Source: Skermanella pratensis
Lineage (GTDB): Bacteria > Pseudomonadota > Alphaproteobacteria > Azospirillales > Azospirillaceae
Length of the DNA: 64,000 nucleotides
Assembly (NCBI RefSeq): GCF_008843145.1
Contig: NZ_CP030265.1
Span: 5,387,001-5,451,000 of the forward strand
Direction: 5' to 3'
A model generated the notes under the pieces. That model made no database searches, had not been told where the DNA came from, and saw nothing but the letters and a program-made list of their open reading frames with translations. Made by a program: the position numbers and the translations under genes. Of this stretch, positions 1-64,000 are shown one piece after another. Numbering within the stretch: position 1 is the first letter of the stretch; each line of letters starts with the position of its first letter.

Positions 1-630
1 GTGGCGGCGGGCGAGCGGGTGGTGGTCCTGGGGCCGAGCGGGTCGGGCAAGAGCACGCTGCTCGACCTGCTGGCCTTCCTCGCGGCGCCGGACCGGGCGG
101 AAATCTTCCTGTTCAACCCGGACGGGAAGAACCATGACATTGCCGCGCTGTGGCGCCGGGGTGGCCGCGCGGCGCTGACCCGGCTGCGCGCCGCCCATAT
201 GGGCTATGTGCTCCAGACCGGCGGCCTGCTGCCCTACCTGACGGTGCGCGAGAACCTGCTCCTGGCCCGCCGACTGCTTGGGCTGGACGTGCCCGGCCCG
301 GCAGACCGGCTGGCCGAGGCGGTCGGAGTCGGCGACCTGCTCGGCCGCCGGCCGGCGCAGCTCTCGATCGGCCAGCGCCAGCGCGTCGCCGTGATCCGGG
401 CGCTGGCCCACATGCCGCAGATGATCCTGGCGGACGAACCGACGGCGGCGCTCGACGCCGGGCTGGGAGAACGGGTGATCGACACGCTGGTGGCGGTCAG
501 CGGCGCCGTGGGTGCCGCGCTGGTGCTGGTCACCCATGACGAGGAACTGGCCCGCCGCGCCCGGGGCCGGATCGTCCGCTGCCGGCCCATGCTCGACGCC
601 GACGCGCCCGGCAGCGTGGTGGCCGCATGA
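1..630 (+). CDS. ABC transporter ATP-binding protein (5' end cut by window edge)
   Basis: ATPase of an ABC transporter of the LolD/MacB type. The visible part starts almost directly at Walker A (GPSGSGKST, about residues 12-20). It continues with the signature motif LSIGQRQRV (about 121-129) and Walker B plus catalytic glutamate (MILADEPTAALD), then the switch histidine region (LVTHD). About 25-30 residues normally precede Walker A, so the true start lies before base 1 and the GTG at base 1 is probably internal. Its stop overlaps the next gene's ATG (ATGA at 627-630), which indicates translational coupling with an FtsX-type permease. This family usually powers extraction of lipoproteins or mechanotransmission across the envelope rather than bulk import. 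The downstream lipoprotein genes fit that, but the substrate is unknown. Confidence 0.9.
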   Translation: MAAGERVVVLGPSGSGKSTLLDLLAFLAAPDRAEIFLFNPDGKNHDIAALWRRGGRAALTRLRAAHMGYVLQTGGLLPYLTVRENLLLARRLLGLDVPGPADRLAEAVGVGDLLGRRPAQLSIGQRQRVAVIRALAHMPQMILADEPTAALDAGLGERVIDTLVAVSGAVGAALVLVTHDEELARRARGRIVRCRPMLDADAPGSVVAA

Positions 631-1877
631 TCGTCTCCGGCCTGTTCGCAAGGTCGGGCCAGATGTTCCGGCTGGTCGTCGCCGACCTGCGCCGGGACTG
701 GGCCATGGCGGTGTGCCAGGTCTTCGCGCTGGCCGCCGTGCTGACGCCGCTGCTGGTCCTGTTCGGCCTTCAGCAGGGCGTGCTCGGCCAGATGCTGCGC
801 GACCTCCAGGCCAACCCGGCGATGCGCGAGATCGTTCCCCGGGTGACCGGCACCAACCGGTTCGACGCGGCCTGGCTGGACGCCGCCCGGCGCCGGGCCG
901 ACGTGGCCTTCGCGGTCGGCGACGCGCGCACGCTGGCGGCGGAGGTCGAGATGGTGCCCCTCGCCCGGCCACAGGCCGAAGCCGTGCTGGGCGTGCTGGT
1001 TCCGACGGGACCGGGCGACCCGCTGGCGGCGACGGCGGGGGAGCCCTGGGCCTCGGGGCTGGACAGGGTCGTGCTGTCGTTCGGCGCCGCCCGCGCGCTG
1101 GGTGCCGCCGCCGGCGAGCGGATCCAGCTCCTGGTGCCGCGCCGGCGCGACGGCACGGACGAGACCCAGGCCCACGCGGTCACCGTGGCGTCCATCCTGC
1201 CGCCCGACCGCATGGCCGAGACAAGGCGGGCGATCCTGGTGGACGACAGGCTGGTCCTGCACGTGCAGCGCTACCGCGACGGCTTCGCGGTGCCCGAACT
1301 GGGCTGGCCGGGAGCAGCCGCCGAAACCGGACCCCAGCGCTTCGAACGCTTCCGGCTCTACGCCCGGACCATCGACGACGTGGCGCCGCTGACCGCCTGG
1401 CTGCGCTCAGGCGGCGTGGAGCCGGTCAGCCGGCTCGACGAGATAGCGCCCATCCAGGCGCTCAATGCCAACCTGAGCCTGATCCTGGCCGTCATCAGCG
1501 CCTTCGCCGCGGCCGGCTCGATCGTGGCCCTGGCCGCGACCCAGTGGAGCGGGGTCGAGCGCAAGCGGCGCGAGCTGGCCCTGCTTACCCTGATCGGATA
1601 CGGCCGGGGCTGGCTGATCAGTCTGCCCCTCGCCCAGGCGCTGCTGCTCGCGGCGCTCGGATCGGCCCTGGCGGTCGGCCTGTTCGCGGCGGCCGCCGGG
1701 GTGATCAACGCCCGTTTCCCGGCGATCGGATCGGTCGCGTCCGGCGCCTGCCGGCTGAACCCCGACCAGCTGCTGCTGGCCGCCGCGATCACCTGCGTGC
1801 TCGCCATGGGGGCCGCCCTGCTGGCGGCGGCCCGCGTGACCCGGATCGAGCCGGCCGCCGCCCTGCGGGATACCTGA
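627..1877 (+). CDS. ABC transporter permease, FtsX/MacB/LolE-like
   Basis: Inner-membrane permease of 416 residues with the FtsX-family layout. One N-terminal membrane segment (about residues 22-50) is followed by a large periplasmic domain (about 55-280). Three membrane segments lie near the C terminus (about 285-308, 332-362 and 380-403). A typical cytoplasmic coupling stretch with a conserved RKRRELALLTLIGYGR lies between the second and third segments. The start overlaps the ATPase stop by four bases, so the two are made as a unit. The next gene begins 3 bases after the stop, which makes a tight operon with a secreted SUMF1-domain protein. Substrate is not evident; export or envelope remodelling is more likely than import because no binding protein is present. 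Confidence 0.88.
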   Translation: MIVSGLFARSGQMFRLVVADLRRDWAMAVCQVFALAAVLTPLLVLFGLQQGVLGQMLRDLQANPAMREIVPRVTGTNRFDAAWLDAARRRADVAFAVGDARTLAAEVEMVPLARPQAEAVLGVLVPTGPGDPLAATAGEPWASGLDRVVLSFGAARALGAAAGERIQLLVPRRRDGTDETQAHAVTVASILPPDRMAETRRAILVDDRLVLHVQRYRDGFAVPELGWPGAAAETGPQRFERFRLYARTIDDVAPLTAWLRSGGVEPVSRLDEIAPIQALNANLSLILAVISAFAAAGSIVALAATQWSGVERKRRELALLTLIGYGRGWLISLPLAQALLLAALGSALAVGLFAAAAGVINARFPAIGSVASGACRLNPDQLLLAAAITCVLAMGAALLAAARVTRIEPAAALRDT

Positions 1878-1880
1878 GCC

Positions 1881-3470
1881 ATGACGATGCCGAGATCCAT
1901 TCCCTTCCGTTTCGCAGCCCTCCTCCTGGCGTCCTTGCTCTGGCCGGCCGCGGCGGGTGCCGCCGCGACGCCTTGGCCGGAAGACCTCTACAACCCGGCG
2001 CCCGCGGCGGGCGATCTCGTCCTGCCGATGCCGTGCGGCGGCGCCATGGCGTTCCGGCCCGTGGTGGTCCCGGCCAAGGACCTGCTGGACGACCGCCGCA
2101 TCGCGGTCGGCGGGACGGAGGAGAGTGTCGGCTACAAGGAGAACCAGCGGGCCGACTTCATCGCCGGCGGCTTCAGCGATCCCAAGGAGAAGGGCAAGCG
2201 CACCTATTACATCGGCAAGTACGAGGTCTCCCGGCTTCAGCTCGCCTCGGTGGGCGCCGAGTGCCCCACGCCCGACGACGACTCGCGCCTGCCCGCCGTC
2301 TCGCTGACCTGGCGGGAGGCGTCCGATTTCGCCGACGCCTATACGGTATGGCTGCTGGCCAACGCCAGGAAGGACCTGCCGAAGGAGGCCGGGCAGGCGG
2401 GATTCGTCCGGCTGCCGACCGAGGCGGAGTGGGAATATGCCGCCCGGGGCGGTGCCCTGGTCTCCGAAGCCGACTTCGCGGCCCCGCTGTTCCCCATGGC
2501 CGAACCGCTCTCGGCCTATGCCTATTACGGCGGCGCGGAATCGTCCAACAACGAGCTGCAATGGATCGGGCTGCTTCAGCCCAACCCGCTCGGCCTGCAC
2601 GACGTGCTGGGCAACGCGTCGGAGCTGACGGCGGAGCTGTTCCGGCTGAACCGCCTGTCCCGCCTGCACGGGCAGGCCGGCGGCTACGTGGTGCGCGGCG
2701 GCGACTACCTGACCGGCGGGTCGTTGATCCGCAGTGCCGCGCGCGACGAGTTTCCGCCCTATGACGACCGCGGCCCGCGCCGGCAGAAGACCGTCGGCTT
2801 CCGCGTCGTGTTCGTGCCGCCGGTCCTGCCCTCGCCCGAACGGGTGCGCGAGGTCCAGGCGGTCTGGGGCAAGCTGCCCGAATCGGGGGGAAGCACGCTT
2901 TCCGAGCCGGTGCAGGACGACCCCCTGAAGGAGATCGAGACGCTCGCCGGCGCCGTCCAGGATCCGCAGGTCCGCCAGCGGCTCAAGGGCCTGGGCGCCG
3001 TCGTCGCCGCCAACATCAAGACCCGCAACGACCAGCGCGACCGCGCTGCGCGCGCCAGCCTGAACCTCGCGACCTGGCTTGCCGGCAACCTGCGGGTGGA
3101 CACCCGCAAGATTCTCGGCCTGGAGGAGACCGCGGCGCTCGGCAACGAGGTGGTGAGGGCCCGCATTCCCAACGACATCGCCGCGTTGCGCGGCACCATC
3201 GGCTATTATCGGGACACCCTCCGATACCTGCTGAACGATTATCCGAGGACCGTCCGCGAGGAGCAGGCCCGCGTGCTGCGCCAGGAATTGGAGGCGCGGC
3301 AGGCGACCGGGCAGGCCGTCCTGGTGGAGGCGGTCACGCGGGACAGCGAGCGCTACCAGCGCGACGGCGACCTGCCGGCCGACCAGGTCGAACTCCAGCT
3401 CCGGCGGGAGCTTTGCGCCGGCGAGGTCAGCAAGGCGTTCCCCAGCGCCTGCCGGCCGTTCCGCCGGTGA
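1881..3470 (+). CDS. secreted SUMF1/FGE-sulfatase-domain protein with helical C-terminal extension
   Basis: 529 residues. A signal peptide (about residues 1-29, ending AAAGAAA) targets it to the periplasm. A formylglycine-generating-enzyme-like fold spans about residues 50-315. It is recognised by FVRLPTEAEWEYAARGG, the later GNASELTAE and YVVRGGDYLTGGSLIRSA segments, and the closing VGFRVVF strand. The paired active-site cysteines of true FGE are not visible after the RGGD segment, so it is probably a binding or EgtB/PvdO-like member rather than a sulfatase activator. Residues about 320-529 are charged and helical, with no recognised domain. It sits 3 bases after the permease gene and is likely co-transcribed with the ABC genes and the lipoproteins downstream. 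Activity and ligand are unknown. Confidence 0.8.
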   Translation: MTMPRSIPFRFAALLLASLLWPAAAGAAATPWPEDLYNPAPAAGDLVLPMPCGGAMAFRPVVVPAKDLLDDRRIAVGGTEESVGYKENQRADFIAGGFSDPKEKGKRTYYIGKYEVSRLQLASVGAECPTPDDDSRLPAVSLTWREASDFADAYTVWLLANARKDLPKEAGQAGFVRLPTEAEWEYAARGGALVSEADFAAPLFPMAEPLSAYAYYGGAESSNNELQWIGLLQPNPLGLHDVLGNASELTAELFRLNRLSRLHGQAGGYVVRGGDYLTGGSLIRSAARDEFPPYDDRGPRRQKTVGFRVVFVPPVLPSPERVREVQAVWGKLPESGGSTLSEPVQDDPLKEIETLAGAVQDPQVRQRLKGLGAVVAANIKTRNDQRDRAARASLNLATWLAGNLRVDTRKILGLEETAALGNEVVRARIPNDIAALRGTIGYYRDTLRYLLNDYPRTVREEQARVLRQELEARQATGQAVLVEAVTRDSERYQRDGDLPADQVELQLRRELCAGEVSKAFPSACRPFRR

Positions 3471-3644
3471 AGCCGGAGATTTTGCGATGGACCGCCACGC
3501 GATGCACAATGCTGCGACGAAAATGCAGTCAGGTCCGCGTCCGCCCGCAATGGAAAGGACATGGTCATACTACCATGATAGGTTCCTGCAACCCAATGCA
3601 CTATGCCTTCCGGTAGTCCCGTACCGGCGGATAAAGAGGTTTGC

Positions 3645-4376
3645 ATGAAGACCATCGTTCGGCTGATCGCGATCACCCTGTCCCTGAGCCTCGCGCTCGG
3701 CGGCTGCGTCACCACCCAGGGCGCTGACGGCCAGGCCGTGTCCAGCAACTGCGAGGACCCGAGCCTGTCCGGAGCCGAAAGACAGCTCTGCCTCGACAAC
3801 AAGTCGTTCAACAACACGGTGCTGGGCGGCGCCCTGACCGGCGGCGCGATCGGCGGCGGCGCCGCCGCGCTGGGATGCCTGGCCGCGAAGGAGAACCCGC
3901 TGACCTGCGCGCTGATCGGCCTCACGGTTGGCGCGCTGATCGGGGCGGCGGACGGATACGCCACCGCCAAGACGCAGGAGGCCGCCCGCCAGAACGTCCG
4001 CGCCATCGACCTGGTTACGGCCGACATCCGCCGCGACAACGAAAAGTTGGAGTCGATGCTCCGCAGCAGCGAAGCCGTCTCGCGCGAGAACCAGAAACGA
4101 CTGGCCCAGGCCGAGCAGCAGCTGAGATCCGGCCGGATCACGCTGAAGCAGGCCCAGGCGGAGAAGGCCAAGGCCGAGTCGGGCAGGAAACAGATCGAGG
4201 CCACGCTGGCGTCCATGGAGGACGCGAAGAAGGCCTATGAAAGGACGCAGCAGCAGACCGGCGAGAACTCTCCAGCCTTCAGCCGGGAAATGAGGGACAT
4301 GGAAATGCAGATCGCCCAGATGCGCCAGCAGCGCGACGCGCTGAATCAGGCTATCACCACGAGCCGGATCGGGTGA
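3645..4376 (+). CDS. putative lipoprotein with glycine-zipper and coiled coil
   Basis: 243 residues from an ATG preceded by an AGAGG ribosome site. An in-frame ATG 42 bases upstream is rejected because it would put 14 residues before a clean lipoprotein signal. The signal peptide ends in the lipobox LGGC, so the mature protein should be acylated. Residues about 55-105 are glycine-rich and hydrophobic (GALTGGAIGGGAAAL, then GLTVGALIGAADGY), like glycine-zipper membrane-associating segments. From about 110 to the end is a charged, heptad-rich coiled coil. Its stop region overlaps the possible start of the next lipoprotein gene. It may be a structural or scaffold partner of the SrfA-like proteins downstream; no named family is assigned. 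Confidence 0.78.
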   Translation: MKTIVRLIAITLSLSLALGGCVTTQGADGQAVSSNCEDPSLSGAERQLCLDNKSFNNTVLGGALTGGAIGGGAAALGCLAAKENPLTCALIGLTVGALIGAADGYATAKTQEAARQNVRAIDLVTADIRRDNEKLESMLRSSEAVSRENQKRLAQAEQQLRSGRITLKQAQAEKAKAESGRKQIEATLASMEDAKKAYERTQQQTGENSPAFSREMRDMEMQIAQMRQQRDALNQAITTSRIG

Positions 4377-4384
4377 GGGAGCGC

Positions 4385-4879
4385 ATGATGAGGACCTGGA
4401 CCAGAACTATCGCCGCCGGCTTGACGCTCCTGCTGCTGGGCGGTTGCGCGGCGGTGGAAACCTATGTCGGCGAGCGCCGGGACCTTGCGGCGGGCGGCCC
4501 CGAGACGCGCATCAAGGATGCCCAGGGGCGCGAGGCCCAGGCCCGCGCCACCAATTCGACGCTCCAGCGCCAGGTGGCCGAGGTCCAGGCGCAGCAGGCA
4601 TCGCTGTCCCGCGACCTCCAGGCATCCCAGGCGCAGCTCGGCGAACTCAACCGGAAGCTGACCGGCGCCCGGTCGGTCACGGCGGCGCAGAAACGCGACT
4701 ACGACCGTCTGGTCGCCCGCCAGAAGCAGATCCGCCAGGAGCTGGACGCATTGGCCCGCCAGCCCCAGCCGGTCTCCGCCATCGACGCTTCCGCCCAGTC
4801 GCTGAAGCTTCAACAGATGCAGGACGAGCGCGACGCCCTGCAGCGCCAGATCGACGCCCTGCAGCAGGCCCTGTCCTGA
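4385..4879 (+). CDS. putative coiled-coil lipoprotein
   Basis: 164 residues if translation starts at the ATG at 4385, which follows a GAGGGAG-type ribosome site. A GTG 12 bases upstream is possible and overlaps the preceding stop. The signal peptide ends in the lipobox LLGGC and predicts an acylated envelope protein. The rest is almost entirely a glutamine-, alanine- and arginine-rich coiled coil (about residues 35-160) with no globular domain. Together with the preceding gene it forms a pair of small coiled-coil lipoproteins between the SUMF1 protein and the SrfA-like membrane proteins. No family recognised; an envelope-spanning or scaffold role is inference only. Confidence 0.75.
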   Translation: MMRTWTRTIAAGLTLLLLGGCAAVETYVGERRDLAAGGPETRIKDAQGREAQARATNSTLQRQVAEVQAQQASLSRDLQASQAQLGELNRKLTGARSVTAAQKRDYDRLVARQKQIRQELDALARQPQPVSAIDASAQSLKLQQMQDERDALQRQIDALQQALS

Positions 4880-4913
4880 GAGCGGACCGGACAATGACGA
4901 GGCAAGGACCGGC

Positions 4914-6305
4914 ATGAGGACAGGCACCATCCTGCGCCAGCAATCCACCGAGGGGCTGGAGCCCTACGGCGCCTTCAACCAGCCGGTCTACAAGAGCCAC
5001 GGCCAGATCCGCACGGCCTTGCTCAACGAGCTGGGACCGCTCTACGCCGATTACTTCCCGCGCCCGGATTCCGACCCGGACGGGAAATGGATCGGCTGGC
5101 TGACCCAGAAAGAGGGGCAGCCGCGCCGCTGGGTCGACATGTCGCCGGAGGAGCAGCACCGGGTCGAGCCGATCAAGAACCAGTTGCTGGATGGGCTTTC
5201 CGGCTATATCGCCAAGCTGCGGGAGGCGCCCGACAACTCCTCCCGGAATAACTTCTCCCGCGTGCTGGAGAAGGCGCAGGAGGTGCCGGGCCCCGAGTAC
5301 CTGTATTTCGTCGGCGACCAGCCGATGATCGCCTTCTGGGGCTTCAAGGGCGTCGGGCGGCCGCACGGCGTCAATCCGCTGCACCTCCAGCCCACGACCG
5401 TCCGCTTCGATCCGCCCGTGGCGCCGGTCAATCCCGCGATGCCGGGCGGGCAGGCCGTGCCGCCGGCCGGCGTGCCCGCGGCGGCCGGCCGGCCCTGGTG
5501 GCACTGGCTGCTGATGGGACTGGGAGCGCTGCTGTTCCTCCTGCTGCTCTTGTGGCTCCTGTGGTGGCTGTTCGCACCCCGCTTCGGCCTGCCGCCGCTC
5601 CCCGTCCTGCCCTGGCAGGAGGAGGAGATCGTGGAGCCGCCGCGCGACCCGCTGGTGCCGCAGGCTGTCCCGGTCGAGCCGGGCGTGGGAGTGCCGGGGG
5701 TCGGGATTCCCGGAGCTGGCGTGCCGGCGCCCGGCGTTCCGGTGCCGGGGACTCCCATTCCGGAGGCTCCCGTCCCGGAAGTTCCGGTGCCGGGCGGGGG
5801 GGCGCCGCCCCTCCCCGATGCGCCGCCGCCCGCCGAGGTTCCGCCGGAACCGGAGCCGGCACAGACGCCGCCGAACCTGCCGGAACTGCCCCCCGAAGGC
5901 CGGCCCGCCGGCCCGCCCGGCGCTCCGCTGGCGCTGCCGCCCGGCCCGCTCGATCCGGGTCCCGCCCGGTTCATGGAGGGGGTCTGGCGCAGCCGGTCGG
6001 GCCTGCGCGACGGGGAGGGCCGACCGCTCGAACAACTCTACCGCTTCGGCCAGGACGGCAAGGGCGAAGTCACGGTCCGCGGCCCCGGCGGCACGGCCTG
6101 CAAGGCTCCGGCCGAGGCGGTCGTGACGGCGGGCCGGCAGCTCTCCATCCGGGAGGGCCAGACCCTGACCTGCGCCGACGGCCAGACCATGAGCGGGGCC
6201 GAGACCAACTGCGGCACCCGGCCCGACCAGACCGTCGGCTGCACCGGCACGAACAAGACGGACGGCAGCGAGTTCGACGTCCGGATGGAGAAGGTGGAAC
6301 CGTGA
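4914..6305 (+). CDS. SrfA-like N-terminal domain membrane protein with Pro-rich linker
   Basis: 463 residues. Residues 1-160 form a globular domain with the pattern FNQPVYKSHGQIR...RP..DPDGKWIGW...RRWVD...YLYFVGDQPMIAFWGF. It resembles the N terminus of Salmonella SrfA-family proteins (GENGQPVY...), recognised from memory and not by search. A single membrane segment (about 197-222, very Leu/Trp-rich) follows. Then comes a proline/valine/glycine repeat linker (about 240-345) that probably crosses the periplasm. A C-terminal small domain (about 350-463) holds four Cys residues (TACKA, LTCAD, TNCGT, VGCTG) that could form disulfides. The next gene encodes a clear paralog of the N-terminal domain. 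The topology suggests a cytoplasmic sensor head coupled to a periplasmic end; function unknown. Confidence 0.72.
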   Translation: MRTGTILRQQSTEGLEPYGAFNQPVYKSHGQIRTALLNELGPLYADYFPRPDSDPDGKWIGWLTQKEGQPRRWVDMSPEEQHRVEPIKNQLLDGLSGYIAKLREAPDNSSRNNFSRVLEKAQEVPGPEYLYFVGDQPMIAFWGFKGVGRPHGVNPLHLQPTTVRFDPPVAPVNPAMPGGQAVPPAGVPAAAGRPWWHWLLMGLGALLFLLLLLWLLWWLFAPRFGLPPLPVLPWQEEEIVEPPRDPLVPQAVPVEPGVGVPGVGIPGAGVPAPGVPVPGTPIPEAPVPEVPVPGGGAPPLPDAPPPAEVPPEPEPAQTPPNLPELPPEGRPAGPPGAPLALPPGPLDPGPARFMEGVWRSRSGLRDGEGRPLEQLYRFGQDGKGEVTVRGPGGTACKAPAEAVVTAGRQLSIREGQTLTCADGQTMSGAETNCGTRPDQTVGCTGTNKTDGSEFDVRMEKVEP

Positions 6306-6324
6306 CCCGGACGAGGAACCAGGA

Positions 6325-7827
6325 GTGACCGAGCAGATCCTGGCACGCGGCCGCCTGTCGGACCATACGGGTCTCGCCGTTTTCAACAAACCCGTGTTCG
6401 AGAGCCACGGGCGGCTGGTCGAGACCGTGCGGCAGCACCTGGGACAGCGCTACGCCGCCGTCTTCTCCCGGCCGGAGGTCAGGCCCGATGGCGAGGTGGT
6501 CTGGTGGACCGGCCAGGAAGGAACGGTGCGGCGCTGGACCGACCTGGAGGCCGAAGAGCGCGCCCGGCTGGACCCCGCCCGGCTGGAGATGGGCGGGGCG
6601 CTGGAGCGGCTGGCGTCGGACCTTGGCCGTTCCGGCATCAACACCCGCCTCGGCAACATGTCGCCGATCCTGGCGGCAGCACCCGAGATCCCCGGAATCG
6701 AGCACCTGTACGTCGTCGGCGACCAATTCGCCCTGGCCTTCTGGGGCTTCCGCGGCAACACCGGCAGCGTCAACGCCTTCGGCCGGATCCCCGAACCCGT
6801 GGTCCCGCCGGTAGCCCCCGTGGTCCCGCCGCCCGTCCGGGGATTTCCCTGGCTGAGGCTGCTGCTCGGCGCCCTTCTGCTGGCCCTGCTCGCGGCCTTG
6901 CTGTGGTGGTGGCTGGCCACCCGCACGCCCGAGCCGCTTCCGGCACCTGAACCGCTGCCACCGGTCGTGCCGGAGGCGCCGGTGCCCGAACCGGTGCCGG
7001 AACCGGTGCCGCCCCCTCCCCCACCCGAGCCCGTACCGGAGCCTCCGCCTCCTCCGGAACCGGAACCGCCCCCGCCGGAGCCGCCGCGCGCGGTCGTTCC
7101 GCCTGCGAAACCTCCCGAGCCGCCATTGACGCCGGCGGAGGCGCGGCTGCCCCAGTGCCCGCAGGGCGTCAAGCCGAGCGACCGGCGGAACCTGGTCGTG
7201 GTGTTCGACGTGTCGCTCAGCATGGGCTTTCCGGCCGACGTCGATCCGGCCCAGCTCAACAGCCTGGTGGAACGGATCAGCCGGGGCGACATCTTCGCGC
7301 AGTTCCAGCTTGCCCAGCTCCAGGCCCGGTCGCGGGTCTCGCGGATCGACGTCGCCCGTTCCGCGATGACCGGCCTGATCGACGGGCTGGACCCGTCCGT
7401 GGATGTCGGCCTGGTGAACGTGGGCACCTGCCCGACCGCCGAGACCATCGGCGTCTTCCCGCCCGGCCAGCGCGGGCGCCTGCGTTCCATCATCCAGAAT
7501 GCCGAGCTGATCCCCGAAACCCCCCTGGCCGACGGGCTGGTCAAGGCCGGCGAACTGATCCGCAAGGGCGGCGGCACCGGCATGATCGTCGTGATCTCCG
7601 ACGGCGAGGACAGTTGCGGTCAGGATCCCTGCGCCACCGCCCGCCAGCTCGCCCGGAACCTGCCGGGGGTCAAGGTGAACCTGCTGGACGTGTTCGGGTC
7701 CGGCGAGCGAAGCTGCATCGTCGCCCCGTCGGGCGGCCGGATGTTCACGCCCCGGTCGGTGAATCAGGTCGACGACCTGCTGAACTCCGCCGCCGAAGGC
7801 GTCGAGGACGCCAGCTGCCGACCGTGA
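6325..7827 (+). CDS. SrfA-like N-terminal domain plus periplasmic VWA domain protein
   Basis: 500 residues from a GTG start with GAGGAA six bases upstream. The N-terminal domain (1-150) is paralogous to the preceding gene: FNKPVFESHG, RPDGEVVWW, RRWTD, EIPGIEHLYVVGDQ and AFWGF align in order. A membrane segment follows at about 172-196. A long Pro/Glu linker (PEPVPEP repeats, about 200-270) leads to a von Willebrand A domain (about 288-490). Its MIDAS motif DVSLS starts at D295, and it also has a conserved VVISDGEDSC. VWA domains bind protein partners through a metal ion, so this is probably the ligand-binding arm of the operon. It ends three bases from the convergent permease gene. Related operons often contain SrfB/SrfC; whether they lie upstream cannot be seen here. 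Confidence 0.8.
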   Translation: MTEQILARGRLSDHTGLAVFNKPVFESHGRLVETVRQHLGQRYAAVFSRPEVRPDGEVVWWTGQEGTVRRWTDLEAEERARLDPARLEMGGALERLASDLGRSGINTRLGNMSPILAAAPEIPGIEHLYVVGDQFALAFWGFRGNTGSVNAFGRIPEPVVPPVAPVVPPPVRGFPWLRLLLGALLLALLAALLWWWLATRTPEPLPAPEPLPPVVPEAPVPEPVPEPVPPPPPPEPVPEPPPPPEPEPPPPEPPRAVVPPAKPPEPPLTPAEARLPQCPQGVKPSDRRNLVVVFDVSLSMGFPADVDPAQLNSLVERISRGDIFAQFQLAQLQARSRVSRIDVARSAMTGLIDGLDPSVDVGLVNVGTCPTAETIGVFPPGQRGRLRSIIQNAELIPETPLADGLVKAGELIRKGGGTGMIVVISDGEDSCGQDPCATARQLARNLPGVKVNLLDVFGSGERSCIVAPSGGRMFTPRSVNQVDDLLNSAAEGVEDASCRP

Positions 7828-7830
7828 GGG

Positions 7831-8715
7831 CTATTTGGCGACATCGGTCAGGCCGACCTTGAAGAGCCGCATCATCAGCAGGATGAAGCCCACGCACAGG
7901 ACCAGCAGGATGAAGGCGTAGGCGGCGCCCTGGTTCCAGTTTCCGCCCTCGAAGAACCAGTTGTAGATGATCTCGGTGAACCAGCGGCTGTTGGGGCCGC
8001 CGAGCAGGGCCGGCACGGCGTAGCTGCCGGCGGCCAGCATGAAGGTCATGATGCAGCCGACCGCGATGCCGGGCTTGGCGTGCGGGATGACGATGCGGCG
8101 ATGGATGCGCAGCCAGCCGCTCCCCAGGTCGCGCGCCGCCTCGATCTGGTTGCGGTCGAGGGATTCGATCGCGTTGTAGAGCGGGAACACCATGAACAGG
8201 ATATAGACATAGACCATGCCGACGATCACGCCGGCCGGGCTGCCCAGGAAGCGGATGGGCCGGTCGATCAACCCCAGATGTACCAGCAGCAGGTTCAAGG
8301 GCCCGTTGAACGCCAGGATGATGTACCAGGCGAAGGTGCGCAGCAGTTCGTTGATCCAGAACGGGATGACCAGCAGCAGGACCAGCAGCGGCAGCGTCCG
8401 GGGCCGGGCCACCTGGGCCATGAAATAGGCCACGGGGTAGCATACCGCGAAGGTCAGCGCCGTCACCAGGGCGCTGGCCCAGATGGTCTGGAGGAAGATG
8501 CTCCGGTGAATCGCGTTGTTCCACAACGTAACGTAGTTTTGGACGGTATAGACGTCGTCCGGTCCGCCGACGCGGGACGGCGGCAGGCTTGGCCGCAACG
8601 AGAAGTCGATCATCAGGATCTGGGGCAGCACGACCAGCATGACCACCCAGAAGGCGCACAGCGCGACGATGATCGCGGTCAGCACCGGGCCGTAGCGGCG
8701 CAGCACCTCGGTCAT
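7831..8715 (-). CDS. ABC transporter permease, PotB/PotH-like
   Basis: 294-residue inner-membrane permease of the spermidine/putrescine-type (BPD_transp_1) family. Six membrane segments are visible. The EAA loop that contacts the ATPase is recognisable as IEAARDLGSGWLRIHRRIVIPHAKPG (about 195-220). It lies 25 bases after the ATPase gene and is the last gene of a PotD-PotA-PotB unit. The family normally works as a heterodimer with a second permease (PotC/PotI). No such gene follows, because the next gene is convergent and only three bases away. The partner is either encoded elsewhere or replaced by homodimerisation. The substrate could be a polyamine or another small cation or organic ligand. 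Confidence 0.88.
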   Translation of the reverse strand: MTEVLRRYGPVLTAIIVALCAFWVVMLVVLPQILMIDFSLRPSLPPSRVGGPDDVYTVQNYVTLWNNAIHRSIFLQTIWASALVTALTFAVCYPVAYFMAQVARPRTLPLLVLLLVIPFWINELLRTFAWYIILAFNGPLNLLLVHLGLIDRPIRFLGSPAGVIVGMVYVYILFMVFPLYNAIESLDRNQIEAARDLGSGWLRIHRRIVIPHAKPGIAVGCIMTFMLAAGSYAVPALLGGPNSRWFTEIIYNWFFEGGNWNQGAAYAFILLVLCVGFILLMMRLFKVGLTDVAK

Positions 8716-8740
8716 GCCGGATTCCTCAAGGGCGGTCTCC

Positions 8741-9829
<1,089 letters not shown>

Positions 9830-9847
9830 GGTTCCCCGTAGCCGGGA

Positions 9848-9880
9848 AGCCGGGGCCTGAAAGCGGATCAGGCCCCGGCT
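9848..9880 (-). promoter_or_regulatory. intercistronic stem-loop between binding protein and ATPase genes
   Basis: A perfect 13-bp inverted repeat (AGCCGGGGCCTGA and its complement) with a 7-base loop. It lies between the stop of the PotD-like gene and the start of the PotA-like gene on the transcribed (minus) strand. No T-run follows, so it is not a classic intrinsic terminator. Such elements downstream of binding-protein genes commonly protect the upstream mRNA from 3' exonucleases and lower downstream expression. That would give excess binding protein over membrane components. Confidence 0.65.
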
Positions 9881-9892
9881 CCCCTCCGTTCC

Positions 9893-11062
9893 TTACGCCG
9901 CCAGGAAGCGGTCCTGGTACTCGTTGCGGATGGAGACGTACCACGCCTCCTGGATCGGCCACCACCAAAGCTTGTCCAGGGCGTCACCCGGATAGGCGTC
10001 GGCGAAGAACTGCTTGTTGAAGTCGCTGAGATACTGCTCGGCGCCTTTGGCCGTCGTGTTGATGCTGGTATGGTTGGAATAGAGCGCGCCGGCCTGGGGC
10101 GTGTAGTACCAGTTGATCCACTCGTAGGCCTGCGCCAGGTTCTGCGCCCCCTTGGTGATGCAGAAGCCTTCCATCCAGGCGAGCGCCCCTTCCTTGGGTG
10201 CCACGAAGCGGATCGGCAGGTTCTCCTTGCGGAGCGTGGCCGCGGAACTGTCCCAGGTCTGGCCGATCACGCAGCCGTTGGTGCGGAAGGCGCCCTGGGC
10301 CTCGTTCTCGTTGGACCAGAACTGGCCGACCGACGGCTTGTTCTCGGTCGCGACCTTGATGATCGCGTCGAAGTTGGCCCGCGCCTTGTCCTCCTGGGTG
10401 AACTGCTCGCGCACCGGATGGGGCAGCTTGCCCTGGGATTCCAGCCACAGCGCGATGCCGATCAGGCTGGAATGGCCGCGCACGGTGACCTGGCCCTTGT
10501 ATTCCGGCTTCCACAGGTCGCCGTAGCTGGCTTGGCCGTACTGGAGCTTGGCGACGGTGTTGTCGAAGGCGATCGCCTCGGTGCCCCAGTCGCTGGGCGC
10601 CAGGTAGCGCTTGCCGCCGACCACGCCGCCCATGCCGGCGGACCCCTTGACCGCCGAATCGATGCAGCCGTCGAAATTGACCTTGGACTCGTCCAGCGGC
10701 TGGACCAGCTCGTACTCCACATAGTTCGGGACGCGGTCGACGGTCGGCATGATCACGTCGAAGCCGGCCCCGCCCGACGCGCGGAGCTGGTTCAGCAGCT
10801 CGTCGTTGGTGCCGTACTCGGTCAGCACCGCCTTGATGCCGGTCTTCTTCTCGAAGTCGGCGATCATCTCGGGAGAGATATAGCCGGACCAGGCGAACAG
10901 CTTGACCTCGCCCGAGGCGGCGCGGGCATTGCGCACGATGAAGGGGCCGGCCGCGGACAGGGCGCCCGCGGCGGCGGCGCCCTTGAGCAGGGTCCGGCGG
11001 GTGAAAGCCCTGGCGGCACGCTGCGTCGCCTGGCTGGACAGTTTTTCCGCTGAGTCAGTCAT
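9893..11062 (-). CDS. extracellular solute-binding protein, PotD/PotF-like, Tat signal
   Basis: 389 residues. A twin-arginine signal (FTRRTLLKG, about residues 19-27, then an alanine-rich hydrophobic stretch and cleavage near ARA-A) directs it folded to the periplasm. The mature part is a family-1/PotD-type binding protein with recognisable segments such as KLFAWSGYISPEMIADFEKKTGIK, FDVIMPT and GTEAIAFDN. It is first in the operon with a PotA ATPase and PotB permease, so it delivers ligand to that importer. The ligand is not predictable from the sequence seen; polyamines are the default for the family, but relatives bind 2-aminoethylphosphonate, Fe or organic acids. Divergent from a sulfatase-like hydrolase across a 198-base promoter region. 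Confidence 0.9.
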   Translation of the reverse strand: MTDSAEKLSSQATQRAARAFTRRTLLKGAAAAGALSAAGPFIVRNARAASGEVKLFAWSGYISPEMIADFEKKTGIKAVLTEYGTNDELLNQLRASGGAGFDVIMPTVDRVPNYVEYELVQPLDESKVNFDGCIDSAVKGSAGMGGVVGGKRYLAPSDWGTEAIAFDNTVAKLQYGQASYGDLWKPEYKGQVTVRGHSSLIGIALWLESQGKLPHPVREQFTQEDKARANFDAIIKVATENKPSVGQFWSNENEAQGAFRTNGCVIGQTWDSSAATLRKENLPIRFVAPKEGALAWMEGFCITKGAQNLAQAYEWINWYYTPQAGALYSNHTSINTTAKGAEQYLSDFNKQFFADAYPGDALDKLWWWPIQEAWYVSIRNEYQDRFLAA

Positions 11063-11260
11063 GTCTCTTGTTCTCCCAGAACGGTTCCGTGGCCGGCGGA
11101 CTATGCAGCAGGCCCAAGCCGAGCGGCAATTTCAGACGCCGCGGTTTAGAAAATTTTCATCAATGTGTCATGGCTCGGCCCTGGCGTGCAAGGCCGTGAA
11201 AGGCAATCATATCAATCGCTTTCACCCATCCCTGCCCCTTCACCGTTCCGAGCCGTGGCG

Positions 11261-12775
11261 ATGAACACCCGCCCCTCCCGCCTGCGCAACGTGCTGTTGA
11301 TCCTGGCCGACCAGTGGCGCGGCGACTGCCTGTCGGCGCTGGGCCATGCTTGCGTGCGCACGCCGCACCTGGACGCCCTCGCCGCCGAGGGCACGCTGTT
11401 CCGCCGTCATTTCGGGCAGGCGAGCCCCTGCGGGCCGGCGCGCGCCTCCCTGCTGACGGGAATGTATCTCCAGAACCACCGGTCCGTCGCCAACGGCACC
11501 CCGCTGGACGCCCGGCACACCAACCTGGCGCTGGAGGCGCGCCGACTCGGCCATGCCCCGGCCCTGTTCGGCTATACCGACACCTCGCCCGACCCGCGCC
11601 GGCACGATCCGGCCGATCCGGCGCTCCGCAGCTACGAAGGCGTGATGCCGGGCTTCGATCCGGTCTGCCAGCTGACCGAATCGATCGAACCGTGGGCGGA
11701 ACACCTGCGGGCCAAAGGCTATCCGATGCCGGAGCATGCCCGCGGGATTTACCGCACGGCCGAGCCCTTCGGACCGGCAGTCTACCGGGCGGAGGACAGC
11801 GACACCGCCTTCCTCGCCGACCGCGTGGCCACCTGGCTGGAGGGACGCGGCCGTCAGCCCTGGTTCGCCCTGGCCGCCTTCATCCGGCCGCACCCGCCCT
11901 GGGTCGCGCCCGATCCCTACCACCGCCTGATCGATCCCGCCGCGACGCCGCCGGCGGTGCGCCCCCCGGACTGGCGGACGGAGTCGGATGGGCATCCCTG
12001 GCTGGCCTGGCAACTCGCCCGCCAGCGGACCGATTGCTGGGTGGAGGGAGCGGACCTGGACCCGCGCATCTTGGATGCCGGCACCCTGGCCCGGCTGCGC
12101 GCGACCTATTACGGGCTGGTCGCCGAGTTCGACGCCCAGGTCGGCCGGATCATGGCACTGCTGAGGGAGACCGGCGCGCTGGACGACACTCTGGTGATCG
12201 TCACGTCCGACCACGGCGAGATGCTGGGCGACCACTGGATGCTGGGCAAGGCCGGCTATTTCGACGAGGCCTACCATGTGCCGCTGATCGTTCGGGACCC
12301 GGATCGGTCCGGCGGCGTGACGGTGGACGCCTTCACCGAGCATGTGGACCTGATGCCGACGATCCTGGAGTGGCTGGGCGGCACCCCGCCGGCCCAGTGC
12401 GACGGCCGCTCGCTGCTGCCGCTGCTGGGCGGATCGCCCGTTCCGGAGGATTGGCGCCGCCATGCCCACTGGGAGTTCGACTTCCGCGACGTGGCCCGAG
12501 GCGAAGCGGAGCGGGCGCTGGGGCTGCGTCCCGGCCAGTGCGTGCTCAACGTTCTGCGCGGCGAGCGCTACAAGTATGTCCACTTCGCCGGCCTGCCGCC
12601 GCTGTTCTTCGACCTCGACGCCGACCCCGGGCAGTTCCGGAACCTGGCCGACGATCCCGCCCATGCGGCCCTGGTCCGCGACCATGCCCAGGCGCTGCTG
12701 TCCTGGCGGATGGAGAACGACGAGCGGGTGCTGGCGAACATGCTGCTGACCCCGGATGGGGTGGTGGGCGGATGA
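11261..12775 (+). CDS. sulfatase / phosphonate monoester hydrolase-type enzyme
   Basis: 504 residues from the ATG at 11261; an upstream TTG would add 32 unrelated residues. The type I sulfatase motif CGPAR occurs at C57-R61 (SPCGPARASLLTG), where the cysteine is converted to formylglycine. Metal ligands are seen in LILADQWRGD (N-terminal Asp) and TSDHGEMLGDHWMLGK (Asp-His). Overall layout and the ADQWR opening resemble the alkaline-phosphatase-superfamily phosphonate monoester hydrolases and arylsulfatases. No signal peptide is visible, so it is probably cytoplasmic. It is divergent from the PotD-like importer, and the importer may supply its substrate (inference). A formylglycine-generating enzyme must act on it; the SUMF1-domain protein at 1.9-3.5 kb lacks the expected cysteines and is secreted, so is an unlikely partner. 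Confidence 0.85.
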   Translation: MNTRPSRLRNVLLILADQWRGDCLSALGHACVRTPHLDALAAEGTLFRRHFGQASPCGPARASLLTGMYLQNHRSVANGTPLDARHTNLALEARRLGHAPALFGYTDTSPDPRRHDPADPALRSYEGVMPGFDPVCQLTESIEPWAEHLRAKGYPMPEHARGIYRTAEPFGPAVYRAEDSDTAFLADRVATWLEGRGRQPWFALAAFIRPHPPWVAPDPYHRLIDPAATPPAVRPPDWRTESDGHPWLAWQLARQRTDCWVEGADLDPRILDAGTLARLRATYYGLVAEFDAQVGRIMALLRETGALDDTLVIVTSDHGEMLGDHWMLGKAGYFDEAYHVPLIVRDPDRSGGVTVDAFTEHVDLMPTILEWLGGTPPAQCDGRSLLPLLGGSPVPEDWRRHAHWEFDFRDVARGEAERALGLRPGQCVLNVLRGERYKYVHFAGLPPLFFDLDADPGQFRNLADDPAHAALVRDHAQALLSWRMENDERVLANMLLTPDGVVGG

Positions 12776-13685
12776 CGACACACCCCCGGGGGGAATGTCA
12801 TCAAACGTGGTCATGGCGCTTGCGGAAAGGCGGAATGTTTACATCCCTCCCCCCTGGCATGTCAGCAAATGTCATGATGGCGGCCGGCCCCGGTCCAGCT
12901 CCAGGGTGACGTTCGTATTCACGTTTCGAAGATCCGGCACCGGGGTGCGGATCGAAGCTTAGCGCGAACAGATAAAGGATTCATTTCCTGGAACAGCATT
13001 CTGCATCCGGGTTTGCACTGCCCCGGACATGCCAAAGGGGGCCGAAAGCCCCCTTTGATAGTTTGATCTCCGACGCAGTCCGCCTTGGCGGCACGACCCC
13101 ATTAAGTGGCCTCGGCATCGAAGTGCGACACAATTAGACCGATACCATGATCGGGTCAAGGGTTTTTGCGAAAATACGTCGCAAGGGGGTAATCGGCCGG
13201 ATACAGCGGTTTCCGGTTCATGTAATCGTGTCGACGCAATCACTTTCGGGTAGATTTTGCGCAGAAGGATGGTCACGGGTGTCAATGTTGTGAGTCGTCA
13301 CATCCAGTCGACCCCGGATTCCAGTCGCAGAAGTTTCTGGAAGCTGGCGCTTGGAAGGACAAAAGATTTGCCCACAGATGAAGTCAGATAAGCACATATT
13401 GATGAATTGGTACTTTCTATCATTATCAGCACGCCAGCGAGATTCACGACAGTTTTATTATATTACATACCAATTAGTTTGAACGAACCTTATTTTCATT
13501 TTCCATTTTGGCTTAGAGGACATTATTTCGGAAAAGATGGGCTAGCATACCCTTTTTAATCATTCGCCATCTAAGCAATTTATGGAGCTTGATCATTCCT
13601 CAATATCGGTTTACAGTATAGTTCAATTATAGTTTCCAAGTTAGTTATAGCTTTCACTCTGACTCATAAGCAACCGGAGCGGCAC
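12776..13685. other. 910-base region without a convincing gene; falls to low GC
   Basis: The first 110 bases hold two imperfect copies of a C-run followed by an ATGTCA-CA-A-GT-TCATG-type stretch (about 12783-12818 and 12852-12886). A perfect 9-bp hairpin lies at 13034-13056. From about 13360 the composition becomes AT-rich, unlike the flanking chromosome, and continues so into the lipoprotein gene. This marks the left edge of an accessory island. The only long reading frames are Arg/Ser/Cys-rich and look like chance. Confidence 0.6.
13034..13056. terminator. perfect 9-bp hairpin, possible terminator
   Basis: AAAGGGGGC and its exact complement flank a 5-base loop. Only three T residues end the stem and a broken T-rich stretch (TTTGATAGTTTG) follows, so it is a weak intrinsic terminator at best. 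It is 258 bases beyond the sulfatase stop and may serve that transcript or mark the boundary with the AT-rich island. Confidence 0.4.
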
Positions 13686-13799
13686 ATGACCAAGCAGCGC
13701 CTTGTCATGACAGGAGTAATTGCCCTTTCTTTGTCAGCATGCAGTACGGTCGAGCTTCCAACTACGGTGAGATTGAGCGAGAGCGCAGAACCATGTTTA

Positions 13800-14663
13800 G
13801 AGCGCCTAACAAAACCTTGATCAAGGTGGGCCGCTGCCTATCTGAGGGGCATGGCGAAACCCCTTGTTAGCGATGAGCTATGGGCGGTCGTGGCGCCGTT
13901 GCTTCCGGCGCGCCCGCCCCGTCCCAAAGGTGGTCGGCCGCCGGTCGATGATCGGGCGGCGCTGACCGGTATCCTGTTCGTTCTGAGAAGCGGCATCCCG
14001 TGGGAAATGCTGCCCCGAGAGATGGGCTGCGGCTCGGGCATGACCTGCTGGCGACGTCTGCGCGACTGGCAGGCCGCCGGGGTGTGGGAGAGACTGCACC
14101 ATGTCCTTCTGGACCGGTTGGGCATGGCCAATGCGATTGATTGGAGCCGGGCGGCGCTGGACAGCGCCAGCGTTCCGGCAAAAAGGGGGGCCTTGAGACC
14201 GGGCCGAACCCGACCGACCGGGGCAAGCCGGGCTCCAAGCGCCATGTCGTCATCGACGCCAACGGCATCCCGCTGGCCGTGACCCTGTCGGCCGCCAACG
14301 TCCACGACAGCCGGATGCTGGAAGCCACGGTCGACGCCAACCCCGGCCATTCGCCAGTGCGCCGGCCGGCCCCGCCGCCGGCCCGCCAAACTGCATGCCG
14401 ACAAGGGCTATGATTTCGCCCGCTGCCGGCGCGCTCTGCGCCGGCGCGCCATCATTCCCCGCATCGCGCGCCGCGGCATCGAAAACAGCGAACGGCTCGG
14501 CCGCCACCGCTGGAAAGTCGAGCGCACCCTGGCATGGTTCGCCCGCTTCCGGCGGATCGTCGTCCGCTACGAACGTCGGGCCGACATCTTTCAAGCCTTC
14601 CATAACTTCGCCGCCGCTCTCATCACCTTCCGCTTCGTCGAAAAATGGTTTTGTTAGGCGCTC
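13800..14663 (+). mobile_element. IS5-family element (IS427/IS1031-like), 864 bp
   Basis: Bounded by perfect 17-bp terminal inverted repeats (GAGCGCCTAACAAAACC) and a 3-bp target duplication TTA (13797-13799 and 14664-14666). This matches the TNA target of the IS427/IS1031 groups, as does the GAG terminus. It carries a transposase in two overlapping frames joined at an A5G6 slippery run. The repeats are exact, so the insertion is probably not ancient. It interrupts a lipoprotein gene. Confidence 0.93.
13851..14657 (+). pseudogene. IS5-family transposase, two frames, probably inactivated by a 1-base insertion
   Basis: The N-terminal frame (from 13851) reads the typical opening LVSDELWAVVAPLLP and GIPWEMLPREMGCGSGMTCWRRL, up to LDSASVPAK with the first catalytic Asp. 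At A5G6 (14180-14190) a -1 shift enters the frame KKGGLETGPNPTDRGKPGSK and KRHVVIDANGIPLAVTL, as expected for programmed frameshifting in this IS group. A second shift is needed near 14340-14346 (AACCCCGG, one extra base). Only then does the C terminus KLHADKGYDFARCRR ... RWKVERTLAWFARFRR (second Asp and the Glu of the DDE triad) become readable, ending at the TAG 14655-14657. The second shift is not at a typical slippery site, so this copy is probably dead unless supplied in trans. Confidence 0.82.
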
Positions 14664-15351
14664 TTAATCACCCATGAACTCAATGGACAATTCTGTCGGA
14701 TAAACAAGCTCGTCGACTTGCACATTTCGGATCTCAAGAGCTTACAGAACGAACGCGCATTCTATAACTTGACGACCTTCCTGGCCGGTGTGGTGGCTGC
14801 AACTGGATTGGTATACGGCGCTCATATTGATCTGATCGCCGGAGCAGGCATCGTTGCCGGTAGCGCTCAAGTCTTGAATTCTACGGGCTCTCCCGCGCAA
14901 AAGCAGGCACTGCTCCTTCGAGCAAACCGCCGCCTCGGTTGCGCCTCCGACAAGGTAGAGACCGCGCAGGGCTCTATCGATGCTAGAGTCCCCGACCCTG
15001 TCGCAGCTGAACTTCTCCGGGATGCGGTCAGCGCGATCGAAAACAATCTGATAACAAGTTGGATAGACAGCACAGCGACCTTGGATTTCAAGACAGTACT
15101 GAACAACATCAGCGCAACTGCTGGAATAGCGAAGGCTGGTCCGGAGGCGGCCGCAGGAGGGCCAAGCGAGGAGGAAAGAAGAAAAGCTCTTGCAACTGCG
15201 CTTGCAGCGTGCGCTATTGAATAGACTCTAAGAATTTACACACCGTACCTGAAATAAATAGTAAATTGTCAGTTTTTCTATGTTTACTCCCCTGACATGT
15301 TGAATCTTGCGAAAGCATCTGCCACTTCTCAAACCAGAAAGGTCCTGCGCC

Positions 15352-16194
15352 ATGTTTAAATTAGTTTTTTCTATTTTTATAGTTTCGACAACACTGAACG
15401 GAGGCACCATTCTCCCCGCACTGGCGCAAGATTCGACACCCCCCGTGATCATGGAACCCCCGACCCTGGGAACTGCAGCAGATACTCAAATTCTAGGCCC
15501 CGGCAGTGAAAAACTGCAGAGAGAAGATTGGGAGGCAACTCTAAAACATTACTTTAGCAAACAAGATGGAGAAACATACACCTGCACCAGCACCATCGTC
15601 GGTGACAAAGTATTATTGACAGCCGCGCATCGTATAGGCCAAGGCAGTGAAGCTCAGGTCAAGCTGGATCTGAAGACCTCCACTGTCGTTTGCGAGCATT
15701 TTTCTGGATATGATGGCAAAATCGCTGGCGATGTTGCTATTTGCCGAACTAAAGACAACAAGCCGTTCAGCGCCAATTTTCGCTTCGAGAATGTCGACCT
15801 TTCAGGTACCCGCGTAAAGAAGGATACTAAACTGTTCCTTGCTGGCTTCGGCTGCCGTGCCGTCGATAAAAGATTTGGCGGCACCCTCTATGGCGGGCTC
15901 TCAAGGCTTTTTGAGATCTCCAAGGAGGATGGGAAACATCACTTGACTCGCGAGGGAGTGACCATTTGCCCTGGGGACAGCGGCGGCGGTGCCTATGCGT
16001 TGCAGGACATGTCACAACCGAAAGGCAAACGCTATTTCGTTGCAATCAATTCCGCATGGGACCCAGCGACACTGATCTCCTACCTTGCGCCGATCAATAC
16101 CCCCGGCATCGTGAAGTTCATCAACGAGTACGCGACCCGGCATGGTTTGAAGATTTGCGGAGTGCATCCCGATGCGCAACGATGCAAGAATTGA
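15352..16194 (+). CDS. secreted trypsin-like serine protease
   Basis: 280 residues starting at the ATG that opens a clear signal peptide (FKLVFSIFIVSTTLNGG, cleavage near ALA-Q); an ATG 45 bases upstream is less likely. S1-family triad: His93 in LLTAAHR, Asp127 in GDVAIC and Ser210 in CPGDSGGG. Paired cysteines around the active site suggest a disulfide-stabilised periplasmic or secreted enzyme. The C-terminal residues CGVHPDAQRCKN add two more Cys. Its end overlaps the likely start of the subtilase gene by 23 bases, so the two proteases are translationally coupled. AT-rich codons are more frequent than in chromosomal neighbours. Substrate unknown; the partner subtilase or the upstream lipoprotein may be activated by it (inference). 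Confidence 0.88.
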   Translation: MFKLVFSIFIVSTTLNGGTILPALAQDSTPPVIMEPPTLGTAADTQILGPGSEKLQREDWEATLKHYFSKQDGETYTCTSTIVGDKVLLTAAHRIGQGSEAQVKLDLKTSTVVCEHFSGYDGKIAGDVAICRTKDNKPFSANFRFENVDLSGTRVKKDTKLFLAGFGCRAVDKRFGGTLYGGLSRLFEISKEDGKHHLTREGVTICPGDSGGGAYALQDMSQPKGKRYFVAINSAWDPATLISYLAPINTPGIVKFINEYATRHGLKICGVHPDAQRCKN

Positions 16195-18625
16195 TCACCC
16201 GACCATCCCTTTCATGGGCAAATTATTACGGGCGGTCCTGGTTCTCGCGCTCATTCATGCAAGCAATCAGGGAGCAAAAGCCGCAGAAGAGAAGCCCGAT
16301 CCGCTCCTTCCAGACGCACCGGTGGTCCTATCGTTCAAAGCCCGGGAAATCACGGATGAGTTGGTGCTCTTCGTCGCCAAGGTAGGCGCAGGCAAGAAGG
16401 CGGAACTCCCCCGGAATGCCGATCTTCTGGCGGAGATCACGGCCCGGTGCGGCAAGGTGAATGCCACGGGCGCCTATCTCGCGGCTTTCGTAGCCGCCAA
16501 TCCGGCACTGCAGTCGCACGCGGAGCAGCCATTCCGGATGCCGGATGACGGCACGGTCGTCTTTCCCGAGTGTATCTTCGCCGATGAGCAGGTCACCGAC
16601 GTTCCAGTTACACCAAAAGGACCCCTTTGGCAGGATTGCCGATCCTCCTCGCTCCCCGCATCGGAAGGAGGGCCGGACTCATGCGATTTCTTCGATTTTC
16701 GCCGGCCAGATCTGGGCAAGCTGCAAAGCGGCCCGCTGGGACGCGACTATGCGGCATCCATCCAGTTCGGCGGAGAGATCGGCGCGTCGGCCCTCAACAC
16801 GGTCACCGAAAGCCGATTAGCAGACCCCGCCGTTCGAGCATCATACCAACGGGTGTTCGATATCGCCCGAAGCGGGTCTGTACCCCTGTCCGGTCCCGAA
16901 AGCGTCTCGGCAGCACTGGCCCCCGCGGTTCCCCAGTCTTTGGCCAGCGCCATCCAAGGATTGAAGACCCGCGTGCTGGAACAAGACATCCGGTTGCTCA
17001 ATACCGATGTAGAGAGTTTTTCGACGCTGCCGCGTGAAGCGACGGTCAGCCGACCGGCGGCCCCCAGCAACCGCCAATTCAGCGTGCCCCTGCCACCCCA
17101 GGCGGACACGGCCCGGATCATCAACGCCGTGCCGGAAATGGGTGCCAACATCAGCAGAGAGAGCCTCGTTGTGGCCGCGGGGGAACCCGTCTTCGCCATC
17201 GCGTCCAATGACGTGGATTGCGATGCATCGCTTCCGGACGGGATGTCGGAAGCTGACTGGCCGCTCCCATTGGAAGCCTTGGAACGGGTTATGACGTTGA
17301 ACGAAGCCATCGTCCGTCAGGAGGGCGGTCGAACGGATCCCGCGAAGGTTCTGGTGATCGATACCGGATTCCCGTCCAGACAAGCGAACACTCCGCCCCT
17401 GCGGGCCAAGCTTCTGCTACAGAACAGGGATGCGCTTCAACTGAGGCTCAATCATCCGGATCTGATGTATCTTGAGGATTGGCTGCACGTGATGGACTTC
17501 ACCAGCGACAGGATATCCGAAAAGGGAATTCCGTATCACAAGGAAGGCCACGACGCCTTCCATGGAATGAACGTTGTGAGTCTTGCCCTTGGAGGGGTCG
17601 GCCTGCTGAGCCGCAAGTCGCTGGAGCCGTTCTTCCGCTACCGATACGTGATGCCGGCCAATGCTTATGAGTTGAAAGAGGGCAAGATCGGAGCTCAGGT
17701 GCCGATCATCGAGAAGGCGGTGAGCAGGGACGGCTGGAAGGATGAGTTCAAGGTTGTGAACTTGAGCTTGAAAATACTGGGAATCTCCGGTGTTCGCATA
17801 CAGGACAGCATCAAAAACAACAGGGACAGGGTTCTTTACATAGTCGCGGCTGGGAACAGCCAGGACAAGGCCGGAGGTGCGGACATCAAGCAGTCCAAAG
17901 TAATTCCAGCGGTTCTCGGCGGTCCTTGGATAGCGAACGTCATGACGGTCGCGGCCATCGAGCCAAGCGGAAAACTAGCGAAATTTTCCCACTTCGGAGA
18001 GACCTATGTTGATATTGCGGCGCCCGGGTGCAAGGTGCCGGTTCTGACCTGGGATTCCAACCAACAGAAGGTATCGACGGCTCATCTGTCCGGAACGTCG
18101 ATGGCGGCCCCTATCGTCAGCTTCGTAGCAGCGCATCTTCTCGGTCCTATCGACAGCGTCGAACGCACCAAAAGGCGCATAATGATTTCGTCCGATTACA
18201 TGCCGGGATTGGAAGGCAAGATTGCCAATGGCGGTCGCCTCAACGCAGTCAAGGCGTTGGCATTTCGATTCGACGTCGTGGAGACTACGGATGGAGCGCT
18301 TCATTTCGGGTATGTCGACTGGCAGGAAAATCTCGTCTGCAACTATCCATACCGACGTGATCAACTCTGGAAGCTCACCCGAACCGCTAGCGCCGACGAG
18401 GACGTTGTAATCCACCTCGCCACCTTGGACGATTGGAGAACGGATCTGCACCGGTGCCAGCGACAACCCGGCGAGTTGGAGAGCATCAGTTTCCGTCCGC
18501 TGACGATCCGCGACGACGATGGGTCGGGTTTCGCCTGGGACCCGGCGATAAAAATCGAGTACAGCAGGATCAAAGATATTACGTTCAGCGAGCCGAAAGA
18601 AGTCGTGCTGCCACCGCCCGGCTGA
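16172..18625 (+). CDS. S8-family subtilisin-like protease with large N-terminal region
   Basis: 817 residues from the ATG at 16172, or 803 from the ATG at 16214, which begins the signal peptide (GKLLRAVLVLALIHASNQGAKA). A GGAG site favours 16172. With 16172 numbering the active-site residues are Asp397 (VLVIDTG), His464 (FHGMNVVSLALGG), Asn562 (VAAGNS) and Ser643 (SGTSMAAP). Residues about 40-380 have no recognised domain and may be a propeptide or recognition region. About 120 residues follow the catalytic domain. Reading frame overlaps the preceding trypsin-like gene. Secretion plus two active proteases and a lipoprotein suggests an envelope proteolysis or effector unit; no known system is assigned. 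Confidence 0.85.
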   Translation: MRNDARIDHPTIPFMGKLLRAVLVLALIHASNQGAKAAEEKPDPLLPDAPVVLSFKAREITDELVLFVAKVGAGKKAELPRNADLLAEITARCGKVNATGAYLAAFVAANPALQSHAEQPFRMPDDGTVVFPECIFADEQVTDVPVTPKGPLWQDCRSSSLPASEGGPDSCDFFDFRRPDLGKLQSGPLGRDYAASIQFGGEIGASALNTVTESRLADPAVRASYQRVFDIARSGSVPLSGPESVSAALAPAVPQSLASAIQGLKTRVLEQDIRLLNTDVESFSTLPREATVSRPAAPSNRQFSVPLPPQADTARIINAVPEMGANISRESLVVAAGEPVFAIASNDVDCDASLPDGMSEADWPLPLEALERVMTLNEAIVRQEGGRTDPAKVLVIDTGFPSRQANTPPLRAKLLLQNRDALQLRLNHPDLMYLEDWLHVMDFTSDRISEKGIPYHKEGHDAFHGMNVVSLALGGVGLLSRKSLEPFFRYRYVMPANAYELKEGKIGAQVPIIEKAVSRDGWKDEFKVVNLSLKILGISGVRIQDSIKNNRDRVLYIVAAGNSQDKAGGADIKQSKVIPAVLGGPWIANVMTVAAIEPSGKLAKFSHFGETYVDIAAPGCKVPVLTWDSNQQKVSTAHLSGTSMAAPIVSFVAAHLLGPIDSVERTKRRIMISSDYMPGLEGKIANGGRLNAVKALAFRFDVVETTDGALHFGYVDWQENLVCNYPYRRDQLWKLTRTASADEDVVIHLATLDDWRTDLHRCQRQPGELESISFRPLTIRDDDGSGFAWDPAIKIEYSRIKDITFSEPKEVVLPPPG

Positions 18626-19319
18626 AGACGGCGCACACCTGTCGATAAGTGATTTCCAGTGGCCGGAACCCTCTTCACAGCATATGTGGAGATCAGGTAA
18701 AGGTACTGGACACTTGGTCCGCAATGCGCGAAAACCCGACTTTCCATACATGCCGGATATGGGCACGAGATCGCCTGGATGTCGGTCGGCATATCGGAGC
18801 GCCTCTTCGATCTTCTGCTGCTTCCACGTCACGTAGTCGGCATCCTCGTCGTTGGAGTCAGCAACTGCGGTCAAGTCCCTGGACGTCGCCGGTTAGGCTT
18901 TGTGCTCCACCCGGTTTGCCGCTGGTCACTGTGAGCCCGATCCGTTCATAGGTTCCTGCACAGTGTTTTTGATGACGTTCGGCGGAGCGGAGTGCGGCAG
19001 GTCGGCCTCGCCCGTCAGGGCGAACGCCGACACCCTGCATCGACGCTCCGGCCACGCTGTCGGCGTCGGCCTTCGGCCGAGGCCGACCTACGACAAATCA
19101 ATCAAGAACACTGTGCCGAGCCACTAACATGAGTTCCCCGGGATGAACACGGGCCGAAGGGAAGGGCCGGCAGTGGCGGAAAGCTCCGGGTTGTCGGACT
19201 GCCCTTTTCATGCATAATGCAAAATTACGAATTCGGCGCAAAGCGCCGTCGTCAAGCCAATGGCCCGGGACGGAACAAGCGTCCCCGAGAGCCGGCACGC
19301 AGAAGGGGAGGGAAAATCC
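18626..19319. other. intergenic region with repeat element and a possible gene remnant
   Basis: No complete gene. On the minus strand about 18700-18874 reads DYVTWKQQKIEEALRYADRH followed by a HPGDLVP-like segment. This resembles small antitoxin or stability-determinant proteins, but it opens with TTG, has no toxin partner and runs into the subtilase antisense. An inverted-repeat element occupies 18958-19116. The last 60 bases hold the leader of the dctP-like gene, with AGGGGAGGGAAAATCC as ribosome site. Confidence 0.5.
18958..19116. repeat. 159-bp MITE/BIME-like inverted-repeat element
   Basis: Terminal arms GCACAGTGTTTTTGAT (18958-18973) and its complement with one mismatch (19101-19116). 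Inside are two further inverted modules (about 18999-19032 and 19059-19090), each a GGTCGGCCTCG...CGCCGACA palindrome. No coding capacity. The nested palindromes predict a cruciform or a long RNA hairpin; typical of REP/BIME or non-autonomous mobile elements. Confidence 0.7.
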
Positions 19320-20318
19320 ATGAAGCGCATTGTCCTGAACGCATTGGGGCCGCTGGTCGGCATGCTGCTGGCCGGAGGGGTGTTTTCGCTGCCGGCCGCC
19401 GCACAGACGGAGTTGAAGTTCGGCCATGTCGGGGCGCCGGGGTCGCTGTTCGACCAGTCGGCCAACGAGTTCGCCAGGCGGGCCAACGAGAAGCTGGGCG
19501 ACAAGGCCAAGGTGGTCGTGTTCGGCTCCAGCCAGCTCGGCACCGACGAGCAGATGATGCAGAAGCTGCGTCTGGGCACCATCGACTTCGCCCTGCCCTC
19601 CACCGTGATGTCCACCGTGTCGGATGTCTTCGGACTGTTCGAGATGCCCTACCTGGTCAAGGACCGGGAGCACATGAAGCGGATCGCAGACGACGTGTTC
19701 TGGCCTTCGCTGGCGCCGGCGGCGGAGCAGCAGGGCTACAAGATCGTCGGCCTGTGGGAGAACGGGTTCCGCCACGTCACCACCAACACACGCCCGATCG
19801 AGAAACCCGAGGACCTGAAGGGCATCAAGCTGCGCGTGCCGGGCGGCAAGTGGCGGGTCCGGATGTTCCAGAGCTATGGTGCCAACCCCAGCCCGATGGC
19901 CTTTTCCGAGCTGTTCGTCGCGTTGCAGACCGGCGTGATGGACGGGCAGGAGAACCCGCTGACGCAGATCCACAGCTCCAAGCTCCAGGAGGTCCAGAAG
20001 TTCCTGTCCATGACCGGGCACGTCTATACCCCAGCATATGTGACCGTGGGCAGCCGCAAATGGGCCAGCCTGCCGGCCGACGTTCGGCAGACACTGGAGG
20101 AAACGGCGCAGGAAACCCAGGCCTTCGTCTACGAGACGGCGGCGCGCATGGACGAGGAACTGGAAACCAAGCTGCGCGACGAGGGCATGCAGGTGAACGA
20201 GGTGGACAAGGACGCCTTCGTCAAGGCGAGCGAGCCGATCTACCGCGAGTTCTCCGAAGAGGTCCCGGCCGCCAAGACCATGGTCGAGAAGGCCGTCGAA
20301 CTCGGCAAATCCTCGTAA
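19320..20318 (+). CDS. TRAP transporter substrate-binding protein, DctP family
   Basis: 332 residues. Signal peptide (about 1-29, ending AAA-Q) for the periplasm. DctP features include LKFGHVGAPGSLFDQSANEFA at the mature N terminus. The carboxylate-binding arginine lies in GIKLRVPGG, and the conserved GVMDGQENPL helix follows. Start chosen at the ATG with a strong purine-rich ribosome site; an upstream in-frame ATG lacks a signal peptide. It is first in a run with DctQ, DctM, an enoyl-CoA hydratase-like protein and a CoA-transferase. This suggests uptake of an organic acid that is then activated with CoA. Confidence 0.93.
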   Translation: MKRIVLNALGPLVGMLLAGGVFSLPAAAQTELKFGHVGAPGSLFDQSANEFARRANEKLGDKAKVVVFGSSQLGTDEQMMQKLRLGTIDFALPSTVMSTVSDVFGLFEMPYLVKDREHMKRIADDVFWPSLAPAAEQQGYKIVGLWENGFRHVTTNTRPIEKPEDLKGIKLRVPGGKWRVRMFQSYGANPSPMAFSELFVALQTGVMDGQENPLTQIHSSKLQEVQKFLSMTGHVYTPAYVTVGSRKWASLPADVRQTLEETAQETQAFVYETAARMDEELETKLRDEGMQVNEVDKDAFVKASEPIYREFSEEVPAAKTMVEKAVELGKSS

Positions 20319-20337
20319 CAGGGGCTCGATCCCGGAT

Positions 20338-20910
20338 ATGGCGAACTCGACATCATCCCTGGCGCTGATGCGCACGGGTTTCGAACGTTTCCTCGCCGCG
20401 ATCGTGATCGTGCTGCTGGTCGGCATGACGGCGGTCGTGTTCGGGGCGGTGGTGTTCCGCAAGCTGGGCGCCTCGCTGGTCTGGTATGACGAGGTCGCCT
20501 CGATCATGCTGGCCTGGCTGACCTATTACGGGTCGGCGCTGGCGGCGCTGAAGCGGTCCCATATCGGCTTTCCCGGCCTGATCGCCGCCATGCCGCCGGC
20601 GCTGCGGCTGCCTTTCGTGATCCTGGCCGAGGTCATCGTGATCGGCTTCTTCGTGCTGCTGGCCTGGGTCGGCATCGAGGTGCTGGGCTACCTGGAAGGA
20701 CTGACGCTGGTCAGCCTGCCGTGGGTGCCGGTGTGGTTCACCCAGTCGGTGATCCCGATCGGAGCCGTGCTGTTCATCATCGCCGAGCTGATGAACCTGC
20801 CGGAGATCCTGCGCGAGGCCCGCGGGCACGGCCCGATCCACGATCCCGAGATCCCGCCCGAACTGCTGAAGCCCGACCTGCTGAAAGATGCCCGGGGAGC
20901 CGAGCGATGA
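20338..20910 (+). CDS. TRAP transporter small permease, DctQ family
   Basis: 190 residues with four membrane segments (about 18-45, 55-80, 95-120 and 135-158) and the family's WYDEVASIMLAWLTYYGSALA stretch. The C-terminal 35 residues are soluble and proline-rich. Starts 19 bases after dctP; its stop overlaps the DctM ATG (ATGA), so the two membrane subunits are coupled. Works with DctM in Na+-dependent uptake of the ligand captured by the DctP protein. Confidence 0.93.
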   Translation: MANSTSSLALMRTGFERFLAAIVIVLLVGMTAVVFGAVVFRKLGASLVWYDEVASIMLAWLTYYGSALAALKRSHIGFPGLIAAMPPALRLPFVILAEVIVIGFFVLLAWVGIEVLGYLEGLTLVSLPWVPVWFTQSVIPIGAVLFIIAELMNLPEILREARGHGPIHDPEIPPELLKPDLLKDARGAER

Positions 20911-22190
20911 CCCTGCTCTACATGGCGGCCGGGCTGTTCGGCCTGGTCCTGATCAACGTGCCGATCGCGGTGGCGCTGGGAGTCGTGTCGGTGGTCGCGA
21001 TGCTGCTGTCGTCGGGAACGGCGACGCTGCCCAACATGGCGATGGTGCTGTACGACGGCGCCACCAGCTTCCCGCTGCTGGCGATCCCGCTGTTCATCTT
21101 CGCGGGCGCCATCATGAACTCGGCCGGCATCTCGCGCCGGCTGATCGCCTTCGCCTCGGCGCTGGTCGGGTTCGTGCGCGGCGGGCTCGCCATGGTCAAC
21201 GTGGCGACCTCGCTGTTCTTCGCGGAAATCTCGGGCTCGGCGGTGGCCGACGTGGCGGCGATCGGGTCGATCCTGATCCCGGCCATGAAGAAGCGCGGCT
21301 ACCCCGCCACCTTCGCCGCCGCCATCACCTCCTCCGCGGCGACGCTGGCGGTGATCATCCCTCCGTCGATCCCGATGATCCTCTATGCGGTGATGTCGGG
21401 CAGTTCGGTGGTGCAGCTCTTCGTGGCCGGCATCGTGCCGGGCCTGCTGGGGGCGGCCGGGCTGATGGGGCTGTCCTACTGGTTCGCGGTCCGGCGCAAC
21501 TACCCGGTGGAAGAGATGTTCCGGGTCAGCCGGGTGAAGGAGACCTTCCGCGAGGCGGTCTGGGCCTTCACCATGCCGCTCATCATCCTGGGCGGCATCT
21601 TCGGCGGCTGGTTCACCGCGACGGAAGGGGCGGCCCTGGCGGTGGTGGCGGCCCTGTTCCTGGGCACCGTGGTGTACCGCGAGCTGGACCTGGCGCACCT
21701 GTACGACGCGATCCTGGAAGGCGGCATCCAGACCGCCGTCGTGATGCTTCTGGTCGCCACCTCGGCCCTGATGGGCACCTACCTGACCGAACAGCAGGTG
21801 CCGCAGCAGCTTGCCCAGGCGGTGGCCGACTTCACCAACAACCGCTATGTCGTGCTGGCGCTGCTGAACGTCATCTTCCTGCTGGCCGGCCTGTTCCTGC
21901 ACTCGGCCGCGGCGATCATCCTGATCGTGCCGATCGTCATGCCGCTGGTCAACCTGGTCGGCATCGACCCGGTGCATTTCGGCATCATCGTGACGCTGAA
22001 CCTGGGCATCGGCCAGCAGACCCCGCCGGTCGCGAGCGTGCTGGTGACGGCCTGCTCGATCGCCAAGGCCGACATCTGGGCCGTCAGCAAGGTGAACATC
22101 TATTTCATCGGCGTGCTGATGGCGGTGCTGCTGCTGTCCACATATGTGCCGATCGTGCCCATGGGTCTGGTCGAGCTGTTCTATCGATAA
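20907..22190 (+). CDS. TRAP transporter large permease, DctM family
   Basis: 427 residues, normal for DctM, with about 12 membrane segments. It shows family signatures such as PLLAIPLFIFAGAIMNSAGI, EISGSAVADVAAIGSILIPAM and the TPPVASVLVTAC hairpin region. The ATG at 20907 overlaps the DctQ stop. It is the ion- and substrate-translocating subunit. Followed 19 bases later by the enoyl-CoA hydratase-like gene, supporting one transcription unit for uptake and CoA-dependent metabolism. Confidence 0.94.
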   Translation: MTLLYMAAGLFGLVLINVPIAVALGVVSVVAMLLSSGTATLPNMAMVLYDGATSFPLLAIPLFIFAGAIMNSAGISRRLIAFASALVGFVRGGLAMVNVATSLFFAEISGSAVADVAAIGSILIPAMKKRGYPATFAAAITSSAATLAVIIPPSIPMILYAVMSGSSVVQLFVAGIVPGLLGAAGLMGLSYWFAVRRNYPVEEMFRVSRVKETFREAVWAFTMPLIILGGIFGGWFTATEGAALAVVAALFLGTVVYRELDLAHLYDAILEGGIQTAVVMLLVATSALMGTYLTEQQVPQQLAQAVADFTNNRYVVLALLNVIFLLAGLFLHSAAAIILIVPIVMPLVNLVGIDPVHFGIIVTLNLGIGQQTPPVASVLVTACSIAKADIWAVSKVNIYFIGVLMAVLLLSTYVPIVPMGLVELFYR

Positions 22191-22209
22191 GCAAGCAAGG
22201 GGGAACCGC

Positions 22210-22989
22210 GTGGAAAACCTGATCCTGACCGAGCACCACGGCCCGGTGGTCACCATCACCCTGAACCGGCCGGACAAGCTGAACGCCTTCACCAAGGCCA
22301 TGTGGCAGCGCCTGGGCGAGGTGATGCGACGGCTGTCGGACGACAATTCCGTCCGCTGCATCGTGCTGCGCGGCGCCGGAGACAGGGCGTTCAGCCCCGG
22401 CAACGACATCTCGGAATTCCAGAACGAGCGCTCCAACTCCGGACAGGCCAGCGCTTACGGCAAGATCATCGCCGGCACGCTGGACGCGATGCGGACATGC
22501 CGGCACCCGACGGTCGCGCTGATCAAGGGGATCTGCGTCGGCGGCGGGCTGGAGATCGCGGGAAGCTGCGACATCCGCATCTGCGGCACGTCGAGCCGGT
22601 TCGGCGCGCCGATCAACAAGCTGGGGCTGGTGATGGGCTATGCCGAGCTGGACGCGCTGATAGCCCTGGCCGGCCGCTCCACCGCGCTGGAGATCCTGCT
22701 GGAAGGCCGGATCTTCGGGGCGGCCGAGGCGAAGGACAAGGGCCTGGTCACCCGCGTGGTGGACGACGCCGAGGTGGACAAGGAAGCCATGGCGACCGCC
22801 CGGCGGATTTCCGAGGGAGCGCCGCTGGTCGCCCGCTGGCACAAGAAGTTCGCCCGGCGGCTGGCCGAGGGCTCGCCGCTGAGCGAGGCGGAGATGGACG
22901 AGGGCTATGCGTGCTACGACACGGAGGATTTCCGTATCGGATACCGCGCCTTCCTCGACAAGGTGAAGCCCGACTTCAAGGGACGCTGA
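22210..22989 (+). CDS. enoyl-CoA hydratase/isomerase-family protein
   Basis: 259 residues from a GTG with CAAGGGGGAA upstream. Crotonase fold with VTITLNRPDKLNAF at the N terminus and the oxyanion-hole segment AFSPGNDISEF. The first catalytic glutamate position is kept (GGGLEIAGSCDI). The second, normally in FGxPE, reads FGAPINKLG, so the acid is replaced by Asn. A standard syn-hydratase mechanism is therefore doubtful; isomerase, racemase, dehydratase or decarboxylase roles are alternatives. Cytoplasmic. Lies between the TRAP genes and a CaiB-type CoA-transferase, a pairing like CaiD-CaiB, suggesting conversion of the CoA ester of the imported acid. Confidence 0.85.
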   Translation: MENLILTEHHGPVVTITLNRPDKLNAFTKAMWQRLGEVMRRLSDDNSVRCIVLRGAGDRAFSPGNDISEFQNERSNSGQASAYGKIIAGTLDAMRTCRHPTVALIKGICVGGGLEIAGSCDIRICGTSSRFGAPINKLGLVMGYAELDALIALAGRSTALEILLEGRIFGAAEAKDKGLVTRVVDDAEVDKEAMATARRISEGAPLVARWHKKFARRLAEGSPLSEAEMDEGYACYDTEDFRIGYRAFLDKVKPDFKGR

Positions 22990-22992
22990 TCG

Positions 22993-24201
22993 ATGCTTGC
23001 TGATCGGAAGGGGCCGCTGAAGGGGCTCAAGGTCGTCGAACTCGCCCACATCATGGCCGGCCCGGTGTGCGGGCTGTTCCTGGCGGACCTGGGGGCCGAC
23101 GTGGTCAAGGTGGAGAAGATTCCCGGCGGCGACGACAGCCGCCGGTTCCTGCCGCCGGACATCGAGGGCGAGTCCGCCGCCTTCATGATGATGAACCGCA
23201 ACAAGCGCGGCATCGCCATCGACCTGAAGAAGGCGGAGGGCAAGGCCGCGCTGGAGCGGCTGCTGATGGACGCCGACGTGGTGATCGAGAACTACCGGCA
23301 GGACACGATGGACCGGCTGGGGCTGGGGTACGAGAGCCTGCTGGAGCGGAATCCGCGGCTGATCTACTGCGCGGTGTCGGGCTTCGGGCGGACGGGACCC
23401 TATGCCGACCGCGGCGGCTTCGACCTGATCGCCCAGGGCATGAGCGGGATCATGAGCATCACCGGCGAGGCGCCGGGGCGGCCGCCGGTGAAGGTGGGGG
23501 CGCCCTTGACGGACATCACCGCGGGTATCCTGGCGGCGCTGGGGGTGGTCAGCGCGGTCGTGGCGCGGCAGACGACAGGCAGGGGGCAGCTGGTCGATAC
23601 CTCGCTGTTCGAGGCGGGGATCGTCCACACATACTGGCAGTCGGCGATCTGCTTCGCGACCGGCGTCTCGCCCGGGCCGATGGGGTCGGCCCATCCGCTG
23701 AACGCCCCGTACCAGGCGTTCGAGACGGCGGACGGCTGGATCAACGTGGGGGCCGCGAACCAGACCAACTGGCTGAAGCTGGTCGACGTGCTGGAGGCGC
23801 GGGAGCTGCTGGACGATCCGCGGTTCGCCGACAACCGGCGGCGGATGAACAACCTGGACGATCTGGTGGAGGCGCTGACCGTCCATTTTCGCCGGCGGAC
23901 GACGGCGGAGTGGCTGGAGCGCCTGAACGCCGCCGGAGTGCCGGCCGGGCCGGTGCTGTCGATCGCCGAGATGCACGCGGACCCGCAGACGGTGGCGCGG
24001 GAAATGGTGGTCGAGGTGGACCACCCGGTCGCTGGGGCGGTCAAGGCGCTGGGGCTGCCGATCAAGCTGTCCGACACGCCGGGCGGGGTCTTCGGGCCGG
24101 CGCCCCGGTTCGGGGAGCATACGGCGGAGGTGCTGGCGGAGCACGGGTTCAGCGAGGAGGAGATCCGGCGGATGACGGAGGCGGGGGCGGTGGGGGGTTG
24201 A
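22993..24201 (+). CDS. class III CoA-transferase (CaiB/BaiF family)
   Basis: 402 residues. Family markers include LKVVELAHIMAGPVCG with DLGADVVKVE at the N terminus and MMMNRNKRGIAIDL. The catalytic aspartate is D202 in GRGQLVDTSLFEAG, which forms the acyl anhydride/CoA thioester intermediate. Cytoplasmic homodimers of this family transfer CoA between carboxylic acids. Starts three bases after the hydratase-family gene and closes the TRAP operon. The probable role is to activate the imported acid using another acyl-CoA. Exact substrate is unknown (carnitine-like betaines, formate/oxalate and aryl succinates are used by relatives). Confidence 0.9.
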   Translation: MLADRKGPLKGLKVVELAHIMAGPVCGLFLADLGADVVKVEKIPGGDDSRRFLPPDIEGESAAFMMMNRNKRGIAIDLKKAEGKAALERLLMDADVVIENYRQDTMDRLGLGYESLLERNPRLIYCAVSGFGRTGPYADRGGFDLIAQGMSGIMSITGEAPGRPPVKVGAPLTDITAGILAALGVVSAVVARQTTGRGQLVDTSLFEAGIVHTYWQSAICFATGVSPGPMGSAHPLNAPYQAFETADGWINVGAANQTNWLKLVDVLEARELLDDPRFADNRRRMNNLDDLVEALTVHFRRRTTAEWLERLNAAGVPAGPVLSIAEMHADPQTVAREMVVEVDHPVAGAVKALGLPIKLSDTPGGVFGPAPRFGEHTAEVLAEHGFSEEEIRRMTEAGAVGG

Positions 24202-24246
24202 GAGGGGGTTTGGCCACAGATGAACGCAGATGGACACAGATGGGCG

Positions 24247-24627
24247 CTACGCGCCCTGTAGAATGATGCGTTGATACTGGATGCGGGGCTTGCCGAAATT
24301 TATGAGCAGGGCGATGGGTATTTTGCCTGCCTTCAGGTAATTGAGGGTTTGGGCGATATGGGCGGGCGACAGGGTTTCGGTACATTTCAGCTCGATGAGC
24401 ATCCTGTCATCCACCATGATGTCCGCGAAGTAGCGGCCTACCTCGTCTCCTTTATAAAATACTGGGAAAGGCACTTCCTCACGCGCTGGAATATCCCGGC
24501 GGGTCAGTTCGGCGACCAGTGCCCGCCGGTAGACCACTTCCAGGAATCCATGGCCGAGTACGTTGGAAACTTCGAAAGCCGCTCCGAGCACGGCATGTGA
24601 CAGACGATCCCGCTCCTCATTACCCAT
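24247..24627 (-). CDS. GxxExxY protein (PDDEXK_3-like)
   Basis: 126 residues, the full usual length. The name motif is present as GHGFLEVVYRRAL. A nuclease-like core Asp...Glu-x-Lys follows in GRYFADIMVDDRMLIELKCTE, matching the D-(E/Q)xK pattern of the PD-(D/E)XK fold. The C terminus NYLKAGKIPIALLINFGKPR is typical. The family is widespread, occurs in variable copy number, and its role is not established; nuclease activity is a prediction from the fold. The start ATG lies inside a CAGATGGG repeat unit, and the group II intron ends just upstream. Longer reading through the intron end would add 16 residues of intron-derived sequence and is rejected. Confidence 0.85.
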   Translation of the reverse strand: MGNEERDRLSHAVLGAAFEVSNVLGHGFLEVVYRRALVAELTRRDIPAREEVPFPVFYKGDEVGRYFADIMVDDRMLIELKCTETLSPAHIAQTLNYLKAGKIPIALLINFGKPRIQYQRIILQGA

Positions 24628-24655
24628 CTGAGCCCAATCGCGGTAGGGACGCCCG

Positions 24656-26179
24656 TTACCGGGCGCCCCCCGCACAGAACCGGACGTGCCCGATTAAGGC
24701 ATCCGGCTCCCACCTTGGGTGTTTGACGCGGAAGCGGTTTCCGGGCCAGGGATGAATGATGCGCGGCCGTGGCAGCCAGTGATCGGCAAGGCGCGTGAGT
24801 TTGTCCCACGGTGTCTTGTCCTTCTGGCTGCGCCGACGCAGCGCCCTCATCCACAGGACGCCGACATGGTAGCGCAGGTTGGCAAGGGCCCGGTAGTTGG
24901 TCGGGACGGCGAAGTAGGCGTAGAAGCCGCTCATCACCTGTCCCAGCCACCGGCCTTGCTCCGGGATGCCCTGGTGCCAGCGCCGCCGGAGTTCCTCCTT
25001 GATTTCCTTGAGCTTGGCCTGCTTGCGCTGGCGCCGGGTCTGGCGTCGCAGCAGGAAGCCGCCACGCCGGGACCGCCCACAGATGTGGGTGAAGCCCAGG
25101 AAGTCGAAGGTCTCCGGTTTTCCCGCGCCGCGCTTGGCCCGGTCGGCCTGTGCCTGCCGGCCGAACTCGATCAGGCGGGTCTTGTCGGCGTTCAGTTCCA
25201 GGGCGAACCGCGCCAGGCGCTCCCGCAAGTCCGCGAGGAACCGCTCGGCGTCCGACCGGTGCTCGAACCCGACGACGGTGTCGTCGGCGTAGCGCACCAC
25301 GACCATGGTCCCGGTCGCGTGGCGCTGGCGCCACTGCCGGACCCACAGGTCGTAGACGTAGTGGAGATAGACGTTGGCCAGCAGTGGCGATGCCACCGCC
25401 CCTTGCGGGCTGCCGGCCGTCGCCGGCTGCCGTTTCCCCGTCTCGTCCACCACGCCGACCGTCAGCCACTTGCGGATCAGCCGCAGGACGCGGGCATCGC
25501 CGATCCGGTGTTCCAGGAACCGCATCATCCAGGTGTGGTCGATGCTGTCGAAGAACGCCCGGATATCGGCATCCAGGATCCAGTTCACCCGGCACTCGCC
25601 GATCGCCACCGCCAACGCGTCGAGCGCGTCGTGCTGCCCCCGTCCCGGCCGGAAGCCGTAGGAGAAGCCGAGGAAGTCTTCCTCGTAGATGGCGTTCAGC
25701 ACCTCCACCAGCGCCCGCTGGACGATCTTGTCCTCCAGCGCCGCGATCCCGAGCGGCCGCATCCGGCCGTCCGGCTTGGGGATGACATGCCGGCGTGACG
25801 GGTGCGCCCGGTAGCGGCCGGAATGCACGCGGTCCTTCAGGTCCGCCAGCCGTTCCTCCAGCCCCTCCGCGTACTCCCGCCACGTCATTCCGTCCACACC
25901 CGGTGCCGCGTCCCGCTTCAATGCCCGATAGGCAAAGCGCAGCAGGTCGGTATCCACGTGCGTCAGAAGGGTGGTGAACCGCTCCTCCTTTCGCTCCCGT
26001 GCCGCTTGACGTATGCGCTCCAGCCCCGAGAGCACGGGGGCCCGGTCCTGAGCCCGGCCCGTGTGCGGCGGAGACGCATTCCCCTCGGCCCCACCCCTTC
26101 CCTCCACCGGCTCCGCGTCCGCGTTCGCCGGCTTCACAGGTACTATGGATGGGTCTGACCTCTTCGGCGCGTGCGTCAC
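24656..26179 (-). CDS. ltrA: group II intron reverse transcriptase/maturase (copy A)
   Basis: 507 residues from a GTG preceded by GAGGAG. The reverse transcriptase domain spans about residues 60-340 with the catalytic YADD at 297-300 (VVRYADDTVVG), HVIPKPDGRMRPLGI, and GSPQGAVASPLLANVYL. A maturase/X domain follows (about 345-490; FDFLGFTHICGRSRRGGF). No HNH endonuclease zinc motif is seen, so it is an En-minus type that would rely on nicked or replicating DNA for priming. The last 18 residues are encoded by domain V and VI sequence, as in related introns. Identical in protein to the copy at 49619-51142. Confidence 0.93.
   Translation of the reverse strand: MTHAPKRSDPSIVPVKPANADAEPVEGRGGAEGNASPPHTGRAQDRAPVLSGLERIRQAARERKEERFTTLLTHVDTDLLRFAYRALKRDAAPGVDGMTWREYAEGLEERLADLKDRVHSGRYRAHPSRRHVIPKPDGRMRPLGIAALEDKIVQRALVEVLNAIYEEDFLGFSYGFRPGRGQHDALDALAVAIGECRVNWILDADIRAFFDSIDHTWMMRFLEHRIGDARVLRLIRKWLTVGVVDETGKRQPATAGSPQGAVASPLLANVYLHYVYDLWVRQWRQRHATGTMVVVRYADDTVVGFEHRSDAERFLADLRERLARFALELNADKTRLIEFGRQAQADRAKRGAGKPETFDFLGFTHICGRSRRGGFLLRRQTRRQRKQAKLKEIKEELRRRWHQGIPEQGRWLGQVMSGFYAYFAVPTNYRALANLRYHVGVLWMRALRRRSQKDKTPWDKLTRLADHWLPRPRIIHPWPGNRFRVKHPRWEPDALIGHVRFCAGGAR
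24677..24709 (-). ncRNA. group II intron domain V (copy A)
   Basis: 33 bases reading GAGCCGGATGCC ... GGCACGTCCGGTTC on the minus strand. It forms the characteristic stem with the GAGCCG...CGGTTC closing helix, the catalytic core of group II ribozymes. It lies inside the 3' end of the maturase reading frame. Confidence 0.8.
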
Positions 26180-26567
26180 CGGCTACGGCTCCTCGCCTTC
26201 CCGGTGCGGACCAGACGGCCATCGGCCCCTGGTCACGCCGAAGATCTCCCGGTTCCCGCGCAAGGAGCGTCCGCACATGCCAGGGTCTCTGACCACGCCG
26301 GACCGCCGGGGTGCTCGCATGACGCGCCCCGCCGTATCGCCTTCCAGGCACAGAACCCTGTCGGCATCCGGGATCGAGATTCTTACGCGGCTCAATGGCT
26401 GGCCTATGCGCTCCCCTGTCAACGCTTCGCCGGCGGCCTCGCGACCGCCGCCGCATGACTCGGGGCCGGTGTGGGTCGCTACTCCTTCACCGTACAGGAC
26501 TTTCACCCGCTACTCCTTGCCGGTCTCCCGGCGCTCTCTGCGTGCATCTGTGGCTAAACAACGAAAA

Positions 26568-27134
26568 TCAGTCCGACCGCATCGCGCAGACAGCCAGATA
26601 CGGCCGGAAATGGTCCAGACCCGGCGTCGGCAGCCCCGGGACCTTGGCCTTGTCGTCCCAGCGGCGCACCAGCACCGCGTCGGGACCGAAGCGGCCCAGG
26701 ATGAAGCGGGCCGCTTGGTCCTCGCTCAGGGGTCCCCCCTGGAGCCTCAGGCTCTGCTTCGAGGCGGGCGACAGGGCGGCGGCGTAGGCCGGCTCGACCG
26801 CGCACAGGTAGCGCTTGGCCGCGACGTGCAGCCGCACCGGCGCGCAGACGTCCTCGGGGAAGCGGTCCGCCAGCCATCGCGCGCCGATCGCCTCGTGCCG
26901 GGCGTCCAGCTCCTCGTCGGCGACCCCGTCGCCCAGCCCGTGGAGCAGGTGGCCGATATCGTGCAGCAGCGAGGCGACGACCAGATGGGGCGGGGCGCCG
27001 AACTGCTCGGCCAGTGCCGCGGTCTGGAGCGCGTGCTCGGTCTGGCTGACCGCCTCGCCGAAATAGGCTTGGTCGCCGGAGGCCCGGAAAAGCTCGAAAA
27101 TCTCGGATACGGAGTCGGTCATGGCCTCGATCAC
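26568..27134 (-). CDS. phnZ: PhnZ-like HD-domain oxygenase associated with phosphonate degradation
   Basis: 188 residues. The HD fold is seen in EHALQTAALAEQFG and VASLLHDIGHLLH, with RHEAIGARWL later. The YFGE segment (about residues 23-26) just before the first His corresponds to the Tyr and Glu that mark PhnZ-type mixed-valent di-iron oxygenases, which cleave the C-P bond of hydroxylated 2-aminoethylphosphonate. Start is a GTG overlapping the PhnX stop; an ATG four codons in is an alternative. Coupled to the upstream phosphonoacetaldehyde hydrolase. No PhnY hydroxylase is in the window, so whether it acts on that substrate is inference. The group II intron lies 14 bases beyond its stop. 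Confidence 0.78.
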   Translation of the reverse strand: MIEAMTDSVSEIFELFRASGDQAYFGEAVSQTEHALQTAALAEQFGAPPHLVVASLLHDIGHLLHGLGDGVADEELDARHEAIGARWLADRFPEDVCAPVRLHVAAKRYLCAVEPAYAAALSPASKQSLRLQGGPLSEDQAARFILGRFGPDAVLVRRWDDKAKVPGLPTPGLDHFRPYLAVCAMRSD

Positions 27135-27976
27135 GGAACAGCCCCCAGGGCGAGGCGGCGCTCGATGTCCTCGATCACGGGTATCAGCTGTCCGATCCCG
27201 TCGATCACATAATGGGCGCCGCCCGCGCGCAACCGATCATACGCGGCGGTCCGCCTGACCTTCAACTCGTCTTCCGACAGCGCCGTCAATTCCTCGACCG
27301 CCAGCCCCATCTCGTTGCCGGTCAGGGCTACCGCGACGGTCCACATGCCGGCATGGAGGCCCTCCTCGATTCCGGGAAGGGTGTCGTCCACCTTGACGCA
27401 GGCGGCGGCCGGCCAGACGTTCAGCTCGACCATGTTCTGGTAGCACATCAGCGGGGTCGGCCGCCCGGCGGCCAGGTCGCCGGCGCAGACCACGCAGTCC
27501 GGCTCGTAGCCGTTGGCGGCGGCCGCCGGGATCAGCACGTCCATGATCGGCCGGGAATAGCCGGTGGTCGAGCCGATCTTCACGCCGCGGGCGCGCAGGT
27601 CGGCGATGGTGGTGCGGGCGCCCGGCACCAGCGCCGCGTGGTCGGCGACCACCTCGACGTTCATGGGCAGGAAGCGGGCGTAGAGGTCGTCCACGTCGCC
27701 GTCGGACATGGGCCGGCCATGGATGTCCCGCCAGCGCTTCGCCACCTCGGGCAGCGCGCCGATTGCCTTGATATGGTCCCACTTGGGCAGCCCCATGGGC
27801 ACGCGCGCCTCCGCGGCCGAGATCGTGACGCCGACCGTGCCGAACGCCGCCACGAACACCCCCATCGGCGCCCGGCTGCCGAAATCCACCACGGTGCCGG
27901 CCCAGTCCAGGATGACCGCGCGGACCGGTCCGTCGTAGGATTTGGCAAAGGGATTGGCGAAGGGATTGGTCGTCAT
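27131..27976 (-). CDS. phnX: phosphonoacetaldehyde hydrolase
   Basis: 281 residues. HAD-superfamily enzyme that hydrolyses phosphonoacetaldehyde to acetaldehyde and phosphate. The nucleophile aspartate lies in AVILDWAGTVVDFG (about residue 24). The Schiff-base lysine lies in MGLPKWDHIKAIG, the diagnostic feature of PhnX. Later segments GSTTGYSRPIMD and VCAGDLAAGRPTPLM complete the HAD motifs. Start chosen at the ATG with GGAG upstream; a longer frame to 28153 has no coding features. Translationally coupled to the PhnZ-like gene. The usual transaminase PhnW is not in this window. Confidence 0.93.
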   Translation of the reverse strand: MTTNPFANPFAKSYDGPVRAVILDWAGTVVDFGSRAPMGVFVAAFGTVGVTISAAEARVPMGLPKWDHIKAIGALPEVAKRWRDIHGRPMSDGDVDDLYARFLPMNVEVVADHAALVPGARTTIADLRARGVKIGSTTGYSRPIMDVLIPAAAANGYEPDCVVCAGDLAAGRPTPLMCYQNMVELNVWPAAACVKVDDTLPGIEEGLHAGMWTVAVALTGNEMGLAVEELTALSEDELKVRRTAAYDRLRAGGAHYVIDGIGQLIPVIEDIERRLALGAVP

Positions 27977-28201
27977 GCCGTCGTATCTCCTTGGCCCCGG
28001 CCGCCACCTTGGCCGGAGCGCCGGGCATCTTGGGCGCCGCACTTTGCGCCAGGGGTCGGCGAAAGAAAAGCGGCTAAATCGATGCGAAAACAAGGTCGAG
28101 ATTTCGTCCCGCATCATGAAACCGTAACGCAAAGCCGTGAGGTTTGGCTCCAACGGCCATGACCATTTGGATAGGGCCTATCAGCCGGGGAGTTCCGGAC
28201 C

Positions 28202-28372
28202 ATGGCCATCTTCAAGCCACGACCAGATCTTTTCCGCGCCGCGACCACCGGTGCCGCCGACACGACGCTGGCCTCGGCCGCCGTGAAGCTCCTCCACGCC
28301 CTGGCCACCGGCCGCCTTCTCCGCCTCAACCCAGCGCTGGCGGGCGAGGTGAGTTCTTCCGGCCACGGATGA
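28202..28372 (+). CDS. possible small protein, 56 residues
   Basis: An ATG with GGGGAG seven to eight bases upstream opens a 56-codon frame ending TGA. The product begins MAIFKPRPDLFRAATTG and continues with an Ala/Leu-rich amphipathic stretch (LASAAVKLLHALATGRLLRL). No family recognised. It stands alone between the divergent phnX and outer-membrane barrel genes. The good ribosome site and even composition support it; length and isolation argue against. Confidence 0.4.
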   Translation: MAIFKPRPDLFRAATTGAADTTLASAAVKLLHALATGRLLRLNPALAGEVSSSGHG

Positions 28373-28630
28373 ACGGCGATCATCAAAGATAAATCGAAAT
28401 CACCTTTTCTTGTCCGCGCGGATCTGTAGCCAATGTTATTCGAAGCTCCCCATGCCTGATGTGTCCCAAGCATCGTCAACGGAAGCCATAAGTTTCGTTT
28501 CCTGCCATCAGAGAACCTGCAGAAATCCAGGATCTATTCTGGAACTGCTTGCCCGAAAAATTTTGATTCTTGAAATCCTGAAATTCAAAGACAACTGGCA
28601 GGCCGTACCGTAGTATTGGAATTCGGAATC

Positions 28631-29311
28631 ATGATCAAAACGGCTCTCTTTGCTTCTGCTGCTGCTATTGCCATGTCCTCATTCGCGGCAAGCGGCCATG
28701 CGCAGACGAATCCACAGACGCCCCAGGCAAACCAGAATTACTTCGAAGCTGACCCCGGATTCTATATCCGAGGCAGTCTCGGCTATTCCTGGTCAGCAAA
28801 CGACGACATCGATTACTCGCCCCTTTGGGGCCTTGGCGTCGGCTACCGTTTCGATCCGAACTTCCGGGCGGACATCACGGTGGATTGGCGCGACCGCTAC
28901 GTCGTCGAGGGGAGCAGCTTCAGCAGCTTCGACTCCGGGGTCGACAACCGCAGCTTCATGCTCAACGCCTATTACGACTTCGACCAGATCCCGGTCGTCC
29001 AGCTGCCGGGCGGCTTCAAGCCCTATGTGGGCGCCGGCGTCGGCTTCAGCCGGACCAGCGTCAACGACCAGATCATTCCCGGTGCTGGCGGCACCGTCGC
29101 CAGCATAAGCGGCTCGGACCGGACCCGGTTCGCCTGGCAGGGCATGGCCGGCGTGGGCTACCAGATGACCCAGGAGTTCGCCGTAGACCTGGGCTACCGC
29201 TATGCCCAGCTCGGCAAGGTGAGGGCAAGCTCGACGACGGCGGCGACCGGCTCGATCGACGAGGATCTGAACGTCCACGAACTCGTTCTCACCGCGCGCT
29301 ACGGCTTCTAG
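28631..29311 (+). CDS. outer-membrane beta-barrel protein (Omp25/OmpW-like porin family)
   Basis: 226 residues with a signal peptide (FASAAAIAMSSFAASGHAQ). The mature part consists of alternating amphipathic strands: GFYIRGSLGYSW, LWGLGVGYRFDPNFRADITVDWR, FKPYVGAGVGFSRT, WQGMAGVGYQMTQEFAVDLGYRYAQLG. It closes with HELVLTARYGF, whose terminal Phe is the classic outer-membrane assembly signal. This is the layout of an eight-stranded surface-antigen/Omp25-type barrel. Start chosen at the ATG that begins the signal; one five codons upstream is possible. A single-gene unit, preceded by an AT-rich promoter region. Confidence 0.88.
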   Translation: MIKTALFASAAAIAMSSFAASGHAQTNPQTPQANQNYFEADPGFYIRGSLGYSWSANDDIDYSPLWGLGVGYRFDPNFRADITVDWRDRYVVEGSSFSSFDSGVDNRSFMLNAYYDFDQIPVVQLPGGFKPYVGAGVGFSRTSVNDQIIPGAGGTVASISGSDRTRFAWQGMAGVGYQMTQEFAVDLGYRYAQLGKVRASSTTAATGSIDEDLNVHELVLTARYGF

Positions 29312-29479
29312 GGTGGTGTCCGATCAGGTTGAACCGCTCCGGTCCACGCGGCCTGCCGTTCCACTCGCCGCGTTGCGTTGGGCTGTCCCGGCCCGATCAG
29401 CCTGGCCGGGCACTTCTCTAACGGAAACGGGCAGGGCGTTGACCGGCGCGCCCCGCCCGGATCCCCGGCCTCGCCGTGC

Positions 29480-31369
29480 TCAGATACCCTCGCCGCGGCC
29501 TTGGACCGCGTCGCTGGGGTATTTCAGCCCGGTGACCCGCTCGGCATAGCCGACCAGCTCGCCCACAGCCTCCTCGATGCCCAGCCGTCCCGTCTCGACC
29601 ACCAGCTCGGCGGCCTGCGGCTCCTCGTAGGGGGCGGAGACGCCGGTGAATTCCGGGATCTCGCCGGCCCGCGCCTTGCGGTACAGTCCCTTGGGATCGC
29701 GCTGCTCGCAGGTGTCCAGGTCGGCCTTGACGTGGATCTCGTGGAACAGGTCGCCGCCGATCGCCCGGGCGCGCGCCCGGTCCTGCCGGGTGGGCGAGAT
29801 CAGCGCCGTCACCACGATCATGCCGGCCTCGGCGAACAGCCGGGCGGCCTCGGCGACCCTGCGGATATTCTCCGACCGGTCGGCGGGCGAGAACCCCAGG
29901 TCGCCGTTCAGCCCCTGCCGCACGCCGTCGCCGTCCAGGACGTAGACCTGCCGGCCGCGCTCGAACAGCGTCCGTTCCAGTCCCATGGCCAGCGTCGACT
30001 TGCCGGCCCCGGACAGGCCGGTCAGCCACAGCACGGCGCCCCGGTGGCCGTTGGACAGCGCCCGCTCGTCCGGGCTCACCGCATGCTCGACCCGCTGGAG
30101 GTTCCGCTCGGCGACCGCGTCGGCCCCCGTCACGATGAACCCGCCGACCACGTCGTGGCCGTCCAGAAGCACCCCGCGGCCGGTGCGGGGCAGGTCGATT
30201 GCCAGGTCCACCGCCACCAGGCTCCGGCTGTGCAGCACCACGTTGGCGATCTCGTTGCGGCCGACCCGGTCGGCGGCCGCCACGCCCAGGTCGTCGATGT
30301 CCACCACCTCGACGATCTTCTCCACCGTCACGCGGTGCTCGGCGGTCGCCAGCTTGAGCGTATAGGCCCGGCCGGTCTCCAGCGGCTTGGAGGCCAGCCA
30401 GAACAGCCGCACGGTCAGCCGGTGGGCCTCGACCGGCCGCTCCGCCGGAAGGCTGGCGATGTGGCCGCGCTCGACGAAGATGCGCTGGTCCAGCGTGATC
30501 CCGACCGACTGGCCCGCCGCGGCGCTGATCGCGGGCGCCGCGTTCCACGCCTCGATGCCGACGACCTTGGCGGTGCGGTTGTTCGGCGCGAAATGCAGGG
30601 TGTCGCCGACCCGCAGCCGGCCGGTCTCGATCCGGCCCGCCAGGATGCGGCGCTCGTCCGGCTTGTAGACGTCCTGGATCGGCAGGCGCAGCGGCAGCTC
30701 GTCCTCCGGCGCCGCCGGCAGGAAGCCGTCCAGCGCCTCGATCACGGTCGGCCCGTCATACCAGGCCAGGTTCCCGCTGCGCGACGCGATGTTGTCGCCG
30801 TGGCGGGCGGAGACCGGCAGGATCACGCCCGGCGCCACGCCGATCCCGTTCAGGTAGGCCCGGATCTCGGCCGCGACATGGTCGAACCGCGCCTGCGAGA
30901 AATCCACCATGTCCATCTTGTTGACGATCACGGCGACCTGTTTCACCCCCAGCAGGTGCAGCAGGTAGGCGTGGCGGCGCGACTGCTCCAGGGCGCCCTC
31001 GCCGGCGTCGATCACCAGCAGGGCCGCGTCGGCGCTGGACGCGCCGGTCACCATGTTCTTCAGGAACTCGGTGTGGCCCGGCGCGTCGATGATCACGTAG
31101 GGACGGCGTTCCGTCTTGAAATGGATCTGCGTCGTGTCGATGGTGATGCCCTGGTCGCGCTCGGCCTGGAGCGCGTCCATCACGAACGACCACTCGAACG
31201 GCATGCCGCGCCGGCGGCTCATCTCGCGGACCGCCTCGACCTTGCCGTCGGGCAGGCTGCCGGTGTCGTTCAGCAGCCTGCCGATCAGGGTGGACTTGCC
31301 ATGGTCGACGTGGCCGACGATGACGATGCGCGCCTGGCGGCGCTGGGATGCGGGAATCAAGGGGCTCAT
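29480..31369 (-). CDS. cysN: bifunctional sulfate adenylyltransferase GTPase subunit / APS kinase (CysNC)
   Basis: 629 residues. The N-terminal GTPase (about 1-430) has GHVDHGKST at about 19-27, DAPGHTEFL and NKMDMVD; it drives ATP sulfurylase activity with CysD. The C-terminal APS kinase (about 440-629) has its P-loop GLSGAGKST near residue 450 and the conserved [15 protein letters not shown], giving PAPS. This NodQ-type fusion is common in alphaproteobacteria. Start is the ATG two bases after the CysD stop; a longer frame runs back into cysD. Last gene of cysH-cysD-cysNC. Convergent with the outer-membrane barrel gene. Confidence 0.94.
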
Positions 31370-31370
31370 C

Positions 31371-32165
31371 TCACATGTAACCGGAACTGCGCAGGCGCTC
31401 GAAGGCGTCCTCGGTTTCATTGTCCATCGACCGGCCGGCCCGCTCGGGCGTGCGGGTCACTTCCAGCTCGGAGATGATCTCGTCGATGCTCGCGGCGCTG
31501 CTGTCCACCGGGAAGGTGATGTTCTTCTCGCCCAGCGACCGGTACCGCTTGCCCTCGCGGGCGAAGTACAGCGGCACGATGGGGATCTCCTCGCGCTTGG
31601 AATAGCGCCAGATGTCCAGCTCGGTCCAGTGCAGCAGCGGGTGGATGCGCACATGGGTGCCCTCGGCGAACCGGGTCTTGTAGTGGTCCCAGAACTCCGC
31701 CGGCTGGTCCTTGAAGTCCCAGGCGCCGTCCAGCGCGCGCGGGCTGAACACCCGCTCCTTGGCGCGGGTCGCCTGCTCGTCGCGGCGGATGCCGACCATG
31801 ATGCCCTGGTACTGCTCGCGGCGGAGCAGGTTCTTCAGCCCCTCGGTCTTGCGGGCGGCGGCGCGGGTGGCCGGCGGCAGCGTCGGGTCCATCTCGCTTT
31901 CCGGCGGGCACTGCTCGATCACCAGGTCCAGGCCCCAGTCGCGCGTGACCATGTCGCGGAACTCGTAGACCTCCGGCAGTTCCATGCCGGTGTCGAGCTG
32001 CACCACGGGGAACGGCACCTTGCCGAAGAAGGCCTTGCGCGCCAGCCACAGCAGCACGTTGCTGTCCTTGCCGATCGACCACAGCGCGGCGAGGCGGTCG
32101 ATCCGGTTGAACGCCTCGCGCAGGATATAGACGCTCTGGCTTTCCAGTTGGTCGAGGTCGGTCAT
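31371..32165 (-). CDS. cysD: sulfate adenylyltransferase subunit 2
   Basis: 264 residues. PP-loop ATP pyrophosphatase family member that adenylates sulfate to APS together with the CysN GTPase. Key segments are [33 protein letters not shown] and [19 protein letters not shown], and it closes with [11 protein letters not shown], typical for CysD. Start is the ATG at 32165, whose product begins [18 protein letters not shown]. It lies 50 bases downstream of cysH and two bases upstream of cysNC. Confidence 0.95.
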
Positions 32166-32215
32166 CGTCCGAAGTTCCACCACAATCAAAATGGCCCGCT
32201 GGGTAACGGGCGGTG

Positions 32216-32968
32216 TCAGATGAAGGATACGTTGCGCGGCACGGCGCCCAGGTGGATGCCGCATTCCGTCTTGTTCAGCCCGGCCCAGCGGCCGGAGCGC
32301 GGGTCCTGGCCGGGAGCGACCCGGTCGGTGCAGGGCATGCAGCCGATCGACAGGAAGCCGTCGGCCTCCAGCGGGTGGCGCGGCAGGTCGCGGCGGTCGA
32401 ACTCCGCCTGGATCATGTCGCGGGACCAGGTCGCCAGCGGGTTGACCTTGAAGCGGCCGTCGTCGTCCCGCTCGACCGCGTCCAGGGCCGCGCGGGTAGT
32501 CGCCTGGAAGCGCTTGCGGCCGGTGATCCAGGCGTCGAAGCCGCGCAGCGCGCGGTCCAGCGGGATCGTCTTGCGGACGTGGCAGCAGGCGTCCGGCGAC
32601 GACTGCCACAGCAGCCCTTCCGGGTCCGCCGCCTTCAGCTCGGCCGGGTCGGGCTCGATCGTGCGGACGTCGGTCAGGCCGAGCCGCTTGATCAGCGTGT
32701 CGCGGTAGCGCAGGGTCTCGCCGAACAGCTTGCCGGTGTCCAGGAAGATCACGGGGATACCCGGATCCACCTCGGCCGCCAGGGCCAGCAGCACGGCGGC
32801 TTCCGTCCCGAAGGAGGAGACCAGGGCGATCCGCCCGCGGAATTCGTCCCGCACGAGCGGCCGAAGCAGTTCGGCCCCGGACAGGCCACCATAGCGCAGC
32901 TGGAGCGCATCGAGCCCGTCCGCCAAATGTGTTCTCGCCAGTCCGTCCATGTCCGAAACACAATCCAC
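32216..32968 (-). CDS. cysH: assimilatory APS reductase (CysH, 4Fe-4S type)
   Basis: 250 residues. Reduces adenylyl sulfate to sulfite in the cytoplasm. The cysteine pairs CCHVRK and GCMPCTDR mark the [4Fe-4S]-binding APS reductase class rather than the cluster-free PAPS reductase. The catalytic cysteine lies in KTECGIHLG near the C terminus. The PP-loop opening is IALVSSFGTEAAVLL. Start is the first ATG; one six codons in is possible. Heads the cysH-cysD-cysNC operon and is divergent from cysI across about 200 AT-rich bases that should hold the shared sulfur-responsive promoters. Confidence 0.93.
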   Translation of the reverse strand: MDCVSDMDGLARTHLADGLDALQLRYGGLSGAELLRPLVRDEFRGRIALVSSFGTEAAVLLALAAEVDPGIPVIFLDTGKLFGETLRYRDTLIKRLGLTDVRTIEPDPAELKAADPEGLLWQSSPDACCHVRKTIPLDRALRGFDAWITGRKRFQATTRAALDAVERDDDGRFKVNPLATWSRDMIQAEFDRRDLPRHPLEADGFLSIGCMPCTDRVAPGQDPRSGRWAGLNKTECGIHLGAVPRNVSFI

Positions 32969-33164
32969 AAAATGTTGATGTATTTACTCTAGCTATTGCA
33001 CGTTAGCGAGTCTGGAGAAAGCCCGCAACGCTTTTAACATGCGGCATTGAGTCATTCAGCATATCTACACGGAAATTCTGTGTTGAATTGGAAAATTTAT
33101 GCACCTTATATGCTCGCACGGCCCCGATACCGCCCCTCATGCATGGATTAAAGCGTCAGTCGCC

Positions 33165-34925
33165 ATGTCACAGTCCCAAGACCTCCCCGCGAAGAAGCCC
33201 GCCCCGACCCCGAAGCTTTCGCAGGTCGAAGGCGTCAAGCAGGCGAGCGCGCTGCTGCGCGGCAGCATCGCTGAGACGTTGAACAGCGACCTCGTGAAAT
33301 TCACCGAGGACGAATATAACCTGCTGAAATTCCACGGGACCTATCAGGGATACGACCGCGACTCCGCGACCGAGCTGAAGCAGGCCAAGGCGGAGAAGAA
33401 GTGGGAGTTCATGGTCCGCGCCCGCATCCCTGCCGGCCGCCTGACCTCCCGGCAGTACCTGGACCTGGACGCCCTTGCCGATCGCCGCGCCAACCATACG
33501 ATCCGGATCACGACCCGGCAGGCGATCCAGTTCCACGGCGTCGTCAAGTCCGACCTCAAGGGCACGATCGCCGACATCAACGCCACCATGATCACCACGC
33601 TGGGCGCGTGCGGCGACGTGGTCCGCAACGTCACGGCCATGCCCGCTCCCGTGCGCAGCCCGGTCACCGAGCGTCTGGCGGCGGATGCCAAGCGCATATC
33701 CGACCATCTGCTGCCGCATACCCGGGCCTACCACGAGATCTGGCTGGACGGCGAGCAGTTGCTGGGCGAGCCCGAGATCGAGCCGATCTACGGCACGACA
33801 TACCTGCCCCGGAAGTTCAAGATCGGCCTCGGCGTGCCGGAGGACAATTCGGTCGACGTGCTGACCAACGACCTCGGCATCGTGGCATTGTACGAGGGCG
33901 ACACCCTGGTCGGGTACAATTTCGCGGTCGGCGGCGGCCTGGGCATGACCCACAACAAGCCGAAGACCTATCCGAGGCTCGCCAGCTTCGTCGCCTTCGT
34001 CGAGCCCGACGACCTGATCAAGGCTGTCGAGGCCGTGGTCATCGTCCAGCGCGACCATGGCGACCGAACCAACCGCCGCCACGCCCGCCTGAAATACACC
34101 ATCGACGAGCGCGGCCTGCCCTGGTTCAAGTCGGAGATGGAGCGCGTCCTGGGCCGCGCCCTGGAAGATCCGCGCCCGATGCCGCCGTTCCAGGTCGCCG
34201 ACCATCTCGGCTGGCACGAGCAGGGCGACGGGCTGTGGTACCTGGGCCTCGCGATCCCCAGCGGCCGCATCCAGGACACCGACCCGGTCAAGCTGCGCAC
34301 GGCGCTGCGCGAGGTCGCGGCCCGGTTCGAGCCAGCATTGGTGCTGATGCCGACCCAGGACCTGATCCTGGCCGACATCCGGGACGAGGACCGCGCCGGC
34401 ATCGAGGAGACGCTGCGCGCCCACGGCGTCCGGTTCGCCGAGGAGTTGCTGCCGGTCCACCGCTGGTCGCTGGCCTGCCCGGCGCTGCCGACCTGCGGCC
34501 TGGCGCTGACCGAGGCGGAGCGGATCCGCACCCCGATGATCGACCGCATCGCCGAGGTCATGGCCCGCTACGGCCTCGCCCAGGAACGGCTGAGCATCCG
34601 CATCACCGGCTGCCCCAACGGCTGCGCCCGGCCCTATGCCGGCGACATCGGGCTGGTCGGCCGCATGCCCGGCCATTTCTCGCTCTATGTCGGCGGTGAT
34701 TTCGAGTGCACCCGGTTGAATTGGAAGCTGCTCGACCGTGTTCCCGAGGACGACGTGCCGGAGACCCTGGCCCCGCTGTTCGCCGAGTTCGCGGCCCAGC
34801 GCGACCAGGGGGAAGGCTTCGGCGACTTCCTGAACCGCCTCGGCCTGGAGCGGGCGACCGCCCTGGTCAAGCCCGACGCCGCCGCCGCCGAGGGCAATGC
34901 TGGCGACCTGGTGGAGGCCGACTAG
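33165..34925 (+). CDS. cysI: assimilatory sulfite reductase hemoprotein
   Basis: 586 residues. Six-electron reduction of sulfite to sulfide using siroheme and a [4Fe-4S] cluster. Cluster and siroheme ligands appear as CPALPTC and CPNGC (C-x5-C and C-x3-C). Siroheme-contacting segments are RITTRQAIQFHGV and HGDRTNRRHARLKYTID. Start chosen at the ATG opening MSQSQDLPAKK; an upstream ATG adds 22 atypical residues. Its TAG overlaps the GTG of the siroheme synthase gene by one base, so enzyme and cofactor synthesis are coupled. Confidence 0.95.
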   Translation: MSQSQDLPAKKPAPTPKLSQVEGVKQASALLRGSIAETLNSDLVKFTEDEYNLLKFHGTYQGYDRDSATELKQAKAEKKWEFMVRARIPAGRLTSRQYLDLDALADRRANHTIRITTRQAIQFHGVVKSDLKGTIADINATMITTLGACGDVVRNVTAMPAPVRSPVTERLAADAKRISDHLLPHTRAYHEIWLDGEQLLGEPEIEPIYGTTYLPRKFKIGLGVPEDNSVDVLTNDLGIVALYEGDTLVGYNFAVGGGLGMTHNKPKTYPRLASFVAFVEPDDLIKAVEAVVIVQRDHGDRTNRRHARLKYTIDERGLPWFKSEMERVLGRALEDPRPMPPFQVADHLGWHEQGDGLWYLGLAIPSGRIQDTDPVKLRTALREVAARFEPALVLMPTQDLILADIRDEDRAGIEETLRAHGVRFAEELLPVHRWSLACPALPTCGLALTEAERIRTPMIDRIAEVMARYGLAQERLSIRITGCPNGCARPYAGDIGLVGRMPGHFSLYVGGDFECTRLNWKLLDRVPEDDVPETLAPLFAEFAAQRDQGEGFGDFLNRLGLERATALVKPDAAAAEGNAGDLVEAD

Positions 34926-35485
34926 TGTTTCCCATCGTCCTGGACCTGGATCACGTCTCGGTCGCTCTGGTCGGCACCGGGCAACTGGCGGCCAAGCGGC
35001 TGCAGCAGCTGGACCAGGCCGGGGCGAGGCGGCTGACCGTCTTCTCCGAAGCGCCCGACGCGCCCCTGGCGGCGCTGGCCGGCGAGCGGCTGATTCGCCG
35101 CCTGCCGACCGACGGCGACCTGGCCGCCTTCCAGGTGATCTACATCGTCGACCTCGATCCCGGCGCCGCGGCCGACCTGGCCGCGCGCTGCCGGGCGCTC
35201 GGCCGCCTGGTCAATGTGGAGGACGTCAAGCACCTGTGCGACTTCCACACGCCGTCCCAGGTCCGCCGCGGCGACCTGCTGCTCTCCATCTCGACCGGCG
35301 GCAAGAGCCCCGGCCTGGCGCAGCGCCTCCGCCGCTACCTGGAAGACCTGTTCCAGCCGGACTGGGAAGACCATCTGGACGAGCTGGCCCGCGCCCGAGC
35401 CCACTGGCGGGCGGAGGGCGCCGACATGCGGACGGTGGCCCGGCGCACCGAGGAAATGATCGAGAAGCGGGGCTGGCTGCGCTGA
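34925..35485 (+). CDS. siroheme synthase: precorrin-2 dehydrogenase / sirohydrochlorin ferrochelatase domain
   Basis: 186 residues, equivalent to the N-terminal part of CysG or Met8. The NAD-binding segment is VALVGTGQLAAKRLQQLDQAGA. The conserved LVNVEDVKHLCDFHTPSQVRRGDLLLSISTGGKSPGLA region carries the catalytic Asp equivalent and product-site residues. Lacks the methyltransferase half, which must be encoded elsewhere. GTG start overlaps the cysI stop. Its product siroheme is the cofactor of CysI, explaining the linkage. Confidence 0.9.
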   Translation: MFPIVLDLDHVSVALVGTGQLAAKRLQQLDQAGARRLTVFSEAPDAPLAALAGERLIRRLPTDGDLAAFQVIYIVDLDPGAAADLAARCRALGRLVNVEDVKHLCDFHTPSQVRRGDLLLSISTGGKSPGLAQRLRRYLEDLFQPDWEDHLDELARARAHWRAEGADMRTVARRTEEMIEKRGWLR

Positions 35486-35606
35486 GCGGCCTGTTGAGTC
35501 GGGCACCGGAGCGAATCACCTGAAGGTTGTTTCGGTAGCCCTATCGTTTTAGACTGCCCCGGCGATCCGATCACGGTCAACACGGCCCGGGCAGAGAACA
35601 ACGATC

Positions 35607-35906
35607 ATGTATGCCCATCCCCAGCACGGCGGCGGCACTCGAATGAAGGACCTGCGGAAGGCGGGCGGCGCCTGGCTGAAGCAGTGCCGGCTGCACCGGG
35701 GCCTGACGCAGCTGCAGGTCGCCGAGGCCGTGGGGCTGGAGAACTACACCATGATTTCGATGATCGAGTCGGGCCGGGGCAGGATACCCCCTGAATCCTA
35801 CCGGGCCTGGGCCGCGGTCATGGGCTTGACGCCGCAGGAATTCGTCCGGGAGATCATGAAGCATTACGATCCCGTGACGTACGAGATCCTGTTCCATCCC
35901 GACTGA
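35607..35906 (+). CDS. XRE-family helix-turn-helix protein
   Basis: 99 residues. The HTH lies at about residues 33-60 (LTQLQVAEAVGLENYTMISMIESGRGRIP), with a C-terminal tail VREIMKHYDPVTYEILF. A paralog at 41527-41853 shares the spacing and the ending YYDPVTHKALF, so the longer start at 35607 is kept; an ATG at 35643 is the alternative. DNA-binding regulator of unknown target. The two paralogs bracket the DUF4214/RTX block, suggesting a role in its control (inference). Confidence 0.85.
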   Translation: MYAHPQHGGGTRMKDLRKAGGAWLKQCRLHRGLTQLQVAEAVGLENYTMISMIESGRGRIPPESYRAWAAVMGLTPQEFVREIMKHYDPVTYEILFHPD

Positions 35907-36167
35907 GCCGGCCGAAGCCGGCGCTGCCATGATTCCTGCGGATTCGATATCGGCCGGAGCCCGTGTGCTCCCGCGCGCCGAACAGCGCGACGTGGCACAT
36001 GGCGATCCTTCGGTCTCCTCACCCTGAAAAGTTCTCGAAATCCACAGGAAACATCGAACCGCCTTTTTTTGGCAGACATCCTCGGCGAAGAAAGCAAATC
36101 AGGCACCCGGTACCAATACGATGCTGATCGCATTCAGTATCGGGCCAATCAATGCTCCAGCCCCTGT

Positions 36168-36241
36168 AGGTCGGGTATAGCGGAGCGGCACCCGACAAGC
36201 AGTCGCGCCGATGCCGGGTGCCGCTCCGCTATACCCGACCT
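36168..36241. repeat. REP-like palindrome, 27-bp perfect arms
   Basis: Arms 36168-36194 (AGGTCGGGTATAGCGGAGCG...) and 36215-36241 are exact complements around a 20-base loop. GGTCGGGT...ACCCGACC termini are typical of dispersed extragenic palindromes. No coding capacity; forms a very stable hairpin in either transcript. Confidence 0.85.
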
Positions 36242-36940
36242 GCGATCGAAAGCGCATTGCTCATTGATCTACCTGAAGCTTTGTCTTTTGAACGCATCTC
36301 TGTACATGTTCAGTCTTACTCCTTGCTTGCCCATTCCCAAAGCACCGAAGAATTTTACAGCGGACAACCCGCGAAGAAACATTGTTTCCTTAGGAATTTC
36401 TGACACAGAAACATCTCGAATGCAGTCAAAAGGTGAGGAACATCTTTATGTTCGTTAACTAGTTGTGGTTCTGGAGCCACATATAAGCGACTTGCTGACA
36501 AGAATTTCACTTTGGGGCTTGAGCATCCTTACCTACTCCGATATGGTTTCCTCACATACGGGTTAACCTGTTAGGTCGGAAGAGCAAAAGAGACCTGATT
36601 GGGACACCTCGATGAAGGAAACCCGCCCAAGACTTCTCCATCGCCGATCAGGAAACCACGGAGGTCAAATCGCAAACCAGAGTGCTTGTGATGCATAGTG
36701 CGGATATGACTTTTATAATAACGTGTATTACTTAAGTTAAACAATAAACATCAAATCCGCTCCAATCATCGTAAACAAAAAATTAGTAAATCGTCGATAG
36801 AACAGCATTCAATTCATGGTCAAACGACAGCGTTGTACCTGAGGAACTGAAGTCACACACCTTCACTGTAAATCAAATACCCCTCTTTCAAAGGTCGCAG
36901 TGCTCTAATCCGACCGAAACGCCTCGATCCGCGCGAATAT

Positions 36941-37113
36941 CAAAGGCGACGATCCGTGCGCCGCCTTCGATATCCGTACGGTAAAACCAAAAACCTTACG
37001 GATCGCTGCCTCTCCCGTACTGAAGTGACGGGTGCGGGGGAGTGGAGATTGGGGACCCGCCCTTGGGTCTTCCTGCTAGAGCATTACCCAGCCTGTCTCT
37101 AAGAGGCGAAATC
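36941..37113 (+). repeat. duplicated leader, copy 1
   Basis: Similar along its length to 37635-37812. Shared blocks are CCGCCTTCGA-ATCCG, GCTGCCTC-CCC / CCTGCCTCCCC, GGGTG-GGGGGAGTGGAGAT and CTGTCTCTAAGAGGC just before the GTG start. It supplies the TAAGAGG ribosome site of the first DUF4214 gene and probably its promoter. Confidence 0.75.
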
Positions 37114-37752
37114 GTGGCAACACTCGACGAAACCAAGACCAGCATCAACACGTGCTACGAGACTATTCTCCAGCGCATCCACTCCGACATCGAAGTCAAC
37201 AGCTGGACTACGCCGGTTAACTCGGGAGCTCTGACGCTCGATCGGGTCCGTGAGAGCTTTAACAACTCGCTAGAGGCTCAGAACGTCAACAGCGTGATCC
37301 GTCTGTATCAGGCGGCCTTCGGTCGCGTTCCGGACGTCAACTCCGGCCTGTCGATGGAGCGGATCGCCGACGGTTTCGTCAACTCTCGGGAGTTCATGGA
37401 CCGCTACGGCAGCAAGGATGTCACCCAGGCGTTCGTAACCTCGGCGTACTTCCAGGTTCTGGGGCGCGTCCCGGATGCGGGTGGCCTGGCGCACTGGACG
37501 ACCTCCGGCCTGAACGCCGCCAAGCGCAGCGAGGACTGCAGCGGCAACCTGTTCGAGTACGGCCCGCAGCCCCAGTCGCAGCCCGTCGGCCAGACCTTCA
37601 CACTCACTGACGGTGCGTTCCCTCGTGCGGATCTCCAAGGCGGCTATGCCGACACCGCCTTCGACATCCGCGCGGCGAAACTGACCCCCGCCTGGATGAT
37701 CCCTGCCTCCCCCGCATCGATGTCGACCGCGGGTGTGGGGGAGTGGAGATGA
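37114..37752 (+). CDS. truncated DUF4214 protein (tandem-duplicate head)
   Basis: 212 residues from a GTG with TAAGAGG upstream. Residues 1-165 match the start of the next gene's product: TCYETILQRIHSDIEVNSW / FFYEHILQRIPSAAEVASW, VIRLYQAAFGRVPD, FVTSAYFQVLGRVPDAGGLAHW, PVGQTFTLT. About 30 residues are missing in the middle. The last 45 or so residues (DGAFPRADLQGG to GVGEWR) are not protein-like: they are the second leader copy read through in frame. DUF4214 domains occur in type I-secreted surface proteins; without the C-terminal signal this form would not be secreted by that route. Likely a by-product of duplication, possibly still translated. Confidence 0.75.
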   Translation: MATLDETKTSINTCYETILQRIHSDIEVNSWTTPVNSGALTLDRVRESFNNSLEAQNVNSVIRLYQAAFGRVPDVNSGLSMERIADGFVNSREFMDRYGSKDVTQAFVTSAYFQVLGRVPDAGGLAHWTTSGLNAAKRSEDCSGNLFEYGPQPQSQPVGQTFTLTDGAFPRADLQGGYADTAFDIRAAKLTPAWMIPASPASMSTAGVGEWR

Positions 37753-37812
37753 AGACCCTCCCCGGGTCCTTCCGGTAAAGCTTTACCAAAACTGTCTCTA
37801 AGAGGCTCAATC
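37635..37812 (+). repeat. duplicated leader, copy 2
   Basis: Second copy of the 36941-37113 leader. It serves as coding sequence for the tail of the first DUF4214 gene, then as promoter/ribosome-site region (TCTAAGAGG before GTG 37813) of the large gene. Gap and base differences are scattered, so the duplication is not recent. Confidence 0.75.
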
Positions 37813-40803
37813 GTGGCTAATTCTGAAACTATCAACTTTTTCTACGAGCACATTCTCCAGCGGATCCCGTCCGCCGCCGAAGTCGCCAGCTGGGAAGCGC
37901 CGCTCAACTCGGGCGCTCTGAACATCGAGCAGGTCAAGGTGGCGTTCCTCAACTCGGCCGAGGCTCAGCACGTTCACGCGGTCGTCCGCCTGTACCAGGC
38001 GGCTTTCGGTCGCGTTCCCGACGAGGGCGGTCTGAAGTACTGGGTCAGCTCCGGCAAGTCGATGGGCGAGATCGCCGACGGCTTCGCCAATTCCCCGGAG
38101 TTCACCAACCGCTACGGCAGCAGCAACGTCAGCGAGGCGTTCGTCACCTCACTGTACTACAACGTGCTGGGCCGTGCTCCGGACGCCGGCGGACTGGTGG
38201 GCTGGACGAACTCCGGCCTGAGCGCCGCTCAGATCCTGGCCGGCTTCTCCGAATCGGCCGAGTTCAAGATCAAGACCACCACCGCAACCTACGTCTTCCT
38301 GGACAACGCCGCCAAGGGCGAGGAAAGCTACACGGGTGGTCTGTTCGACCGTATGCCGGCCCAGCCTCAGCCGGAGCCCGTTGGTCAGACCTTCACGCTC
38401 ACTCAGAGTGTGGATACCTTTGTCGGCAATGACGGTACTGACACGATCAATGGCCTGCTGAACATCGACGGCATCAACACGCTGAACGCCCTGGACAGCA
38501 TCGACGGCGGCAACGGTGTCGACACCCTGAACATTTCGATGGGCGGTGCCAATTCCGGACTTCCGGTTTCCGCCTCGATCAAGAACGTCGAGATCATCAA
38601 CCTGGTCAGCGACGGCGGTAAGCTGGGCGGGACCGGTGGCACCGTTGACGCTTCCCGTTTCGTCGGCGCCCAGCAGATCTGGCAGATCGACGCCGCGAAT
38701 AATGTCACCAAGCTGGCGTCCAGCACCACGGCGGGCTTCAAGGGCGTTGTCGCCGACGCCGCCGCGAACCTGAAGGTGTCCGCGGCTGCGACCGCTGCTT
38801 CGGTTTCGATCGCTCTCGACAATGTCATTGGTGACGGTAACAACGTCTCCCGACTGTCGGTCGACGGCGCCGCGCTGAACAACGTCGCGATTTCCGGTTC
38901 GCTCGCCCCGACGGAAGAGGGTGAGGACGAAGCCTCCCTCACGCTGGGTGTGACGGTTGGCAAGGATGCGAGCGGCAAGGACCTGAGCACGCTGACGGTC
39001 AACACCTCGGTCGACACTTCCCTGAACGTCACCGGCGCAATCACCACCCTCGCCGCCGGCGAAAGCACTGGCGGGATCACCTACGCCGGCGCCCCCACCG
39101 TGTCGAGCATCACGACCGGTTCCGGGAACGATGACGTTTCGATCGGTTTTGCGACGGCCAAGGCGACCAGCACTGTCGCTGCGAAAGACGCTTTTGTTTA
39201 CACCGCCAACGGCGACGATCTGATTACCGTCAACACCACCGGCTCCGGTACGACCAAGGTGGATGGTGGCCACGGCGATAACACCTTCGTGGTCGGTGCT
39301 AATGCCGATGTTGACGCCAAGCTGGAAGTGATCAGCGGCGACGGTATCGACACCGTCAGCATTCTGGGGCGTAGCGGAACGGTCGACGTCAGTGTCGGAA
39401 AGGGCAATGACAACGTGACGATCGGTTCTGGTTACAAGACCATTACCGTCAATGCCGGCGAGGGCAACGATATCGTCCACGTCATGGACGCTGACCATGA
39501 AGGCTATCGTTCGCTGACCGACAAGGATGTTCTGGACGGCGGCGAAGGGATTGACACCATCGTGGTCGGGGCGTCGGCGATGGTTAACTCGGGCGACTAT
39601 GATCGACTCGCGAACCTGACCACCTTTGAACACCTGCGGTTCGTAGGCCCCATCGGCACCGAGGAAGTGGCACTCGATGCGGCTGAACTCAGGAACTTCT
39701 CGCAGATCGAAGTGACCGGTCAGTACATCGGCGATGGCAACGAAGGAGTGTCTGTCGCCTCCTACGTCAAGAACGTGTCGGCCGACCAGACTATCGTCGT
39801 CTACGGCAATGAGGGTTTCGGCCCGGGATCTTTCGGCCTAGCTCACGTCTTCGCCGAAGGCTACGACACCGATGCTATTGACTACAATGCCGCGGCGGGC
39901 GTGCTGAACTTGAAGGTTCAGGACAGCGTCTCAGGCATTGGTGTTTTTGCCAAGTCCGTGAACCTGACCGTGGAAGCCACCACTGAAGGCGGTATGGTTG
40001 CGGCTGTCATCGGCAACGTTGAAGGCAACACCACCTCCATCAAGAGCGATATCGACAGCGCTACTATCAACCTTGTGAGCACCGTCGATGCCGAAACCGA
40101 GATCTCCCATGTGGCACAGGCTTGGGTGCAGTCTGCCGATGCCGGGACAGGCTTTACCAGCCTGACCATCAAAGGCACTGGTTCGGCATGGGTAGACAAC
40201 CAGGATGGTAAGCTCACCTCGATCGACGCCTCGCAACTGGGCGGCACCGACTCGGATGGCACACCGTTCGGCGGGCTCTCGTTCAATGGCGAGGCGTCTG
40301 TCAAAGAAAACATCAAGCTGGGCAGCGGCATCGACGACCTCACCATCTCTTCCCGTGCCGGCAATGCCAGCCTGGACAAGATGGACACCATAACCGGCTT
40401 CAAGCTGGTCATGAACGAGGACGGGACCGACTTCGCCGTGGGTTCGGATAGGTTTAAGCTAAACTTTGGTGAGTACGTTAACCTGGATGCCGAAGGCGAT
40501 GATCTCCCAGGGGACGAGTACTGGAGCACCGACGGGTTCCAGACCTCTGCCACCAAGTTCGTGGCGTACACGTTCAACAGCGCGCCTACGAGCCTGGGTG
40601 CGGCCCTGAACACCGTGTCTGCACTGACGGAAAAGGCTGTCGTCTTCAAGTATGGCAATGACAGCTATATTTACGCCGAGAACGAGACCGGCGGCACAGT
40701 GAACGGCAACTTCGAGGCGTCTGACATGCTGGTCAAGCTGGTCGGCATCACCGACGTGGATGCACTCGCCAAGGCAGCTTCTCTGAGCTTCCTGAACGAC
40801 TAA
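37813..40803 (+). CDS. large DUF4214/RTX-like secreted surface protein
   Basis: 996 residues, GTG start with TAAGAGG. DUF4214 repeats occupy about residues 1-165 (VVRLYQAAFGRVPDEGGLKYW, LYYNVLGRAPDAGGLVGWTNSG). From about 200 to the end is an acidic Thr/Ser/Asp/Gly-rich beta-solenoid-like region. It includes RTX-type Ca-binding patterns (TFVGNDGTDTINGLLN, SIDGGNGVDTLNIS, VGKGNDNVTIGSG, NAGEGNDIVHV, LDGGEGIDTIVVG). No N-terminal signal peptide; the C terminus (LVKLVGITDVDALAKAASLSFLND) is compatible with a type I secretion signal. Cysteine is absent or nearly so, usual for RTX and S-layer proteins. Followed by two hairpins. Probably a surface-layer or adhesin-type protein; no T1SS genes are in the window. 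Confidence 0.85.
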   Translation: MANSETINFFYEHILQRIPSAAEVASWEAPLNSGALNIEQVKVAFLNSAEAQHVHAVVRLYQAAFGRVPDEGGLKYWVSSGKSMGEIADGFANSPEFTNRYGSSNVSEAFVTSLYYNVLGRAPDAGGLVGWTNSGLSAAQILAGFSESAEFKIKTTTATYVFLDNAAKGEESYTGGLFDRMPAQPQPEPVGQTFTLTQSVDTFVGNDGTDTINGLLNIDGINTLNALDSIDGGNGVDTLNISMGGANSGLPVSASIKNVEIINLVSDGGKLGGTGGTVDASRFVGAQQIWQIDAANNVTKLASSTTAGFKGVVADAAANLKVSAAATAASVSIALDNVIGDGNNVSRLSVDGAALNNVAISGSLAPTEEGEDEASLTLGVTVGKDASGKDLSTLTVNTSVDTSLNVTGAITTLAAGESTGGITYAGAPTVSSITTGSGNDDVSIGFATAKATSTVAAKDAFVYTANGDDLITVNTTGSGTTKVDGGHGDNTFVVGANADVDAKLEVISGDGIDTVSILGRSGTVDVSVGKGNDNVTIGSGYKTITVNAGEGNDIVHVMDADHEGYRSLTDKDVLDGGEGIDTIVVGASAMVNSGDYDRLANLTTFEHLRFVGPIGTEEVALDAAELRNFSQIEVTGQYIGDGNEGVSVASYVKNVSADQTIVVYGNEGFGPGSFGLAHVFAEGYDTDAIDYNAAAGVLNLKVQDSVSGIGVFAKSVNLTVEATTEGGMVAAVIGNVEGNTTSIKSDIDSATINLVSTVDAETEISHVAQAWVQSADAGTGFTSLTIKGTGSAWVDNQDGKLTSIDASQLGGTDSDGTPFGGLSFNGEASVKENIKLGSGIDDLTISSRAGNASLDKMDTITGFKLVMNEDGTDFAVGSDRFKLNFGEYVNLDAEGDDLPGDEYWSTDGFQTSATKFVAYTFNSAPTSLGAALNTVSALTEKAVVFKYGNDSYIYAENETGGTVNGNFEASDMLVKLVGITDVDALAKAASLSFLND

Positions 40804-40816
40804 TCTGATCATCGGG

Positions 40817-40850
40817 AAGGGCGCTGTGAAAGAACAATTGCAGCGCCCTT
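40817..40850 (+). terminator. hairpin after the large DUF4214 gene
   Basis: Perfect 10-bp stem AAGGGCGCTG / CAGCGCCCTT with a 14-base loop, 13 bases after the stop. Followed by TTCAG, a poor T-run; probably a 3' stabiliser or first half of a tandem terminator with the hairpin at 40866. Confidence 0.6.
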
Positions 40851-40865
40851 TCAGATCCGGAACTG

Positions 40866-40895
40866 AAAGGGCCTCGTGAAGACGGGGCCCTTTTT
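40866..40895 (+). terminator. intrinsic terminator
   Basis: AAAGGGCC ... GGGCCCTTTTT stem with TTTTTC following: a standard Rho-independent terminator. It lies only 15 bases before the ATG of the oxygenase gene, so that gene is either read by leak-through or from a promoter inside this short gap. Confidence 0.8.
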
Positions 40896-40909
40896 CACGA
40901 AGGCCAATC

Positions 40910-41491
40910 ATGCAAGTCGTGCACAAGGATCTCTTTCCGACACGTCTCTGGATATTCAATCTGGAGGAGCTGTTGCCGCGGTTCGATGCTTGGCAGGAGC
41001 AAATCCTCGCATGGCGGCATGCTGATCCTGTTCCGGCAGGTCGTTCCAACCGCAAGGGATGGAATAGCCAGAAGTCACTTTTCTCCGAAAGCGCGTTTGC
41101 GTCGCTCAAGGAGGCCGCGAGCGCAGGCTTCAGCCATGCCTTCCGAGACATGCAACTCTCCTCGGACGTACGGTTCCGTCTGGAAGCATGGGTTAACCTT
41201 CATGATCCCGGAGGATTCAACACTCTACATGCGCATCCCGGGGTCCTGCTGTGCGGATGCTTTTACCTTCAAGTGCCGGAAGGTGCCGGCCCGATAGTCT
41301 TCCGGGACCCCCGCCCAGGTGTGGTGCTCACACCTTTCAATGGGAAGGGGATTCATTGCGGTGGTGATGTGTCGGTACGTCCGGGGCCAAGTCAACTGAT
41401 CGTGTTTCCGAACTGGCTTGAGCATCGGGTGGAGCCGAACGATGGGGCGGAACCCAGGATTTCCATAGCCATGAATGCGCTTGCAGCCTGA
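40910..41491 (+). CDS. 2OG-Fe(II) oxygenase-like protein (TIGR02466-type)
   Basis: 193 residues. Double-stranded beta-helix oxygenase signature: NTLHAHPGVLLCGCFYLQVPEGAGPIVFRDPR gives the H-x-H/first iron ligand region. FPNWLEHRVEPNDG gives the distal His, and RISIAMN gives the 2-oxoglutarate-binding Arg. The N terminus LFPTRLWIFNLEEL is typical of this family. Predicted to use Fe(II) and 2-oxoglutarate to hydroxylate a substrate. The position right after the RTX protein suggests that protein, or a component of its export, could be modified (inference). Confidence 0.8.
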   Translation: MQVVHKDLFPTRLWIFNLEELLPRFDAWQEQILAWRHADPVPAGRSNRKGWNSQKSLFSESAFASLKEAASAGFSHAFRDMQLSSDVRFRLEAWVNLHDPGGFNTLHAHPGVLLCGCFYLQVPEGAGPIVFRDPRPGVVLTPFNGKGIHCGGDVSVRPGPSQLIVFPNWLEHRVEPNDGAEPRISIAMNALAA

Positions 41492-41526
41492 CCTTCCTCA
41501 ATTCCTCTGAGAGTAAGCCCTTTGCC

Positions 41527-41853
41527 ATGGTTCCTCCTCCTCAACCGAACGTGGCCCATGACGCGGGCGACCTCCGCAAGGAGGCTGGCCTCTGGATCAA
41601 GTCGCTCCGCAGGGCAGCGGGTCTCTCACAGCGCCAACTCGCCCAGGCAGCGGGGGTCTACTACTACACGACCATCGCGCAGATCGAGGCGGGCAAGCTG
41701 CGTATCCAGCCGGACCGCTACGAAGCCTTCGCCCAGGCGCTGGGCGTCGCCGATACCCAAGCCTTCGTCAAGCAGCTCATGAGCTACTACGACCCGGTCA
41801 CCCACAAGGCTCTGTTCGGCGACGAGCGGGGCGACGAGAAGGTCGAGGACTGA
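41527..41853 (+). CDS. XRE-family helix-turn-helix protein (paralog of 35607-35906)
   Basis: 108 residues. HTH at about residues 36-64 (LSQRQLAQAAGVYYYTTIAQIEAGKLRIQ). Shares with the earlier paralog the DLRKEAG..IKSLRRAAGLSQ opening, the A.ALGV spacing and the C-terminal YYDPVTHKALFG motif. Located 35 bases after the oxygenase gene. Ends with an acidic tail (DERGDEKVED). Probably a local transcription regulator; target not evident. Confidence 0.85.
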   Translation: MVPPPQPNVAHDAGDLRKEAGLWIKSLRRAAGLSQRQLAQAAGVYYYTTIAQIEAGKLRIQPDRYEAFAQALGVADTQAFVKQLMSYYDPVTHKALFGDERGDEKVED

Positions 41854-41888
41854 CCCGCCCCGCAGCAAGGGACCATCGAACCGACCCC

Positions 41889-42848
41889 ATGACCACACGC
41901 CTCCTTCCGCAGCAGCCCGCCCCGGTTACCCGGCGCGACGCCGCCCTCACCGCGCGTTTCCTCCTGCCCGCGTCCGAGGCCCTGGAGGAGTTGTTCCTGG
42001 ATCTGCGTGCGGAAACGGATCGGCTTCTGGGTCCGGCGATGGGGGCGCGATACGGCAAACCCTATCCGCTCGGCTGCTGCCGGGAGATAACCCAGGACGT
42101 GCTGGGCCGGCTCGGCGGCGTGCTGGCGAAACCCGATCACCGCGGCGCCCGGGCCCTGAGCGCCTTCCTGGCTGCCGGAGGCGCCGGCCGCTGCGTCTGG
42201 GGCGCCCTGCGGGGCCGATACTTCCAGACCGCCCTTCAGTTCGGCGGGCTCTATGTGGACGTCGCCAACGACACGGTGACCGTGACCAAGCCCAAGGTGG
42301 AAATCCTTCCCCTGGAAGAGGCCGGGCTGGAAGCGGTTCGCGGTGCCGAGCATTTCGCCGAGATCGCCGACGCTTATTGGGGGATGCGGATCGTCGCCAA
42401 CCACGCCTTGCCGTCCCTGGCGCCGCTCCTGCCGATGATCGGCGTGATTCCCGGCCGAGCGCCCGTGCTGCATTCGGCGACCCGCTACATGACCGAACTT
42501 TTCCGCCAGGACGGGTTCGCCCGCTCCGAGGCATGGTTGACCAACGGGCCGGTGCCTCCTGCCGAGGTGGTGGAGGCGCTGCGCGCCCGCTGCCCCGAGG
42601 ACCTGCTGACCGCCGATCCCCATACCGGCGTGAGGGCCGCCGTCGCCGCTTGCCGATCCGCCCGGGCCGCGGGATTGGCCGCCAGCGCGGAATGGCGCGA
42701 CGCCCGCGTCAGGGACTTCCTCCGCATATTCCCTGTCCAGCCGGACCCATCGCCGGACGGAGCGTCAAGCTCCGCCCTGAACATCGTCTGGAAAGCCGAT
42801 CCCGGCGGACGCCGGCACCAGCGCCGGCATCGGCAGGACGCCAATTGA
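41889..42848 (+). CDS. protein of unknown function, 319 residues
   Basis: No family recognised. The sequence is soluble, without signal peptide or membrane segments. It includes ALEELFLDLRAETDRLLGPAMGARYG, a PYPLGCCREITQDVLGRL segment and a beta-rich middle (YFQTALQFGGLYVDVANDTVTVTKPKVEILPL). An AEIADAYWGMRIVANHALPSLAPLLPM helix region follows. The C terminus is basic (GGRRHQRRHRQDAN). Starts 35 bases after the HTH gene and is followed 37 bases later by the VanZ-like gene, so it probably belongs to the same accessory unit. Codon use is that of the chromosome, and length and coding quality make it a real gene. Confidence 0.75.
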   Translation: MTTRLLPQQPAPVTRRDAALTARFLLPASEALEELFLDLRAETDRLLGPAMGARYGKPYPLGCCREITQDVLGRLGGVLAKPDHRGARALSAFLAAGGAGRCVWGALRGRYFQTALQFGGLYVDVANDTVTVTKPKVEILPLEEAGLEAVRGAEHFAEIADAYWGMRIVANHALPSLAPLLPMIGVIPGRAPVLHSATRYMTELFRQDGFARSEAWLTNGPVPPAEVVEALRARCPEDLLTADPHTGVRAAVAACRSARAAGLAASAEWRDARVRDFLRIFPVQPDPSPDGASSSALNIVWKADPGGRRHQRRHRQDAN

Positions 42849-42885
42849 TCCGACGACCCCCTCCCTCCCCACGACGGGTTGACCG

Positions 42886-43218
42886 ATGCCCCTTCCACTC
42901 CTGATCGCCGCGTGGTGCGCCTTCGCCCTGGCCGTCACGGCCGGCTGCCTCGTGCCGGCCGACCGGCTGCCCGCCCGCCTGCCGAACGACAAGCTGCTTC
43001 ACCTGCTGTCCTATGCGGCGCTGGGGCTGCCGGTCGCGGCTCTGGCGTCCACTTCCGGGCAGGCCGCCGCCGGCGTGGCGGCCCTGCTGCTCGCCGGCCT
43101 GGCGATCGAGGTCGCCCAGCACTTCGTTCCCGGCCGCTCCTTCTGCGTCCGCGACCTGGCCGCCAACGCGGCGGGGGTGCTGATCGGCACGCTGGCCGGC
43201 TTGCCCGTGACGCTCTGA
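42886..43218 (+). CDS. VanZ-like membrane protein
   Basis: 110 residues, three to four membrane segments. VanZ-family pattern DKLLHLLSYAALGL ... IEVAQHFVPGRSFCVRDLAANAAGVLIG is clear. Small inner-membrane protein; in other bacteria VanZ homologs affect envelope/antibiotic phenotypes, but the biochemical role is unknown. The stop is followed in the same frame by a DUF4214 remnant. Confidence 0.8.
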   Translation: MPLPLLIAAWCAFALAVTAGCLVPADRLPARLPNDKLLHLLSYAALGLPVAALASTSGQAAAGVAALLLAGLAIEVAQHFVPGRSFCVRDLAANAAGVLIGTLAGLPVTL

Positions 43219-43224
43219 CCGTAA

Positions 43225-43623
43225 CGCCTCCAGTCCCAGTCACCCCCGAGACGAACCTGGGTCGGGCAGGCCGAGGCCGGACAGGAGCCCGTTTCCATCG
43301 CCTCCGCGTTCCTGGATTCGCAGGAGTTCCGGGACCGGTACGGTACCGATCCGCAGCCGGATTTCCTGGTTCCGCTGCTCTACCGGAACGCCTTCGGACG
43401 CGAGCCCGAGCCGGAGGGGCTGGCGTCGTGGACGGCGCCGATTCAGGCGGGCCTGTCTCCGGCCGGCCTGCTCCATGCCATAGCCCTGCGCCCCGAGGCG
43501 AGGCTCCACATCGGGACCGCCGCGGACGAGTACTGGTACGTCCGAGGCGGCCTCATCCACTCCCCGAAGAAACCAACGCGCCGACGACGGGTTACCCAGG
43601 CTGATACCGCAGTTCCGAGGTGA
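43225..43623 (+). pseudogene. DUF4214 gene remnant
   Basis: An open frame without any plausible start codon after the TAA at 43222. It encodes ASAFLDSQEFRDRYG, then FLVPLLYRNAFGREPEPEGLASW and LLHAIALRPEA. These correspond to the FANSPEFTNRYG / LYYNVLGRAPDAGGLVGW / ILAGFSESAEF region of the large protein at 37813. Probably a third, decayed DUF4214 copy. Confidence 0.7.
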
Positions 43624-43627
43624 CCTC

Positions 43628-46113
43628 ATGCAGCGCGACAGGCAAGGCAGGGGGCGGCCGTTCGCCCCCATGGCGATGGGCATACTCCTGCTTCTCATGG
43701 GCCTCGCCCTGGCGGGCGGAGGCGTCTGGCTGATCGCCCTGGGCGGCTCCTGGTACTATGCCGTCGCCGGGGCGGCCCTTCTGCTCGCCGCCTTCCTCCT
43801 GTTCAGGAGGAACCCCGCGGCGCACTGGGTCTATGCCCTTTTGCTCCTGGGCACGCTGGCCTGGTCCCTGTGGGAGGTCGGATTCGACTGGTGGCCGCTG
43901 GCGGCGCGCGGGGCGGTCTTCGTCGTGGTCGGCCTGCTCCTGCTGCTGCCCTGGGTCACCCGCCCGCTGGGCGGCCGTTCCGGGGCCACCTCCCTGCCGC
44001 TGGCGGCGGCGCTCGCCGTGGCGGTCGTCGTCGCGGCCGTGTCCTGGTTCACCGATCCCCACCGGATCGAGGGGACCGCCCCGGGACCCCGCGCCGAAGC
44101 CCCGGCAAACCTGCCCGCCCCGGCGCCCGACATCCCGCCCGGCGAATGGCACGCCTACGGACGCACCGGTTACGGCCAGCGCTACTCCCCGCTCGACCAG
44201 ATCACGCCGGCCAACGTCTCCCAGCTCCAGGAGGCCTGGACCTACCACACCGGCGACCTGCGCGGCCGGCCCGGCGACCCGGAGGAAACCACCTTCCAGG
44301 TCACGCCGCTGAAGATCGGCAACCGCCTGTTCATCTGCACGCCGCACCAGCTCGTCATCGCCCTGGACGCCACCACCGGCGGGGAGATCTGGCGCTACGA
44401 TCCGGAGATCCGCGGCGACCTGGCGCTCCAGCACCTGACCTGCCGCGGCCTGTCCTACCATCCCGCGTCCGAGGAAACGGCCGCCGCCCCGGCTCCCGCC
44501 TCGCCCGCCCCGGCGGAGCCTGAGGATTCCCCGGTCCCGGACATGCCGGTCGCGGCCAACACCGCCCCGGAGACCGCCGACAACTGCCCCGCCCGCCTGT
44601 TCATGCCGACCGCCGACGGCAGGCTGATCGCCCTCAACCCCGAGGACGGCGCGATCTGCACTGCCTTCGGCGGCGGCACCGGGCAGATCGACCTGTGGCG
44701 CAACATGCCCAACGTCAAGCCGGGCTCCTATTACTCGACCTCCCCGGTGGTGGTCACCCGCGATCTCATCATCGTGGGCGGCACCGTCCTGGACAACGTT
44801 TCGGTCAACGAAGCCTCGGGCGTGATCCGAGCCTTCGACGTGAACACCGGCGATCTCGTCTGGGCCTGGGACTCCGGCGATCCGGACGACACGGCCCCAC
44901 CCCCTCCGGGCGAGACCTACACGCCCAGTTCGCCCAATTCCTGGTCGATCTCCGCGGTGGACGAGGGCCTTGGCCTGGTCTACATCCCCATGGGCAACCA
45001 GCCGCCCGACCAGTGGGGTGGCAACCGCAGTCCGGCGGTGGAGCGGTTCTCGTCCTCCGTCGTCGCCCTCGACCTCGCGACCGGGCAGGTGCGGTGGAAC
45101 TTCCAGACCGTCCACCACGACCTCTGGGACTACGACGTGCCGTCGCAGCCCAGCCTGATCGACCTGACCGTCAACGGGCAGACGGTGCCGGCTCTGGTCC
45201 AGCCGACCAAGCAGGGCGAGCTCTTCGTGCTCGACCGCCGCACCGGCGAGCCCGTCCTGCCGGTGACCGAGCAGCCCGCCCCCAGGGTGCCGCCGAGGGC
45301 GACCACACCGCCCCGACGCAGCCCGTCTCGGCGCTCTCCTACGATCCGCCGCCGCTGAGCGGCCGGGACATGTGGGGAGCCACCCTGTTCGACCAACTCG
45401 CCTGCCGCATCCAGTTCCACCGGCTGCGCTACGAGGGCCGCTATACCCCGCCCTCCACCGAGGGTTCCCTGATCTATCCCGGCAATTTCGGCGTGTTCAA
45501 CTGGGGCAGCATCGCGGTCGATCCCCAGCGCCGGATCGCCTTCACGACGCCCACATACCTCGCCTTCGTATCCCAGCTGATTCCGCGGGAGGACGACACG
45601 ACCCTCTATGTCCAGGGCGAGAACCGGCCGGAATACAGCCTGCCGGCGCTCAACGAGAATTTCGGCGCGCCCTTCGCGGTCAAGCTGGCCCCGTTCGTCT
45701 CCGTCCTCGGGCTGCCCTGCCAGGCTCCCCCCTGGGGCTATGTCTCGGCGGCCGACCTGACCACCGGCGAGATCGTCTGGAAGCACAAGAACGGCACGGT
45801 CCGCGACGCCTCGCCCCTGCCGCTGCCCTTCGCGATGGGCGTGCCCAATTTGGGCGGTCCGATCATGACGGCCGGCGGCGTCGCCTTCCTGTCGGGCACC
45901 ATCGACTATTACGTGCGCGGCTACGACGTGACCACCGGCGAGCAGCTTTGGGAAAGCCGCCTGCCGGCCGGCGGCCAGGCGACACCCATGACCTATCTGG
46001 GCGAGGACGGCCGCCAATACCTGCTGGTCGCCGCCGGCGGCCACGGCTCGCTGGGCACCAAGGCCGGCGACAGCGTCATCGCCTACACCTTGCCACCGGA
46101 CGGTCTCCCATAG
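43628..46113 (+). pseudogene. gcd: membrane-bound PQQ-dependent glucose dehydrogenase, frameshifted
   Basis: If one base is restored, the product is about 828 residues, close to the 800 of Gcd. Five N-terminal membrane segments (about 15-140) anchor it, and a periplasmic eight-bladed PQQ propeller follows. Blocks seen are YGRTGYGQRYSPLDQITPANVSQL, IYIPMGNQPPDQWGG-type, VHHDLWDYDVPSQPSL and GELFVLDRRTGEPV. After the shift come DMWGATLFDQLACRIQFHRLRYEGRYTPPS and YYVRGYDVTTGEQLW. The shift is a single missing C in the run at 45279-45283. Upstream of it the frame would end at 45358; the remainder is intact to the TAG. Either a recent mutation or a homopolymer error. An active enzyme oxidises glucose to gluconolactone and feeds ubiquinone. 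Confidence 0.88.
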
Positions 46114-46131
46114 GGACTCCCATAAGAGGGT

Positions 46132-46163
46132 AAAGCAGGGGCTCGACGCTCAACCCCTGCTTT
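46132..46163. terminator. bidirectional terminator between gcd and the E1 gene
   Basis: Perfect 10-bp inverted repeat AAAGCAGGGG / CCCCTGCTTT with a 12-base loop between two convergent genes. A and T runs at either end are short (3), but the position and symmetry support use in both directions. Confidence 0.7.
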
Positions 46164-46186
46164 CACCGCATCACTGTGTCACCGCG

Positions 46187-48610
46187 TCATCGCGATATCG
46201 TATGGAGATGCCGGATCGGCCGGCCGGCCGCGGTAGCCTGGGCCGCCAGCACGATGCCCTGGGCGTCGATGCCGAAATGCCGGTACAGGTCGGCGATGGT
46301 GCCGGTCTGGCCGAAATGCTCGACGCCCAGCGCCCGCGTCCGATGGCCGTGGACCGATCCCAGCCAGCCCAACGTGGCGGGATGCCCGTCGATCACCGTC
46401 ACGATGCCGCAGTTCGACGGCACGCCGTCCAGCAGCCGCTCGATATGCGACCGGGCATGCACCAGCCCGCGCTCCCGCGCCCGCTGGGCGGCGCTCCAGC
46501 CGCCGTGCAGCCGGTCGGCCGAGGTGATGGCGAGCAGTCCCACGTCGCGCCGGTCCTCGGCCATCAGCCCGACGGCCTCGATCGCCTCGGGCGCCACGGC
46601 GCCGGTATAGGCCACCACGACCTGGCAGTTCGGCCCCGGCCGCCGCATCCAGTAGGCGCCGTCGATGATGTCCTGCCGAAGCTCCGGCACCATGTCCCGG
46701 CCCGGCTGCTCCAGCGTGCGCGACGACAGGCGCAGATAGACGGCACCGCCGATCTCGTCCCTCAGCCAGTTCCGCTCGTTCGGCTGGCCCTCGCCGTTGC
46801 GCTGCATGTAGTCGAAGGCCCAGCGCATGATGACGCCCAGCTCGTCCACGAAAGCCGGCTCGAAATAGGCCAGCCCGTCCTGCGCCATGCCGACCAGCGG
46901 CGTCCCGATCGACTGGTGCGCGCCGCCTTCGGGCGCCAGCGTGACGCCGGCCGGCGTCGCCACCAGCATGAACCGGGCATCCTGGTAGCAGGCATAGTTC
47001 ATCGCGTCGGCGCCGCGATAGATGAACGGGTCGTACACCGTGCCGATCGGCAGCAGCCGTTCCCCGAACACCGAATGGGACAGCCCCAGCGCCGACAGCA
47101 TGGTGAACAGGTTCGCCTCGGCGATGCCCAGCTCGAAATGCTGCCCCTCCGGCGAGAAGTCCCAGCTATAGGTGGACGGAATGCGCTCCTTTTTGAACAG
47201 GTCGGCCATGGCCTCCTTGGCGAACAGCCCGCGCCGGTTCACCCAGGACCCCAGGTTGGTCGACACCGTCACGTCGGGCGCCGTCGTCACGATGCGCTCC
47301 GCCAGCCCCTCCTTCGTCCGCCCCAACTCGTTCATGATCAGGCCGAACCCCGCCTGGGTGGACAGCGCCTTCTGCGCGGGCACGACCAAAGCCTCCGGCA
47401 CCGGAACCACCGGGGCCGAATACCGCCGCGGCCCCTTGGCGAAGAACGGCACGCCGTCCAGGAACGCCGACAGCCGGTCCTCGCCGATCCCCAGCCCCTC
47501 GAAGCGGTCCCACTCGTGCCCCGGCCGGATGTTCAGGCCGTCCCGGAACGACTCCATCTGCGCCGGCGTCAGCAGCCCCGCATGGTTGTCCTTATGGCCA
47601 GCCAGCGGCAGCCCGAACCCCTTGACCGTATAGGCGATGAAGCACATCGGCCGGTCATGCCGCCGCGCCGCTTCGAAAGCCTCCAGCAGGGACGGCAGGT
47701 CGTGGCCGCCCAGGTTGCCCATCAGGTCAGCCAATTCCCCGTCGGAGCGCCGCTCGATCAGCCGGGACACGGGTCCCTGGTCGCCCAGGTCGTCCATCAG
47801 CCGCCGGCGCCACGCGGCACCGCCCTGGAAGGTCAGGGCCGAATAGAGCTGGTTCGGGCAGGTGTCGATCCATTCCCGCAGCCGGTCGCCGCCCTCCTCG
47901 CGGAACGCCTCCCGCATCAGCCGGCCGTGCTTCAGGATCACGACGTCCCAGCCAAAGTTGCGGAAGATGCCTTCCAGCCGTTCCCACAGCCCTTCGCGGA
48001 TCACCGCGTCCAGGCTCTGCCTGTTGTAGTCGACGATCCACCAGGTATTGCGCAGGCCGTGCTTCCAGCCTTCCAGCAGCGCCTCGAAGATGTTGCCCTC
48101 GTCCATCTCGGCATCGCCGATCAGGGCGACCATGCGCCCCTCCGGGATCGAAGGGGCCCAGTCCCTGGCCTTCAGGTAATCCTGGACCAGCGAGGCGAAC
48201 AGCGTCTGGGCGACGCCCATGCCCACCGACCCGGTCGAGAAATCGACGTCGTCCACATCCTTGGTCCGCGACGGATAGCTCTGCGCACCCTTGTAGCCCC
48301 GGAAATTCTCCAGCTTTTCGCGCGTCTGGTTGCCCATCAGGTACTGGATCGCGTGGAAGATCGGGCTGGCGTGCGGCTTGACCGCGACCCGGTCCTCCGG
48401 CCGCAGCGCCGCGAAATACAGCGCCGTCATGATCGTCGCCAGGGAAGCCGACGAAGCCTGGTGCCCGCCTACCTTCAGCCCGTCCTGGTTGGGCCTGACA
48501 TGGTTGGCATTGTGGATCGTCCATGACGCCAGCCAGAGGATCTTGCGCTCCAGCTCGCGCAGGCATTCGACGGTATCGGCATCGTGTTCGATGGTCGTTG
48601 AGTCAACCAT
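46187..48610 (-). CDS. 2-oxoacid dehydrogenase E1 (AceE/MdeB-like, transketolase fold)
   Basis: 807 residues. Thiamine-diphosphate-dependent homodimeric E1, related to pyruvate dehydrogenase AceE. The ThDP motif is GDAEMDEGNIFEALLEGWKHGLRNTWWIVDYN (GDG-like start). The substrate histidine region is KPHASPIFHAIQYLMG, and a pyrimidine domain has FELGIAEANLFTMLSALGLS. Shorter than AceE of enterobacteria. Start is the ATG with a GGGAAGCGAAGCGGA stretch upstream. It is divergent from an Lrp/AsnC regulator, an arrangement also seen for MdeB-type alpha-ketobutyrate dehydrogenase. Amino-acid-derived 2-oxoacids are therefore plausible substrates besides pyruvate. No E2 or E3 genes adjoin. Confidence 0.85.
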   Translation of the reverse strand: MVDSTTIEHDADTVECLRELERKILWLASWTIHNANHVRPNQDGLKVGGHQASSASLATIMTALYFAALRPEDRVAVKPHASPIFHAIQYLMGNQTREKLENFRGYKGAQSYPSRTKDVDDVDFSTGSVGMGVAQTLFASLVQDYLKARDWAPSIPEGRMVALIGDAEMDEGNIFEALLEGWKHGLRNTWWIVDYNRQSLDAVIREGLWERLEGIFRNFGWDVVILKHGRLMREAFREEGGDRLREWIDTCPNQLYSALTFQGGAAWRRRLMDDLGDQGPVSRLIERRSDGELADLMGNLGGHDLPSLLEAFEAARRHDRPMCFIAYTVKGFGLPLAGHKDNHAGLLTPAQMESFRDGLNIRPGHEWDRFEGLGIGEDRLSAFLDGVPFFAKGPRRYSAPVVPVPEALVVPAQKALSTQAGFGLIMNELGRTKEGLAERIVTTAPDVTVSTNLGSWVNRRGLFAKEAMADLFKKERIPSTYSWDFSPEGQHFELGIAEANLFTMLSALGLSHSVFGERLLPIGTVYDPFIYRGADAMNYACYQDARFMLVATPAGVTLAPEGGAHQSIGTPLVGMAQDGLAYFEPAFVDELGVIMRWAFDYMQRNGEGQPNERNWLRDEIGGAVYLRLSSRTLEQPGRDMVPELRQDIIDGAYWMRRPGPNCQVVVAYTGAVAPEAIEAVGLMAEDRRDVGLLAITSADRLHGGWSAAQRARERGLVHARSHIERLLDGVPSNCGIVTVIDGHPATLGWLGSVHGHRTRALGVEHFGQTGTIADLYRHFGIDAQGIVLAAQATAAGRPIRHLHTISR

Positions 48611-48704
48611 TTCCGCTTCGCTTCCCAGGATGAGGACAAGCCGTGACCATAACACCGGCGCCCGGGCAAATGGTTGCGAACTGCGCTGCCCGATGCCATG
48701 ATTT

Positions 48705-48719
48705 TGGCACCCAATGCCA
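48705..48719. promoter_or_regulatory. candidate Lrp-type operator in divergent promoter region
   Basis: A 15-base palindrome TGGCA-N5-TGCCA lies in the 134-base gap between the E1 and Lrp genes. Further half-sites (GATGCCAT at 48692, AATGCCA at 48744) are spaced at roughly helical multiples. Lrp/AsnC proteins bind 15-base palindromes in arrays at divergent promoters; assignment to this regulator is inference. Confidence 0.5.
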
Positions 48720-48744
48720 TGACAAAGCATTTTCGCGCCATCCA

Positions 48745-49227
48745 ATGCCAAAGCCCAGCCTCGACGCCATCGACCGGAAGATCCTCGCCCGCCTCCAGAA
48801 GGACGGCCGGATCGCCAACAACGACCTCGCCTCCGCCATCGGCCTGTCGCCCTCGCCCTGCCTGCGCCGGGTCAAGGCGCTGGAGGAGAGCGGGGTGATC
48901 CGTACCTACGTGGCGCTGGTCGATCCCTCGACCGTCGACCTTCCGGTAAACGTGTTCGTCAGCGTCACCCTGGAAAAGCAGATCGAAGAACGCCTCGACG
49001 CTTTCGAAGCCGCGATCATGCATCGGCCGGAAGTGCTGGAGTGCTACCTGATGACGGGAGAAGCCGATTACCTGCTCCGCGTAGTCGTTCCCGACCTTGC
49101 GGCCTACGAACACTTCCTCAAGACCCACCTGACCCGAATACCCGGCGTCTCCAGCATAAAATCAAGCTTCGCGTTGAAACAGGTGCGCTACGAGACTGCA
49201 TTGCCGCTCCATCACCTGCCTGCGTAA
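48745..49227 (+). CDS. Lrp/AsnC-family transcriptional regulator
   Basis: 160 residues, exact family size. N-terminal winged HTH (LDAIDRKILARLQKDGRIANNDLASAIGLSPSPCLRRVKALEESGVI) and C-terminal RAM ligand-binding domain (VNVFVSVTLEK ... VLECYLMTGEADYLLRVVVPDLAAYEHFL). Start chosen at the ATG giving this length; an upstream ATG would extend into the operator region. Probably senses an amino acid and controls the divergent E1 gene and itself. The second intron cassette starts 13 bases after its stop. Confidence 0.93.
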   Translation: MPKPSLDAIDRKILARLQKDGRIANNDLASAIGLSPSPCLRRVKALEESGVIRTYVALVDPSTVDLPVNVFVSVTLEKQIEERLDAFEAAIMHRPEVLECYLMTGEADYLLRVVVPDLAAYEHFLKTHLTRIPGVSSIKSSFALKQVRYETALPLHHLPA

Positions 49228-49618
49228 GTTCCAAGGGTTATTGGCCACAGATGCACGCAGAGAGCGCCGGGAGACCGGCAAGGAGTAGCGGGTGAAAGTC
49301 CTGTACGGTGAAGGAGTAGCGACCCACACCGGCCCCGAGTCATGCGGCGGCGGTCGCGAGGCCGCCGGCGAAGCGTTGACAGGGGAGCGCATAGGCCAGC
49401 CATTGAGCCGCGTAAGAATCTCGATCCCGGATGCCGACAGGGTTCTGTGCCTGGAAGGCGATACGGCGGGGCGCGTCATGCGAGCACCCCGGCGGTCCGG
49501 CGTGGTCAGAGACCCTGGCATGTGCGGACGCTCCTTGCGCGGGAACCGGGAGATCTTCGGCGTGACCAGGGGCCGATGGCCGTCTGGTCCGCACCGGGAA
49601 GGCGAGGAGCCGTAGCCG

Positions 49619-51142
49619 GTGACGCACGCGCCGAAGAGGTCAGACCCATCCATAGTACCTGTGAAGCCGGCGAACGCGGACGCGGAGCCGGTGGAGGGAA
49701 GGGGTGGGGCCGAGGGGAATGCGTCTCCGCCGCACACGGGCCGGGCTCAGGACCGGGCCCCCGTGCTCTCGGGGCTGGAGCGCATACGTCAAGCGGCACG
49801 GGAGCGAAAGGAGGAGCGGTTCACCACCCTTCTGACGCACGTGGATACCGACCTGCTGCGCTTTGCCTATCGGGCATTGAAGCGGGACGCGGCACCGGGT
49901 GTGGACGGAATGACGTGGCGGGAGTACGCGGAGGGGCTGGAGGAACGGCTGGCGGACCTGAAGGACCGCGTGCATTCCGGCCGCTACCGGGCGCACCCGT
50001 CACGCCGGCATGTCATCCCCAAGCCGGACGGCCGGATGCGGCCGCTCGGGATCGCGGCGCTGGAGGACAAGATCGTCCAGCGGGCGCTGGTGGAGGTGCT
50101 GAACGCCATCTACGAGGAAGACTTCCTCGGCTTCTCCTACGGCTTCCGGCCGGGACGGGGGCAGCACGACGCGCTCGACGCGTTGGCGGTGGCGATCGGC
50201 GAGTGCCGGGTGAACTGGATCCTGGATGCCGATATCCGGGCGTTCTTCGACAGCATCGACCACACCTGGATGATGCGGTTCCTGGAACACCGGATCGGCG
50301 ATGCCCGCGTCCTGCGGCTGATCCGCAAGTGGCTGACGGTCGGCGTGGTGGACGAGACGGGGAAACGGCAGCCGGCGACGGCCGGCAGCCCGCAAGGGGC
50401 GGTGGCATCGCCACTGCTGGCCAACGTCTATCTCCACTACGTCTACGACCTGTGGGTCCGGCAGTGGCGCCAGCGCCACGCGACCGGGACCATGGTCGTG
50501 GTGCGCTACGCCGACGACACCGTCGTCGGGTTCGAGCACCGGTCGGACGCCGAGCGGTTCCTCGCGGACTTGCGGGAGCGCCTGGCGCGGTTCGCCCTGG
50601 AACTGAACGCCGACAAGACCCGCCTGATCGAGTTCGGCCGGCAGGCACAGGCCGACCGGGCCAAGCGCGGCGCGGGAAAACCGGAGACCTTCGACTTCCT
50701 GGGCTTCACCCACATCTGTGGGCGGTCCCGGCGTGGCGGCTTCCTGCTGCGACGCCAGACCCGGCGCCAGCGCAAGCAGGCCAAGCTCAAGGAAATCAAG
50801 GAGGAACTCCGGCGGCGCTGGCACCAGGGCATCCCGGAGCAAGGCCGGTGGCTGGGACAGGTGATGAGCGGCTTCTACGCCTACTTCGCCGTCCCGACCA
50901 ACTACCGGGCCCTTGCCAACCTGCGCTACCATGTCGGCGTCCTGTGGATGAGGGCGCTGCGTCGGCGCAGCCAGAAGGACAAGACACCGTGGGACAAACT
51001 CACGCGCCTTGCCGATCACTGGCTGCCACGGCCGCGCATCATTCATCCCTGGCCCGGAAACCGCTTCCGCGTCAAACACCCAAGGTGGGAGCCGGATGCC
51101 TTAATCGGGCACGTCCGGTTCTGTGCGGGGGGCGCCCGGTAA
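49619..51142 (+). CDS. ltrA: group II intron reverse transcriptase/maturase (copy B)
   Basis: 507 residues, same protein as the minus-strand copy: RT core with YADD at 297-300, maturase domain, no HNH endonuclase zinc motif. GTG start with GAGGAG upstream. An intact frame in both copies with no differences in the protein suggests recent retrohoming, or gene conversion between the inverted copies. Confidence 0.93.
   Translation: MTHAPKRSDPSIVPVKPANADAEPVEGRGGAEGNASPPHTGRAQDRAPVLSGLERIRQAARERKEERFTTLLTHVDTDLLRFAYRALKRDAAPGVDGMTWREYAEGLEERLADLKDRVHSGRYRAHPSRRHVIPKPDGRMRPLGIAALEDKIVQRALVEVLNAIYEEDFLGFSYGFRPGRGQHDALDALAVAIGECRVNWILDADIRAFFDSIDHTWMMRFLEHRIGDARVLRLIRKWLTVGVVDETGKRQPATAGSPQGAVASPLLANVYLHYVYDLWVRQWRQRHATGTMVVVRYADDTVVGFEHRSDAERFLADLRERLARFALELNADKTRLIEFGRQAQADRAKRGAGKPETFDFLGFTHICGRSRRGGFLLRRQTRRQRKQAKLKEIKEELRRRWHQGIPEQGRWLGQVMSGFYAYFAVPTNYRALANLRYHVGVLWMRALRRRSQKDKTPWDKLTRLADHWLPRPRIIHPWPGNRFRVKHPRWEPDALIGHVRFCAGGAR
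51089..51121 (+). ncRNA. group II intron domain V (copy B)
   Basis: 33 bases GAGCCGGATGCC ... GGCACGTCCGGTTC with the closing helix and internal AGC-type catalytic triad region replaced by GCC/GGC pairing as read. Located inside the last codons of the maturase frame, followed by a GC-rich domain VI-like hairpin. Confidence 0.8.
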
Positions 51143-51235
51143 CGGGCGTCCCTACCGCGATTGGGCGCAGATAGGTCCTGAAAAACCATCTGCGCCCATC
51201 TGCGTTCATCTGTGGCCAAGTCTTTCAGGCTTGTT

Positions 51236-51964
51236 TCAGCTGGAAAGCCCGACAGGATCGCCGACACCCAATCCCAACACCGTATCCGCCCGGCCCTGGT
51301 TGACCGCGATCTCGGCGAGGCCGTTGGAGTTCCCGTACCAGAAGGGTTCGCCCGGCGGGACGGCGCCGAATGTGCGGGCGCGGGCGATGCGCCGGCCGGC
51401 CGCCGTCAGCACGGCGTCGGCCGGGAGCGTCGAGGCGCGCAGGCCGGTCATGGCGTTGCCGTAGACGTCGATATAGACGACCTGCGCCAAGTCGTCGGGC
51501 CAGTCGGGGCGGCGGACCCGCTCCACCGGGACCGGCGTCCCGGGAACCAGTCCGCCCAGCGCCAGGCCGGCGGCCACCGGGGCGAACAGGTCGCGGCCGT
51601 GGAAGCTGGCCGACAGGCGCTCCGGCCGCCAGTCGATCGCCCAGGCCTCCACCGAGGCGGCGCGGCGCATCACCAGTTCGAACAAGCCGTTGTCCGGCCC
51701 GACATACCAGCGGCCGTCGGCCCGCACGGCCAGCGGCAGGCGGTCGGTCCCGACGCCGGGATCGACGACCCCGAGCAGCACGCCGCCCTGCGGCACGGCG
51801 ACGCAATAGGCGGCGAGCAGGTAGGCGCAGGGATAGGGTTGGAAGGCGGGCGCGTCCGCGAACAGGTCGATCACCGGCACCCCCGGCGCCCGGCCTGCCA
51901 GCACCGCCTTCACCTGTCCGGTATAGGGTCCGGACAACCCGAAATCGGTAAACAAAACAATCAT
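51236..51964 (-). CDS. SAM hydroxide adenosyltransferase (DUF62, chlorinase/fluorinase-like)
   Basis: 242 residues, starting MIVLFTDFGLSGPYTGQVKAVL with GGGGGAACC upstream; a longer frame lacks homology. SAM-binding and family features are LLGVVDPGVGTDRLPLAV, VGPDNGLFELVMRR and ASFHGRDLFAPVAAGLA. The C-terminal part carries VYIDVYGNAMTGLRAS and FWYGNSNGLAEIAVNQGRA. Most bacterial members hydrolyse S-adenosylmethionine to adenosine and methionine rather than halogenate. The FHGRDLF segment holds the Arg-Asp-x conserved in hydrolases. Divergent from the metal ABC operon. Confidence 0.88.
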   Translation of the reverse strand: MIVLFTDFGLSGPYTGQVKAVLAGRAPGVPVIDLFADAPAFQPYPCAYLLAAYCVAVPQGGVLLGVVDPGVGTDRLPLAVRADGRWYVGPDNGLFELVMRRAASVEAWAIDWRPERLSASFHGRDLFAPVAAGLALGGLVPGTPVPVERVRRPDWPDDLAQVVYIDVYGNAMTGLRASTLPADAVLTAAGRRIARARTFGAVPPGEPFWYGNSNGLAEIAVNQGRADTVLGLGVGDPVGLSS

Positions 51965-52080
51965 CGTGCTGGTTCCCCCATTAAGAAACCTCAGAGGTAT
52001 ACTTGCAAATTCGAGAATCCATGGCATATCCTTTTTCAAGCACTTCACAAGAACAAATAAATCACGGGACCTGTCAATAT

Positions 52081-52092
52081 GAACACCTGTTC
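52081..52092. promoter_or_regulatory. palindromic site upstream of metal ABC operon
   Basis: GAACA-CC-TGTTC, a 12-base perfect palindrome ending 30 bases before the binding-protein ATG, in an AT-rich promoter region. Position fits an operator for a metal-responsive repressor, but the sequence is not a match I can assign to Fur, Mur, Zur or MntR. Confidence 0.35.
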
Positions 52093-52122
52093 AATATCGA
52101 ATTACGGTGGAGGCATACAGTG

Positions 52123-53106
52123 ATGGCCCTGGTTTCCAGACGGTTGTTCGTGCTGGCGATCCTGTGCCTCGCCCTCTACCCGATCGCTTCGCCCGGCACG
52201 GCGCGAGCCGCCGGCCAGCCCTTCGCCGCCGTCACCACCACGTCGCAGGTGGCGGACCTGGTGCGCGAGATCGCGGGCGGGCGGGCCGAGGTTTCCAGCC
52301 TGATGGGCGAAGGGGTCGATCCGCACACCTACAAGCTGACCCGGTCCGACGTGGCGCGGATCGCCGGGGCCGACGTCGTGTTCTACAGCGGCCTGCACCT
52401 GGAGGGGAAGATCATCGACGCGCTGACCCGCGTCGCCGGCTCCGGCAAGCCGGTCCACGCCGTCGCCGAGGCGGTCCCGGCCGACCGGCTGCTGACGCCC
52501 GAAGGGTTCGACGGCAACCCGGACCCGCATGTCTGGATGGACGTGGCCGTGTGGACCCATGCGCTGCACTCGGTGCGCGACGCGCTGGCGGCGTTCGATC
52601 CCGAAGGTGCCGCGCTTTACCGCGCCAACGCGGCGGACCTGTCCCGGCGGTTCGAGCGGCTGGACGCCTATGCCCGGTCGGTGCTGGGGGACATCCCGGA
52701 GCAGGCCCGCGTCCTGGTCACCGCCCACGACGCCTTCAACTACCTGGGCCGCGCCTACGGGCTGGAGGTGCGCGGCATCCAGGGCATCAGCACGGAGTCG
52801 GAGGCCGGGCTGCGCGAGATAGAGGAACTGGTCGACCTGCTGGTCACCCGCCGGATCGCCGCCGTCTTCGTCGAGACCAGCGTTTCGGAGCGCAACATCC
52901 GGGCGCTGATCGACGGTGCCGCCGCGCGCGGCCACGAGGTCGTGATCGGCGGCGCGCTGTATTCGGACGCGATGGGCGCGCCCGGCACTTATGAAGGGAC
53001 CTATGTCGGCATGATCGACCACAACGTGACGACCATCGCCCGCGCGCTGGGCGGAGCCCCGCCGGCCGGCGGGTTCGACGGCCGTCTCGCGGCCCTGGGG
53101 CGGTGA
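52123..53106 (+). CDS. Mn/Zn ABC transporter substrate-binding protein (cluster 9, TroA/MntA-like)
   Basis: 327 residues with signal peptide ([22 protein letters not shown]). Cluster A-I metal site: His in [11 protein letters not shown] and His in [10 protein letters not shown]. Glu follows in [15 protein letters not shown] and Asp in GALYSDAMG. The long His-rich loop typical of ZnuA is absent, which favours manganese (or iron) over zinc. Start ATG with GGAGG upstream; a GTG three bases earlier is possible. First gene of a complete four-gene importer with ATPase and two permeases. Confidence 0.9.
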
Positions 53107-53939
53107 CCGCCATGCTGTTCCCGTTCCGCGCCGCGACGGGCGCCGGGCCGTTCGCCGCCTCCCCGCTGGAGGTCCGGGGCCTGACCGTCGCCTACAACAG
53201 GAAGCCCGTCCTGTGGTCGGCCGACTATACCGCCCCGTCCCGCGGCCTGATCGCGATCGTCGGCCCCAACGGCGCCGGCAAGTCCACCTTCATCAAGGCC
53301 TGCCTGGGGCTTGTCCCGGCGGTCTCGGGCACCGTGCGGGTCCATGGCGGGCCGGTCGGGCGGCGCCGCGCGCTGATCGGCTACGTGCCCCAGCGGGAGA
53401 GCGTGGACTGGGACTTCCCGGCCTCGGCCCTGGACGTCGTCGCCATGGGCCGCTACGGCATGATCGGCTGGTGCCGGCCGGTCGGGCGCGCCCACCGCGA
53501 GGCGGCACGGGCCTGCCTGGACCGGGTCGGCATGGCCGACTTCGCCGACCGCCAGATCGGCCAGCTCTCGGGCGGCCAGCAGCAGCGGGTGTTCCTGGCC
53601 CGCGCGCTGGCCCAGGAGGCGAAGGTCTATTTCATGGACGAGCCGTTCGCGGGCGTCGATGCGGCGACCGAGCGGGCGGTGATCCAGGTGCTGCGCGACC
53701 TCGACGCCGCCGGCCGGACGGTGATCTGCGTCCACCACGACCTGCAGACCGTCGCCGACTATTTCGACCACGTGCTGCTGCTGAACACCCGCGTGATCGG
53801 GGCCGGCCCGGTGGCGACCACGCTGACCGCGGAGATGCTGCGCCAGACCTATGGCGGGCGGCTCGGGCCGGCCGACATCCCCGAGGGCCGGGCGGGCGTC
53901 GCCGGGGCGGTCCTGCCGGTGCGGGCGGAGACGGCCTGA
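53103..53939 (+). CDS. Mn/Zn ABC transporter ATP-binding protein
   Basis: 278 residues from a GTG overlapping the preceding stop (GTGA); an ATG nine bases on is the alternative. Walker [10 protein letters not shown] (about 59-67), signature [15 protein letters not shown], Walker [14 protein letters not shown], and switch [35 protein letters not shown] is the hallmark of the metal (MntB/ZnuC) subgroup. Directly followed by the first permease gene. Confidence 0.94.
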
Positions 53940-53940
53940 C

Positions 53941-55140
53941 ATGAACCCCGCCGACGTGATCGCGACGCTGACCCTCCAGGCCGGCTTCAACTCGGCCGTG
54001 GTGGTGGTCGGCACCGCCTGCCTGGGGGTGGCGGCCGGCGTCGTCGGAAGCTTCATGCTGCTGCGCAAGCGCGCCCTGGTCAGCGACGCGCTGAGCCACG
54101 CGACCCTGCCGGGTATCGCGCTGGCCTTCCTGGCCGCGACCTGGCTCGGGCTGGAAGGGCGCAGCCTGCCGGTGCTGCTGGCCGGCGCGCTGTTCAGCGG
54201 CGCCCTGGGCGTGCTGGCGATCCAGGCGATCTCCCGCCACACGAGGCTGCCGGAGGACGCCGCGATCGGCGCCGTGCTGAGCGTCTTCTTCGGCGTCGGC
54301 GTCGTTCTGCTGAGCCATATCCAGAACCTGCCGACCGGCAACCAGGCGGGGCTGAAGACCTTCATCCTGGGCCAGACAGCCGCCATGAACCGGGCCGAGG
54401 CGATGGCGATCGCGGTACTGGCGCTGGCGGCGGTGGCGGCCTCGGCCCTGCTGTTCAAGGAGTTCAGGCTGCTCTGCTTCGACTCGGACTTCGCGACCGG
54501 CCAGGGCTGGCCGACCCGGCGGATCGACCTGACCCTGATGGGCCTGACCACGCTGGTCACGGTGATCGGCCTGCAGACCGCCGGGCTGATCCTGATCATC
54601 GCCCTGCTGATCGTGCCGCCGGCGGCGGCCCGCTTCTGGACCGAGCGGCTGGGGGTCATGGTCGTCGTGGCCGCCGTGCTGGGGGGAGCGAGCGGCTGGA
54701 TCGGCGCCAGCCTGTCGGCGCTGGTGCCGCGCCTGCCGGCGGGCGCCGTGATCGTGCTGGTGGCCGGCGCGCTGTTCGTGGCGAGCTTCCTGTTCGCGCC
54801 GGCGCGCGGCGTGGTCGCGACGGCATGGCGGCAGTCCCGCTTGCGCCTCGCCTATGCGGAGCAGGCGGCCCTGGCCGGGCGGCTGGCCGGGAACCCGCTT
54901 TCCCCGGGGATGCGGTCTTGGCTGCGGCTGCGCGGCTGGCTGCGCGGCGGGAATCTCACCGGGCGCGGCCTCGCGGCGGCGAAGGCGGCGGAGCGGAACC
55001 GCCGGCTGTGGGAGCGTTTCCTGATGCGCTACCCGACCCTGGTCCCGGGGCAGGCCAACTGGGGGATCGATCCGATCGACCGGGTGCTGCCCCGCGACCT
55101 GGTGCGGGAGCTGGAGGCGCCTCCGGCGGAGACGGCGTGA
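53941..55140 (+). CDS. Mn/Zn ABC transporter permease with MntR-like C-terminal extension
   Basis: 399 residues, about 110 longer than a plain ABC-3 family permease. Eight or nine membrane segments lie in residues 1-290 with LRKRALVSDALSHATLPGIALAFL, the family motif. The cytoplasmic tail (about 290-399) contains LTGRGLAAAKAAERNRRLWERFLMRYP and DPIDRVLPRDLVRELE. This closely resembles the LT..G...A....R.HRLWE.YL...D..EHVL...L...LE pattern of DtxR/MntR regulators. Such fused permeases are known in TroC-type systems; the tail may sense metal or dimerise. Starts one base after the ATPase stop. Confidence 0.88.
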   Translation: MNPADVIATLTLQAGFNSAVVVVGTACLGVAAGVVGSFMLLRKRALVSDALSHATLPGIALAFLAATWLGLEGRSLPVLLAGALFSGALGVLAIQAISRHTRLPEDAAIGAVLSVFFGVGVVLLSHIQNLPTGNQAGLKTFILGQTAAMNRAEAMAIAVLALAAVAASALLFKEFRLLCFDSDFATGQGWPTRRIDLTLMGLTTLVTVIGLQTAGLILIIALLIVPPAAARFWTERLGVMVVVAAVLGGASGWIGASLSALVPRLPAGAVIVLVAGALFVASFLFAPARGVVATAWRQSRLRLAYAEQAALAGRLAGNPLSPGMRSWLRLRGWLRGGNLTGRGLAAAKAAERNRRLWERFLMRYPTLVPGQANWGIDPIDRVLPRDLVRELEAPPAETA

Positions 55141-55153
55141 TAGGAACCATCCG

Positions 55154-56107
55154 ATGATCACGACACAGGAATTCCTCCAGATCGACCTGCCGGCCATGAC
55201 CGCGGCGGTGCTCGCCTGCGTCAGCTGCGCGCTGGTCGGCAACTTCCTGGTGCTCCGGCGGCAGAGCCTGCTGGGCGACGCGATCAGCCACGCCATCCTG
55301 CCCGGCATCGTCGGCGGCTTCCTGCTGACCGGATCGCGGTTCGGCCTGGGCGTGATCGGCGGGGCGCTGGCGGCCGCGGTCGTCGCGGGCGTGCTGATCG
55401 AGTCGGTGCGCAAGCTGGGCCGGCTGGACGGGGGCGCCGCCATGGGCGTCGTGTTCACCGTGATGTTCGCGGGCGGCGTGGTGATGATCGAGCAGGGTGC
55501 CGCCCGGGCGGTCGACCTGGACGCCGACTGCGTGCTCTACGGCCAGCTCGAAGCGATCCTGTGGCTGGCGCCCCGGGGCTGGGCGGACCTGGCGGACCCC
55601 GCGGTGTGGGCCGACCTGCCGCGCCAGGTGGTGACGCTGGCCCTGGTGACGGCGCTGTGCGTCGCCTGCGTCGTCGCCTTTCGCAAGGAACTGGCGCTGA
55701 CCTCGTTCGACCCGGCGCTGGCGACCACGCTGGGCATCCCCGCCGGGCTGTTCCATTACGGAATCGTCGTGCTGGTCGCGGTCGCCGCGATCGCCTCGTT
55801 CGAGGCGGTCGGCTCGATCTTGGTCGTCGCGATGCTGATCTGCCCGGCGGCGACGGCGCGCCTGCTGACCGACCGGCTGTCGGTGCAGCTGTGGCTGAGC
55901 GTCGCGATCGGCGCCCTGACCGGGGCAGGCGGCTATCTGCTGGGCGCCTTCGGCCCGTCGCTGCTCGCCGGCGGCCCGGCCGACGCGCTGAACGCCGCCG
56001 GAATGATCGCGACCCTGGCCGGCGTCCTGCTGGCGGCCGCCATCCTGTTCGCGCCGCGCCACGGCGTGCTGGCCCGCAATCGAACGGCCGGGCGGGCGAC
56101 GGGGTAG
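55154..56107 (+). CDS. Mn/Zn ABC transporter permease, second subunit
   Basis: 317 residues, ABC-3 family, about nine membrane segments, with LRRQSLLGDAISHAILPGIVGGFLL as the family motif. No C-terminal extension. Starts 13 bases after the first permease and completes a binding protein-ATPase-permease-permease operon like TroABCD or SitABCD. The pair of different permeases suggests a heterodimer. Last gene of the operon; the sensor kinase starts 79 bases later. Confidence 0.92.
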   Translation: MITTQEFLQIDLPAMTAAVLACVSCALVGNFLVLRRQSLLGDAISHAILPGIVGGFLLTGSRFGLGVIGGALAAAVVAGVLIESVRKLGRLDGGAAMGVVFTVMFAGGVVMIEQGAARAVDLDADCVLYGQLEAILWLAPRGWADLADPAVWADLPRQVVTLALVTALCVACVVAFRKELALTSFDPALATTLGIPAGLFHYGIVVLVAVAAIASFEAVGSILVVAMLICPAATARLLTDRLSVQLWLSVAIGALTGAGGYLLGAFGPSLLAGGPADALNAAGMIATLAGVLLAAAILFAPRHGVLARNRTAGRATG

Positions 56108-56186
56108 GCAACGGGATTGTTCCGGATGCGGTGACCCGTTAGGCTGAGGGGACCGGCAATCCGGTGGCAACTCGATCCGATGGTTC

Positions 56187-59100
56187 ATGACCAGACCTGC
56201 CGAGAAAGACACGCGCTTCCGGCCGACCAAGCGGTCCATGGCCCGGATCATCGCCGTCGTGACGCTGGCCGCGGGCGGCACCCTGCTGCCGTCGAACGGC
56301 GGCGCCGGCATGATCGTGCTGAAGGCGGCCTGCGCCGCCGGCCTGATCGGGATGGTCCTGGCCGGGACGGCCGCCAGCGAGCGCAGGGTGCGCGTGGCCC
56401 GGGCGGCCGAGCGGCGGACCGACCATGCCCGCCAGGTGCTGGCCGACGCCATCGAGTCGCTGCCCGACGGCATCGCGATCTTCGACCGGGCCGACCGGCT
56501 GGTGATGTCCAACCAGCGCTTCCTCGAGCTGAACTCGCCGGCGCCGAGGCCGGCGGCCGCCGGCCCGGTTCCCCGGGCATCGCAGGCGGAAGACCCGGTC
56601 GGGAGCCCGGCGGAGGACGGTTGCCCGATGCCGGACGGGCGGTGGCTGCGGGTCGACGGAAGGCGGATCGACGGCGGTTACCGCGTGGCCGTCAGCGTCG
56701 ACGTGACGGAGGAACGCCGCCGGCAGGCCGAGCTGGCCCGCCGCACCCGGCTGCTCGATGGCGTCCTGAACGCCCTGCCCGAGGGGGTCTGCCTGTGGAG
56801 CCCCGAGTCGCGGCTGGTCGGCTGGAACGCGAAGCTGGTCGAGCTTCTGGACCTGCCGCCGGACCTGCCGGCGGCGGGCCGGCCCCTGACGGAGTTCACC
56901 GCCTTCCTCGACGCGCGCGGCGAGGCGGCGCTGTCCGGCATTCCTCCCGGTGCGGCCGGCATGGCGGGCGTCCGCGAAACGCTGAGCTGGGACCATGTCC
57001 GCCCGGACGGCCATGTGCTGGAGGTGACGTCCGCGCCGATGTCCGACGGCGGCCGCCTGGTCCGCTATGCCGACATGACCGCGGCGCGGCGCGCCGGACG
57101 GGACCTCGCCGACCGGGAGGAGCGGTTCCGGCGCCTCTCCGCCGCCGCGACGGACGGGGTGCTGATCCACGACGGTGCCACCGTGATCGACGCCAACGAG
57201 GCGGCGGCGGCGCTGTTCGGGCTGACCGTGGGCGAGCTGATCGGCTGCCCGGCGGACCGGCTGGCGGCGCCCGAGGACTGGGCGGGGCTGCGCGACGCCC
57301 TGGCGCTGGAAGGGCGGGACGGTCCGATCCAGGGCGGCGCGAAGCCGGATCGCGGGGTTTGGCTCCTGCGCCGGGACGGCAGCCGCTTCCTGTGCGAAGC
57401 ATCCCGGCGCCGGGTACCCTGGCAGGACCGGCCCGCCGCCGCCCTGTCGCTGCGCGACGTCACCGAGCGGCAGGACGTGGAGGACCGGCTGCGCGCCGCC
57501 CTGGCGAAGGCCGAGCGGGAGAGCCGCACCCGGTCGGACTATCTGGCCGCGATCGGCCGCGAGGTGCGGCCGGCGCTCAACGGCGCGCTCGGCACGATCG
57601 GCATGCTGGCGGAAAGCCGGCTGACCGAGCCCCAGCGCGCCCAGGCCGTCGCGGTCCGGGAGCTGGTCGAGAACCAGATGGCCACCCTGACAGGCATCAT
57701 CGACCTGGCCCGGCTGGAGGACGGCAGGCTCCGCATCCAGGACGAGGACTTCGACCTGGTCGAACTGGTGGAGGGACTGGTCGACACGCTGGCCGGGCAG
57801 GCCGCCGCCAAGGGCATCGACCTCGTCGCCGGCGTCCCGGCCGGCGTGCCGTCGGCCCTGCGGGGCGATCCGAAGCGGTTGCGGCAGGTGCTGGAGACCC
57901 TGGCCGGAAACGCCGTCAAGTTCACCGAACAGGGGGGCGTCTCGCTGACCGTCACGGCGCCGGCTAGCACCGCCGGTTCCGTGACGCTGCGCTTCGATGT
58001 CGCGGACACCGGAACCGGCATCCCCGCCGCGGCGCAGCCCCAGGTTTTCGACGGTTTCGGGCTGGGCGGCACGGGAGCGCCGCGCCGGCACGGCGGCAGC
58101 GGGCTTCATCTCGCCATCGCCAAGCGGCTCGTCGGCCTGATGGGCGGCGGGATCGGGTTCGACAGTGCCGCCGGCGTCGGCAGCCATTTCTGGTTCACCG
58201 TGTCCCTGGCGCGCTCTCCGGACGGCGCCGCGCCGGCCGAGGCCGCCTCGTCGCTGGCCGGGAAACGCATCCTGCTGATCGAGGGGAACGGCGTCAGCCG
58301 CGAGGTGCTGACCCGGCAGCTCGCCGACTGGGGCGCCGCGGTCCATGGGGTCGCCAGCGGACGGGCCGCCCTGGAGGTGATCGTCTCGTCCGGAAGCAGG
58401 CGGTCCCCGGGCCGGGCCGCGTTCGACACCGCCCTGATCGACGACACCACCGCGGACCTGCCGGTCGCGACGCTGGCGCGCCGTCTCCGCGATGCCGGCG
58501 TCGGCCGCCTGATCCTGCTGTCCGGCATCGGCCGGCCGGGCCAAGGTCCGGCCATGGCCTGGCCTCAGCTGGAAACGGCCGGCTTCTCGGCCGCGGTCCG
58601 CAGGCCGGCGCGCCAGGCGGCGCTCCTCGCGGCGCTGCGCGGCGAGCCGGTGATGGAGCTGGGTCATTCCGGTCTTTCCGCCGTGCCGGAGAGGCCGGCC
58701 GGCGACGGGACCGCGTTCGGGAGCGATACCCTGCCGGCGGACGCGCCCCGGCTGCTCCTGGTGGAGGACAGCGTCACCAACCAGCTGGTCGCCGGCACCC
58801 TGCTGAAGGTCGCCGGGTACCGCGTCGATGTCGCGGCCAATGGGCTGGAAGCGGTCGCCGCGGTCCGCCGGGTACCCTATCTGATCGTCCTGATGGACAT
58901 CGCCATGCCGGAGATGGACGGCATCGCGGCGACGCGGGCGATCCGCGCCCTGCCGGCTCCTGTCGGCGACATCCCGATCATCGCGATGACGGCGAACGCC
59001 ATGGTCGGCGACCGGGAAAGGTTTCTCGACGCCGGGATGAACGATTACGTGCCGAAGCCGATCGAGCGGGTCCATCTGCTCGACACGATCGCCCGCTGGC

Positions 59101-59528
59101 TGCCCGCCACCGTCCCGGCGGTGCCGGTCGGCATCGCGGAGGCGGAGAATCCGGGCGTGGCGGCCGAGCCCGCGGAGGCCGAGCTGCTCGACACCGGCGT
59201 GCTCGACCAGCTCAGGCACGATCTGGACGAAACCATCCTGCCGGACCTGATCGACGCCTTCCTGTCGGAAGCCCGGGGGCGGGTGCAGCGAATCGCCGCC
59301 GCCGCCGCCGCCGGCGTGCTGGCGACGGTGGCACGGGAAGCCCATACGCTGAAAAGCTCCGCCGGCACTTTCGGGGCCGTCCGGCTCGCCGACGCGGTCC
59401 GCGCGATCGAGCGCGCCTGCCAGGCCGGCGACGAGGCGACGGTGCGGCGGATCAGCACCGGGGTTCCGGCCCTGCTCGAGGCGACGGCACGGGCCTATGA
59501 CGGCCTGGGCGTGGCCGCGCGCGCCTGA
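56187..59528 (+). CDS. hybrid PAS sensor kinase-like protein lacking the phospho-acceptor His
   Basis: 1113 residues. Two N-terminal membrane segments (about 18-35 and 40-58), then three PAS-like regions (about 85-175, 185-295, 305-430). The H-box reads AAIGREVRPALNG, where SHE(I/L)RTPLN is expected, so residue 458 is Arg instead of His. The ATPase domain looks complete (N-box GNAVKFT, G1 DTGTGIP). A first receiver (about 690-825) is degenerate: IEGN replaces the acidic DD and RRP replaces KP. The second receiver (about 855-970) is intact (VEDS, LMDIAMPEMDG, MTANA, PKPI). An Hpt domain follows with AHTLKSSAGTFGA (about 1055). Probably a phosphorelay scaffold fed by another kinase. Follows the metal ABC genes on the same strand. 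Confidence 0.87.
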   Translation: MTRPAEKDTRFRPTKRSMARIIAVVTLAAGGTLLPSNGGAGMIVLKAACAAGLIGMVLAGTAASERRVRVARAAERRTDHARQVLADAIESLPDGIAIFDRADRLVMSNQRFLELNSPAPRPAAAGPVPRASQAEDPVGSPAEDGCPMPDGRWLRVDGRRIDGGYRVAVSVDVTEERRRQAELARRTRLLDGVLNALPEGVCLWSPESRLVGWNAKLVELLDLPPDLPAAGRPLTEFTAFLDARGEAALSGIPPGAAGMAGVRETLSWDHVRPDGHVLEVTSAPMSDGGRLVRYADMTAARRAGRDLADREERFRRLSAAATDGVLIHDGATVIDANEAAAALFGLTVGELIGCPADRLAAPEDWAGLRDALALEGRDGPIQGGAKPDRGVWLLRRDGSRFLCEASRRRVPWQDRPAAALSLRDVTERQDVEDRLRAALAKAERESRTRSDYLAAIGREVRPALNGALGTIGMLAESRLTEPQRAQAVAVRELVENQMATLTGIIDLARLEDGRLRIQDEDFDLVELVEGLVDTLAGQAAAKGIDLVAGVPAGVPSALRGDPKRLRQVLETLAGNAVKFTEQGGVSLTVTAPASTAGSVTLRFDVADTGTGIPAAAQPQVFDGFGLGGTGAPRRHGGSGLHLAIAKRLVGLMGGGIGFDSAAGVGSHFWFTVSLARSPDGAAPAEAASSLAGKRILLIEGNGVSREVLTRQLADWGAAVHGVASGRAALEVIVSSGSRRSPGRAAFDTALIDDTTADLPVATLARRLRDAGVGRLILLSGIGRPGQGPAMAWPQLETAGFSAAVRRPARQAALLAALRGEPVMELGHSGLSAVPERPAGDGTAFGSDTLPADAPRLLLVEDSVTNQLVAGTLLKVAGYRVDVAANGLEAVAAVRRVPYLIVLMDIAMPEMDGIAATRAIRALPAPVGDIPIIAMTANAMVGDRERFLDAGMNDYVPKPIERVHLLDTIARWLPATVPAVPVGIAEAENPGVAAEPAEAELLDTGVLDQLRHDLDETILPDLIDAFLSEARGRVQRIAAAAAAGVLATVAREAHTLKSSAGTFGAVRLADAVRAIERACQAGDEATVRRISTGVPALLEATARAYDGLGVAARA

Positions 59529-59641
59529 GGGGCGCAGGGCGCGGTCCGTGGGGGGATCGTGCCCGAGGCGGTCCGGCTCCGGGTCGGCGGCATCCATGGC
59601 GACCGCCATCCATCCCGGGCTCTCCGGCGTCCCGGATAATC

Positions 59642-60859
59642 TCAGGACAGCATGATGCCGTAATGCAGGTTGGGCTCGCCGATGCCGTGGCCGCCCGTCG
59701 TCAGCTCCGCCGTGACGCCCACGAGGAAGATCGATGTGACGTCGTGATTGGCCCATCGGGGAAGGTGGACGAGCAGGCCCTCGACGCCGTCCCGGCTCGT
59801 CACCTCCTGCCGGAGAAAGTGGTCAACGTAGTACTGATTGACATTCCGGATCTCGACCACGTCCTCGCCGACCTTGAAGTCGGTCACCACGTCGTCGCCC
59901 CACCCGATGTCGAGGATGAAGTGGTCATGACCGGCGCCGCCCGTCATGATGTCGTCCCCCAGCCCGGAGATCAGGTCGTTGTCGCCCGAGTTGCCGTGCA
60001 GGACGTCATCGAAGGAAGAGCCTTTCAGCCGCTCGACATTGATCAGGATGTCGCCCGCGGCACCGCCCTGCCCGGCCAGAGGGGCCAGAGCACCGGGTTC
60101 GTTCAGGTAGGCGACCACGCCCTTGGAGGTCCCGGTATAGATCACGGTGTCGCGGCTGCCCGCGCCGCCGTCGACGATCTCCCGCGCGTTTCCCAGTCGG
60201 ATGATGTCGTTGCCCCGGCCGGCATCGATATGGACGGTCGTGGCGCTGCCGTCCTCGATCAGCGGCCGGCCCTGGAACGGGGGATGCGGATAGTACCGGA
60301 GGGTATGGATCTCGATGGTGTCCGATCCGTCACCGGTAGCGACGCGGAACTCGTTGCCCCAGCCGCCGCCGTTCGAAAACGGCCGGATCCAGACGCTGTC
60401 GTCGTCCTCGCCCGTGATGACGTTGCCGCGCTTCGCCCCGTCGATGGAGATCCGGGATCCAAGTCGACCGGGGTCGCTGAAGCCGGTGTCATGGCCGGAG
60501 ACATCCACATCGACGTGGACGAAGTCATCGAAAGTCGCGGCCGTGTCGCCGTCGGACCGCAGCGACAGGTTCTTGACCGAATTCCAGCCCCTGGTGGCCT
60601 GGAAAGTCTGAAAGAATTCCCGTTGCCCGTCCAATCCCATCTGCTCGCCCGAGGACGCCGTCATGACGCCCCGCCACCAGGGGCCGGCGCTCCAGCCGTT
60701 CCAACCCCGGTCGGTCTCGCTGTAGAAGGAGAAAGCGGCAGCTGCCGGAGTCCCCGGGACGGGGGAAGGCAGGCGCGTGATGTCGGTGCCGGGCAAGTAC
60801 CACTGGTCGGGATCCGCTCCGTGGCCGACGGCGATCCTGGTCTTGGGGAAAGCTGGCAT
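59642..60859 (-). CDS. RTX calcium-binding protein
   Basis: 405 residues without a signal peptide. The N-terminal 230 residues are of unknown fold, with FYSETDRGWNGWSAGPWW and acidic VHVDVDVSGHD stretches. RTX nonapeptides follow at about 235-330 (HIDAGRGNDIIRLG, FDDVLHGNSGDNDLISGLGDDIMTGGAGHDHFI). The C terminus forms a DVVTDFKVGEDVVEIR-type terminal block as in type I-secreted hemolysin-like proteins. Probably exported by a T1SS, folding on calcium outside the cell. Isolated gene; enzymatic role not evident. Confidence 0.82.
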   Translation of the reverse strand: MPAFPKTRIAVGHGADPDQWYLPGTDITRLPSPVPGTPAAAAFSFYSETDRGWNGWSAGPWWRGVMTASSGEQMGLDGQREFFQTFQATRGWNSVKNLSLRSDGDTAATFDDFVHVDVDVSGHDTGFSDPGRLGSRISIDGAKRGNVITGEDDDSVWIRPFSNGGGWGNEFRVATGDGSDTIEIHTLRYYPHPPFQGRPLIEDGSATTVHIDAGRGNDIIRLGNAREIVDGGAGSRDTVIYTGTSKGVVAYLNEPGALAPLAGQGGAAGDILINVERLKGSSFDDVLHGNSGDNDLISGLGDDIMTGGAGHDHFILDIGWGDDVVTDFKVGEDVVEIRNVNQYYVDHFLRQEVTSRDGVEGLLVHLPRWANHDVTSIFLVGVTAELTTGGHGIGEPNLHYGIMLS

Positions 60860-61012
60860 GGCATACCGCCGAAAAAGGGTTGTCTATACCCCGATCGGAC
60901 AGGATGCTGCGGCGCTCCGCAAGGCCGCGATGGCGCCGGCCCTTTTTTATGACAGCGATTTCGAAACAATGGCCCGCCTTCCGGACGGCGGTCCGGGCAT
61001 ACGGGAACACGG

Positions 61013-61048
61013 CAAAGAAAAAGGGAGGAAGACCGCCGTCTTCCTCCC
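61013..61048 (-). terminator. intrinsic terminator downstream of cold-shock gene
   Basis: Perfect 11-bp stem GGGAGGAAGAC / GTCTTCCTCCC with a 4-base loop. On the minus strand it is followed by TTTTTCTTTG, a classical Rho-independent terminator about 80 bases past the cold-shock stop. Confidence 0.85.
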
Positions 61049-61126
61049 GCGTTTCGAAGTCTGGAGATCGATCTCTTGTTGTCTCAAGGGGACGATCGGC
61101 AATGCTTCGTCGCCCCGGAGGGATGA

Positions 61127-61336
61127 TCAATCCAGGAGGCTGATGTTGACCGCCGCTTCCTTGCCGTTGTTTCCGCGCGCCAGTTCATAGCTGACCTTCT
61201 GGCCTTCATTGAGGCCCCGGATGCCCGAGCGTTCGAGAGCGGAGATGTGGACGAAGACATCCTTCACGCCATTCTCGGGTGCGATGAACCCATAACCTTT
61301 GGTAGCATTGAACCACTTAACCGTGCCAGTCGCCAT
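61127..61336 (-). CDS. cspA: cold-shock domain protein, CspA family
   Basis: 69 residues. Single-stranded nucleic-acid-binding beta-barrel. RNP1 is KGYGFIAP and RNP2 is VFVHI, after the opening MATGTVKWFNATK. GGGAG ribosome site eight bases before the ATG. Acts as an RNA chaperone. The long untranslated region upstream (61337 onward) would fit cold-inducible post-transcriptional control, and a strong terminator lies downstream. Confidence 0.95.
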   Translation of the reverse strand: MATGTVKWFNATKGYGFIAPENGVKDVFVHISALERSGIRGLNEGQKVSYELARGNNGKEAAVNISLLD

Positions 61337-61767
61337 GACTGTAACTCCCTGGTCGTCTTAGGCTAGCGCAGCCGGCATTCCCTGGTGATGCTGGCTGTAT
61401 GTCGGGCCGGAACCCAACTTCGTGATCGATGGTGGAGCAGTCCGCCCCTAAGATATTATTGCGGCGCAGCGAAAACCCGAACCATAGATAACTTGAAAAT
61501 TACGCTACCGACTTGAGTTGATTGGCACAAGCACAGAGTCCGCGGATATGTCTTTTTGCTCGTTCAGCTATGGTCCAAAGTGATTTTCCCTATGTCTAAA
61601 GAGCACGACTTGGATTTCGTCGCCGATTAGTGGTCCTGCATGGTGGTTTTGACGAGTGGTTCACGGGAAAGAAATGGCGCTGCCGGCCGGCAGGAGCCGG
61701 GATGCCGGAGCCGGACCACCGTTTCCCGACGGCTGTTCCGAACGGCAACCCAAGCGGGAAAAGACGG
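61337..61767. other. 431-base gap: cspA leader and response-regulator 3' region
   Basis: No gene seen. Bases next to cspA should hold its promoter and 5' leader (minus strand); 61440-61600 is AT-richer with TTGAAAATTACG and TTGGCAC stretches. The remainder lies downstream of the sigma-54 regulator gene, on the same strand as cspA. No clear terminator was found between them. Confidence 0.5.
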
Positions 61768-63282
61768 TCAGGCCCGGCCTTCGGCTTCCCAGGCCATCCG
61801 CTTGCGGTAGATGGTCGAGGCGCTGATGCCGAGCAGCGCCGCCGCCCGGGGTATGTTGCCGTCGCAGGCGGCGATGGCTTCCTCGATCGCTTCCTTCTCG
61901 ACCAGCCACAGCGGCCGGATCGGCCGGGGTTCTGCGACGGCGGCCGCTTGGCCGCCCTGAGGCTCCAGAACCTGCGCGACCTGACCCGACTCCCCGAAAC
62001 TCCGGGGCGCCGCCGGGGAGTCCTCGGCCGGAGCGGCATAGCGGTGCGAGGACTGGAACTGGAGCGCCGAATGCTGATTCAGCGGCGGCGGCAGCATCGC
62101 CGCCGCGACCTCCGCGCCGTCGTGGAGCACCACGACATTGCGGATCACGTTCTGCAGCTGCCGCACGTTGCCGGGCCAGTGGTAGTGCCGCAGCACCTGC
62201 TCGACGGCGGGGTGGAAATGGCTGAAGCTCTTGCCCTCCTCCGCCGCGTAGTCGATCAGGAACTGGCGCGCGATGTCCAGCACGTCGTCCTCGCGCTCGC
62301 GGAGCGGCGGCAGGTGGACCGGGATCACGTGCAGGCGGTAATAGAGGTCTTCGCGGAAGCGGTTCTCCTCGACCTCGCGCAGGGGGTCGCGGTTGGTGGC
62401 GCACAGGATGCGGAGGTCCACCTTCTCCAGCCGGGTGCCGCCGACCTTCTGGAAAGTGCCGGTCTGGATGAAGCGGAGCAGCTTCGTCTGCAGCCCCAGC
62501 TCCATCTCGCAGATCTCGTCCAGGAACAGCGTCCCTCCATCGGCCCGGGCGGCGGCACCCTCCCGCTCCGCCACGGCGCCGGTGAAGGCGCCCTTCGCGT
62601 GGCCGAAGATCTCGCTCTCCATCAGTTCCTTCGGGATCGCGCCGCAATTGATCGCGACGAACGGCTTGTCGCGGCGCGGGCTCTGCCGGTGGATGGCTTC
62701 CGCGCAGACTTCCTTGCCTGTGCCCGACTCGCCGGTGATGAACACGGTGGCCCGGCTGGCGGCCGCGCTGTCGATGATCCGGTAGACCGCCTGCATCGGG
62801 AACGAGCTGCCGATGAATCCGTGGAAGCGGCTGCGGCCGAGTTCGTCGGTGAAGGTGTCGACGATCTGGGCGAGGCGCAGCCGCTCGACCGCGTTGCGGA
62901 CGGTGACCAGCAGCCGGTCCGCCGTGAACGGCTTGACGACGAAATCATAGGCGCCGTACCGCATCGCCTCCACCGCGAGGTTGACGGAGGCATGCGCGGT
63001 GATGACGACCACCGCGGTCGGGATCTGCTGGCCGGAGACATGCTTGAGGATCTCCATGCCGTTCATGTCGGGCAACTGGAGGTCGAGCAGCACGACCTGG
63101 GGCACGGTTTCCCGCAGGGCTTCCAGGGCGGCCGCGCCGGTCTCCACGGTTTCGACCGTGAAAGCAGCCTTTTTCAGATATTCGGCGTAGACACGGGCCA
63201 GGGAGGGAGTGTCTTCGACCAGCAGAACCTTGGCGATGACGATGATCTTTCTGTCGCTTAGAGAAAGATTGATACAATGCAT
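61768..63282 (-). CDS. sigma-54-dependent response regulator (NtrC/LuxO-like)
   Basis: 504 residues. Receiver domain (about 15-135) with phospho-Asp in VVLLDLQLPDMNG and KPF. AAA+ activator domain (about 160-400) with Walker A GESGTGKE, the sigma-54 contact loop GAFTGA, and Walker B GGTLFLDE. C-terminal Fis-type HTH (AIAACDGNIPRAAALLGISASTIYRKR). Start is the ATG giving MHCINLSLSDRK; the frame stays open far upstream but that part is antisense to the SDR gene. It will activate RpoN promoters when phosphorylated; the partner kinase is not adjacent (the hybrid kinase at 56 kb is a distant candidate). Confidence 0.9.
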   Translation of the reverse strand: MHCINLSLSDRKIIVIAKVLLVEDTPSLARVYAEYLKKAAFTVETVETGAAALEALRETVPQVVLLDLQLPDMNGMEILKHVSGQQIPTAVVVITAHASVNLAVEAMRYGAYDFVVKPFTADRLLVTVRNAVERLRLAQIVDTFTDELGRSRFHGFIGSSFPMQAVYRIIDSAAASRATVFITGESGTGKEVCAEAIHRQSPRRDKPFVAINCGAIPKELMESEIFGHAKGAFTGAVAEREGAAARADGGTLFLDEICEMELGLQTKLLRFIQTGTFQKVGGTRLEKVDLRILCATNRDPLREVEENRFREDLYYRLHVIPVHLPPLREREDDVLDIARQFLIDYAAEEGKSFSHFHPAVEQVLRHYHWPGNVRQLQNVIRNVVVLHDGAEVAAAMLPPPLNQHSALQFQSSHRYAAPAEDSPAAPRSFGESGQVAQVLEPQGGQAAAVAEPRPIRPLWLVEKEAIEEAIAACDGNIPRAAALLGISASTIYRKRMAWEAEGRA

Positions 63283-63438
63283 CCTACCCGATCTCACCGA
63301 GCCGGAGCAACGTTCCGGTGGTACGGCTGACGGATTGCACGAATCGGCAATCCCTGCCACCGTTATGCCGCCGCGGCGCAGGCAATCGCGCCGTGACGTG
63401 CAAGGGTCTTGAAGCAAAAGAGAAAAATTGGAGGAATA

Positions 63439-64000
63439 ATGCGCCTGGCCAACAAAATCGCAATCGTCACCGGTGCCGGATCCGGCTTCGGCGAAGGCAT
63501 CGCGCGGACCTTCGCGCGCGAGGGGGCCAGCGTCGTGGTCAACGATCTCGACGAGGAACGGGGCCGCCGGGTCGCCGACTCGATCTCGTCGGCGCGGGAG
63601 GGCGCCGCGGTGTTCTTCAAGGCCGACGTCACCGACGACGGCGCGGTCAAGGCCATGGTCGAGGCCGCCGGGGAGCGGTTCGGCGGGCTGGACATCATGG
63701 TCAACAACGCCGGCTACACCCACCGCAACAAGCCGATGCTGGAGGTGACCGAGGCCGAGTTCGACCGGATCTACGCGGTCAACGTCAAGGCCCTGTTCCT
63801 GGCGGCCCGGCACGTGGTGCCGGCGCTGGAGCGGCGCGGCGGCGGCGTGATCCTGACCACGGCCTCGACCGCCGGCCTCCGGCCGCGCCCGGGGCTGACC
63901 TGGTACAACAGCTCCAAGGGGGCGGCGATCGTCGCCACCAAATCCATGGCGGTGGAACTGGCGCCGCTGAAGATCCGGGTCAACGCGCTGTGCCCGGTGA
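63439..64000 (+). CDS. SDR-family oxidoreductase (3' end cut by window edge)
   Basis: 187 residues visible. Classical short-chain dehydrogenase. Cofactor motif TGAGSGFGEGIA (TGxxxGxG), the NNAG motif (MVNNAGYTHRN), and catalytic Ser in TTASTAG. Catalytic Tyr and Lys are in WYNSSKGAA (YxxxK), and the substrate-side PV follows at the cut. D in VVNDLDEERG after strand 2 suggests NAD(H) preference. Strong GGAGGA ribosome site. Divergent from the sigma-54 regulator. Substrate unknown (glucose/3-oxoacyl/alcohol-type relatives). Confidence 0.9.
   Translation, partial: MRLANKIAIVTGAGSGFGEGIARTFAREGASVVVNDLDEERGRRVADSISSAREGAAVFFKADVTDDGAVKAMVEAAGERFGGLDIMVNNAGYTHRNKPMLEVTEAEFDRIYAVNVKALFLAARHVVPALERRGGGVILTTASTAGLRPRPGLTWYNSSKGAAIVATKSMAVELAPLKIRVNALCPV

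What the first reader, a model, noticed from the sequence alone, without database searches (positions are those of the whole stretch)
24210..26557. GxxExxY gene and group II intron enclosed by inverted CACAGATG repeats
Both ends carry GGCCACAGATG-type arms in inverted orientation, and the GxxExxY start codon itself lies in a CAGATGGG unit. Cassette B at 49241-51219 has the same arms and intron but no GxxExxY gene. This suggests that the repeat pair is a unit that exists with or without the gene: either a GxxExxY-encoding mobile cassette or a dispersed repeat family associated with that orphan nuclease-like family. The repeat geometry is seen directly; mobility and nuclease action are inferred. 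The GxxExxY family has no established function, so a defined element boundary would be new information.
Basis: partly seen in the sequence, partly recalled or inferred. Interest (0 to 1): 0.72.

Follow-up and report, generated by a model that had tools for sequence, protein, structure and literature searches.

The report
Nuclease gene nested inside dispersed hairpin repeats
A small DNA-cutting enzyme family of unknown function (GxxExxY) mostly sits between the two arms of a hairpin-forming repeat whose gene-free copies are scattered around the same genomes, in many bacterial phyla, which suggests that the enzyme acts on, and may spread, these repeats.

Summary
The GxxExxY gene lies in the loop of a palindrome whose arms are iterated CACAGATG units. 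The group II intron is a later insertion into one arm; cassettes A and B are halves exchanged by a 22.7-kb inversion ending at the two identical introns. Gene-free copies (about 60-125 bp) are dispersed in this genome. Of 151 scored loci from many phyla, 125 GxxExxY genes have inverted iterated arms; displaced windows give 1 of 283. Arm units follow protein type: GAT units with GxGF proteins (34 of 38), none with GxGL (0 of 84). In 82 related genomes dispersed repeats track the gene with the same arm, not Y1 (RAYT-type) transposases. The gene stays put: 79 of 79 protein pairs at 70% identity or more share both flanks. The predicted fold is a minimal Cas4/RecB-like PD-(D/E)XK nuclease with an intact active site. 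Best reading: organised like REPIN/RAYT, a stationary nuclease with a cognate population of hairpins, but with an unrelated enzyme. That the nuclease drives dispersal is inferred. 'Mobile GxxExxY cassette' is not supported; 'dispersed repeat family tied to GxxExxY' is.

The parts
24212..24244 (+). Left arm of the GxxExxY element: iterated units CACAGATGAA CGCAGATGGA CACAGATGGG, on the 3' side of the gene
   Evidence: sequence; same arm at the orthologous site in G079 and a shorter one in G080
24247..24627 (-). GxxExxY gene, 126 aa, PD-(D/E)XK nuclease; the start codon lies in the other arm, the stop codon 2 bp from the left arm
   Evidence: TIGR04256 1.2e-38, PF13366 6.9e-37, active-site residues conserved, AlphaFold model of the 117-residue domain pLDDT 96.1
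24623..24636 (-). Gene-proximal part of the second arm (TGGGCTCAGATGGG on the minus strand), the 3' exon of the intron
   Evidence: G079 has the uninterrupted arm CCACAGATGCACGCAGATGGGCTCAGATGGG
24637..26536 (-). Group II intron with reverse transcriptase/maturase, inserted in the arm; not part of the element
   Evidence: RF02005, RF00029, TIGR04416; absent at the orthologous site in G079 and G080
26537..26554 (-). Outer arm of cassette A (CACAGATGCACGCAGA); by synteny it comes from a different, short element and was brought here by the inversion
   Evidence: G000 5413537 onward aligns inverted from G079 5827091 and G080 5393666
26537..49261 (.). 22.7-kb segment inverted relative to G079 and G080; both ends lie at the introns/arms
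49243..49261 (+). First arm of cassette B; by synteny the displaced outer arm of the GxxExxY element
   Evidence: G000 5433197-5436261 aligns to G079 5797970-5794906, next to the GxxExxY element there
49262..51161 (+). Second, identical group II intron copy
   Evidence: 100% over 1900 bp
51162..51216 (+). Remainder of the short gene-free palindrome: inner part of one arm, loop, other arm
   Evidence: sequence; intron-free short palindrome at the orthologous site in G079 and G080

Best explanation
The locus is a GxxExxY 'hairpin-nuclease' element: a palindrome whose arms are iterated units of about 8-12 bp (read by eye; here CACAGATGNA), with a small Cas4/RecB-like PD-(D/E)XK nuclease gene in its loop. 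The gene copy is stationary and inherited vertically. Gene-free copies of the same palindrome, about 60-125 bp and able to fold into strong hairpins, form a dispersed population in the same genome. I propose that the nuclease recognises the unit sequence of its own arms when they are extruded as a hairpin or cruciform (single-stranded at forks), nicks them, and so lets the short palindromes be excised or copied into new intergenic sites in trans. In outline this is what RAYT transposases are thought to do for REPINs, with an unrelated enzyme. Shown: the nesting, the match between protein type and arm unit, the link between gene and cognate repeats across genomes, the conserved active site, the stationary gene, and presence/absence of short copies between species. 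Inferred: recognition, cleavage and mobilisation.
Against: No insertion event, excision product or target-site duplication was seen. At three of the four sites aligned the short copy is shared by G000 and G080, so movement is slow or old; at the fourth (G000 3947893) G079 and G080 may hold an eroded remnant rather than an empty site. Absence in G078/G081 was not polarised into gain or loss. Two repeat-rich genomes lack the gene (G033, G047) and several gene-bearing genomes have few or no matches of their own arm type. 26 of 151 loci scored under 13. The GAT/AG split is a single deep change, so it gives few independent events; finer labels need 5 and 4 changes (no shuffle given for those). In 32 genomes of other lineages 7 have no AAG match and one (G411) has more control matches (6) than real ones (2). 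No biochemistry exists; PD-(D/E)XK nucleases serve many roles.
Confidence: 0.55

Rival explanations
1. The nuclease is a keeper, not a mover: it cuts or resolves cruciforms formed by these palindromes (as Hjc- or SbcCD-type enzymes would) and so lets the genome tolerate repeats spread by something else; its own gene persists by being embedded in one.
Confidence: 0.22
2. The repeats are REPINs or similar elements moved by a RAYT (Y1 HUH) transposase, and GxxExxY only hitch-hikes in the loop.
For: The organisation resembles REPtrons and TIRtrons (PMC3733652, section 16 read).
Against: PF01797 has no match in the window's genome and is not associated with the repeats: 8 of 25 repeat-rich genomes against 14 of 57 others, p=0.59, while GxxExxY is (p=1e-9). 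Caveat: the held G000 is one 5.87-Mb contig and its congeners are 7.8-8.5 Mb, so a plasmid may be missing; outside the family Y1 was not tested.
Confidence: 0.07
3. One reading: the whole arm-GxxExxY-arm unit is a self-mobilising cassette (a small transposon or homing element).
For: Defined boundaries; element length median 479 bp, IQR 463-511 in 125 loci; gene-plus and gene-free forms exist.
Against: Pairs at >=90, 80-90 and 70-80% protein identity share both flanks in 21/21, 32/32 and 26/26 cases; pairs are not independent (few sites). Only 8 of 72,556 plasmid records match the window's protein (the GxGL type was not searched there).
Confidence: 0.08
4. No functional link: the arms are regulatory hairpins (attenuator/terminator or mRNA stability) that many genes carry, and GxxExxY merely has them too.
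For: Strong hairpins in intergenic space, some just after a stop codon (alignments, read by eye).
Against: Displaced windows around the same genes lack arms (1 of 283); unit sequence follows the protein type; repeats follow the gene across genomes.
Confidence: 0.05

Closest known systems
REPIN / RAYT (REPtron) system and TIRtrons (PMC3116915 abstract, PMC8049555 passages, PMC3733652 section 16 and passages)
   Same: Inverted pairs of short repeats forming hairpins, dispersed in intergenic DNA; a vertically inherited gene flanked by cognate repeats; several families per genome, each with its own gene.
   Different: The enzyme is a PD-(D/E)XK nuclease, not a Y1 HUH transposase; arms are runs of iterated units of about 8-12 bp without a GTAG tag; the gene sits inside the palindrome's loop, here with its start codon in the arm.
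GxxExxY protein family (TIGR04256, PF13366 PDDEXK_3)
   Same: The protein is an ordinary member by profile and by motif.
   Different: No function, repeat or element boundary was found for it in the papers searched.
Cas4 / RecB / lambda-exonuclease branch of PD-(D/E)XK nucleases
   Different: A minimal single domain of about 120 residues; no other gene lies between the arms.
MITEs
   Same: Short non-coding copies with inverted repeats and a longer gene-bearing relative.
   Different: The gene in the longer form is not a DDE transposase; no target-site duplication found.
Mobile elements that target REPs (PMC1525189, one table passage: group II intron in REPs 2 of 9 in P. putida)
   Same: Here too a group II intron uses the dispersed repeat as its landing site.
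   Different: 15 or 16 of the 16 copies found in G000 and G079 sit in repeat units (at most 9 candidates per genome were scored).

Membership tests
REPIN/RAYT (REPtron) | Dispersed inverted repeat pairs that fold into hairpins | tested here: met
   56 matches against control 0, elements listed, DNA-fold z -9 to -15 for 4 of 5 stretches
REPIN/RAYT (REPtron) | Associated Y1 HUH (RAYT) transposase | tested here: not met
   PF01797: 0 matches in G000; no association over 82 genomes
REPIN/RAYT (REPtron) | GTAG tag on the repeat unit | tested here: not met
   The 25-base arms listed hold no GTAG (read by eye)
REPIN/RAYT (REPtron) | Gene vertically inherited rather than jumping | tested here: met
   79 of 79 pairs with >=70% protein identity share both flanks; pairs not independent
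REPIN/RAYT (REPtron) | Enzyme duplicates the repeats in trans | not testable with these tools
   needs an experiment or population sequencing
GxxExxY (TIGR04256) | Profile score over the curated cut-off | tested here: met
   132 bits, cut-off 35
PD-(D/E)XK nuclease, RecB/Cas4-like | Conserved D, ExK and QxxxY residues | tested here: met
   D64 155/155, E74 155/155, K76 153/155, Q88 154/155, Y92 152/155
PD-(D/E)XK nuclease, RecB/Cas4-like | Fold | tested here: met
PD-(D/E)XK nuclease, RecB/Cas4-like | Nuclease activity | not testable with these tools
   no biochemistry
MITE / DNA transposon | Target-site duplication | tested here: inconclusive
   the sites without the element in G078/G081 are too diverged to read a duplication
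Mobile GxxExxY cassette / homing element | Closely related gene copies at different sites | tested here: not met
   0 of 79 pairs at >=70% identity lack shared flanks
Group II intron | Ribozyme domains and intron-encoded reverse transcriptase | tested here: met
   RF02005 175 bits, RF00029 41.7 bits; TIGR04416 345 bits, cut-off 300

The most novel reading that the evidence does not exclude
GxxExxY is the dedicated, sequence-specific nuclease of a bacteria-wide class of dispersed palindromes: a repeat-propagation system built on a minimal Cas4/RecB-like PD-(D/E)XK enzyme instead of a transposase or recombinase. Each protein lineage reads its own short unit and keeps its own intragenomic population of hairpins, which would explain both the unassigned family and a share of the CACNRAG/CACNGAT-type intergenic repeats.
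Probability: 0.4. Interest if true: 0.92.

Novelty: new variant of a known kind. Interest (0 to 1): 0.77.

Why it matters
GxxExxY is a widespread nuclease-like family without a function. Tying it to a defined candidate substrate, its own palindromic repeat, gives a direct bench test. If the nuclease drives the repeats, REPIN-like populations have arisen at least twice with unrelated enzymes, and a Cas4-like nuclease domain would gain a role in moving or maintaining DNA hairpins. It also accounts for a class of intergenic repeats, gives annotators an element boundary (start codons inside repeats), and shows these repeats acting as intron landing sites and inversion points.

Tried and rejected
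Tried and rejected: (1) Intron as part of the unit: rejected, relatives have the element without it. (2) A and B as two instances of one cassette: rejected, they are swapped halves. (3) RAYT as the mover: not supported in this family. (4) Gene-bearing element as mobile: not supported. (5) Plasmid spread: 8 of 72,556 plasmid records match the window's protein, all 8 typed non-mobilizable by PLSDB. (6) Defence-system member: PADLOC 0 families at E<=1; PHROGs none for the window's protein, best 0.0093 for L059. (7) Solved relatives by sequence: none at E<=1.

Weak points: the score threshold of 13 was chosen after seeing scores (seven cut-offs are given). Of 163 loci, 4 with duplicate proteins and 8 at contig edges were dropped before the count. 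The window's own locus scores only 9 because the intron displaces its arm; its intron-free orthologues L122 and L127 score 22 and 20. Arm classes and per-genome totals for searches were entered by hand; 2 matches per gene-bearing genome were subtracted for the cognate class. One search used 50 of the 51 family loci (L050 left out). In one search, 19 of 20 elements were scored (one right arm not found) and two arms fell out of register. The tree rests on 120 columns with many open forks. One search took 32 of the 80 loci. MAG titles were not checked; the archaeal one (L224) may be misbinned. Novelty rests on an open-access library only.

Not done: a structure search against viral proteins (queue full, not repeated); EBS/IBS pairing of the intron; a survey of whether Y1 or other genes have the same arms.

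Full report
WHAT IS THERE. The window carries a GxxExxY gene (24247-24627, minus; TIGR04256 1.2e-38; PF13366 PDDEXK_3). It is enclosed by arms built of iterated ten-base units: CACAGATGAA CGCAGATGGA CACAGATGGG at 24212-24244, and the inverse on the other side. The gene starts inside the second arm and its stop codon lies 2 bp from the first. A 1900-bp group II intron splits the second arm, and an identical copy lies at 49262-51161. CACAGATGNACGCAGA without mismatch occurs at four places in the window; with up to 3 mismatches there are 9 against 1.6 expected. In the whole genome a related pattern gives 56 matches with 1 mismatch allowed, and the reversed control gives none.

THE UNIT. The 56 matches fall in 25 clusters: 8 contain the intron (one of them also the gene), 17 do not. 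In 10 of those 17, matches lie on both strands within a span of 59-124 bp; in several of the others a weaker partner can be seen by eye. Four of five stretches tested fold as DNA hairpins far better than shuffles (z -9 to -15); the fifth ran into an intron and lacked its second arm (z -0.8). In 19 of 20 elements that could be scored, the two arms of one element match each other better than arms of different elements (20.9 against 19.9 of 25 positions, P=2e-4). The genome's second GxxExxY gene (1888715) lies between arms of a different unit, CACGGATG, and that unit too is dispersed (21 matches, control 0). So both GxxExxY genes of this genome sit inside their own repeat family.

THE WINDOW'S HISTORY. 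Two congeners, G079 and G080, carry the same element at the same site as arm-gene-arm, without intron. Relative to both, the segment between the two introns (window 26537-49261) is inverted, with breakpoints at the introns and arms. Cassette A's outer arm therefore belongs to a short gene-free palindrome, and cassette B's first arm to the GxxExxY element. Recombination between the two inverted intron copies is the simplest cause (inferred). The 8 intron copies found in G000, and 7 or 8 of the 8 found in G079, follow a C(A/G)C(A/G)GA unit of CACAGATG or CACGGATG arms; L299 is the weakest. At most 9 candidates per genome were scored. Four copies at about 80% identity in G011 (3) and G078 (1) do not follow such units.

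GENERALITY. I collected GxxExxY loci from the window's family (51 loci), from its phylum and viral contigs (32 loci) and from genome contigs (80 loci): 163 in all, 159 distinct proteins, 151 with enough flank. A local alignment of the upstream region with the reverse complement of the downstream region reaches 13 or more in 125 of 151, in 1 of 283 same-size windows displaced by 900 bp, and in 1 of 151 shuffles; medians 20, 9 and 8. Record titles of the 80 loci name Planctomycetota, Chloroflexi, Cyanobacteria, Acidobacteria, Bacteroidetes, Armatimonadetes, Sumerlaeota, Hydrogenedentota, alpha-, beta- and zetaproteobacteria and others. The element is compact: median 479 bp, IQR 463-511 in the 125. 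In the phylum sample 58 of 299 genomes have the gene, in the family 35 of 82 over the cut-off.

SPECIFICITY. Proteins fall into a GxGF and a GxGL type. Of the 125 loci with arms, 122 could be typed by this motif: GxGF proteins have GAT units in 34 of 38, GxGL in 0 of 84 (62 AAG, 17 GAG, 3 ACG, 2 unclassed) (Fisher 4e-26). On a tree each label needs one change (shuffled means 28.7 and 28.9); within types AAG/GAG needs 5 and CAGAT/CGGAT needs 4 (120 columns only, many forks open). The top split is one deep event, so the finer changes carry the independent weight.

DISPERSED REPEATS FOLLOW THE GENE. In 82 genomes of the family, three repeat types were counted. Genomes whose gene has CAGAT arms have a median of 18 further matches against 0 elsewhere (p=1e-7); AAG 21 against 0 (p=8e-7); CGGATTT mean 3.0 against 0.27, medians both 0 (p=7e-4); the six off-diagonal comparisons give p between 0.065 and 0.79. 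Of 25 genomes with at least 4 matches of any type, 23 have GxxExxY, against 12 of 57 others (p=1e-9). For Y1 transposases (PF01797) it is 8 of 25 against 14 of 57 (p=0.59). G033 and G047 are repeat-rich without the gene. Within the genus, G078 has no GxxExxY match and no CAGATG repeat, and G081 has a GxxExxY gene without detectable arms and no CAGATG repeat. In 32 genomes of other lineages (32 of the 80 loci), 25 have the AAG pattern, 14 with ten or more matches (up to 196), 7 have none; in one the control exceeds the matches.

WHAT MOVES. The gene does not, at this depth: among 50 family loci each of the 79 protein pairs at 70% identity or more (not independent) shares both flanks. Short copies do differ: at three G000 sites (262662, 5732101, 5562912) the short element is present in G000 and G080 and absent in G078 and/or G081. 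At a fourth (3947893) G081 lacks it, and G079 and G080 have what may be an eroded remnant. Gain and loss were not told apart, and no target-site duplication could be read.

MECHANISM. I read this as a stationary nuclease gene with a cognate population of hairpins, like REPIN/RAYT. PMC8049555 (passages) states that RAYTs are single-copy, vertically inherited and duplicate REPINs. PMC3733652 (section 16) describes RAYT genes flanked by repeats or long inverted repeats with repeat-specific families. The enzyme here is unrelated, so this is not a member of that system; it is organised like it. Recognition of the unit, cutting of the hairpin and propagation in trans are inferred. The main rival is a keeper role (cruciform resolution).

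NOVELTY. 'GxxExxY' occurs in 2 papers of the library, both in passing (passages); PF13366/TIGR04256/PDDEXK_3 in one (listing). Repeat strings gave no paper, one on fish eDNA (listing) and four on animals (listing). A search aimed at REPIN/RAYT gave that literature; two broader ones listed 15 of 22 and 15 of 38 papers, none with a title on GxxExxY or such a repeat/nuclease pair. The library is open-access only, so absence there is not proof.

Noticed in passing
window 26537-49261: A 22.7-kb inversion relative to two congeners (G079, G080) ends at two identical, oppositely oriented group II introns.
   Followed up: yes
window 24637-26536 and 49262-51161; L289-L316: This group II intron uses CACAGATG/CACGGATG repeat units as its landing site in G000 (8 of 8 found) and G079 (7 or 8 of 8 found); 80%-identical relatives in G011 and G078 insert elsewhere.
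   Followed up: partly
G000 336512 and 4969964; G079 5338620-5339119 and 412633: In G079 the left flanks of two different G000 repeat elements lie side by side and one right flank lies elsewhere, as if another large rearrangement had its breakpoints at these repeats.
   Followed up: no
L033 and L037 (G000 about 116690 and 413166): Another dispersed repeat of about 130 bp (GCCACAGATTACGG... then CTTCCTCCCGGCC...) lies next to short elements and matches many places in G079 and G080 (query about 1041-1167).
   Followed up: no
L137, L138: Two viral contigs carry GxxExxY genes, also with inverted arms (scores 13 and 24); prophage or host contamination was not separated.
   Followed up: no
G047, G033: Repeat-rich genomes with no GxxExxY match: possible loss of the gene with orphaned repeats, or an assembly gap.
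   Followed up: no
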